From Bacillota bacterium (GTDB taxonomy: Bacteria > Actinomycetota > Aquicultoria > Aquicultorales > Aquicultoraceae), in contig JAIMBH010000024.1 in NCBI GenBank assembly GCA_023511485.1, positions 1 to 38,111 on the forward strand: a stretch of DNA of 38,111 nt. The letters are read 5' to 3'. This document shows positions 1 through 38,111 of this stretch, in pieces (position 1 is the first letter of the stretch; every line of letters starts with the position of its first letter). The translations under genes and the position numbers were made by a program. Under the pieces are notes generated by a model, which was not told where the DNA came from, searched no databases, and saw only the letters and a program-made list of their open reading frames with translations.

Positions 1-21
1 CAATACATGGTTTGGAGTATA

Positions 22-74
22 TTTTATATGAGGCAACCAGGGGTTAGTTCGAGTAGATTTTTATATGAGGCAAC
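22..74. repeat. 16-bp direct repeat, two copies
   Basis: The sequence ttttatatgaggcaac occurs at 22-37 and again at 59-74, exact over 16 bases, with a 37-bp period. Both copies lie about 200-270 bp upstream of the first glycan gene. They could be a regulator binding site or a remnant of a larger repeat cut by the window edge. Confidence 0.6.
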
Positions 75-287
75 AGGCACATGTCGCTCTACGTGTTCGC
101 CAAGTACATATTCTGCGATGTGCTCTCCCCTACATATTCCCTCCCCTATGCATCCCCCTGTCTGGACAAGCGTTGGCCTTGCGACTACCTTATTACTACG
201 AATGGCTTGGAATTGTTAAGGAAGAGGCGTAAAATTGGAATCTGTACATCAGCGGTGCTAAAATAAATAGCGTTAATAACTGCAAAG

Positions 288-293
288 TATAAT
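288..293 (+). promoter_or_regulatory. Candidate -10 element (TATAAT) for the first glycan operon
   Basis: A perfect TATAAT lies at 288-293 with no good -35 at 16-18 bp spacing. It overlaps the ATG at 292. If it is used, transcription would start near 300 and that ATG would not be in the message, which favours translation from the ATG at 361. Confidence 0.3.
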
Positions 294-360
294 GGTTATA
301 AAATGGCTTAGATGGCTCAAATATTATGTTAGAGTTCGAGGTCGAGCTGGAAATTGCTCA

Positions 361-2247
361 ATGGTTGTTCTAAGGGAGAATAGGTTGAGATTTAAGCAGC
401 TTGCTTATCTGTTAGTTGATATATTGTTGATCGTACTTGCCCTGCTCTTGGCATTTTTCCTTCGCTTTGGCGTAGATATTCCGGATAAATACCGGGAGTT
501 TCTCCTGTTCCTAATACCGGTTGCGATAGTTATTAAGGTTGCGGTGTTTTATGCATCCGGTTTTTACCGGCAGCTTTGGAAATACGCGAGCCTAAGAGAA
601 GGCTTGCGGCTAGTACAGGGAATATCTGCCTCATCGCTTATCCTTCTCGGCGCGCTTTTCTTTATCCGGCGAGTCGAGATTCCAAGAGCGGTACTTGTTA
701 TCGACTGGCTCTTGACGCTAGGGCTAATAGGAACAAGCCGCTTTGTTACTCGCGCAAAAAAAGATTTCTTTACCAGCCCAAGCCAAGCCAAGAACATAGA
801 CCAGAAAAATGTAATTATCGTGGGTGCGGGCGAGGCAGGCTCGATACTGGTCAAGCACATGCAGCGCCACCCTGACCGTGGCTACAAGCCCATCGCGTTT
901 TTGGATGATGACCCATCAAAGCAAGGGCTTATGATCCACGGAGTTAGAGTCATTGGAAATACCCGTGCAATTCCAAGGATCATGGCGGAATACCTTGTGG
1001 ATGAGATAGTCTTGGCCATCCCTTCTGCCTCAAGCAAAGACAGAAGACGCATTGCACTGGAGTGCAGGGAGCTTGGCATACCGTGTAAAACTGTCCCCGA
1101 CTTCTCCGAATTAGTTGATGGCGAAGCAAGCATTCTGCAGATACGGGATATCGACCCGAAAGAGCTTCTGGGCAGAAAAGAAGTTGAGATCGATTTAAAA
1201 GAGACCGCCGACTGCTATAAAGACAAGGTGATTTTAATCACCGGTGCCGCAGGATCAATCGGCTCTGAGCTATGCAGGCAGGCCACATTTCTTGAGCCGG
1301 CAAAGATAGTCGCCGTTGATATCTCTGAAAATGGCCTCTACCACCTGGAAGAAGAGATGACCTCCTGGCTGGATGATGACAAAGCCCTCTTTGAGACCCA
1401 TATCATGGATGTAAGAAACAAAGCAGCAGTTACCAGGGTTTTTGAAAAATTCAAGCCCCAGGTAGTTTTTCACGCCGCTGCTTACAAGCATGTGCCCATT
1501 ATGCAGAAACACCCTATCGAGGCCATGGAGAACAACTTTTTAGGTACCCGCACCATGATAGAGGTTGCCAAAGAGTATACCTGTGAAAGGTTTGTCTTTA
1601 TATCCACAGACAAGGCGGTAAATCCAACCAGTGTAATGGGGCTTTCAAAATACTTTAGCGAGCAGGCGGTCAAGCTTGCTGCAAGTGACTCGGACACCAC
1701 CAAATTTATGGCGGTTAGATTTGGAAACGTGCTGGCAAGTAACGGCAGTGTGATACCCAAATTCAAGAGGCAGATAAGCAACGGTGAAGCGGTAACTGTA
1801 ACCCACCCCGATATTACAAGGTACTTTATGACAATTCATGAAGCAGTGCATTTAGTCATACAAGCCACCGCAATGGGCTCTGGCGGCGAGATATTTGTGC
1901 TTAACATGGGCGAGCCGGTTAGAATCCTTGACCTGGCTAAGAGCATGATTCGCCTCTTTGGTTTTGAACCGGGCAAAGACATAAAGATAGTCTACACGGG
2001 GCTGCGGCCCGGCGAGAAGATGTTTGAGGAGCTGTTTGCAGAGAACGAGACGGTGAATAACACAAAGCATCCTCAGATATTTGAAGTGCTCAGCGAGTTT
2101 GATAAAGAATTAGTATCACAAATATTGAATGAGGTCGAGAGCATAATCAACGAGGGTGACAACACCAAACTCTCAGACTTCTTACACCAAGGCTATCTCT
2201 CTCGCATATCTCCTGGTGGCAAAAAATCCTATAACTATTTACGATAA
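361..2247 (+). CDS. Membrane-bound nucleotide-sugar 4,6-dehydratase (CapD/PglF/WbpM family)
   Basis: This family converts UDP-GlcNAc (or a related UDP-sugar) to a 4-keto-6-deoxy sugar, the first step towards bacillosamine- or FucNAc-type sugars. From the 361 start the 628-residue protein has about four N-terminal hydrophobic segments (about 12-125). A first Rossmann-like domain follows (VGAGEAG near 155), then the catalytic extended-SDR domain (ITGAAGSIGSE near 293). The active site reads STDKA (about 415-419) followed by Met426 and Lys430; Met in place of the usual Tyr is typical of these dehydratases. An in-frame ATG at 292 would add 23 residues, but it overlaps a TATAAT and lacks a ribosome binding site; GGA at 349-351 serves the ATG at 361. 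It is the first gene of the locus, 22 bp before a polymerase. Family is certain; exact substrate and product are not. Confidence 0.88.
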   Translation: MVVLRENRLRFKQLAYLLVDILLIVLALLLAFFLRFGVDIPDKYREFLLFLIPVAIVIKVAVFYASGFYRQLWKYASLREGLRLVQGISASSLILLGALFFIRRVEIPRAVLVIDWLLTLGLIGTSRFVTRAKKDFFTSPSQAKNIDQKNVIIVGAGEAGSILVKHMQRHPDRGYKPIAFLDDDPSKQGLMIHGVRVIGNTRAIPRIMAEYLVDEIVLAIPSASSKDRRRIALECRELGIPCKTVPDFSELVDGEASILQIRDIDPKELLGRKEVEIDLKETADCYKDKVILITGAAGSIGSELCRQATFLEPAKIVAVDISENGLYHLEEEMTSWLDDDKALFETHIMDVRNKAAVTRVFEKFKPQVVFHAAAYKHVPIMQKHPIEAMENNFLGTRTMIEVAKEYTCERFVFISTDKAVNPTSVMGLSKYFSEQAVKLAASDSDTTKFMAVRFGNVLASNGSVIPKFKRQISNGEAVTVTHPDITRYFMTIHEAVHLVIQATAMGSGGEIFVLNMGEPVRILDLAKSMIRLFGFEPGKDIKIVYTGLRPGEKMFEELFAENETVNNTKHPQIFEVLSEFDKELVSQILNEVESIINEGDNTKLSDFLHQGYLSRISPGGKKSYNYLR

Positions 2248-2269
2248 GAATTATTTAAGGCGAGCTAGC

Positions 2270-3562
2270 ATGACTAAGGAAACCAGAAACAACACTATTA
2301 GCAGCATTTTTCCACACTATGCCATTTTATTTTCTTTATTTGCAACAGCTTTATTAAGCCTGCAATTGACTCCGTATGTCCCGATAATACCGTATGCTTC
2401 TTACGTGGCTTTTTTCTTGCAGATCATGGCTCTCTTAGCCGCTTTGCCCTACGTCAGGTTAAAATTTAAAGGCATCCATTTAATCATTCTAGTCCTCTGG
2501 TTATGCATTTTTGGTTGGGCTATGCTATCAATTTCTTGGAGCAGTTTTGAAAAACTAACTTTTCAGCGAAGCGCTCTTATCTTTACTCCTGCCACGCTCC
2601 TTTTTCTTGCTGCCCATAGCGATCGCCGGCACGAAGAGACATTCTGGAGAATTGCGATAGGCATGGCCATCTTTGGAACATCGCTTGCTGCTATTGGCCT
2701 TATTGTTTATGCCTTCGGTAAAACAGATTTGTCCTTGGCAATACAGACCCTCAGGATTGGACCTCTTAAAATAGTACAGGTGGTTACTGCCTCCGAGCCG
2801 GTAACCAGGATATCATCCTTTTGTTCTAATCCTAACGCCCTTGCAGCTTGGCTCTTGATTACAATACCGCTTACGCTTGCTCTTTTTCTTGGCCGAAAGA
2901 TATCAGCTTTGTCGTTTACTATCCTTTCTGGCATGCAAGCGATGGCGCTTTTACTTACGTTTTCGCGTGCCGGCATCATGGTGGCTGCAATAGCATCCGC
3001 GCTTCTCATCTTGCTTTCTGCTCCTAGTGGCTTCGCGTTTGCAAAAAGGGTCTATCTACTGATAGCCATATCTGTTGTTTTTGGATTGCTTGCCTACCTC
3101 TTCCTTTTTAATTCTCACAGCGGCCTACCGGACCGATTTAGTATATCTTTAGCTGGCAGAGAGAGCGCGTGGTCGGCTAGTTGGAATTACTTCCTGAAGC
3201 ATCCCTTTACAGGCGTGGGTTTTGGGGTCTCTCAAGAGACAATACTTAACCCAATCGGATGGAGTGCTACCGCTCACAACTGCTATATTACCGTTTTATC
3301 AGAGATAGGATTAGTCGGATTCTTGCTTTTTATTGGACTCTGGCTGTTGGCCATTGTTGTTTTGGTGCAAAAAATCCTTTCATGTAAGAGACAGGGCTTA
3401 AGCAGAGAATGCCTGATTTTAATTGCGGCAGCCTCCATTTTGATAGCTTTAATGCCTTATCAGATTTTTGAAACAACGATCTTGCGAAGCGGATTTCACA
3501 TGCTTTTCTGGATTTACCTAATTGCTTTGTCAACCCAAAGCTCGCTAGAGGTTGACAATTGA
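2270..3562 (+). CDS. Wzy/O-antigen ligase-like polysaccharide polymerase (first copy)
   Basis: This is a 430-residue multi-pass membrane protein with about ten or more hydrophobic segments. Its C-terminal half has Wzy_C/O-antigen ligase features: FSRAG, a GVGFG turn and a loop with HNCYITVLSEIGLVG near residue 335, where family members carry a conserved His. Such proteins polymerise undecaprenyl-linked repeat units or transfer glycans outside the membrane. I chose the ATG at 2270 because AAGG lies just upstream and it starts 22 bp after the previous stop; the frame is open 38 codons further up, but those overlap the dehydratase gene. It is one of three such proteins in the locus. Whether it polymerises or ligates cannot be read from sequence. 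Confidence 0.8.
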   Translation: MTKETRNNTISSIFPHYAILFSLFATALLSLQLTPYVPIIPYASYVAFFLQIMALLAALPYVRLKFKGIHLIILVLWLCIFGWAMLSISWSSFEKLTFQRSALIFTPATLLFLAAHSDRRHEETFWRIAIGMAIFGTSLAAIGLIVYAFGKTDLSLAIQTLRIGPLKIVQVVTASEPVTRISSFCSNPNALAAWLLITIPLTLALFLGRKISALSFTILSGMQAMALLLTFSRAGIMVAAIASALLILLSAPSGFAFAKRVYLLIAISVVFGLLAYLFLFNSHSGLPDRFSISLAGRESAWSASWNYFLKHPFTGVGFGVSQETILNPIGWSATAHNCYITVLSEIGLVGFLLFIGLWLLAIVVLVQKILSCKRQGLSRECLILIAAASILIALMPYQIFETTILRSGFHMLFWIYLIALSTQSSLEVDN

Positions 3563-3581
3563 GGCTGCCTGGTTGAATAAT
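3552..3581 (+). promoter_or_regulatory. Candidate sigma-70 promoter overlapping the end of the first polymerase gene
   Basis: TTGACA at 3552-3557 is followed after 18 bp by AATAAT (3576-3581). The -35 box encodes the last codons of the upstream gene. It would start a transcript near 3588 with a leader of about 210 nt before the second polymerase gene. Confidence 0.4.
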
Positions 3582-3647
3582 TCGCATGATAATGCTTAGA
3601 TGCTAGTTATAGAGATTTTGCTATTAGTTACTTTAGCTGTCGGAAAA

Positions 3648-3666
3648 TGTAGCTCTCCAAGCTACA
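3648..3666 (+). other. Hairpin in the leader of the second polymerase gene
   Basis: A perfect 7-bp stem (tgtagct at 3648-3654 with agctaca at 3660-3666) encloses a 5-nt loop. No T run follows, so it is not an obvious terminator. The rest of the 236-bp spacer (3563-3798) has no gene that I recognise. Confidence 0.4.
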
Positions 3667-3798
3667 AACTGTAGATGGCAGGGTTTCTGACAAAGACGCT
3701 GTGACCCAGGGACAAGCAAGTCAATACTGGTTAAGGATGATGCCGGTAAAGGTAAATTGTAAATTTCTGCGTTAAGCAATGCAGCAAACGGTATAGGT

Positions 3799-5142
3799 AT
3801 GGTTGAATTAGAAAAAGATAAGTCTGGTTATTTAATTTATTCAGCAAGTAAGTCGGTCCTTTACTTAACAGTAGTTGCGGCAGTAACAGGATCGGCCCTT
3901 CTAACATTTGATGTGAAAACTTTTACCGTATCCCCATTTCGGGCTCTAATTCCTCTACTTTGGGTTCTTTTTGTAGCCGACGTTTTTTTTAGGCGAAAAG
4001 CGCTCAGTGCACACAATTATAAAAACGTAAGATATTATTTATTTTTCCTGGCTTTGTGGATTTCTTATGCAATTCTATCCCTTGCGTGGGCCGACTCGAG
4101 AGTTGCGGCCGTTAAAGACATCCTGCTTCTGTTTACCGGCTTGTCCCTGATTTTTTTTCTAGTCCTTTATTTTACCAAGCTAGAGGATCTCAAGCGTCTT
4201 TACTATCTATGGCTAGTAACGCTGGTGGTTACGATAGGAATCGGCTACTGGAACATATTTACCGGGAAACAGCTCTTTGAGCATCCCGAAATCCCTGCGG
4301 CGTTTAGAGCGCTTTACATGCATATACCAAGGGCGACTTTCTTCAACCAGAACGATTATGCAACTTACCTGGCTCTTAGCATCCCCTTTGTTCTTGCCTT
4401 CATAAGATTTGTCGGCAACAAACTTGGGATGGTCGCAGGATTGGCTCTTATTGTGCTTGTATTTCATCAGCTTCTCCTTACCAACTCAAGGGCTAATTAT
4501 GTCGCTATAATCATTGGTGTTGTTTTTTGGTTTATATTTCTATTAAGGGGCAAAGATAAGCTAAAGGTGTTAGCAATAGCTATATTGCTGGTGCTTATAT
4601 TGTTTGTTGCTTCTCCTGGCCAAATGCATAGGGCATCTATCTTAGTGCAAAAACAGCTAACGAGCATCTTTGTCAACCCCGACCCAGTAGATGATACACT
4701 AGGCGTGCGCGAAAGGTTGATCGCTAACTGTCTAATCTTTCTTAAGCAACATTATGGTTTTGGTGTGGGGGCAGGAAACGTCGAGTACCACATGGCAAAA
4801 TTTGCAGTGTATGATAACGAGGGTGTGCTCGATGCCCATAACTGGTGGGTTGAGGTAGCCACAAACTACGGCATATTTATCTTTATTAGCTACCTGATGT
4901 TTTACTGTGGGCTGCTTGTGAGAATCTTCAGAGCCTATTTCAAACTAGAAAGTCCTTTCGAGAAAATGATAGGTGAATCGATGCTTGTGGGATTTTTTAT
5001 CTTTCCTGTCGCGGCTACGAGCTCTAGTTCTATTATGGGGTTTGGTCCACAATGGTTTTTCTTTGCTTTTTCGCTTGCCTTCTTGAGCTATTATAGAAAC
5101 AAAAGTATCTCAGACTCGACGCCAAAGCCAAGCACCATTTAA
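3799..5142 (+). CDS. Wzy/O-antigen ligase-like polysaccharide polymerase (second copy)
   Basis: This is a 447-residue polytopic membrane protein. Hydrophobic segments run throughout, with a long extracytoplasmic loop in the C-terminal half. The loop holds FGVGAGN and DAHNWWVEVATNYG (His near residue 347), the pattern of Wzy_C/O-antigen ligases, and LTNSRANY stands at the conserved Ser-Arg position. It differs strongly from the gene at 2270, so it is not a recent duplicate. The start is ATG 3799 with only a poor upstream purine stretch, so the N terminus is not certain. Its own promoter at 3552-3581 may drive it together with the glycosyltransferase that follows 24 bp downstream. Role inferred: polymerisation or ligation of one of the glycans made here. 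Confidence 0.78.
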   Translation: MVELEKDKSGYLIYSASKSVLYLTVVAAVTGSALLTFDVKTFTVSPFRALIPLLWVLFVADVFFRRKALSAHNYKNVRYYLFFLALWISYAILSLAWADSRVAAVKDILLLFTGLSLIFFLVLYFTKLEDLKRLYYLWLVTLVVTIGIGYWNIFTGKQLFEHPEIPAAFRALYMHIPRATFFNQNDYATYLALSIPFVLAFIRFVGNKLGMVAGLALIVLVFHQLLLTNSRANYVAIIIGVVFWFIFLLRGKDKLKVLAIAILLVLILFVASPGQMHRASILVQKQLTSIFVNPDPVDDTLGVRERLIANCLIFLKQHYGFGVGAGNVEYHMAKFAVYDNEGVLDAHNWWVEVATNYGIFIFISYLMFYCGLLVRIFRAYFKLESPFEKMIGESMLVGFFIFPVAATSSSSIMGFGPQWFFFAFSLAFLSYYRNKSISDSTPKPSTI

Positions 5143-5166
5143 CACGAGTAATGTGAGGTAGCTCGC

Positions 5167-6075
5167 TTGAAAAAAGTACAAGTTCTACTATCGACATATA
5201 ACGGCTCAAAATATCTAAGACCCCTTCTAGATAGCTTGCTAAACCAGGATTATGCCAATCTGGAGATACTCATCCGTGATGACGGGTCAACCGATGACAC
5301 ACCTGGCGTACTTGAGGAATACTTGCATGTAGAAAACGTAAGAGTGCTCAGAGAGAAAAATATCGGTGTTGCAAAAAGCTTCTTCCGACTGCTCTCATTG
5401 TCCTCACACGACGCCGACTACTTAGCATTCTGCGACCAGGATGATATCTGGGAGAGTGACAAAATTTCACGAGCTGTGGATATGCTATCAAGTTATCACA
5501 ACAAAGAGCCTGCACTATATTTTAGCCGATTAAAAATTGTGGATGAGGATTTATCTTTTGTGAAGTTGTCTGAAATGCCGCAGGGCGAACCTTCGTTTAG
5601 AAACGCCCTTGTGCAAAACATCGCTACCGGTTGTACAATAGTTATTAATGCAAAAGCAAGGGACCTGATTGTAAAAAATTTGCCTTCATCGGCTTTGTGG
5701 CATGATTGGTGGGCCTACCTTGTGGTGTCTGCCTTTGGGAAGGTCGTCTTTGATGAGGAGGCTAAGATACTCTACCGGCAGCATTCAAGTAACGCTGTTG
5801 GCAGCAAAGTTGGCTTTTTGAACTCTTGGGCGGCAAGAGCGCAGCGTTTTACAAAAACAGGACACCGTCTTTTGATTACCAAGCAGGCAGAGGAGTTTAA
5901 CCGTATCTTCAGTAGCTGTCTTGATAAAGAAAACTATAAAGTCCTGAAACGCTTCATCCTTGAGCGCAAAACACTCTGGGGCCGGATAAAATATGCTGTC
6001 TCCCCTGATGTATATCGCCAAACAAGGCTTGACAATATCGTTTTAAGGTTGTTAATTGCTTTCAATCGCCTTTAG
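5167..6075 (+). CDS. GT2-family glycosyltransferase (rhamnosyltransferase-like)
   Basis: This is a 302-residue GT-A fold transferase. It has the N-terminal pattern of family 2 (VQVLLSTYNG), the nucleotide-binding DDG at 38-40 and a CDQDDIW motif at 89-95 containing the metal-binding Asp cluster. That motif is common in Gram-positive rhamnosyl- and related transferases that add sugars to lipid-linked repeat units. There are no membrane segments, so it is probably cytoplasmic and membrane-associated. The start is TTG 5167: GAGG at 5155-5158 lies 8 bp upstream, which makes the TTG convincing. Sugar specificity cannot be told from sequence. Confidence 0.85.
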   Translation: MKKVQVLLSTYNGSKYLRPLLDSLLNQDYANLEILIRDDGSTDDTPGVLEEYLHVENVRVLREKNIGVAKSFFRLLSLSSHDADYLAFCDQDDIWESDKISRAVDMLSSYHNKEPALYFSRLKIVDEDLSFVKLSEMPQGEPSFRNALVQNIATGCTIVINAKARDLIVKNLPSSALWHDWWAYLVVSAFGKVVFDEEAKILYRQHSSNAVGSKVGFLNSWAARAQRFTKTGHRLLITKQAEEFNRIFSSCLDKENYKVLKRFILERKTLWGRIKYAVSPDVYRQTRLDNIVLRLLIAFNRL

Positions 6076-6090
6076 TATTATATCAAGTGT

Positions 6091-7257
6091 ATGAAAAAAT
6101 TACTTATAGTAACCACCGTTTCATCTACTTTACAAGCATTTATCCTGCCATTTGCCCGTCATTTCCGGGGCAAGGGCTGGCAGGTTGATGCAATGGCATC
6201 AGGTGCCCCTACCTGCTTAGAGTGCGTTGGGTCCTTTGACCGGGCATGGGATGCAAAATGGTCGCGAAATCCAGCAGCGCCATCAAACTTATCAGGTATT
6301 TTGCAGGTTAAAAAAGAAATTCGCACGCTAATTGAGCGTGAAGACTACGACTTGGTGCATGTACACACCCCAGTTGCCTCCTTTGTGACTCGCTATGCCC
6401 TACGAAAGTTGCGGTCAAAAGGCGGACCCAAAGTCATCTATACGGCACATGGATTTCATTTCTACCCGGGCGGACCACTTTTAAAAAACAGCTTGTTCAT
6501 ATCCCTTGAAAAATTAGCCGGCAGATGGACCGATTATCTGATAGTCATAAACCGTGAAGACGAAGAAGCAGCCCGGAAAAACCGTATCGTGCCAGCAGAG
6601 AGGCTCTACTACATGCCCGGAATCGGTGTTGACACCGACTATTTCAATCCCAAAAAAGTATCCGCTGCCGACGTTGAGCAGGTGCGCAAAGAACTCGGCC
6701 TTAGAAAAGACCAGCCGCTCTTTTTAATGATTGCCGAATTTATCCCCCGCAAGCGACATCAAGACCTGCTTTTAGCTTTTTCCCGCCTAAACAATCCCGA
6801 TGCACACCTGGCGCTTGCCGGCACCGGTGAGCTGGTGGATGATATGAAGGCGCTGGCGCAGAGGCTTGATGTTGCCGGGCGGGTACATTTTCTAGGGTCT
6901 CGCCGGGATATCCCTGCCCTCATCAGAGCCTCAGCCGCCACTCTTTTAACATCACAGCAAGAGGGGTTGCCCCGCAGCGTGATGGAGTCGTTAAGCCTTG
7001 AGGTGCCAGTGATAGGATCCAACATACGCGGAACCCGCGAGCTTTTATCCGATGGCTGCGGGCTCCTTGTCCAGCTAGGAGATATCGATGGCTATGCGGA
7101 GGCAATGGCGCAGGTCTTAAAGAGTCCGCAAGAGGCACGCGCTATGGCAAAGCGGGGGCGCGCAAAAATGATTGGCAAATTCGATATAAAATTAATAATC
7201 AAAGCCCACGAGGAGCTATATGCAAAAGCCATGGGGGTAGAAAATGCGCTCACCTAA
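6091..7257 (+). CDS. GT4-family glycosyltransferase (EpsD/PglA-like)
   Basis: This 388-residue GT-B fold protein has an N-terminal acceptor domain with VHVHTPVASF (about 90-99) and TAHGFHFYPG (about 118-127). That pattern is shared with Bacillus EpsD-type transferases acting next to a PglC-type priming enzyme. The C-terminal donor domain has the GT4 E-x7-E pair (EGLPRSVME, near 291-299). No strong ribosome binding site precedes ATG 6091. Its end overlaps the priming transferase by 14 bp, so the two are probably translationally coupled and act in succession. It would add the second or third sugar to the lipid-linked primer; donor and linkage are unknown. Confidence 0.86.
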   Translation: MKKLLIVTTVSSTLQAFILPFARHFRGKGWQVDAMASGAPTCLECVGSFDRAWDAKWSRNPAAPSNLSGILQVKKEIRTLIEREDYDLVHVHTPVASFVTRYALRKLRSKGGPKVIYTAHGFHFYPGGPLLKNSLFISLEKLAGRWTDYLIVINREDEEAARKNRIVPAERLYYMPGIGVDTDYFNPKKVSAADVEQVRKELGLRKDQPLFLMIAEFIPRKRHQDLLLAFSRLNNPDAHLALAGTGELVDDMKALAQRLDVAGRVHFLGSRRDIPALIRASAATLLTSQQEGLPRSVMESLSLEVPVIGSNIRGTRELLSDGCGLLVQLGDIDGYAEAMAQVLKSPQEARAMAKRGRAKMIGKFDIKLIIKAHEELYAKAMGVENALT

Positions 7258-7855
7258 GCTTAAGAGAGTCTTTGATATACTTATATCCTCAGCAATCCTT
7301 CTTATCCTGTTGCCTGTAATTCTGGCAACAGCTATAGCCGTCCGCCTTAGCCTGGGCTCACCCATCCTCTTTCGCCAGGAACGCCCAGGGCTAAGGGGAA
7401 GGATTTTTAAAATCTATAAATTCCGCACAATGCGAGATGTGTTTGATGCAAACGGAAAGCAGCTCCCGGATGAGGAGAGGCTAACTTCGCTTGGGCGGTT
7501 CTTGCGAAGCACCAGCCTTGATGAGCTCCCAGAGCTTTTCAATGTGCTTAAAGGGGATATGAGTTTGGTAGGTCCACGGCCGCTTCTAGTTGAATATTTA
7601 GACCGCTACACAGATGAGCAGGCCAGGCGCCATGAGGTAATGCCGGGGCTGACCGGCTGGGCCCAGGTAAACGGGCGCAATGCGCTGACCTGGGAGGAAA
7701 AATTTGCGCTTGATGTCTGGTATGTGGATAATTGGAATATGTGGCTAGACCTTAAGATCCTCTGGTTAACGCTAGTTAAGGTGTTTAAGCGAGAGGGTAT
7801 AAGCGCGCCTGATCATGCCACGATGCCCGAGTTTAAAGGAGGCAAAGAGATTTAA
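7244..7855 (+). CDS. PglC/EpsL-type phosphoglycosyl transferase (priming enzyme, first copy)
   Basis: This 203-residue monotopic phosphoglycosyl transferase (bacterial sugar transferase family) moves a sugar-1-phosphate from a UDP-sugar to undecaprenyl phosphate, starting the lipid-linked unit. It has one N-terminal hydrophobic re-entrant segment (about 10-36), FRQERPG, YKFRTM, the catalytic Asp93-Glu94 in SLDELPE, then GPRPLL and PGLTGWAQVNGRN. The short length, without extra N-terminal membrane domains, matches PglC/EpsL rather than WcaJ/WbaP. It overlaps the upstream GT4 gene by 14 bp and abuts the ATP-grasp gene. With the DegT gene downstream and the dehydratase at 361, the primed sugar may be an amino-dideoxy sugar; this is inference. 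Confidence 0.9.
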   Translation: MRSPKLKRVFDILISSAILLILLPVILATAIAVRLSLGSPILFRQERPGLRGRIFKIYKFRTMRDVFDANGKQLPDEERLTSLGRFLRSTSLDELPELFNVLKGDMSLVGPRPLLVEYLDRYTDEQARRHEVMPGLTGWAQVNGRNALTWEEKFALDVWYVDNWNMWLDLKILWLTLVKVFKREGISAPDHATMPEFKGGKEI

Positions 7856-8830
7856 GTGAACGTCCTTTTAACCAGCGCCGGAAGAAGAACGAGCCTTCTA
7901 GAAGCGTTTAAGGAGGCCGTCTACCAGCGCGGGGGCAAGGTTTTTGCGGGCGATATCGACGGGCTAGCTCCTTCTCTTTATCTCGCAGACCAGGGATTTA
8001 AGCTGCCCAAGGCAAAAAGCCCCGAATATATACCCTGCCTGTTAGAGTTGATTGAAAAACATAAAATCCGCCTTATTGTCCCAACAATCGATACCGAGCT
8101 GCCGGCGCTATCTGCCGCTTCGGCCGAGTTTAAAAAGCGGGGCTGCACCGCGCTTGTATCATCGGAAGAGTTGGTTGCTATAAGCGGGGATAAGTGGCGC
8201 TCAGTTAAGACATTTGGCGAAAGAGGGCTGCGGGTGCCGCGCTCCTGGCTGCCGGAAGAGATTGCCCCTGAAAACCAGACCAATCTGCCAGAGAGTTTGT
8301 TTATAAAGCCAAGAGACGGAAGCGCAAGCCAAAACACATACCGGGTAAGCCGAAGCTCGCTGACATCTTTGCTTACTCAGGTGCCAAACCCAATTATTCA
8401 AGAAGATATCGACTCACCCGAGATAACAATAGATGCACTGCTTGACTTAAATGGAAGAATAATTCACTTTGTTCCTAGACTTAGGATCCGCACGCTGGCT
8501 GGCGAGTCTATTCAGGGAGTCACAATTGCTGATACCAAGATACGCAGCTGGCTTATCCAGGCGCTAGACGTTATTGCCTCACTTGGCGGCAGGGGGCCGA
8601 TAACCCTTCAGGCATTCCTAACTGAGGGAGGGCCTACTATCTCAGAGGTAAACCCGCGCTTTGGTGGTGGCTTTCCGCTAACTCTGGCGGCAGGAGGTAA
8701 CTACCCAGAATGGATTTTAGAGATGCTTGAGGGCAAAGATGTCTCTCCACGGCTGGGCGAATATAAGAAGGGATTATACATGACGCGCTACTACGTAGAG
8801 ATATTTAAGGAGGAGCCGCTGTGGCAGTAA
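7856..8830 (+). CDS. ATP-grasp ligase (CarB/PylC-like), probable glycan-modifying enzyme
   Basis: This 324-residue protein has an N-terminal Rossmann-like pre-ATP-grasp domain (VLLTSAGRRTSLLEA). An ATP-grasp core follows, with FIKPRDGSAS near 148-157 and the metal-binding SEVNPRFGGGFP near 262-273. These enzymes join a carboxylate to an amine or other nucleophile through an acyl phosphate. The substrate cannot be assigned. The start is GTG 7856 directly after the previous stop; AAAGGAGG at 7835-7842 sits 13 bp upstream. It overlaps the HAD gene by 10 bp and lies between a priming transferase and an aminotransferase, so attachment of an amino acid or acyl group to an amino sugar is a reasonable guess. 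It is clearly shorter than carbamoyl-phosphate synthase. Confidence 0.8.
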   Translation: MNVLLTSAGRRTSLLEAFKEAVYQRGGKVFAGDIDGLAPSLYLADQGFKLPKAKSPEYIPCLLELIEKHKIRLIVPTIDTELPALSAASAEFKKRGCTALVSSEELVAISGDKWRSVKTFGERGLRVPRSWLPEEIAPENQTNLPESLFIKPRDGSASQNTYRVSRSSLTSLLTQVPNPIIQEDIDSPEITIDALLDLNGRIIHFVPRLRIRTLAGESIQGVTIADTKIRSWLIQALDVIASLGGRGPITLQAFLTEGGPTISEVNPRFGGGFPLTLAAGGNYPEWILEMLEGKDVSPRLGEYKKGLYMTRYYVEIFKEEPLWQ

Positions 8831-9531
8831 GGCTAGGGGTGGTTTTTGACCTTGACGATACGCTATATCTTGAGCGCGACTATGTGCAAAGCGGCTTTAA
8901 AAGTGTTGCCAGCTTGTTGCAAGACAGGGCTGGGATTGACAGTGAGCAGGCGTTTGAGAGTTTATGGGGTTTTTTTGAAAAGGGCGTGCGCGGCAACTCT
9001 TTTGACCTGCTCTTTGAGGTTTATCCTGAGCTGTCAGGGCAGGTTAAAATAGAGGACTTGGTGCAAGCCTACCGTGCGCATGAGCCAATAATTGAGCCAA
9101 TAGCAGGTGTGGTGGATTTAGTCTATGAGCTGCGGGGCAGGGGATGCCGGCTAGGTCTATTATCCGATGGGCCCCTGAAGAGCCAGCAAGCCAAATTAAG
9201 AGCACTTAGCCTCGAGGACGCATTTGAGCCACTTGTCCTAACGGATGCCTGGGGGCGCAATTTTTGGAAGCCGCACCCAAGAGGATATGAGCTCTTTGCC
9301 AAGACCTGGGGCTTTCATCCACAGGAGATGGTCTACATCGGGGACAATCCGGAAAAGGATTTTCTCTGCCCCAATAAACTTGGCTGGCATACCATACGCC
9401 TGAAAATAAAAGGCCAGCTTAGATTTGCAGAGGAGCCCGTCTCCCCCGATTATGCGCCTGGTTTGGAGGCTAGCAGTTTTGCTGATTTAAGAGAGCTGCT
9501 GGATAGATTAATTGTAAACCTAGTAAGCTAG
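8821..9531 (+). CDS. HAD-superfamily hydrolase
   Basis: This 236-residue haloacid-dehalogenase-like phosphatase has all four motifs. They are FDLDDTLY with the nucleophile Asp10 and Asp12, LLSDG near 112-116, the Lys in FWKPHPRGYE near 150, and YIGDNPEKDF near 171-180. Start GTG 8821 has AAGGAGG at 8807-8813, 7 bp upstream, inside the ATP-grasp gene it overlaps. It probably removes phosphate from an intermediate made with or for the ATP-grasp enzyme; the substrate is unknown. The last codons form the left arm of a long inverted repeat that continues past the stop codon. Confidence 0.82.
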   Translation: MAVRLGVVFDLDDTLYLERDYVQSGFKSVASLLQDRAGIDSEQAFESLWGFFEKGVRGNSFDLLFEVYPELSGQVKIEDLVQAYRAHEPIIEPIAGVVDLVYELRGRGCRLGLLSDGPLKSQQAKLRALSLEDAFEPLVLTDAWGRNFWKPHPRGYELFAKTWGFHPQEMVYIGDNPEKDFLCPNKLGWHTIRLKIKGQLRFAEEPVSPDYAPGLEASSFADLRELLDRLIVNLVS

Positions 9532-9554
9532 TAAGGTTAACAATTAATCTATCC
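9501..9554 (+). other. Long near-perfect inverted repeat at the 3' end of the HAD gene
   Basis: Arms at 9501-9521 and 9534-9554 are complementary at 20 of 21 positions, around a 12-nt loop that contains the HAD stop codon. A T run does not follow directly. A second, AT-only 8-bp stem (9562-9569 with 9576-9583) comes right after. The element could protect mRNA 3' ends, attenuate the downstream aminotransferase gene, or be a REP-like sequence. Confidence 0.7.
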
Positions 9555-9598
9555 GGCTTATAAGAAAAATCGTGTTTTTTCTTAGTGAGGTTAAAGCG

Positions 9599-10804
9599 AT
9601 GAGTCTTGCGATAGATGGCGGAAAACCGATTCGCACAGAGCCCTTTGCGCCTTGGCCGTACTTTGCTGAAGATGAGATCGAGGCAGCGGCAAGGGTCCTT
9701 AAATCGGGCAAAGTCAACTACTGGACCGGTGAAGAGGGGCGGCTTTTTGAGAAAGAGTTTGCTAAGGCAGCTGGCTGCAAATATGCGGTTGCAGTTGCCA
9801 ACGGTACTGTTGCCCTTGAGCTTGCTTTATACGCCCTTGGTATTGGCCCGGGAGACGAGGTCATTGTCCCCAGCCGCACTTTTATTGCCTCGGCAAGCTG
9901 TGCTGTCATGCGAGGTGCAGTCCCTGTAGTTGCTGATGTCGATGCCGAGAGCCAAAACCTGACCATCGAGGCAATAAGAGCTGCCCTCACACCAAAGACC
10001 AAGGCGATAATTGCCGTTCATCTAGCTGGCTGGCCTTGCGATATGGACCCCATTATGGAGCTAGCTCGCAAGCATGGCCTAAAAGTAATTGAGGACTGTG
10101 CGCAAGCCCACGGCGCAACTTATAAGGGGCGCCCGGTTGGCTCGCTGGGAGATGTGGCCGCCTTTTCCTTCTGCCAAGATAAGATTCTAACCACCGGCGG
10201 TGAGGGTGGCATGCTCACCACTAACGATAAAGATGTTTGGGAGAAGGCTTGGTCATTTAAAGACCACGGCAAAAGCTTTGAAGCTGTCTACCACCGGGTG
10301 CACCCCCCGGGTTTTCGCTGGGTCCATGAGTCCTTTGGAACCAACTGGCGGATGACCGAGATGCAATCAGCAATCGGAAGGGTGGTTTTAAAAAAGCTCC
10401 CAGGGTGGGTCGATACCCGCCGCCTGTATGCAAGCATCCTAACAGAGAGGCTATCAAAGTTACCGGCCATCCGGGTCACATCGCCGCCAAAAGACTTTGG
10501 GCACTCCTATTATAAGTACTATATTTTCATCCGTCCAGAAAAGCTCAAGGGGGGCTGGGATCGAAACCGCATCATGGCAGCTGTCCATGCCGAAGGAATA
10601 CCTTGCTCAACAGGAAGCTGCAGCGAGATATATCTTGAGAAGGCCTTTGAAAACAAAGGTTTGAAGCCGGCCGGGCGACTCAAGGTCGCAAAAGAACTGG
10701 GTGAGACAAGCCTGATGTTTCTCGTTCACCCCACGCTTTCTGAGAAAGATATAGAAGACACCTGCCTCGCTGTTGAGAAGGTTATGGCTGAGGCAGCAAT
10801 ATAG
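9599..10804 (+). CDS. DegT/DnrJ/EryC1/StrS sugar aminotransferase (first copy)
   Basis: This 401-residue PLP-dependent aminotransferase installs an amino group on a keto-sugar nucleotide (or a keto-cyclitol) using Glu or Gln. Fold-type I signatures are present: the cofactor-binding Asp166 in KVIEDCAQAHG and the Schiff-base Lys195 in FSFCQDK just before GGEGG. The N terminus (IDGGKPIR) resembles the AHBA-synthase/StsC side of the family. I chose ATG 9599 because GAGG at 9587-9590 is 8 bp upstream; an in-frame ATG at 9572 would fall in the AT-rich hairpin. It probably acts on the 4-keto product of the dehydratase at 361. It is not a close copy of the aminotransferase at 19493. Confidence 0.88.
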   Translation: MSLAIDGGKPIRTEPFAPWPYFAEDEIEAAARVLKSGKVNYWTGEEGRLFEKEFAKAAGCKYAVAVANGTVALELALYALGIGPGDEVIVPSRTFIASASCAVMRGAVPVVADVDAESQNLTIEAIRAALTPKTKAIIAVHLAGWPCDMDPIMELARKHGLKVIEDCAQAHGATYKGRPVGSLGDVAAFSFCQDKILTTGGEGGMLTTNDKDVWEKAWSFKDHGKSFEAVYHRVHPPGFRWVHESFGTNWRMTEMQSAIGRVVLKKLPGWVDTRRLYASILTERLSKLPAIRVTSPPKDFGHSYYKYYIFIRPEKLKGGWDRNRIMAAVHAEGIPCSTGSCSEIYLEKAFENKGLKPAGRLKVAKELGETSLMFLVHPTLSEKDIEDTCLAVEKVMAEAAI

Positions 10805-10847
10805 CCACCAATCTTTTATAATAATTAAAATTCAAGCGTATTTACAT

Positions 10848-10878
10848 TAACCGATTTCTTGGAAGAACATGCTATAAT
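10848..10878 (+). promoter_or_regulatory. Extended -10 promoter for the second glycan block
   Basis: TGCTATAAT at 10870-10878 is a perfect TGn-TATAAT extended -10. TTAACC at 10848-10853 is a weak -35 at 19 bp. A transcript would start near 10885, about 90 nt before the dehydratase at 10976. This is the clearest promoter inside the locus and supports reading 10976-21318 as its own operon. Confidence 0.55.
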
Positions 10879-10884
10879 ATGGTA

Positions 10885-10913
10885 GGTCCTTGTTTACTTT
10901 GATACTAAGGGCC
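10885..10913 (+). other. Hairpin at the start of the second-block leader
   Basis: ggtcctt (10885-10891) pairs with aagggcc (10907-10913), 7 bp with one G-U pair, and ATTTTAATAA follows. It lies at the predicted 5' end of the message, so it could be a weak attenuator or a stabilising 5' hairpin. Confidence 0.35.
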
Positions 10914-10975
10914 ATTTTAATAAGTAATGTACCAGAGACCAAAGCCAATTCACAGTAATAGACGAAGGAAGCGCC

Positions 10976-12037
10976 ATGAAAGATTTTTATAAAGGCCTAA
11001 AAGTGCTCATTACAGGCGCAGCCGGAACCGTCGGAAGAGAGATAGTAAGGCAACTCTCTCTCCTTGAGCCTGCAGAGCTCAGATTAGTGGATAATAACGA
11101 AACAGAGATGTTCTTCCTTATGGAAGAGTACAGGCATCAAGACATCCACTGCTTTCTAGGCGATATAAGAGACAGAGATAAAGTAGAAAAGCTTTGCAAA
11201 GACATCGATGTAGTTTTCCACTGTGCTGCTTTTAAGCATGTGATTCTCTCTGAATACAATCCTTTTGACGTTGTGCAAACCAATGTTATCGGCGTTGAAA
11301 ACGTCATAAGAGCCGCAACAAACCAAAATGTAAAGTATGTTCTCTTTACAAGCAGCGATAAGGCCGTAAACCCAACAAGCGTTATGGGCGCATCAAAACT
11401 ACTTGGAGAAAAGCTTATAACCGCTGCTAACGCTATAAAAAATGGAAGCAGTACCATTTTTAGCAGCACAAGATTTGGAAATGTTATGGGGTCTAGAGGC
11501 TCCGTTGTCCATCTCTTCATGAAGCAGGTCAAAAGCGGTGGTCCTGTTACGATCACCGATCGAAGGATGACGAGATTTGTCATGACCGTTGAGGAAGCTG
11601 CAAGGCTGGTACTAAAATCGGTCACGATTGCCCGCGGAGGAGAAGTATTTGTTGCCAAGATGCCAACAATAAAAATACCTGATCTCGCAGAGATTATAAT
11701 TGATACTCTTGCCCCAAGATATGGGTATCACCCCGCAGACATTGGCGTTGTCGAGATTGGAGCCAAACCCGGCGAGAAATTGTACGAAGAGCTGATGAGC
11801 AACGAAGAGGTTCGCCGCTCCCTAGAGCTTGATGACATGTTTGTGATCACGCCAGCGTTTAGGTCAATATATCAATCAATAAGCTATGAATACCCGCAAA
11901 TTGTCTCCAATACAGTAAATAAACCTTATGTCTCTTCCATAGAGAAGCCATTATCAAAAGAAGAACTTTGGCGGTATTTGATTAGTAAAGGTGTTTTGGG
12001 CAAATCCGAGGATAACCTGGTGGAGGTAACCAAATGA
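10976..12037 (+). CDS. Soluble nucleotide-sugar 4,6-dehydratase (CapD/PseB-like)
   Basis: This 353-residue extended SDR of the polysaccharide-biosynthesis CapD family has no membrane domain. It has the NAD-binding ITGAAGTVGRE (12-22) and a C-terminal substrate part. The active site reads TSSDKAVNPTSVMGASK (about 125-141), with Met137 in the usual Tyr position and Lys141. This marks a UDP-GlcNAc-type 4,6-dehydratase rather than an epimerase. It has a good ribosome binding site (AAGGAA 10965-10970) before ATG 10976. Its stop overlaps the sulfoquinovose synthase start (ATGA), so the two are translationally coupled. With the DegT enzyme at 19493 it would make a 4-amino-4,6-dideoxy sugar; the product stereochemistry is not known. 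Confidence 0.86.
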   Translation: MKDFYKGLKVLITGAAGTVGREIVRQLSLLEPAELRLVDNNETEMFFLMEEYRHQDIHCFLGDIRDRDKVEKLCKDIDVVFHCAAFKHVILSEYNPFDVVQTNVIGVENVIRAATNQNVKYVLFTSSDKAVNPTSVMGASKLLGEKLITAANAIKNGSSTIFSSTRFGNVMGSRGSVVHLFMKQVKSGGPVTITDRRMTRFVMTVEEAARLVLKSVTIARGGEVFVAKMPTIKIPDLAEIIIDTLAPRYGYHPADIGVVEIGAKPGEKLYEELMSNEEVRRSLELDDMFVITPAFRSIYQSISYEYPQIVSNTVNKPYVSSIEKPLSKEELWRYLISKGVLGKSEDNLVEVTK

Positions 12038-13212
12038 GAATCCTGGTATTGGGTGCGGATGGTTACCTTGGCTGGCCAACCTGTATGTATTTTTCACAGC
12101 GGGGCCATGATGTCACGGGGATAGATAACTATTTTCGCCGCAACGCTTCCCGTGAACTAAATTGCGAGCCCTTGATAGCAAATCCAGACCTTCTACAGCG
12201 GGCAAGGATATGGGAGAAGATATCCGGCAAGAAGATACACATACATATAGGAGATGTAACCGATTACTCCTTTCTTAAGGAAATATTCACCGAGTATAGA
12301 CCGGATACAGTCGTGCACTATGCCGAGCAGCCCTCTGCCCCCTATTCTATGATGGATCGTGATAAAGCGGCCTTTACCCTGACAAACAACCTTGTAACCA
12401 CCCTAAACGTCATTTATGCCGTAAGAGAAGTTGCGCCGGATTGCCACATTATCAAGCTCGGCACGATGGGCGAGTACGGCACCCCGAACATCGACATAGA
12501 AGAGGGATGGATCGAAATTGAGCACTTGGGTCGGAAGGATAAGTTTCTCTTCCCAAGGCAGGCAGGCTCTCTTTATCATACAACCAAGATTCAAGACACA
12601 GACATGCTGTGGTTTTATGTCAGAACTTGGGGTCTAAGGGCAACCGACTTGATGCAAGGCCCCGTTTACGGCATATCAACCGATGAGTCGGATCTGGATG
12701 ATCGCCTTTTGCCGCATTTTAACTACGACGATATATTTGGCACCGTGCTAAACCGATTTGTTGTGCAGGCGGTGGTCGGCCACCCGCTGACTATATATGG
12801 AAAAGGCAAGCAGACCAGAGGATATTTAGATATAAGGGATGCCCTATCTTGCGTATATTTGGCAGCCAATAATCGCCCCCTACGCGGTGAGCTAAGGATA
12901 TTCAACCAATTAACTGAAACATTCTCAGTTAACGAGCTTGCCGATAAAGTGAAGCGGTTTGCCGATTGGCATGGCTACAAAGTACAGATCAGACATTATG
13001 AAAACCCCCGGGCAGAAAAAGAAGAGCATTATTATAATCCAAAATATAGCGGGCTTCTCGAGCTTGGGCTCAAGCCCCATTATCTGACAGACGAAGTTCT
13101 TGACAAGATGTTTAGGGTTGTTGAGAAATACAGAGACAATATTTACGAGCACCAGATACTAAGAGGAATTAAGTGGATGCAAGAAACAAGTAAAGAGCCT
13201 GTGGTTATGTAA
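12034..13212 (+). CDS. sqdB: UDP-sulfoquinovose synthase (SQD1/SqdB/Agl3 family)
   Basis: The enzyme combines UDP-glucose with sulfite to give UDP-sulfoquinovose, a C6-sulfonated sugar used in sulfolipids and in some archaeal glycans. The 392-residue protein follows SQD1 along its length. It has GADGYLGW (7-14), EQPSAPYSM (98-106), KLGTMGEYGTPNIDIEEG (141-158) with Thr144, Tyr181 and Lys185 (the catalytic set of SQD1), then YGKGKQTRGYLDIRD, FNQLTETFSVNELA and the C-terminal EEHYYNPKYSGLLELGL. Start ATG 12034 overlaps the previous stop by 4 bp, with GGAGG a few bases upstream. I see no sulfolipid glycosyltransferase (SqdX/SqdD) that I can name. The sulfonated sugar therefore more likely enters the glycan made by this operon. 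Assignment is by strong remembered similarity; activity is untested. Confidence 0.88.
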   Translation: MRILVLGADGYLGWPTCMYFSQRGHDVTGIDNYFRRNASRELNCEPLIANPDLLQRARIWEKISGKKIHIHIGDVTDYSFLKEIFTEYRPDTVVHYAEQPSAPYSMMDRDKAAFTLTNNLVTTLNVIYAVREVAPDCHIIKLGTMGEYGTPNIDIEEGWIEIEHLGRKDKFLFPRQAGSLYHTTKIQDTDMLWFYVRTWGLRATDLMQGPVYGISTDESDLDDRLLPHFNYDDIFGTVLNRFVVQAVVGHPLTIYGKGKQTRGYLDIRDALSCVYLAANNRPLRGELRIFNQLTETFSVNELADKVKRFADWHGYKVQIRHYENPRAEKEEHYYNPKYSGLLELGLKPHYLTDEVLDKMFRVVEKYRDNIYEHQILRGIKWMQETSKEPVVM

Positions 13213-13288
13213 TAATTCACTTGTTATAGGATGTATAGTACTACTACTAAGCATCCTTTAACTCTCAAATAAAGCGGGGGGACAAGAT

Positions 13289-14374
13289 TTGAGGCAGCCC
13301 ACGCAAGAACTCGCACATAGTAATATCAGTTTCACTGAGAGAGCAAGCTGGCTGATAACCGGTGGCTGTGGATTTATTGGTGTTAACCTGATAGATCACC
13401 TACTTAAGAATATTCCAGGTATAAGGATAAGGATTCTGGACAACCTCTCTGTAGGCAGTAAAGACAATTTGCTGGAGGTTGCTTCCTTTACGCAAAAAGA
13501 GGCTAACTCCATAGCCGACAGACCTACTGGAGTCGAGCTTGTTGTGGGTGATATTACCGATTACGATACGTGCCTTAGCTGCTGCAGGGGAATAAATGTT
13601 GTTGTACACCTTGCTGCAAACACCGGAGTTGCCCCATCGGTTGATTATCCAAGACAAGACATGAAGGCCAATGTAATCGGCACCTTTAACATGCTTGAGG
13701 CATCAAGGCATTCCGGTGTCGAAAAATTCATCTTTGCCTCATCAGGCGCATCCCTAGGAGAAGTCGAGCCGCCTATTGATGAGGAAAAGGTCGCGAGGCC
13801 TGTGTCTCCTTATGGTGCAAGCAAGCTTGCTGGCGAGGGTTATTGTTCGGCTTACTTTCGAACCTTTGGATTGAAAACCATATCCCTTAGATTCGGTAAT
13901 GTCTATGGCCCAAGGTCGAAGAATAAAGAAAGTGTAGTAGCAAAATTTATCAAGAAGGCCTTGAGTGGAGAAGTCCTTGAAATATATGGCGATGGTGAAC
14001 AGACAAGGGATTTCATATATATAGATGACCTGGTGCAGGCCATTATGCTTTCGGCAAAAGCAGATATCGGCGGAGAAGTATTCCAGATAGCAACACACAA
14101 TGAGACTACCATAAATGAGTTGGTCAAGATAATCAGTATGCTTGTAAATGAAAGCGTGGATAAAGAGACGAGAGTAAAACATGTTAGCGCAAGGCCTGGG
14201 GACGTAAAAAGGAATTTCTCAGATATATCAAAGGCGCGTAAGTTGTTAGGGTACAAGCCGGCATTTGACCTAGATGCCGGACTGCGGATTACATTTGAAT
14301 ACTTTGCACAATTTAAGCAAGAGCAAATTGCAAGCTCCTTGCTTATCTGCCATTCATATCGAGCAGCTGAGTGA
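13289..14374 (+). CDS. NAD-dependent sugar epimerase/dehydratase (GalE-like extended SDR)
   Basis: This 361-residue extended SDR has an NAD-binding ITGGCGFIG (23-31), HLAANTGV (107-114) and the catalytic Tyr175-x-x-x-Lys179 in SPYGASK. VYGPRSKN and YGDGEQTRDFIYIDDL follow, typical of UDP-hexose 4-epimerases and UDP-glucuronate decarboxylases. It probably supplies a precursor sugar (for example a UDP-galactose or UDP-uronic acid derivative); which one cannot be read. The start is TTG 13289, with a run of six G 7 bp upstream. The 76-bp gap before it holds a weak 6-bp hairpin (aggatg/catcct). It is not duplicated elsewhere in the window. Confidence 0.82.
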   Translation: MRQPTQELAHSNISFTERASWLITGGCGFIGVNLIDHLLKNIPGIRIRILDNLSVGSKDNLLEVASFTQKEANSIADRPTGVELVVGDITDYDTCLSCCRGINVVVHLAANTGVAPSVDYPRQDMKANVIGTFNMLEASRHSGVEKFIFASSGASLGEVEPPIDEEKVARPVSPYGASKLAGEGYCSAYFRTFGLKTISLRFGNVYGPRSKNKESVVAKFIKKALSGEVLEIYGDGEQTRDFIYIDDLVQAIMLSAKADIGGEVFQIATHNETTINELVKIISMLVNESVDKETRVKHVSARPGDVKRNFSDISKARKLLGYKPAFDLDAGLRITFEYFAQFKQEQIASSLLICHSYRAAE

Positions 14375-14474
14375 ATACCGCAAGATATTGTGCTGTCTTG
14401 TAATCTAATAGGCTGGAGCAACCGTATATTTAACAAATTGCTTAGGGTTGGGCATATGGAGGAGAAGAATCAGC

Positions 14475-15758
14475 GTGTGGTTTTTTAATGCTATCTTATA
14501 TATTTTTATCGCATCTTTACCTTTAGACTATAGTCAATTCAAATTGTTTGGCCTTTTGACGCCAACTGAGATTGTTGCTATCTCTATAATTTATGCTTCG
14601 CTCATCCTTTTTATAGCAAATAAAGCTACTAGGACTTGGCTTATTCAGTTTACGCCTTTTATTGTTGCCTATTTCGCCTTTTCGCTCTTTTTAACATTTT
14701 CAGTGTTTCTAAACACTACACAAGCAACTATGCGATACATATCACACATATGGTCTAGTTTCTTTGTTTTTTTATCCTTGATAGTTTTAATAAAACCACG
14801 AAGCATGCTTTCTAATATCAAATCTATTTTCTTTGTGGTTGGCCTTACTATTGCATGTTTAAATATCGCACAGACATTTATTACACTTCCTATCGAAGTA
14901 GGTAGGGTTGTATATTCAAGGATACCATTCGTAAGCGTTCGGGTATCCTCTATAAATCCGATTTTTGCAGTTAGCGGCACCTTTCTGTTTATTGCGCTAA
15001 TGGTAACAGTGGAAAAGTTAATTCAGCCAACCAGGTTTTTAAAAAGAATGCCATACATTTTTGCGCTTTTAACTCTAGGGATTGGGTTATTAATAAATCA
15101 ATCCAGAAGTATCTTTATTGCAACACTTGCGGCACTTCTAGCTTATTTTGCTATCAAGCTCTCAAGGAATCCCCTAAGAAATATTCTTGTTGCTCTTTCT
15201 CTAGGAATAACCATCCTGTTACATATAAATTATGGTTATATTAACCTTGAATCAATCGTAAATGGCCTCATCTCTCTTGAAGAGCGAACGGTTATTTCTA
15301 GAGTAAATCAATATTATTATGTACGTGATATAATAGCCTCAGGCAGTATTGCAAATATTATTACTGGTTTCGGGCCGGAAATCTACTATTTGGCATCCCC
15401 AGATAGCCGAGATCTGCATAATACATTTATATACACTTTTCTCTCCTACGGAATAGCCGGCATTTCGACCTTAGCTTTGATGCTAATATTATTGACAGTT
15501 CGCTTAGTTAAAAGATTAAACACCGATACAACTCTTTTCTTTAGTATAATTATAGGGCTAATAATTTCCATGAACGGCTATAATGCGTTCAGCTCCTATA
15601 TATTTCCTGTTGTTTACGCTATCTCGTTAACAATAACCAAACTAAGCTATACAACCATAAGCCGACTACCAGAGATTAAAGCGATAAGTCCTACACAAGA
15701 TCAAGGGGATAGCATATGGACAAGAGCAATAATCAAAACTACGGAGCTGCTAAGCTAA
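14475..15758 (+). CDS. Wzy/O-antigen ligase-like polysaccharide polymerase (third copy)
   Basis: This 427-residue polytopic membrane protein is AT-richer than its neighbours. Its C-terminal half has NQSRSIFIATLAA, GFGPEIY and DLHNTFIYTFLSYGIAG (His near 315), the arrangement seen in Wzy_C/O-antigen ligase proteins. Start GTG 14475 is preferred because GGAGGAG at 14458-14464 lies 10 bp upstream; the frame is open to a TTG at 14448 without such a site. It overlaps the methyltransferase gene by 43 bp. As the only polymerase candidate in the second block, it probably polymerises or ligates that block's repeat unit. Sequence is less diagnostic than for enzymes, so the call rests on topology and context. 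Confidence 0.75.
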   Translation: MWFFNAILYIFIASLPLDYSQFKLFGLLTPTEIVAISIIYASLILFIANKATRTWLIQFTPFIVAYFAFSLFLTFSVFLNTTQATMRYISHIWSSFFVFLSLIVLIKPRSMLSNIKSIFFVVGLTIACLNIAQTFITLPIEVGRVVYSRIPFVSVRVSSINPIFAVSGTFLFIALMVTVEKLIQPTRFLKRMPYIFALLTLGIGLLINQSRSIFIATLAALLAYFAIKLSRNPLRNILVALSLGITILLHINYGYINLESIVNGLISLEERTVISRVNQYYYVRDIIASGSIANIITGFGPEIYYLASPDSRDLHNTFIYTFLSYGIAGISTLALMLILLTVRLVKRLNTDTTLFFSIIIGLIISMNGYNAFSSYIFPVVYAISLTITKLSYTTISRLPEIKAISPTQDQGDSIWTRAIIKTTELLS

Positions 15759-16474
15759 CTGACATAAATTATTGGAATAATTACTGGTCATCAGCTGGCA
15801 ACTTAGATACCAGAGCCATCATATCTCTTAGATGGATGCGCGGCTATTTATTTCAAGAAATGAAAGACGTATTTCGATCCAACTTACCAATAAGTGATTC
15901 AAGGGTGTTTTTAGAGATTGGTTGTGCACCGGGTAGGTGGATTGTTTATTTTAGGAAACACTTTGGATACAGATGTTATGGACTGGAGATAAGTGATCAG
16001 GGCTACAAGCAGACGGTTGAGAATCTTTGTGCAGCAAATGTTGACGCTAGGATAATCCAGGCGGACGTGGTTTTTTCAGATGGATTCCTGGAACACTTTA
16101 CCGATTTACAGTCAATAATAGAAAAGCTGGTATCTCTTGTTAAGCCCGGAGGTATTTTAATCTCCTCAATCCCAAACTTAACTGGATTACACAAAGCTTT
16201 TATTGCCCTATCAAAAAAGAAGGCGCATATATTTAACCACCACTATCCAATTACCGCTGAAGCAATTCGCAAGGCCTATGAAAGCCATGGGCTTAGGACG
16301 AAAATATTTCCCGTAGGCTCAGTCATTCCTAAGCTGGTAGGCCATTTTCTAATTAACAAACCACTTAATGTATTATTGCTGGGAATGAAGCATCTTAAAA
16401 TAAACCATTTGTTTGAAAATACTGCAATCTCAAATACGTATATTGTTATTGGCATAAAACAAGACGGTGCATGA
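15716..16474 (+). CDS. SAM-dependent methyltransferase (class I), first copy
   Basis: This 252-residue protein has the SAM-binding motif I as FLEIGCAPGRW (65-75), an acidic residue after beta-2 (GLEISDQG), and SDGFLEHF at the usual position of the SxGvleHf motif. KPGGILISSIPN follows. Such enzymes in glycan clusters usually O-methylate a sugar, often a terminal one. ATG 15716 has AAGGGG at 15703-15708, 7 bp upstream, within the polymerase gene. Its end overlaps the next GT4 gene by 4 bp (ATGA). The acceptor is unknown; cell-wall or lipid targets are not excluded. Confidence 0.82.
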   Translation: MDKSNNQNYGAAKLTDINYWNNYWSSAGNLDTRAIISLRWMRGYLFQEMKDVFRSNLPISDSRVFLEIGCAPGRWIVYFRKHFGYRCYGLEISDQGYKQTVENLCAANVDARIIQADVVFSDGFLEHFTDLQSIIEKLVSLVKPGGILISSIPNLTGLHKAFIALSKKKAHIFNHHYPITAEAIRKAYESHGLRTKIFPVGSVIPKLVGHFLINKPLNVLLLGMKHLKINHLFENTAISNTYIVIGIKQDGA

Positions 16475-17658
16475 TGATTAATGCAAACGATTTACATGTG
16501 TTTTATTGTCTCTATAGAGACTTTCCAGGAAATAGTTCGACAGCATACTATAACTATGCTCGATGCCTTGTAGAGCAAGGTGTACGGGTTACCGTTGTTG
16601 CTGGAAACGATAGGAAAAGCGCTGAAAGCAAAGATCGCAAGTTTATCTCGGGTGTAGATGTTTATCGATTAGAAACAAAATTAAATGACGCAATGTCCGT
16701 ACATCCGACATGGTTTGCAATGAAAGCTTTTTGGTTGATATCAAGATTGGCCCAAGACAAAGCAAACAGCATCCTTCATCAAATAGCATTCCCGAACCTT
16801 GGTCTTGTACTGCAGCCACCACCTTTTTTTAGACTACCGAAAAGGCAGGTGTTAGATATAAGAGCAACCGCTGTCAGAAGAGAGTTCCTTGATCGCTTAT
16901 CATGCAAGATAATTAAATTTCAAGCAGGCTTATTTAAAAATGTTCTAGTTATATCAGAAGAGGTAGCTAAAAGACTAAAGCTCGACTCATACGATGTATT
17001 ACCTATAGGTGTAAATCTTTCTTTATTCAAACGCGATGAAGTAAAACGAGCAAGGCTTAGAGGTAGTCTTGGATTAAAAGATACCGATCTTCTCTTGGTC
17101 TATGTAGGGCATCTAAATCCGAGTAGACGCCTGGACTTGCTCTTAAGAAGTTTTTGGTTAGCCAAGAGCTATATTAAAAATGCAATGGGTACCGATTTAT
17201 CAATGATGATAATTGGAGGTGGCTCTGACTTTGAAAGGTTGCGAAATATTGCCAAGTCTGGTCCCTGCCAGGACAGAACTGTATATTTCGTTGGGCCAAA
17301 ACCCCACGATGAAATCCCTGCTTATTTAAGTGCAGCGGATGTAGGGATCGCCTATATACCTGAGACATCGCAATACTTTTACCAACCACCTATAAAAACA
17401 TATGAGTACCTAGCAAGTGGTCTGTGCACCATTGCAACAAGAACCCTAGGCAATCTAAGAGTTATTGCTGATGGCGATAACGGCATCTTAAGCGATTATA
17501 GAGAAGAAGCAATCGCAAACGCCATTATAAAAGTTGCGGCTAACCCAGAGCTTCGGAAAAAACTCTCTGATAATGCAAGGCAAAGCATCTCAGAATACGA
17601 TTATAGAAGAATCGTTGCAAAAATTTTGGTGCCTTATTACGAAAGGATTTGTCGCTAA
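16471..17658 (+). CDS. GT4-family glycosyltransferase (second copy)
   Basis: This 395-residue GT-B fold protein has an N-terminal domain with RDFPGNSSTAYYNYARCLVE, as in GT4 enzymes. Its C-terminal donor site includes VYVGHLNPSRRLDLLLRSF, a glycine-rich IIGGGSDFERL and PPIKTYEYLASG. The typical E-x7-E pair is not clear; the conserved acidic position appears as the Glu of TYEYLASG. It is probably cytoplasmic, adding a sugar to the second glycan's repeat unit. It is translationally coupled to the methyltransferase upstream, and the GT2 gene starts directly after its stop. Confidence 0.82.
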   Translation: MMINANDLHVFYCLYRDFPGNSSTAYYNYARCLVEQGVRVTVVAGNDRKSAESKDRKFISGVDVYRLETKLNDAMSVHPTWFAMKAFWLISRLAQDKANSILHQIAFPNLGLVLQPPPFFRLPKRQVLDIRATAVRREFLDRLSCKIIKFQAGLFKNVLVISEEVAKRLKLDSYDVLPIGVNLSLFKRDEVKRARLRGSLGLKDTDLLLVYVGHLNPSRRLDLLLRSFWLAKSYIKNAMGTDLSMMIIGGGSDFERLRNIAKSGPCQDRTVYFVGPKPHDEIPAYLSAADVGIAYIPETSQYFYQPPIKTYEYLASGLCTIATRTLGNLRVIADGDNGILSDYREEAIANAIIKVAANPELRKKLSDNARQSISEYDYRRIVAKILVPYYERICR

Positions 17659-18807
17659 ATGAAAGTAGTATTTTGGGTATCCTTGTTCTTGTTGTTGTAT
17701 ACCCATCTACTATACCCAGCCGTTCTCTATCTAATGGCCTTATATATAAGAAGAAGACCGCTTGTTAACAACAATGATTATGACGCCAAAATTAGCATTG
17801 TTATAGCAATCCATAACGAAGAGAACGTTATTTCCAAAAAGCTACAGAACATCCTTGATTCAATTAGCCATCCATCCCTTGGTAAAAATGTAGAGATAAT
17901 ATTGGCTTCCGATGGCTCCTCGGATAACACAGTTGCCATTGCAAACAAGTTTAAGCAATATATGAACCTAAAAATCCTGTCCCTTAGCAGACAAGGGAAG
18001 GCGCTTGCTCACAACGAAGCCATTAAAAATGCAAATGGTGAGCTTATTATATTTACTGATGCTGATGCCGAATTTGATACAGCGTTTATAAAAAATGTGG
18101 CAAATTATTTCTCTCTCAAAGACGTTGGTTGTGTAACCGGAAATCTTATCTATAAACCCACAAATTCGGCAATATCCAAATCGGAGAGCCTCTATTGGAA
18201 GATCGAGAGGAAAATCAGATCACTTGAGAGTAATATCGGCATACTTGCTACTGCAAGCGGCGCATGTATGGCAGTTAGAAAGGAGTTGTGGCTTGACTTG
18301 ACCCCCACCGATGATTCTGATTTCATCACACCGCTCGATGTTGTCTTGCAGGGATATAGGGTGATTTTTGCTCCAGATGCGATTGCTTATGATATTCCTC
18401 CTTCTTCTGTCAAAGGAGAGTTTAAGACAAGAATTCGCCAGACATCTAAGAACTTTATAGGAACATTACGTAGATGGGGATGGGTGGGTCTAGCCAAGCA
18501 CCCATTCGTAAGCTGGGGACTGGTATCACACAAGATACTGCGTTGGCTTACACCATTTTTCATGTTTTTAGTTCTCTTGGGAGACTTGTTGCTTCTTAGG
18601 GAAGGGTTTTTGTATCGGCTAATATTTGTAAAGCAAATAATTTTTTACTGTACAGCGATAGTAGGCTTTTTTGGCGAAGTTGTCAAAATAAGACTTCCTG
18701 TCGCCTCGGCCGTCTTTAGTTTTTGTGTGGCTAGTTTTGGGATGGGGGTTGGCGTTATAAAAAGCATTGTTGGTAAGGCACCTTCGTTATATGGGTTGGA
18801 AGATTGA
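17659..18807 (+). CDS. Membrane-anchored GT2-family glycosyltransferase
   Basis: This 382-residue protein has an N-terminal membrane helix (about 4-29) and a GT-A catalytic domain with ASDGSSD (83-89) and the metal-binding TDADAEF (133-139). An R(Q)TSKNF...RRW segment follows, resembling the Q-x-x-R-W region of processive polysaccharide synthases, then about three C-terminal hydrophobic helices. This layout matches IcaA/hyaluronan-synthase-like or lipid-linked-sugar transferases. ATG 17659 follows the previous stop directly. Whether it polymerises or adds a single residue is uncertain, because the QxxRW motif is only approximate. Confidence 0.82.
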   Translation: MKVVFWVSLFLLLYTHLLYPAVLYLMALYIRRRPLVNNNDYDAKISIVIAIHNEENVISKKLQNILDSISHPSLGKNVEIILASDGSSDNTVAIANKFKQYMNLKILSLSRQGKALAHNEAIKNANGELIIFTDADAEFDTAFIKNVANYFSLKDVGCVTGNLIYKPTNSAISKSESLYWKIERKIRSLESNIGILATASGACMAVRKELWLDLTPTDDSDFITPLDVVLQGYRVIFAPDAIAYDIPPSSVKGEFKTRIRQTSKNFIGTLRRWGWVGLAKHPFVSWGLVSHKILRWLTPFFMFLVLLGDLLLLREGFLYRLIFVKQIIFYCTAIVGFFGEVVKIRLPVASAVFSFCVASFGMGVGVIKSIVGKAPSLYGLED

Positions 18808-19496
18808 CTAAAGAGCTAGATAGAATCGTAGAAGCATATAAGAATAGAGACGCTGCTGGAAAGGGAGAGCTTTATACTTTCTTTCAGCCATCAACTATTT
18901 ATATAGCCCAACAAAGAGAAAGGGAGCTGATCAAAACCCTTATCCAGCACAGTGCTACCAGCCTATCAGAAATGCGCATTCTTGATTTAGGCTGTGGTAC
19001 CGGTAACGTGTTAAGAGACTTTATTAAATACGGTGCAAAGCCTAAAAACTGTTACGGAATTGACTTGCTTCCTGATAGAATAAAGATAGCAAAAGACTTA
19101 AGCCCTAATGTTAGCTTTGAATGTGGCAACGCAGAGAATTTACCGTATGAAGACGAGTTCTTCGATATAGTGCTCTGTTTTACAGTATTTACGTCAATTT
19201 TAGACCCAGAAATGAAACGAGGCATAGTGTCAGAAATGTATCGAGTACTAAAGCGTGGTGGCATCATCCTATACTATGATTACCACATAAACAACCCTAA
19301 GAACCTAGATGTAAGAGGGGTCAAAAAAAGGGAAATCCGCAAACTCTTTCAAGGCTTTAAAATCCAGCTTAAGCGTGTGACTCTAGCTCCTCCACTGGTG
19401 AGAGCTATAGCCCCATTTTCGTTTATGTTGTGCCAAATTCTCGAGAAAGTTCCTTTGCTTCGCACGCATTATCTTGGAGTGATGACAAAGTTATGA
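18804..19496 (+). CDS. SAM-dependent methyltransferase (class I), second copy
   Basis: This 230-residue protein has motif I ILDLGCGTGN (59-68), GIDLLPDR with the acidic ribose-binding residue, NAENLPYEDEFFDIVLC (the motif IV region) and RVLKRGGIILYYDY. This is the Methyltransf_11 pattern. It starts at TTG 18804, overlapping the previous stop by 4 bp (TTGA) with only a weak GGAA upstream. Its stop overlaps the next ATG by 4 bp. In this setting it probably methylates a sugar or amino sugar of the glycan, but the sequence does not name the substrate. It is unrelated in detail to the methyltransferase at 15716. Confidence 0.8.
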   Translation: MTKELDRIVEAYKNRDAAGKGELYTFFQPSTIYIAQQRERELIKTLIQHSATSLSEMRILDLGCGTGNVLRDFIKYGAKPKNCYGIDLLPDRIKIAKDLSPNVSFECGNAENLPYEDEFFDIVLCFTVFTSILDPEMKRGIVSEMYRVLKRGGIILYYDYHINNPKNLDVRGVKKREIRKLFQGFKIQLKRVTLAPPLVRAIAPFSFMLCQILEKVPLLRTHYLGVMTKL

Positions 19497-20659
19497 AGCA
19501 GTTACCAAAACAGATACCGTTTCATAAACCATATATAACAGAGGATGAAATATCGGAAGTCGTTGACTCCCTGCGATCGGGCTGGCTTACAATGGGGCCG
19601 AAAACTGCAAAATTCGAAGAGGAATTCCAGCGGTACGTCGGCTCAAGACATGCGGTCGCAGTGAATTCCTGTACGGCGGCAATACACCTTGCCCTGCGGG
19701 CCATCCATCTAGAAGCTGGTGATGAGGTTATTATGCCGACTATGGCTTTTACAGCTACCGGTGAGGCAGCTCATTACTTTGGCGCAAAACCGGTCATCGT
19801 CGATATAGATATAGAAACCCTATGCATTGACGTAAATCGTATCGAGAGAGCTATAACCCCTAAAACAAAAGCTATAATTCCCGTTCATCACGGAGGGCAG
19901 CCTTGCGATATGGATGCAATAATAGATTTGGCAGAGTACCACGGCTTACAAGTAATCGAAGATGCAGCCCATGCCCTTCCTGCTTGGTATCGAGGAAGAA
20001 AAATAGGGTCTATCGGACATATAACCTGCTTTAGTTTTTATGCTACAAAAACCCTCGCAACAGGCGAAGGAGGCATGGCAACTACTGAAAATAACGAGTG
20101 GGCCTGCAGAATGAAGACGCTGCGCTTACATGGTATATCAAGGGATGCTTGGCTGAGAAATAAAAAAGGGGGTTCATGGTATTATGAGGTTTTAGAGGCC
20201 GGTCATAAATATAATATGACCGATATTCAGGCTGGGTTGGGGCTAGCACAGCTAAGCAAAGTCGAGTGGATGTGGAACCGTAGAAGATCGATTGCCGAAA
20301 AATACTCCCTAGCGTTTAAAGACTCTGAGCTGATTACACCGCCCAGCATCAAAACCGATAGAGTTTCATCATGGCACCTCTATATTATAAAACTTAACCT
20401 AGAAGCCCTTAGAATTGATAGAGCGGGCTTTATTGAAGCGCTTAAAGCAGAAGGTATTGGGGCAAGCGTCCACTTTATTCCCCTTCATAAACACCCTTTT
20501 TATATAAACACTTTCGGCTATGACAGTAGAGATTTTCCAGACGCTGAGTGGGCTTACGAGCGAATCGTATCGCTTCCAATCTATCCAGGGATGGATGATG
20601 CCGATGTTGATAGAGTTATTGAGGTAGCCAATAGCGTTGCACTAAGGTACAAGAGATGA
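19493..20659 (+). CDS. DegT/DnrJ/EryC1/StrS sugar aminotransferase (second copy)
   Basis: This 388-residue PLP aminotransferase has Asp157 in QVIEDAAHALPA and the Schiff-base Lys186 in CFSFYATKTLATGEGGMA. The N terminus IPFHKPYITEDEI is typical of the PglE/PseC/ArnB-like group that aminates UDP-4-keto-6-deoxy sugars. I chose ATG 19493 because it gives the family's usual N terminus and overlaps the upstream stop as ATGA; GGAG at 19476-19479 lies 13 bp upstream. It probably acts with the dehydratase at 10976, and its product may be loaded by the priming transferase it overlaps. No acetyltransferase gene is present, so the amine may stay free or be modified otherwise. Confidence 0.88.
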   Translation: MKQLPKQIPFHKPYITEDEISEVVDSLRSGWLTMGPKTAKFEEEFQRYVGSRHAVAVNSCTAAIHLALRAIHLEAGDEVIMPTMAFTATGEAAHYFGAKPVIVDIDIETLCIDVNRIERAITPKTKAIIPVHHGGQPCDMDAIIDLAEYHGLQVIEDAAHALPAWYRGRKIGSIGHITCFSFYATKTLATGEGGMATTENNEWACRMKTLRLHGISRDAWLRNKKGGSWYYEVLEAGHKYNMTDIQAGLGLAQLSKVEWMWNRRRSIAEKYSLAFKDSELITPPSIKTDRVSSWHLYIIKLNLEALRIDRAGFIEALKAEGIGASVHFIPLHKHPFYINTFGYDSRDFPDAEWAYERIVSLPIYPGMDDADVDRVIEVANSVALRYKR

Positions 20660-21318
20660 AAAGGTGTTTTGATATATTTTTCTCAGCCATTGGTCTGGCG
20701 CTTGCCAGCCCAGCCTTTTTAGCTATAGCAGTCCTTATAAAACTTCGTGACCCTGGGCCTGTTTTCTTTATCCAACAAAGAACAGGACGGGACTTTAAGC
20801 CATTTGGGCTTTATAAGTTCAGAACAATGGTTATTGGTGCGTCAGAAAAAGGGCCATCTATAACCTCCAAAGGGGATCCCCGGGTTACAGGCATCGGGCG
20901 CTTCTTAAGAGAGACAAAATTAGATGAATTACCCCAACTGATCAATGTTCTAAAAGGCGATATGAGCTTCGTTGGTCCACGGCCGGAATTGCCCAAATAT
21001 ACTGCCTTGTTTAAGGATGATTACGAGGAGATCTTAAAAGTAAGGCCAGGAATTACTGATTATGCCTCAATCAAGTTTAGCGACGAGGAATCTTTGTTGA
21101 AAAGATACACCGACCCCGAGAAAGGCTATGTTGAAGATGTATTGCCTGCAAAAATAGCTCTTTATAAACAGTATATTAGAGAAGCTTGTTTTCTAACAGA
21201 CATAAAGCTGGTTTTACTTACATTATTAAAAGTCGCAAAACAGAGCAGTAGAATAATAGCCAAAGTGCTGCAGTTGTTGATCTTTGCCGCATATGGGCTT
21301 ACTCTATCTAGCCAATAA
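20656..21318 (+). CDS. PglC-type phosphoglycosyl transferase (priming enzyme, second copy)
   Basis: This 220-residue monotopic sugar-phosphate transferase has one N-terminal hydrophobic segment (about 5-29), FFIQQRTG, YKFRTM, the catalytic Asp90-Glu91 in KLDELPQL, GPRPEL and PGITDYASI. ITDYASI in place of LTGWAQV sets it apart from the first copy and suggests a different UDP-sugar. It primes undecaprenyl phosphate for the second glycan. It overlaps the DegT gene by 4 bp, a common PglE-PglC style pairing. The last gene of the plus-strand locus, it ends convergent to the phosphatase gene, and a 13-bp tandem repeat covers its stop codon. Confidence 0.9.
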   Translation: MKRCFDIFFSAIGLALASPAFLAIAVLIKLRDPGPVFFIQQRTGRDFKPFGLYKFRTMVIGASEKGPSITSKGDPRVTGIGRFLRETKLDELPQLINVLKGDMSFVGPRPELPKYTALFKDDYEEILKVRPGITDYASIKFSDEESLLKRYTDPEKGYVEDVLPAKIALYKQYIREACFLTDIKLVLLTLLKVAKQSSRIIAKVLQLLIFAAYGLTLSSQ

Positions 21319-21334
21319 CCATAGCCAATAACCA
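21309..21334. repeat. 13-bp tandem repeat over a stop codon
   Basis: tagccaataacca occurs twice in direct succession (21309-21321 and 21322-21334). The first copy supplies the TAA stop of the priming transferase, so it looks like a small local duplication. Confidence 0.6.
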
Positions 21335-21398
21335 GGCTTGTCAGATTAAAGTTGCGCCTTCCGCTTCTTCTTCAATTTATGCCAGGCAAATTAAACTT

Positions 21399-21414
21399 GC
21401 AGATGCAAATCTGC
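21399..21414 (-). terminator. Weak terminator-like hairpin after the phosphatase gene
   Basis: gcagat (21399-21404) pairs with atctgc (21409-21414) around a GCAA loop. On the minus strand AAGTTTAATTT follows, so it could end the phosphatase transcript. The stem is short and the T tract broken. Confidence 0.3.
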
Positions 21415-21422
21415 GGGTGCTG

Positions 21423-22133
21423 TTAAAGAAGTATCTTAGCCGGGTTGTCATGCACGAGAGCCTGTGCCCGCTCTGGTCCGATGATTTTGGTGGCTACTTT
21501 GAGTGCGCCGGTAAAATCGGGAGGCCTTTTGTAGGCGGCATGGGCATCGGAGGCCATGATATCGACCTGACCCACTTTAAGCAGCTTCCTTGCGGTATCA
21601 AGGCTTGCCCGGCCCAGTTCGCCTGTTAGGCTGTTTGAGTTAATCTGGGTCAGGCAGCCCATGTCGATATATTTTTTCAGGCGCTCGGGTTTTCGCTGAA
21701 AATCATGGATGCGCTCAACATGGGCAAGTACTGGAATCCAACCATCGAGACGCAGGCGAAATATCACATCTTCAGCAAATAACGGTATCCCCTCAAACGG
21801 AAACTCAAGCAGTATATATTTGCTTCCCGCAAGCGGGAGCACCTCATCGGCCTTTAGCTCGCCCAGCAGATCCAAAGAGATACGAAGCTCATGCCCCGTA
21901 TATAGCTGAACCGGAACGGCCTCTTTCCTAAGAGCAGCTTGCAAAAGCTCAAATGAGGCAAGTATTTCTTGCTTTGTTGGACGGTGATATTCATTATGGT
22001 GGGGTGTCGCGATGATTCTTGTAATGTTGTTTTGATGTGCAACACACGCCATCTCGACCGCCTCTTGGATGGTGACCGGTCCGTCATCTAAACCTGGCAG
22101 TATGTGATTGTGGATATCAATATAACCCTGCAT
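21423..22133 (-). CDS. PHP-type protein-tyrosine phosphatase (CpsB/YwqE family)
   Basis: CpsB/YwqE phosphatases dephosphorylate the tyrosine cluster of the partner BY-kinase and so tune capsule or exopolysaccharide output. The 236-residue protein shows the PHP metal-binding pattern: DIHNHILPGLDDG (6-18), ATPHHNEYHRP near 43-53, LAHVER and a late ASDAHAA. Start ATG 22131-22133 has AAAGGA a few bases upstream. It lies on the same strand as, and downstream of, the kinase at 22901-24430, but the tRNA-Ile gene with its terminator sits between them, so it needs its own promoter. It is cytoplasmic, with no membrane segment. Confidence 0.9.
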   Translation of the reverse strand: MQGYIDIHNHILPGLDDGPVTIQEAVEMACVAHQNNITRIIATPHHNEYHRPTKQEILASFELLQAALRKEAVPVQLYTGHELRISLDLLGELKADEVLPLAGSKYILLEFPFEGIPLFAEDVIFRLRLDGWIPVLAHVERIHDFQRKPERLKKYIDMGCLTQINSNSLTGELGRASLDTARKLLKVGQVDIMASDAHAAYKRPPDFTGALKVATKIIGPERAQALVHDNPAKILL

Positions 22134-22522
22134 TTAGATCCTTTACATCTTTTTTTATAGAATAGCAAAAAGTCGAGAGTTTGGTATATTGCCCATGTTC
22201 TTGACCGATTTTCGAGGACCAATCATGGTCCTAGACTTGCACTTGCAAAAACGTGGCAGAGGCTTTAAATGGTCACCTTCTATTTTATGGGCGTGACGGA
22301 GATGACTTTTCGCAGCCGCCTATCAAAGAAATCGCACCCTTGTCACTTTGGAGCTGCGAGTTAAAGAATTTCATAGTTTTTATTCTCTGGCAGTAAAGTG
22401 CTTTTTCAAAAATTTCATGGGTCTTTGAGTTAGACAGGTAATAGAGAGTTCGACTCCAGCTATGGTTCATTTTCGCCTAAACAAAAAAACGGCTTGTGAA
22501 AAGCATTTCTCACAAGCCAAAA
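22134..22522. other. Spacer between phosphatase and tRNA-Ile
   Basis: I see no recognisable gene. A 61-codon minus-strand frame (22285-22470) lacks a ribosome binding site and known motifs. The stretch holds a 7-bp hairpin with a 4-nt loop (22215-22221 with 22226-22232), a 15-nt sequence (22448-22462) that is the near-exact complement of the tRNA-Ile T-arm region, and the tRNA terminator. Confidence 0.5.
22483..22518 (-). terminator. Intrinsic terminator of the tRNA-Ile transcript
   Basis: On the minus strand ggcttgtga pairs perfectly over 9 bp (plus-strand arms 22491-22499 and 22510-22518) around a 10-nt loop. A G and seven T residues follow (plus-strand a-run 22483-22489). It is a textbook Rho-independent terminator 10 bp after the tRNA. 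Confidence 0.85.
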
Positions 22523-22527
22523 TGGTG

Positions 22528-22601
<74 letters not shown>

Positions 22602-22900
22602 TAAATAGGCGCCAGAAATAAGAGCTGTGCTTAAAAGCACTTCAGAGATCGGAATCGAGGTCGCGGCGCTGGCCTTACGGCATCACGCAATGGTGATTTA
22701 TTTTCACCCCCCAGAACTCCGTAAAATGATCTCCTGTTTTTTTGTTTTAGTTTCTGGGTCAGCTCCATATTGTACATCGGCTCTGCAGAAATATCAAGGC
22801 CGCGTGGTAAGCTCACCTTGCTTGCTAATAACTTGCAGTACCGCCAAGGCACAGCCGGATGCGTTCCGCGGTAGCTTTATTGTACCAGGTCAAACAGCCC
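22602..22900. other. Spacer between BY-kinase gene and tRNA-Ile
   Basis: I find no convincing gene in this 299-bp stretch. Minus-strand frames here have no ribosome binding site or known motif. It contains a small palindrome near 22628 (gtgctt/aagcac). The tRNA promoter should lie here, but I cannot place it confidently. Confidence 0.4.
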
Positions 22901-24430
22901 TTATAGTTTACCCAACAAGCTTGCAAAAACAGTTCGCAATGCACCGGGTTTTACTATGGCTTCGAGGGTTATTGCTGTTCCGCCCAGCACCAGAGCGGCA
23001 ACTATTACTCCAAGGCGTCTTTTCTTTGGCTTATGCTCAGTCCTCTCCTCAACGTATGCTCTCTGGTAATAATTATATGCGCCGGTTTTTTCGGATGCGT
23101 TTAAGGCAAAGCCTATGACACGGGCATTTACTTTATCAAGGGCCGCTTTGGCATCGACAAAGGCTTGCCTGTTCGTTACACCATGGCGCGCCAGCAGTAG
23201 TACGCCGTCTGTTTGGGATACCAGAACAAGCGCATCAGTAATCGTCGATATCGGTGGGCTATCCAGAATAATAAAATCGTACCTCCGGTTTACCTCTTCT
23301 AAGAACCGCTCCATCCTTTTTGATTCAAGCAGATCTACCGGATTTGGTGGCGTGGGACCGCTTACAACAATATCGAGGTCTTTGATGTCGGTTCTCTGTA
23401 TGGCTTTATCTAGACCTGCTGTTCCAATCAGTATATTTGCAAGGCCCACGTCGTTGCTCAAATTAAATAGCTGGTGAAGCCGTGGTCTTCTTAAATCGCA
23501 TCCAACAACCAAAACCCGATATCCGGCCCTCGCCATTACGGCTGCAAAGTTTGCGCAAAATAGTGTTTTTCCTTCGCTTACCCCAGCACTGGTTACAACT
23601 AGCGTCTTAATAGTGGACTCAAAATTTATATATTGTATATTAGTTCTTAGCATACGAAATGCCTCCGCCACAATTGAACGGGGCTCTGTTTTTACAATAA
23701 GCTCATTGCTGCCCTTTGGTATCTTAGGTATTTGGCCTAGCGAAACCAGCCCGCATAGCCGCTCCACTTCATCAACGTCTTTGATTGTCGTGTCCATGTA
23801 GTTCAATAAGAAAGCCAGCGTTATGCTTACAAGCAGACCTATAATAAAAGCAAAAACTGCGTTTAAAACTGGTCTTGGGCTTACCGGCTCCGTTGGCTCA
23901 ATTGCCGGCTCGACTATAGATATACTAACCAGTGTTTGGGAATCACCGGTTTTCTTGTTGGTTGTCTCAATATCTTCAACCATTTTTTTAAAAACAACCC
24001 CTATGGTATTTGCAATCTGCTGGGCTTGAGCTGGGTTCTTGTCCTGAACGGTTATATTGATAAGCTGAGTATCCCTGATCGGCTCAGCTTTTATCCTTTT
24101 TGTAAGATCAGTAGGCAGAACTGGAATATTTAGTTTATCAATGACTTTCTCCGCCGTCGAACGGTTTTCGATCATTTGGCTGAATGTTTTAGCCAGCCGC
24201 TCGCTGGTCAAGATAGCCTGGTAGCTTTCTCCGGCAGTTGAGCTATCGCCAACCACAACTTGCTTTTGACTGACAAGCAGCTGTAGTGAAGCTTCATAAG
24301 TAGGGGGCGTATATACGGTCACAACAATTGTTGCTACTAGGCATATTAGTGTGCCCAGGATGATAAGGTGTTTGTACTTGGTTATAACTTTCAAGAAATC
24401 TTTTAGCTCAACAGTGTCTTCTGTTACCAT
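22901..24430 (-). CDS. Wzz/CpsC-CpsD fusion: polysaccharide chain-length regulator with BY-kinase domain
   Basis: This 509-residue membrane tyrosine autokinase controls glycan chain length and export. Residues 1-210 form a Wzz domain: a membrane helix about 21-40, an extracytoplasmic part, the Pro-rich EPAIEPTEPVSPRP (174-187) and a second helix about 188-209. The kinase domain has the oligomerisation EAFRMLRTNI (256-265), Walker A SAGVSEGKT (281-289), Walker A' VVGCDLRRP (308-316) and Walker B IILDSPP (387-393). A tyrosine cluster (Tyr452, 454, 455, 459) is the likely phosphorylation site. Unusually, a basic stretch and another hydrophobic segment (about 473-493) follow, putting the tyrosine tail between membrane anchors. 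The start is ATG 24428-24430. A structured leader of about 237 nt precedes it. Confidence 0.92.
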   Translation of the reverse strand: MVTEDTVELKDFLKVITKYKHLIILGTLICLVATIVVTVYTPPTYEASLQLLVSQKQVVVGDSSTAGESYQAILTSERLAKTFSQMIENRSTAEKVIDKLNIPVLPTDLTKRIKAEPIRDTQLINITVQDKNPAQAQQIANTIGVVFKKMVEDIETTNKKTGDSQTLVSISIVEPAIEPTEPVSPRPVLNAVFAFIIGLLVSITLAFLLNYMDTTIKDVDEVERLCGLVSLGQIPKIPKGSNELIVKTEPRSIVAEAFRMLRTNIQYINFESTIKTLVVTSAGVSEGKTLFCANFAAVMARAGYRVLVVGCDLRRPRLHQLFNLSNDVGLANILIGTAGLDKAIQRTDIKDLDIVVSGPTPPNPVDLLESKRMERFLEEVNRRYDFIILDSPPISTITDALVLVSQTDGVLLLARHGVTNRQAFVDAKAALDKVNARVIGFALNASEKTGAYNYYQRAYVEERTEHKPKKRRLGVIVAALVLGGTAITLEAIVKPGALRTVFASLLGKL

Positions 24431-24505
24431 TGTGTCTCGTCCAAATGCTTTGACTTTATTGTCATCGTATAAGTTATCTCTTTAACGGCTATCTTTGGCT
24501 GGACT

Positions 24506-24590
24506 GCTTAGCATAGGCTAATTACCAGGTAAAAACCGCCTGAGTTTGCCGCTACCCTGGCTACTGTATGGTTTGGCGCTATTGCTAAGC
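24506..24590 (-). promoter_or_regulatory. Candidate cis-regulatory RNA element in the BY-kinase leader
   Basis: The outer stem pairs gcttagcatag (24506-24516) with the complement at 24579-24590, 11 bp with one bulged base. Inside lies a second stem, ccagg (24525-24529) with cctgg (24556-24560), extended by two pairs past a bulge. The remaining internal strands form a junction-like loop. It does not match riboswitch consensus sequences that I can recall. It lies about 75-160 nt before the kinase start codon. Confidence 0.45.
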
Positions 24591-24619
24591 TGCTTTACAG
24601 CCTAAGCATAAACCATAAT

Positions 24620-24662
24620 CCGTCTTTGCTATTGACAAAAGAATTATTAATTATAAAGACGG
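24620..24662. other. 8-bp inverted repeat in the divergent region
   Basis: ccgtcttt (24620-24627) is the exact inverted copy of aaagacgg (24655-24662), separated by 27 AT-rich bases that include TTGACA (24632-24637) and TATAAA (24652-24657). It may be the first hairpin of the minus-strand leader or an operator over the plus-strand promoter. Confidence 0.45.
24632..24657 (+). promoter_or_regulatory. Possible promoter for the bifunctional nuclease gene
   Basis: A perfect TTGACA (24632-24637) is followed by TATAAA (24652-24657), but the spacer is only 14 bp, short for a sigma-70 promoter. The transcript would carry a leader of about 220 nt. Low certainty. Confidence 0.25.
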
Positions 24663-24673
24663 CATCTTAATTG

Positions 24674-24702
24674 ATTTTATTCTTTATTAAACGCTCAATC
24701 AA
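24674..24702 (-). promoter_or_regulatory. Candidate sigma-70 promoter for the Wzz/BY-kinase gene
   Basis: On the minus strand TTGATT (plus 24697-24702) is followed after 17 bp by TAAAAT (plus 24674-24679). The transcript would start near 24667, just before the inverted repeat, giving a leader of about 237 nt. Confidence 0.45.
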
Positions 24703-24883
24703 CTATTTTAAAAGCGGTCGCAATATAAGGCGCGTTTATTAGTAACAGTAAAAGCAATTGTCTAAGCAACCAGGAATTTTGTAGACGCCTTGACTCAAGC
24801 CCGATTTGTTCAGGCTTGTTAATAGGTTAAAACTTTGCTATTGTGAGCATATACATTACGGGCTTGATTTTGGTGGTGATACC

Positions 24884-25357
24884 TTGTTTGAGATGGAAGT
24901 TCACGGTGTCAACCTAGATATGTTGACCAACCAACCGGTTATCATATTAAAAGACCTTAATTCTAACCGCTATCTTCCAATATGGATTGGCCAATTCGAG
25001 GCAACTGCTATTTTAATGGAGGTACAGGGAATACGACCCTCCAGGCCGCTTACCCACGACCTGCTTAAAACTGTGATCGACTCACTGCATGCGCACGTAA
25101 CGCGCGTTGTGATTAACGATCTTCGCGAGGGAACCTTCTACGCGCAGATACACATGGCAGTAAATTCGCACGACCTGCAAATCGACGCCAGGCCAAGTGA
25201 CGCGATAGCCCTTGCCGTAAGGTTCAACGTGCCGATCTATGCCGACGAGGCTGTTCTGGAACAGGCTGCTGTAACTAACGATGTCGGTGAGGAAGAAGAG
25301 GTTGAGCGGTTCCGGGAATTTCTTGAAAACGTCAAGCCAGAAGATTTTAAGGACTAG
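24884..25357 (+). CDS. Bifunctional nuclease family protein (DUF151)
   Basis: This family has combined DNase/RNase activity described in plants and Mycobacterium and is widespread in Actinobacteria and other bacteria. The 157-residue protein has the family core LTNQPVIILKDLNSNRYLPI, WIGQFEATAI, the RPLTHDLLKTVID stretch and DARPSDAIALAVRFNVPIYA, then an acidic C-terminal tail (EEEEVE). TTG 24884 is preferred because GGTGG at 24872-24876 lies 7 bp upstream and it gives MFEMEVHGVN, matching family N termini; ATG 24893 is the alternative. It is monocistronic, facing the unknown 117-aa gene. Cytoplasmic; its cellular role is poorly known. Confidence 0.87.
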   Translation: MFEMEVHGVNLDMLTNQPVIILKDLNSNRYLPIWIGQFEATAILMEVQGIRPSRPLTHDLLKTVIDSLHAHVTRVVINDLREGTFYAQIHMAVNSHDLQIDARPSDAIALAVRFNVPIYADEAVLEQAAVTNDVGEEEEVERFREFLENVKPEDFKD

Positions 25358-25387
25358 GCTCTGCCTTAAGTTTTAAAAAGACTTATC

Positions 25388-25741
25388 TTAAAATCTGACC
25401 TCGCCCAATTTTTCCATTTTCTTAATGGTTCCTCTAGGGATGATATGAAAATCGTTATGTCGATAGCCACGACCCCTGTTGGTTAAATCATAGTCTTGCA
25501 CGAGCACAACATAGTCCGGGGTCTCTTTCCAAACTAAACCAACAGTAATTTTTGATAGTCTAAAGATTTCAAAGTCATCCGGTATTTCAACCCGAGAATA
25601 TGCGGTGATATCCTCCCACCATACGCACGCAACGCTTTTGACTTGTGTCTCAAAACTATTATCATCTAAAAAATCAGCGTCAGACGAACGAATCGCCTCA
25701 GAGACTGCTTTTCCACTAAATTCTGAAGGTAGATCTTTCAA
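25388..25741 (-). CDS. Hypothetical protein, 117 residues
   Basis: I do not recognise the family. The frame is likely real: TTG at 25739-25741 has AAGGAGA 7 bp upstream, a strong ribosome binding site. The protein is soluble, mixed alpha/beta in appearance, with an acidic N-terminal half (DADFLDDNSFE), a Trp pair in CVWWEDITAYSRVEIP, and a C-terminal half with YVVLVQDYDLTNRGRGYRHN and IPRGTIKKMEKL. There is no signal peptide, membrane segment or Cys/His cluster. It is convergent with the bifunctional nuclease gene and separated from the STAS gene by a 311-bp divergent region. No function proposed. Confidence 0.72.
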   Translation of the reverse strand: MKDLPSEFSGKAVSEAIRSSDADFLDDNSFETQVKSVACVWWEDITAYSRVEIPDDFEIFRLSKITVGLVWKETPDYVVLVQDYDLTNRGRGYRHNDFHIIPRGTIKKMEKLGEVRF

Positions 25742-25963
25742 CGGCTACTCTCCTTCTAGTGTTGCTAGTGTTACGACTTACAAGATTTAACCCGATCAAC
25801 TAAAGTTCTATGCCAAGATTCTAAACTGTGGTCACGTGGCTGTCAAACAATTTATAATATATAACAGCAGGTCAGGGGAATAGTTATGTCTTGAGGGCCT
25901 TGTTGTCTAACAACTGTTAACTATACATACAATAGCCAGTTTACTAAATAATTTAGCGTATAG

Positions 25964-25989
25964 GTTTTACAAATATAAGCGGCGGGAAT
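25964..25989 (+). promoter_or_regulatory. Sigma-B/sigma-F-like promoter upstream of the STAS gene
   Basis: GTTTTA (25964-25969) and GGGAAT (25984-25989) are spaced 14 bp apart, close to the sigma-B consensus GTTTAA-N12-15-GGGTAT. The product downstream is an anti-sigma-factor antagonist of the type that controls such sigma factors, which adds weight through autoregulation. Confidence 0.4.
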
Positions 25990-25999
25990 AAAATAAGTG

Positions 26000-26033
26000 C
26001 AGCTCCGTAGCTACACTGCTACGGTACCAGCTG
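26000..26033 (+). other. Stable hairpin at the 5' end of the STAS leader
   Basis: ccgtagc (26005-26011) pairs with gctacgg (26018-26024) around 6 nt. The stem continues as cagct (26000-26004) with agctg (26029-26033) past a 4-nt bulge. It would lie at the very start of a transcript from 25964-25989 and ends where the GGGGAGG ribosome binding site (26033-26039) begins, so it could modulate translation. Confidence 0.5.
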
Positions 26034-26052
26034 GGGAGGCGGTCGTAAAGGT

Positions 26053-26403
26053 ATGGAAATTATGCGCAAATCTACAGATGATACGCCGATTATCGAGGTA
26101 AAAGGTCAAATCGACTTGAGCAACTGCTACCGATTACATGATGCGATCAGTGATGAGATTGAAGATGGCAACTACTACTTGGTGGTCAACCTCAACCAGA
26201 TAAGCTATATCGATAGCTCATGCCTCGGCGTACTGCTTGGTGGGTTGGAGAAAATCAAGAAAAGAAAGGGGGCTCTAGCTATTGTAGGCAACCCCCTTGT
26301 GGATCGAGTTTTAACATTGACTGGTCTGACACGAATTTTTCCTTTTCACTCCACAGTAAATGATGCCCTGGAGGACATAAAGAAGGCGAAGGCCAAATCT
26401 TAG
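26053..26403 (+). CDS. STAS-domain anti-sigma factor antagonist (SpoIIAA/RsbV-like)
   Basis: This 116-residue single STAS domain binds an anti-sigma kinase when unphosphorylated and so frees a sigma factor. IIEVKGQIDLSNC (13-25) is the first strand region, and YIDSSCLGVLLG (52-63) holds the conserved Asp54-Ser55-Ser56; Ser56 corresponds to the phosphorylated Ser58 of SpoIIAA. Cys57 replaces the usual Gly. TGLTRIFPFHSTVNDAL matches the family's C-terminal helix. GGGGAGG lies 13 bp before ATG 26053, slightly far. No RsbW-type kinase or sigma-factor gene is in the window, so its partner is encoded elsewhere. Endonuclease V follows after 2 bp. Confidence 0.9.
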   Translation: MEIMRKSTDDTPIIEVKGQIDLSNCYRLHDAISDEIEDGNYYLVVNLNQISYIDSSCLGVLLGGLEKIKKRKGALAIVGNPLVDRVLTLTGLTRIFPFHSTVNDALEDIKKAKAKS

Positions 26404-26405
26404 AT

Positions 26406-27092
26406 ATGAAGGTATTAAAGCCGCATCCATGGCAAGTTTCAATCCACGAGGCCGCGGAGATTCAAAATCGGCTAAGACAGGAGATAGTTATATCACCAAT
26501 TAATTTTGAAAGCATTAATTATGTTGCAGGTGCTGATGTTTCGTTCTCAAAATACTCCGACGATGTTTTTGCGGCCGTTGTCATCTTAAGCTATCCAGAA
26601 TTAAGCGTAATAGAGGAAGCAACTGCATCCATAAAGACCTCTTTTCCGTATGTGCCGGGTTATTTAACCTTCAGGGAGGGACCAGCCCTTGTTGTGGCAT
26701 TTGAAAAAATAAGGGTTGAGCCAGATGTAATCATCTTTGATGGACAAGGGATGGCACACCCCCGCGGCTTCGGTATCGCCTCACATATGGGTGTGCTCCT
26801 TGATAGGCCATCAGTTGGCTGCGCTAAATCGGTCCTTATTGGTAAGTATAAGGAGCCAGCCATAACCCGTGGGTCAACAAGCCCTCTGCTTGATAAAAAC
26901 GGAAGGCAAATTGGCGTAGCGCTTCGAACCAGAGATAATGTATCGCCGGTATTTGTTTCTATCGGCAACCGGATTTCCCTTGAGGATTCTGTAAAGGTCG
27001 TGCTATCCTGCGCTCCGCGCTACCGCCTTCCAGAGCCAATAAGGAGGGCCCACAGCCTCTCAAATAAAATTAGGAAGGAACTTCTTCATTAA
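26406..27092 (+). CDS. nfi: Endonuclease V (deoxyinosine 3' endonuclease)
   Basis: The enzyme nicks DNA one base 3' of deoxyinosine, starting repair of deaminated adenine. The 228-residue protein has all family landmarks: VAGADVSFS with Asp44, PYVPGYLTFREGPAL with Tyr82 (strand-separating wedge) and Glu91, and IFDGQGMAHPRGFG with Asp112 and His118. VGCAKSVLIG and ALRTRDNVSPVFVSIG follow. Catalytic positions and length match bacterial Nfi. ATG 26406 comes 2 bp after the STAS stop, so the two share a transcript. Its last 23 bp overlap the convergent 82-aa gene. Cytoplasmic. Confidence 0.95.
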   Translation: MKVLKPHPWQVSIHEAAEIQNRLRQEIVISPINFESINYVAGADVSFSKYSDDVFAAVVILSYPELSVIEEATASIKTSFPYVPGYLTFREGPALVVAFEKIRVEPDVIIFDGQGMAHPRGFGIASHMGVLLDRPSVGCAKSVLIGKYKEPAITRGSTSPLLDKNGRQIGVALRTRDNVSPVFVSIGNRISLEDSVKVVLSCAPRYRLPEPIRRAHSLSNKIRKELLH

Positions 27093-27318
27093 ATATCTCA
27101 GGTGCTATTGCATCAGCTGGCAGGTCTCTTGTATGGATTTCCCTAATGCTATACAGGGGGATAATAAATTCTCCCTCGTGCGCCAGGTTAATGCGCACAA
27201 GATTTTCAGAAGGTGCGCCAAGGGTTACAGCTTCAGCAGGAAACTGCCTCTCTTCGCCATCAAAGAAAATTATTGTCGTGATAAGCAAGCGATCCTTCCT
27301 CCAATCGTAGAGGTTCAC
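27070..27318 (-). CDS. Hypothetical protein, 82 residues
   Basis: I do not recognise this small protein. GTG 27316-27318 has AAGG 4-5 bp upstream. The sequence is beta-rich and soluble (LITTIIFFDGEERQFPAEAV, then LVRINLAHEGEFIIPLYSIREIHT), suggesting a small barrel-like or Sm/PilZ-like fold; that is a guess from the strand pattern. There is no membrane segment. It ends convergent to endonuclease V with a 23-bp overlap and lies 146 bp downstream of rtcB on the same strand. Confidence 0.6.
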   Translation of the reverse strand: MNLYDWRKDRLLITTIIFFDGEERQFPAEAVTLGAPSENLVRINLAHEGEFIIPLYSIREIHTRDLPADAIAPEIFNEEVPS

Positions 27319-27420
27319 AATGCCTTATAAGCAATTATTCCCGATAAGTTTGAAGTTAAATCATGTGGGCAGGAAAGGTGGATTGTAAACCAATATAATA
27401 ATAGAGTTGACAATCGATTT

Positions 27421-27449
27421 GCCAGGCACTAGACTTTAGGTTTCCTGGC
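27421..27449 (-). terminator. Weak hairpin downstream of rtcB
   Basis: gccagg (27421-27426) pairs with cctggc (27444-27449) across a 17-nt loop, 16 bp after the rtcB stop on the minus strand. The sequence following on the minus strand is not T-rich, so it is at best a weak terminator or processing site. Confidence 0.25.
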
Positions 27450-27464
27450 CTTCAGATTTTACCT

Positions 27465-28910
27465 TTAGCCCTTTAATACACCAAGAGGGCGCGTCTTTGC
27501 GACTTTAGTTGATATTCCAGTCCGGTGGCAGACTTCTACTACCTGGCTTACATCTTTGTAAGCTGCAGGAGCCTCTTCGGCAAGAAGTCCCATGTTTCCA
27601 GCAACCACTTTAATACCTCGCGCCTCAAGTTCGCCTCGTAGTTCATGGCCGCGGATTTTCTTTTTTGCCTGGCTTCGGCTCATAACGCGGCCTGCCCCGT
27701 GGCACGTTGAGCCAAAGGTCTTCTGCATTGCACGTTCGGTGCCAACTAAGATATAAGATGCGCTTCCCATGTCGCCAGGCACTAAAACTGGCTGCCCCAC
27801 AGGACGATATTTTACAGGAACAAGTGGGTGGCCAGGGCCAAACGCGCGGGTTGCTCCTTTACGGTGGACACAGACATTTTTGGTTTCACCGCCAACATTG
27901 TGTTCTTCGATTTTTGCGATGTTGTGGCAGACATCGTAGACGAGGTTCATCCCTAATGATTCTGCACTTTTGTTTAAAACCCTCTCAAATGATTCCCTAA
28001 CCCAATGTGCAAGAACATGGCGGTTTACAAAAGCGTAATTTACAGCGCACGCCATGGCAGCGTAGTAATCCCTGCCTTCTTTTGATTTTATCGGCGCACA
28101 ACCGAGTTGCCGGTCTGGTAATTCTATCCCAAGCCTGCTTACCGCCTTATCCATCACCTTAATATAATCAGTGCATATCTGGTGACCAACGCCCCGGGAT
28201 CCGGAGTGTATCATTATTACGAGCTGACCTTCGAAAAGGCCAAATATACCGGCCGCTTTTCTGTCGAATATTTCGACGACTTCCTGTATCTCAAGAAAAT
28301 GATTTCCGGCTCCAAGTGTTCCCACCTGGTCAAGGCCCCTTTCATAAGCGCGAGCGCTCACCTTATCGGGATCGGCACCACTAAGGCGGCCGTCTTCTTC
28401 CATATATACAAGGTCTTCTTCCCAACCAAGACCGCGGCCTACCGCCCATCTTACCCCCTCAGTCATAAGATGCGCCATTTCTTTTCGCGAAAGCCTTATT
28501 TTTCCGCGGCTTCCCACACCTTTTGGTACATTCTTTGCGATCTCGAGCATCAGTTTTTCTATCATTCTATTTGCTTCTTTTGCGGTTAGCTCGGTTTTCA
28601 GCAGCCGCACGCCGCAGTTTATATCAAATCCAACTCCACCGGGGGATATAACACCCGTTTCATAATCTGTTGCTGCTATACCACCGATTGGAAAGCCATA
28701 CCCCCAGTGTATGTCGGGTGCGGCATAAGAAGCGGATACTATGCCAGGCAAAAAAGAAACGTTGGCCACCTGCTCGATGGCTTTATCCTCTTTTGCCTTT
28801 AATAGAAGTTCTTTGCTTGCATAAACAATCCCAGGTACCCGCATTCCAGGTTTGTAATCAACTGGAATTTTCCACACAAAATCAGATATTTGCTCTAGAG
28901 CATCTATCAT
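27465..28910 (-). CDS. rtcB: RNA-splicing ligase RtcB
   Basis: This GTP- and Mn-dependent ligase joins 2',3'-cyclic-phosphate or 3'-phosphate RNA ends to 5'-OH ends, in RNA repair or tRNA splicing. From ATG 28908-28910 the protein has 481 residues. Metal and guanylate sites fall where expected: Asp96 and Cys99 in GFDINCGVR, His204 in GAGNHFLE, His235 in IHSGSRG, His329 in CHNIA and the guanylylated His404 in STCHGAGRV. The number 404 matches archaeal RtcB, supporting this start; a GTG four codons upstream lacks a better ribosome binding site, while AGGTGG stands 8 bp before the ATG. Archease lies just upstream, separated by a terminator. Confidence 0.96.
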   Translation of the reverse strand: MIDALEQISDFVWKIPVDYKPGMRVPGIVYASKELLLKAKEDKAIEQVANVSFLPGIVSASYAAPDIHWGYGFPIGGIAATDYETGVISPGGVGFDINCGVRLLKTELTAKEANRMIEKLMLEIAKNVPKGVGSRGKIRLSRKEMAHLMTEGVRWAVGRGLGWEEDLVYMEEDGRLSGADPDKVSARAYERGLDQVGTLGAGNHFLEIQEVVEIFDRKAAGIFGLFEGQLVIMIHSGSRGVGHQICTDYIKVMDKAVSRLGIELPDRQLGCAPIKSKEGRDYYAAMACAVNYAFVNRHVLAHWVRESFERVLNKSAESLGMNLVYDVCHNIAKIEEHNVGGETKNVCVHRKGATRAFGPGHPLVPVKYRPVGQPVLVPGDMGSASYILVGTERAMQKTFGSTCHGAGRVMSRSQAKKKIRGHELRGELEARGIKVVAGNMGLLAEEAPAAYKDVSQVVEVCHRTGISTKVAKTRPLGVLKG

Positions 28911-28924
28911 GGCTTCCCCCACCT

Positions 28925-28964
28925 AAAATAAAAAGCCATCTGCTTATTTTTAAAGCCGATGGCT
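28925..28964 (-). terminator. Intrinsic terminator between archease and rtcB
   Basis: On the minus strand AGCCATC pairs with GATGGCT (plus arms 28958-28964 and 28934-28940). A one-base mismatch leads to an inner GCTT/AAGC stem, and TTTTATTTT follows (plus 28925-28933). It should end transcripts coming from gyrBA-archease about 15 bp before the rtcB start codon. Confidence 0.7.
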
Positions 28965-28984
28965 ATAAGTTTATATTAAACAGC

Positions 28985-29401
28985 CTATACATCAAATATA
29001 ACCTGAGCCGACCAAATATCATTGTGTTCAATTTTCAGCATGTGGTAGCTGCAGGCCTTTATCTGGGTTAATATTTGATGGCGCCCTAAATCAAGCGGCT
29101 CGCCGTATGCTACGGCGTGCAGATGGTATTCCCCGTCCCACTCAAGTATCTCGAAACGTTTGAAGACACGGTATCTTACCTCAAACCTATATAAAAGCTC
29201 GTTTAACCACTCAACAAGCAGACTTTCCCTATCCTCGGCCTCTACATAGACTTCCTCAGATAGAACCGATTTCACATTCTCAAGATCGGTTATTAGACTG
29301 AACATACCGATCGCAGCGTTTTCAAAAACTTCTTTCAAGGTATTACCGTAGGATCGTAAACCCACGTCGGCGGTATGTTCTAAAACCTCGAATGCCTGCA
29401 T
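28985..29401 (-). CDS. Archease (RtcB activator)
   Basis: Archease speeds RtcB guanylylation and widens its nucleotide use. The 138-residue protein has the family pattern FEVLEHTADVGLRSYG (4-19, with the metal-binding Asp12), then EDRESLLVEWLNELLYRFE, and the C-terminal IKACSYHMLKIE and VIFDV end. ATG 29399-29401 has GAGGAG about 5 bp upstream. It starts 22 bp after the gyrA stop on the same strand, so it is probably the last gene of the gyrase transcript. Cytoplasmic, normal length. Confidence 0.93.
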   Translation of the reverse strand: MQAFEVLEHTADVGLRSYGNTLKEVFENAAIGMFSLITDLENVKSVLSEEVYVEAEDRESLLVEWLNELLYRFEVRYRVFKRFEILEWDGEYHLHAVAYGEPLDLGRHQILTQIKACSYHMLKIEHNDIWSAQVIFDV

Positions 29402-29423
29402 TTAACTCCTCTAAAAGCATTCT

Positions 29424-31910
29424 TTAGTTGCCATTGCCGCGGTTATTCTTGCTGCCGTTTTCCTCAATTTTTACCCGTCCCTTATTTTGTTCGGCGACTA
29501 GAGCTATCGTGCTTACCTTGTCGTTGTCGTTAAGATTCATTATCTTAACGCCCTGAGTGTTTCTACCCATTTGAGATATTTGTTTAACTGGCGTTCTTAT
29601 TACGATGCCTTCGGTTGAAACAACCATGATCTCATGGTTCTCCTGCACCATCTTTGCCGCTGCGATATATCCGCGACGGCTGGATACCTCTTTCAGAGTT
29701 TTAACACCTTTTCCGCCGCGACCCTGGAGCGGGTAGTTGCTCATCGGCGTCCTCTTACCAAAGCCGTTCTCGGTCACGATTAAAAGGTCGGATTCGTCCC
29801 GCGCTATTTCTATTGCAAGAACCTCGTCATCCTTTGCCAGCTCCATTCCTTTGACACCAGTTGCCGTCCTTCCCATCGGCCGAACATCGGTCTCACGAAA
29901 ACGAATCGACATTCCGTTCTTTGATATAAGAATTATGTCATCCAAGCCTCTGGTAATTTTTACGCCTATTAACTCATCACCCTCGCGCATGGTTATAGCT
30001 AGGATACCATCTCTTCTTGACGTATCGTATTCTATAAACGGTGTCTTTTTGATCATGCCGTCTTTTGTCGCCATTACCAGGTACTGGTCTTCCTCAAAAC
30101 TACGAGTTGAGATGACTGCGGCTATTTTTTCATCTGATGCAAAGGGCAGGATATTTACTATCGCCTGTCCTCGAGCGGTACGTCCGGCCATAGGAAGTTC
30201 ATGGGCCTTAAGTTTATATACCTTACCCTTATTAGAGAAGAACAAGATATAGTTATGAGTTGACGCTATAAATACGTGCTCAACAAAATCGCCCTCTTTC
30301 AGGTTCATGCCCGATACGCCCTTACCACCGCGGCCTTGCTGCTTATAAGTGTTTATAGGAAGACGCTTTACATAGCCGGAGTGGGTAATGGTGATTACCA
30401 TATCCTCCTCGGCAATCAAGTCCTCGATCTCTATCTCTGCAGCCGCACTCATGATTTGGGTGCGCCTCTTATCCGTATATTTATTTTTTATCTCTGCAAG
30501 TTCATCCTTAATAATGCCAAGAAGCACCTTCTCGCTCGCCAAAATACTTTTTAGATATTTAATTTTTTTCAAAAGCTCTTTGTGCTCATCTTCAAGTTTT
30601 TGCCTCTCAAGGGCAGTTAATCTCTGCAGGCGCATGTCAAGAATTGCCTGCGCCTGTATCTCTGTTAAGGCAAATCTTTTAACCAGTTTATCGCGTGCCT
30701 CATCTACCGTCTTTGATTGGCGAATAGTCTTTATTACTTCATCAAGGTTTTTTATAGCGATGAGTAATCCCTCGAGAATATGCAGCCTATCCTCTGCTTT
30801 TTTGAGCTCGTATTTTGTGCGCCTTGTTACAACATCCCTCTGATGGTCTATGTAATGTTTAATAACCTGAGGGAGAGTGAGAATTTGCGGCACACCATCA
30901 ACGAGTGCAAGCATAATAACGCCAAAACTGACTTCAAGCTGCGTGTGCTTATATAGCTTATTTAAAACAACTTGGGCTATCGCGTCTCTCTTTAATTCAA
31001 TAACAAGGCGCATACCAGACCTGTCCGACTCGTCCCTGAGGTCTGTGATCTCAGTGAGCTTTTTCTCTCGCACAAGCTCGGCGATTTTTTCGGCCAGTTT
31101 TGCCTTGTTGACCTGGAAAGGTATTTCCGAGATAATGATGCGCTGTTTGCCCTGCTTTGTCTGTTCAACATGCGCTTTGCCTCGGATTTTAATGCTGCCT
31201 CTCCCTGTCTTGTAAGCCTCCTTGATCCCATTCCTTCCCATAATAATGCCGCCGGTCGGAAAATCGGGGCCTTTTATATGCTTCATCAAGTCCTTTACGG
31301 TAATCTCAGGATCATCAATCATAGCGATCACCGCATCAATTACCTCTCCCAGGTTGTGCGGCGGTATTTTGGTTGCCATACCAACTGCGATACCGTCGGA
31401 GCCGTTCACTAATAGGTTTGGAAACCTTGCCGGAAGCACCATTGGCTCTTCGAGCGTTTCGTCGAAGTTTAAAACGAAGTCAACCGTATCTTTTTCGATG
31501 TCTCGAAGCATCTCTGCGGCAAGCTTAGATAATCTTGCTTCGGTATAACGCATGGCCGCCGGTGAGTCGCCGTCCACCGAACCAAAGTTACCGTGCCCAT
31601 CTACAAGCTCGTTGCGCATCGAAAAATCCTGCGCCATTCTAACCAGGGAGTCATAGACTGCCGTGTCGCCATGCGGATGGTACTTACCTAAAACTTCTCC
31701 AACGATACGGGCGCACTTCTTATATTGCGTACCCGGGCGAATTCCCATGTCGTGCATTGCATAAAGGATACGCCGGTGTACCGGCTTTAACCCGTCTCGT
31801 ACGTCTGGCAAAGCACGACCATATATAACGCTCATCGCATAGTCAATGTATGAGCTTCGCATTTCGTCTTCTATTTCGATTGTTTCAATTCTGCCTGCAA
31901 TGGCTTCCAC
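29424..31910 (-). CDS. gyrA: DNA gyrase subunit A
   Basis: This is the cleavage-religation subunit of DNA gyrase. The 828-residue protein starts at GTG 31908-31910 with AAGGAG about 11 bp upstream. The catalytic Tyr122 lies in [10 protein letters not shown]. The quinolone-resistance region reads [13 protein letters not shown], with Thr83 and Asp87, i.e. no classic resistance change. The C-terminal beta-pinwheel contains the GyrA-box as [11 protein letters not shown], and a second [11 protein letters not shown] blade motif, so it is a true gyrase and not ParC. It lies 130 bp downstream of gyrB, and archease follows closely. Confidence 0.98.
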
Positions 31911-31979
31911 GTTTTCTTTCTCCTTCTAAAAGTGTTTCTATATAGATTTATATATTTTAGACTTAGCCGGAGCTTGTTG

Positions 31980-32036
31980 ATTATATGACCTATTAGCATT
32001 TAGCTATCAGTTTTTACTGATTGCCCGCATAGCTAA
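31980..32036. repeat. Palindromic element between gyrB and gyrA
   Basis: tagctat (near 31999-32005) and atagcta (near 32028-32034) flank an inner ATCAGT/ACTGAT stem with an A4/T4-type loop. The agctatcag core also occurs in the spacer between yaaA and recF (35744-35820), so these may be members of one REP-like family. Confidence 0.4.
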
Positions 32037-32040
32037 GCAC

Positions 32041-33954
<1,914 letters not shown>

Positions 33955-33979
33955 CTACAACATCACATCATTGTACGCA

Positions 33980-34006
33980 AACAAACGGCTTGTAAAGCCG
34001 TTTGTT
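33980..34006 (-). other. Strong 12-bp hairpin between dciA-like gene and gyrB
   Basis: Arms aacaaacggctt (33980-33991) and aagccgtttgtt (33995-34006) are perfectly complementary with a 3-nt loop. On the minus strand only TTTG follows, so it is a marginal terminator for the upstream genes. It also sits at the predicted 5' end of the gyrB message and could stabilise or attenuate it. Confidence 0.65.
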
Positions 34007-34015
34007 AACTTAAAT

Positions 34016-34024
34016 ATTATATCA
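34016..34024 (-). promoter_or_regulatory. Extended -10 promoter for gyrB
   Basis: On the minus strand TGATATAAT (plus 34016-34024) is a perfect TGn-TATAAT. No convincing -35 is seen, as is common with extended -10 promoters. Transcription would begin near 34009, right at the 12-bp hairpin. Confidence 0.45.
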
Positions 34025-34057
34025 TATCCGGATAACTTTTTGTTGCTAATATCGGGT

Positions 34058-34588
34058 TCACCGTGCTCTTTTGCGCCTATCTAAAACTTTTTTACCAATC
34101 GCATCATGTGAGCCCTTTTTATTGCCGGTGCGCAACCTGTTTAGCTTCCTATCTTTTATTAATAGTCTTTGCAGGTGTCTCTTTAGTTCATCTTCATTTA
34201 TTTCACTGGTTAGCTCCTCTATGTATTTTATTTCCTCGTCATCAAGTACTATTGAATCCAAATTAATAAACGCGCTGTCTTCTACCTGCGCTTCAAATGC
34301 CGATTTTGACCCATGAACAAACCTTATTTCATGCACAACCTGTGCTCCTACGGATTCGTTTATGCGCTTCTTAATATTATCTGAGAGGACCTTTAATTCA
34401 TTTGCCCAAGAGGGATTTTTAGTCTTTATGAAGAGTATTCCACCTTTTATTTTTTGCGGTACCGCATTATTCTTAACGGCAGACCCTACAATCTCTTCCC
34501 ATGCCGAAAAAACCTTTGACTCAAACAGAGCAGTTTTTAGTACGTTACCATCGCCTAGTTGGTAAAGCATGTCACTTAACTTTTCCAT
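34058..34588 (-). CDS. DUF721/DciA-like protein
   Basis: DUF721 proteins include DciA, the ancestral loader or operator of the replicative helicase DnaB. In Actinobacteria the gene stands between recF and gyrB, as here. The 176-residue protein has the DciA core: an N-terminal helix, then VFSAWEEIVGSAVKNNAVPQ, a strand GGILFIKTKNPSWANEL and VVHEIRFVHG. A charged C-terminal extension ends in a basic RRKRAR tail, likely for DNA contact. ATG 34586-34588 starts 1 bp after the recF stop, so it is coupled to recF; AAGGA lies about 9 bp upstream inside recF. Helicase loading is inferred from the family, not shown by the sequence. Confidence 0.88.
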   Translation of the reverse strand: MEKLSDMLYQLGDGNVLKTALFESKVFSAWEEIVGSAVKNNAVPQKIKGGILFIKTKNPSWANELKVLSDNIKKRINESVGAQVVHEIRFVHGSKSAFEAQVEDSAFINLDSIVLDDEEIKYIEELTSEINEDELKRHLQRLLIKDRKLNRLRTGNKKGSHDAIGKKVLDRRKRAR

Positions 34589-34589
34589 A

Positions 34590-35681
34590 TCAGGTAATCC
34601 TTATGATATTTGTATGAAGCAAACCCATCTCTTTCAGATATTCCACTTGCGTGCTTGTAATTATCGCCTGCGTTTCTGTTCCTATTTGATTCAGAAACGC
34701 TTCTCTTCTTGAATAATCAAGTTCTGACATAACATCGTCGAGGAGCATTACCGGGTGATCCTTTGTAAGCTCCGCTATAATTAAAAACTCAGCCGTCTTT
34801 AAAGCAAGAGATGCGGACCGCTGCTCACCCTGAGATCCATATTTTCTAAGATCAACTCTGTCTACGTATATACCAACGTCGTCTCTGTGCGGGCCAACTA
34901 GCGTCTGCCCCCGCTCGACTTCAGCTTTTCTCTTTTTTGTAAGTTCTGTTAAAAACTTCTCTTTAAGTGTTTCAATGTCTTCACCCTCTGGTGATACTTG
35001 GCTCTCATAAGTTAGCGATAAGCCAGTTTTTATGCCGGCTATCTTTTCATATGACTCGTTTGCATAGCCCTCAAGCTTCTTAATAATTCCTTGTCTTGCC
35101 ATGATAACTTTTGCGCCAGCACCGGCTAACTGCCTATCCCAGTAATCAATAATATCTGCTCTCATATTGCCTATGTAGACCTTCTTTAAGAGCATGTTGC
35201 GCTGTCTAAGTATCTTTAAATACTGACTTCTCCAGTAGTTATAATCAACCTTTGTTTTACCAAGCACCTCATCTAAATAAGCACGGCGATACTCCGGTTC
35301 TTCTTTTACAATCTTTAAATGGTCCGGCGTAAAAATAACGGTAAGAACAGGTTTTTCTAATACCTTAATTTTTTTTATCTCGACTCCGTTTACCTTTATT
35401 TGCCTGCCACCCGTCCGAAAAATAACAGCCTCTATTAAAACTTCTCTTTCTTTGCGTTCAACAGATGCTTTAATGTAAGAGAAATCCTCATTCCATTTTA
35501 TTAACTCTTGGTTTACGCTGGTTCTATGGGACTTGCCATTTTCTAAAAAATATATCGCTTCCAGAATGTTTGTTTTTCCTACTGCGTTTCTGCCGACTAT
35601 AAAGTTTAGACCTTTAATCAGATCGATTTGATAAGCCTCGTAATTTCTAAAATTCTTAAGCTGAAGCTGTTTTATATGCAT
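34590..35681 (-). CDS. recF: DNA replication and repair protein RecF
   Basis: RecF is an SMC-like ATPase that helps load RecA at gapped DNA. The 363-residue protein has NFRNY, Walker A GRNAVGKTN (about 32-40), LVGPHRDD, the signature YGSQGEQRSASLALK and Walker B VMLLDDVMSELD. ATG 35679-35681 has no strong ribosome binding site. Upstream lies a 135-bp spacer with a long palindromic element; downstream the DUF721 gene follows directly. Length and motifs are normal. Confidence 0.97.
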   Translation of the reverse strand: MHIKQLQLKNFRNYEAYQIDLIKGLNFIVGRNAVGKTNILEAIYFLENGKSHRTSVNQELIKWNEDFSYIKASVERKEREVLIEAVIFRTGGRQIKVNGVEIKKIKVLEKPVLTVIFTPDHLKIVKEEPEYRRAYLDEVLGKTKVDYNYWRSQYLKILRQRNMLLKKVYIGNMRADIIDYWDRQLAGAGAKVIMARQGIIKKLEGYANESYEKIAGIKTGLSLTYESQVSPEGEDIETLKEKFLTELTKKRKAEVERGQTLVGPHRDDVGIYVDRVDLRKYGSQGEQRSASLALKTAEFLIIAELTKDHPVMLLDDVMSELDYSRREAFLNQIGTETQAIITSTQVEYLKEMGLLHTNIIRIT

Positions 35682-35743
35682 AATTGTGAACCAATATTTG
35701 TAGTAGGGTTTACAATATCTCTTTTAAACCTTTATAGATATTT

Positions 35744-35820
35744 ATAGCTGCCAGTTATCAGCTTTTTATTATCGGCTCTTCTTTATTTACCGACAGTGAT
35801 AGCTGATGGCTGACAGCTAT
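35744..35820. repeat. Long imperfect palindrome between yaaA and recF
   Basis: Arms 35744-35763 and 35801-35820 match as inverted copies at 17 of 20 positions, and the three differences are transitions, so G-U or A-C pairs would form in RNA. An inner TCGG/CCGA stem adds a second hairpin. The yaaA stop codon lies within the right arm. It could be a REP-like element, a processing site or a weak terminator. Confidence 0.6.
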
Positions 35821-36026
35821 TTAATCTTTACTTCCAGCGAGACGCCGTCTATTGTCACGACATCCCCTTCTTTTAGTTTATAGGACCTTCTTTTTTCAAT
35901 CCTATTATTAACCTTTACTTCACCGTTTTGTATTTTTATCTTCGCCTCGCCACCGGTTGAAACCAAGCCTGAAAATTTCAGAAGCTGGTCAAGCTGTGTT
36001 CCCGGCCTTACAACTATATTTCTCAC
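35817..36026 (-). CDS. yaaA: S4-domain RNA-binding protein (YaaA family)
   Basis: This small S4 protein of 69 residues is encoded between dnaN and recF, as yaaA is in Bacillus and clostridia. The S4 alpha-L fold pattern is clear: QLDQLLKFSGLVSTGGEAK, then IQNGEVKVNNRIEKRRSYKL and EGDVVTIDG. A role in RNA or ribosome binding is presumed for the family. The start is GTG 36024-36026, 5 bp after the dnaN stop, with AGGAT nearby, so it is probably cotranscribed with dnaN. The stop codon lies inside a long palindrome. Confidence 0.9.
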   Translation of the reverse strand: MRNIVVRPGTQLDQLLKFSGLVSTGGEAKIKIQNGEVKVNNRIEKRRSYKLKEGDVVTIDGVSLEVKIK

Positions 36027-36031
36027 AAATC

Positions 36032-37126
36032 CTATCCTATTCTTACCGGCATAGCCAGGTATAAGAAATCTTGCGCGACAGCTGGTCTTATGATACCCGG
36101 CTTAAGAGGACTGTTTAATTCTAAAAAAACCTCTTCTTCATTAATAGAACTTAAACCATCGATCAGATATTGGGCGTTGAAGGCTACCTCCATCTCTCCA
36201 CCACTTGCATTCGCATCGATATATTCAAGCGCTGAGCCAACATCAGCGGTCATTGCAGATACCTGAATCTTTTTTTCTTCTACCTTTATTTTAACTAAAG
36301 CGTTATTATGGGCCAACAATGAAACTCTCTTAAGAGCAGATATCATTCTATCTCTATTTAATTTTACCCTTATATCGCAGCTATCTGGCAGCAACTGCTT
36401 GTATGGAGGAAAATTTCCTTCGATAAGTCTTGAGACAATCGCCACGTTTCCAAAACTAAAATATATCTGGTTTTTTGTAAGACCTATCTCAATAGCTTCA
36501 TCGCCGCAAATCCTTGCGACTTCATCCATACACCTTGCTGGAATAATTACATTGATATCGTCAGCCAGGCCTTCTACTGAAGATTCATGCACTGCAAGAC
36601 GGTAGCTATCGGTTGTAACCATTGTCAACCTACCTTTATCAATGGTTAACAAAATTCCGCAAAGCACTGGCCTTGTTTCATCTTTTGAAACTGCTTTTAT
36701 AACTTGCTTTACCGCTGCTGAAAATTTTTTACCACCAATAGTTATTTTTTTCTCTGAATCAAGCTCTGGAAACCTCGGGAAATCATCAACAGGATAGGTA
36801 TTTATGTCAAAAGATGCAGAACCGCAAGATAATTTTACGCTACCGCTTTTTGCGTCGCTATAGATATCGACTTTAGCATCGGGGAGATTTTTTACAATAT
36901 CACTTACCAATCTAGCTGGAATTACAACCGGGGTATCGTCTTTTATTTCAACTGCCAGACGGTACTTTATAGACAGTTCAAGGTCAGTTGAGCAAAGTTC
37001 AACATGACCATTGTCGATATTAAATAATATCCCAGATAGAATAGGAAGTATACTTTTTGCCGATACCGCTCTTTGGACAATTTGTAGGGCAGAATTAAGA
37101 TCGCTTTGAGTAAAGCTTATATTCAC
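36032..37126 (-). CDS. dnaN: DNA polymerase III beta subunit (sliding clamp)
   Basis: This is the ring-shaped processivity clamp of the replicase. The 364-residue protein shows the threefold repeated clamp fold: N-terminal QSDLNSALQIVQRAVSAKSI, ELSIKYRLAVE in domain 1, TRPVLCGILLTI and TTDSYRLAVHE in domain 2, and the C-terminal YLAMPVRI end that forms part of the protein-binding pocket. GTG 37124-37126 has a perfect AAAGGAGG 5-6 bp upstream. Its own promoter seems to lie in the dnaA-dnaN spacer. Confidence 0.98.
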   Translation of the reverse strand: MNISFTQSDLNSALQIVQRAVSAKSILPILSGILFNIDNGHVELCSTDLELSIKYRLAVEIKDDTPVVIPARLVSDIVKNLPDAKVDIYSDAKSGSVKLSCGSASFDINTYPVDDFPRFPELDSEKKITIGGKKFSAAVKQVIKAVSKDETRPVLCGILLTIDKGRLTMVTTDSYRLAVHESSVEGLADDINVIIPARCMDEVARICGDEAIEIGLTKNQIYFSFGNVAIVSRLIEGNFPPYKQLLPDSCDIRVKLNRDRMISALKRVSLLAHNNALVKIKVEEKKIQVSAMTADVGSALEYIDANASGGEMEVAFNAQYLIDGLSSINEEEVFLELNSPLKPGIIRPAVAQDFLYLAMPVRIG

Positions 37127-37163
37127 TTGAGCCTCCTTTTGCTCTTTATATTAAATAAAGAAA

Positions 37164-37192
37164 TGTATAGTAGTAATAGTAGGCGTTGTAAA
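37164..37192 (-). promoter_or_regulatory. Candidate sigma-70 promoter for dnaN
   Basis: On the minus strand TTTACA (plus 37187-37192) and TATACA (plus 37164-37169) are spaced 17 bp apart. An overlapping second choice uses an upstream TTTACA with TATTAC, also at 17 bp. Start would be near 37157, about 30 nt before the dnaN start codon. Confidence 0.45.
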
Positions 37193-37247
37193 ATCTGTAA
37201 AAAATCGCTGTTAGCACATATAAAACGATGAATAAACTTGTTAATTA

Positions 37248-37264
37248 ACAGCTTTAAAAGCTGT
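37248..37264 (-). other. Small hairpin after dnaA
   Basis: acagctt (37248-37254) pairs with aagctgt (37258-37264) around 3 nt. On the minus strand TTAATTAAC follows, so it may be a weak dnaA terminator. A TGTTAATTAACA palindrome overlaps it. The 194-bp dnaA-dnaN spacer shows no TTATCCACA-type DnaA box. Confidence 0.3.
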
Positions 37265-37320
37265 GTAAAACTTTTAATAAATAAGCGATAAACATTTACT
37301 AACAGGGTTATTAACAGCTT

Positions 37321-38111
37321 TTAGGTCTTTTGTTTAATACGGTTTGTTAATTCCTGGACCTGATTATAGACCTCTCTTTGAGTATTTATGATTTTACCGA
37401 TTTTTGAATTTGCGTACATGACGGTAGTGTGGTCGCGTCCACCAAACTCCTCGCCTATCTTTGGAAGACTGAGGTCTGTAAGTTCTCTTGCTAAATACAT
37501 TGCTATTTGTCTTGGATATACAACCGATTGAGACCTTTTATTGCCGATAAGCTGAGATTTAGATATATTAAAGTACCGGCAGACTTCGGACTGTATAGCT
37601 TGGATAGAAATTGGACGGCTAGCTCTATCCGGGAAGATATCTTTTAATACGTCTTCGGCTACAGAAAGGGTTATTGGCACCTTATTTAGAGATGAAAAAG
37701 CGACAACACGAATAAGAGCACCCTCGAGCTCACGGATGTTTGATTGGATCCGTGAGGCAATAAACTCAAGAACATCTTTAGGTATAGTTATTTTGTCTAA
37801 CTGGGCTTTCTTATCTAAAATAGCAATGCGTGTTTCAAGGTCAGGCGGTTGTATATCGGTGATTAAACCCCACTCAAATCTTGACCTCAACCTGTCTTCA
37901 AGGGTTGATATATCTTTTGGCGGCCGGTCGCTTGAGAGAACAATTTGTTTGTTAGCTTCATAAAGCGTGTTAAACGTGTGGAAAAATTCCTCTTGTGTCC
38001 CTTCTTTATTTTCGAGGAATTGGATATCATCGACGAGCAGTACATCATTATGGCGGTAGCGCTTTTTAAATCCGGCAATTTTATCTTTATCACGGATGGA
38101 ATTTATAAAGT
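37321..38111 (-). CDS. dnaA: Chromosomal replication initiator DnaA (C-terminal part)
   Basis: DnaA binds origin boxes and opens the duplex for helicase loading. Only about 262 residues are in the window; the frame runs open to the right edge, so the N-terminal domains and Walker A are outside. Visible are Walker [16 protein letters not shown], sensor [26 protein letters not shown] with the arginine finger region, [13 protein letters not shown], and domain IV with the DnaA signature [15 protein letters not shown] near the C terminus. Apparent shorter frames inside (for example 37887-38093) are shadows; the gene shows no frameshift here. The next gene is dnaN, the usual order at an origin. Confidence 0.97.

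Follow-up and report, generated by a model that had tools for sequence, protein, structure and literature searches.

A widespread, glycan-linked clade of SQD1-family enzymes suggests a cell-surface sugar that is undescribed and possibly sulfonated

Sulfosugar synthesis has been described for photosynthetic membranes, for some bacteria that make sulfolipid, and for archaeal N-glycans. Arabidopsis SQD1 (PDB 1qrr, 1i24) and the bacterial SqdB proteins, among them those of Sinorhizobium meliloti, Roseiflexus and Alicyclobacillus, belong to one family. The fingerprint of UDP-sulfoquinovose synthases is [ST]MGxnYx3K, and Agl3 of Sulfolobus acidocaldarius acts as a 5,6-dehydratase when sulfite is left out (PMC8987622). 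Agl3 provides its sugar for a surface glycan (the N-glycan of the S-layer protein) and not for a lipid. Alanine mutants of Agl3 at His95, Arg101, Met145, Tyr182 and Lys186 are inactive, and those at E147 and Y148 lose 85-88% of activity (PMC4388408). Two SDRs are already known to act one after the other via an exo-glycal: Pen (PDB 6bwc), a UDP-GlcNAc 5,6-dehydratase, and Pal, which belong to the UDP-GlcNAc 5,6-ene route to pseudaminic acid in Bacillus thuringiensis (PMC8987622). Biosynthesis of sulfofucose is reported as unknown (PMC12421959). Our searches of the open-access literature returned no case of a bacterial polysaccharide locus with an SQD1 relative, no sulfonated bacterial polysaccharide from such a locus, and no description of a clade like the one presented here.

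The DNA analysed (the window; 38,111 nucleotides) is a whole contig of a 2.37 Mb genome which is reported to be 100% complete. The gene at 12034..13212 (+ strand) encodes a full-length, NAD-dependent enzyme of the SQD1 family (392 aa). An earlier note had claimed a match to SQD1/SqdB along the whole length, and three comparisons agree with it. SQD1 (1qrr) matches residues 2-383 (phmmer, E 3.3e-132); the NF041015 model for UDP-sulfoquinovose synthase scores 467.8 bits over residues 1-375; and an AF2 model (pLDDT 88) has 1qrr as its nearest solved fold (TM 0.94), the next fold being at about 0.7. The curated NF041015 cut-off is 575 bits, and authentic SQD1 (484.7) and S. meliloti SqdB (332) also fall below it. 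This cut-off was considered as an argument against membership and rejected; since SQD1 itself scores below it, it says nothing either way. Identity to bacterial SqdB proteins outside the clade defined below ranges from approximately 40% (S. meliloti) up to 55%. The closest named relatives are from Actinomycetota MAGs, and the host genome has no second SQD1-family copy.

Active-site residues are largely those of SQD1. Thr144, Tyr181 and Lys185 had been placed at SQD1 positions, and they do align with T145, Y182 and K186; KLGTMGEYGTPNIDIEEG is identical in the two proteins. T144-M145-G146 (12463..12471, +) corresponds to the published [ST]MG, and the catalytic pair lies in Y181xxxK185 (12574..12588, +). 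Among 54 clade members, T and M of the fingerprint are each found in 53, and G, Y and K in all. Agl3 was compared by function and by its published mutants, with positions aligned via primer contexts and SQD1; on this basis, His95, Met145, Tyr182 and Lys186 are all kept in the window enzyme, and the clade at large retains them too. E147 is kept in 50/54 clade members and Y148 in 54/54. The exception is Arg101, which is placed by the primer context AEQ-R-SAP (PMC4388408). SQD1 and the SqdB proteins of S. meliloti, Roseiflexus and Alicyclobacillus share the Arg of Agl3, whereas the window enzyme has Pro100 (12331..12333, +; codon placed by arithmetic from the ORF start), as do all 54 clade members. 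Further clade-typical changes relative to SQD1 are N208M and V211P (M207 to P210 here; 12652..12663, +), L184T and K176R. N208, V211 and L184 are replaced in almost all members, and these changes are close in sequence to other active-site positions.

A Thr/Tyr/Lys set is common to extended SDRs. Given this generality and the change of Arg101 to Pro, UDP-sulfoquinovose is not a safe product call. The proposal of a surface glycan with a sulfonated sugar holds in part: SQD1 family membership, the polysaccharide operon and a glycan as the likelier destination are supported, but the specific product is not secured. We consider sulfonation by the Pro-type enzyme to be about an even call. Nearly as good a reading is that the Pro-type enzyme has dropped sulfite and acts as a 5,6-dehydratase, an isomerase or another C4-oxidising SDR on a UDP-sugar that is passed between neighbouring enzymes, so that the glycan sugar would be deoxy, unsaturated or epimerised and contain no sulfur. 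The replacements at Arg101, N208 and V211 favour this, as does the 5,6-dehydratase activity of Agl3 without sulfite. It is countered by the near-invariant TMG, in which Met-Gly replaces the dehydratase acid/base pair, and by retention of the SQD1 fold and length. We regard loss of sulfite as possible, though short of an even chance.

Relatives were sampled as 80 loci from named genomes plus further relatives, selected for their similarity to the window protein, and all counts therefore describe its near relatives and not the whole SQD1 family. A maximum-likelihood tree places the window protein in a clade of 56 rows (SH-aLRT 100), separate from SQD1 and from the SqdB proteins of S. meliloti, Roseiflexus and Alicyclobacillus. 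The stem of the clade is long (0.55 changes per site), as would be expected if function had shifted, which again favours loss of sulfite. The named clade hosts span ten phyla and are mostly MAGs; isolates include Wenzhouxiangella, Salibaculum, Psychromarinibacter and Legionella gresilensis. Pro or Ala at site 101 is typical of a wider group, made up of the clade, some Actinomycetota, Anaerolineae and Solirubrobacterales; most remaining SQD1 relatives have Arg. Since Pro/Ala is common to the wider group, the Arg101 change may have arisen before the gene cassette described below. The Arg/Pro difference alone was rejected as proof of lost function: Pro/Ala is also found in uncharacterised relatives from Anaerolineae, Solirubrobacterales and haloarchaea, some of which have SqdX-like genes in the genome. 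Some of the Anaerolineae genomes hold SqdX-like glycosyltransferases, which suggests that Pro may be tolerated and counts against loss of sulfite.

The clade has its own gene partners. Linkage was counted where the gene is flanked by 1.5 kb or more on each side (44 clade loci and 32 other SQD1 loci). A co-directional PF02719 dehydratase gene lies no more than 6 kb away in 38/44 clade loci and in 0/32 of the others (Fisher p 2e-15); in 32 of the 44, it is within 150 bp of the SQD1-like gene. An epimerase gene is within 6 kb in 22/44 clade loci and in 1/32 of the others. Beyond these three genes there is no further conserved member; the next gene family occurs in only 6/54 loci. This fits a sugar-nucleotide module which is plugged into varied polysaccharide loci. 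The window enzyme thus belongs to a conserved cassette, in which it is joined by a dehydratase and in many loci by an epimerase, and is not a lone SqdB in a random operon. The distinct, widespread, glycan-linked SQD1 clade is a firm result.

In the window, the first cassette gene (10976..12037, +) encodes a short, soluble SDR dehydratase of PF02719 (6e-96). It overlaps the SQD1-like gene by 4 bp, as had been noted. Its nearest solved structure is Pen (6bwc, 289 bits), but it has Met in place of the catalytic Tyr of Pen, and its partner is SQD1-like, with Pal only a weak match. The S/T-D-K...M...K fingerprint is that of WbpM and PglF, and DK and M137 are shared by all 41 relatives compared; unlike WbpM and PglF, the enzyme is short and soluble, and it scores only 145 bits against PglF (WlaL). 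The likeness to a 5,6-dehydratase is a further point for the reading without sulfite. The third cassette gene (13289..14374, +) encodes an NAD-dependent SDR which is closest to UDP-hexose 4-epimerases (Pfam; 4zrm GalE, WbpP). It has the SSGA...YxxxK motif and lacks the dehydratase acid/base pair; S151, Y175 and K179 are invariant in 28/28 relatives.

The WbpM/PglF fingerprint, typical of UDP-GlcNAc 4,6-dehydratases, also allows for a pair of sugars, made separately but used jointly. The dehydratase, with the epimerase or an aminotransferase, would make a 6-deoxy-HexNAc such as QuiNAc/FucNAc, the SQD1-like enzyme would make UDP-sulfoquinovose, and both would become part of the same linkage unit or repeat. 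The operon does contain a priming transferase and a DegT aminotransferase. However, a shared linkage needs a conserved glycosyltransferase, and none accompanies the cassette. In addition, the window already has a long, membrane-bound PF02719 dehydratase with a CoA_binding_3 domain (292..2247, +) for the ordinary reaction. The short enzyme is therefore unlikely to be there for ordinary 4,6-dehydration alone. In three relatives (L034, L035 and L036), a homologue of the long dehydratase immediately precedes the cassette. A two-sugar arrangement is doubtful; it overlaps with the explanation that we prefer and is compatible with it.

Downstream of the cassette are genes for a Wzy-type polymerase/O-antigen ligase-like membrane protein (14448..15758; PF04932, 7e-9), a SAM methyltransferase (15716..16474; PF13489), a GT4 glycosyltransferase (16471..17658; PF00534), a GT2 glycosyltransferase (17659..18807; PF00535), a second SAM methyltransferase (18804..19496; PF08241), a DegT/DnrJ sugar aminotransferase (19493..20659; PF01041, 9e-133) and a polyprenyl-phosphate glycosyl-1-phosphate (priming) transferase (20656..21318; PF02397, 1.5e-59), all on the + strand. 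Pfam thus agrees with the gene list given in the earlier note. For the aminotransferase, the ATG at 19493 is a better start than 19430 and gives a 4-bp overlap. All genes in 10976-21318 are co-directional with gaps of -67 to +76 bp, so that a single operon is likely. When 9-23 kb was scanned for promoters and terminators, counts equalled those in shuffled sequence (30 vs 28.3 and 15 vs 13.3), and no promoter was placed. On the - strand follow a CpsB/CapC phosphatase (21423..22133; PF19567) and a Wzz plus BY-kinase-type chain-length regulator (22901..24430; PF02706, PF13614). The priming transferase, polymerase, glycosyltransferases and Wzz/CpsB regulators are parts of a Wzx/Wzy-type locus; no Wzx family match was found among the window proteins scanned.

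Ordinary sulfolipid (SQDG) synthesis, with the gene in a polysaccharide cluster by chance, would also account for an SQD1-family member. The absence of a sulfolipid synthase, claimed from the window, extends to the genome. With the gene beside sqdB in L106 as the SqdX query, the host has no SqdX-level match; the best hit is a generic GT4 (65 bits, 34% over ~170 aa), and the GT4 of the operon is not SqdX-like (31% over ~174 aa, 34 bits). A search with S. meliloti SqdD, a query without a positive control, gave no match in the host genome. SqdX-level matches (at least 240 bits) are present in 18/28 other SQD1-bearing genomes and in 0/30 clade genomes, where the highest score is 166 bits. For SqdB proteins outside the clade, the genome often encodes an SqdX-like or SqdD-type protein as well. 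Linkage of clade members to nucleotide-sugar genes, which recurs in ten phyla, likewise speaks against chance placement, and SQDG synthesis is very improbable. Given a polysaccharide operon and no sulfolipid synthase found in a genome reported as complete, a surface glycan is the likelier destination, as had been proposed.

Sulfite would be at hand in the host. AprA, AprB, QmoC, DsrA, DsrB and DsrK are all above curated cut-offs in a profile search of the genome, and no member of the PAPS reductase family was found there. By gene content, this actinobacterium very probably carries out dissimilatory sulfate reduction, with sulfite among its main intermediates. AprA is above cut-off in 15/30 clade genomes and in 0/21 other SQD1-bearing genomes; DsrA is above cut-off in 16/30 and 0/10, respectively. 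This enrichment is suggestive only, as it is confounded by shared ancestry: in the host's own family, 10/11 genomes have DsrA, with or without the cassette. It was rejected as proof of sulfite use and is regarded as circumstantial. In approximately half of the clade hosts, neither AprA nor DsrA is matched, which is a point against sulfonation and in favour of the reading without sulfite.

The best reading remains that two or three SDRs form a module whose product is a UDP-hexose modified at C6, probably by sulfonation, and destined for a surface glycan. In the route that we infer, with regard to reaction, sulfite addition and order of steps, the substrate would be UDP-Glc or UDP-GlcNAc. The SQD1-like enzyme would oxidise C4 of the UDP-hexose with tightly bound NAD+, and the C6 oxygen would then be eliminated to give a 4-keto-5,6-ene. 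Sulfite from the sulfate respiration of the host would be added at C6, yielding a 6-deoxy-6-sulfo sugar, which the epimerase may convert to the galacto form. The dehydratase and epimerase could act before or after the SQD1-like step. The glycosyltransferases and polymerase would build the sugar into a glycan rather than SQDG; Agl3 differs here in serving an N-glycan and not a Wzy-type polysaccharide. That this is a horizontally spread nucleotide-sugar cassette which supplies a 6-sulfonated UDP-hexose to a Wzy-type surface polysaccharide is, in our estimate, evenly balanced. A bolder version is rather unlikely: a new pathway in which dehydratase, Pro-type SQD1 relative and 4-epimerase make a sulfonated hexose, possibly N-acetylated or galacto-configured (such as 6-sulfo-HexNAc or sulfofucose), which bacteria of ten phyla would use in surface glycans and which, in sulfate reducers, would be linked to the sulfite inside the cell.

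The conserved partners and the glycan locus suggest that the cell surface carries a sugar not described so far, which may be sulfonated. If the enzyme sulfonates, the cassette would open a further biological outlet for sulfite, in sulfate reducers and in the many other bacteria that have it in surface-polysaccharide loci. It would also supply sulfosugar to those bacteria that are known to break it down, and could be a route by which sulfofucose is made. If sulfur is not added, this large SQD1 clade, for which the UDP-sulfoquinovose synthase model is the only match, would be misnamed, and pathway predictions would be affected in many genomes.

Five clade genomes (G091, G097, G103, G105 and G108) also have a separate Arg-type SqdB. 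In G108, approximately 2.5 kb separates the Pro-type and Arg-type genes within a single polysaccharide locus (L054). Since the Arg-type enzyme coexists with it in these genomes, the cassette probably has a different role. Such coexistence supports a division of labour between the two types, either between lipid and glycan pools or between different products; the latter would suit an enzyme that has dropped sulfite. L054 is also the sole epimerase case among the 32 other SQD1 loci, and it holds a clade member as well.

The host is an uncultured member of the Actinomycetota that carries genes for dissimilatory sulfate reduction: AprAB-QmoC and DsrAB/DsrK are encoded on contigs C11 and C12 of its genome (loci L151 and L150).

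Immediately upstream of the cassette operon is a second polysaccharide block (292-10804), which encodes its own Wzy-like proteins, GT2 and GT4 glycosyltransferases, a priming transferase, a PylC-like ATP-grasp protein, a HAD-like protein and DegT. Because this block has a priming transferase of its own, there are two in the glycan locus of the window. The glycan locus is also adjoined, at 27465-37126, by an origin-type cluster of dnaN, a recF-like gene, dciA, gyrB and gyrA, after which come archease and the RNA ligase RtcB.

A single polysaccharide locus, L054 (VGSX01000002.1), contains both an Arg-type SqdB, which is S. meliloti-like, and a Pro-type clade member (6931-8127 and 10573-11715). 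It also has GT4, GT2, an epimerase and a methyltransferase related to that at 18804-19496 in the window. In Anaerolineae and Actinomycetota there are SQD1 relatives that have Pro or Ala in place of Arg101 and are not accompanied by the cassette (loci L037, L038, L040, L099, L111, L115 and others). On a Rhodococcus plasmid (L128, 3430-14945), an Arg-type SqdB relative lies close to a SulP anion transporter; the same region encodes two large proteins, one annotated as a glycosyltransferase, and an alkyl sulfatase-type gene.
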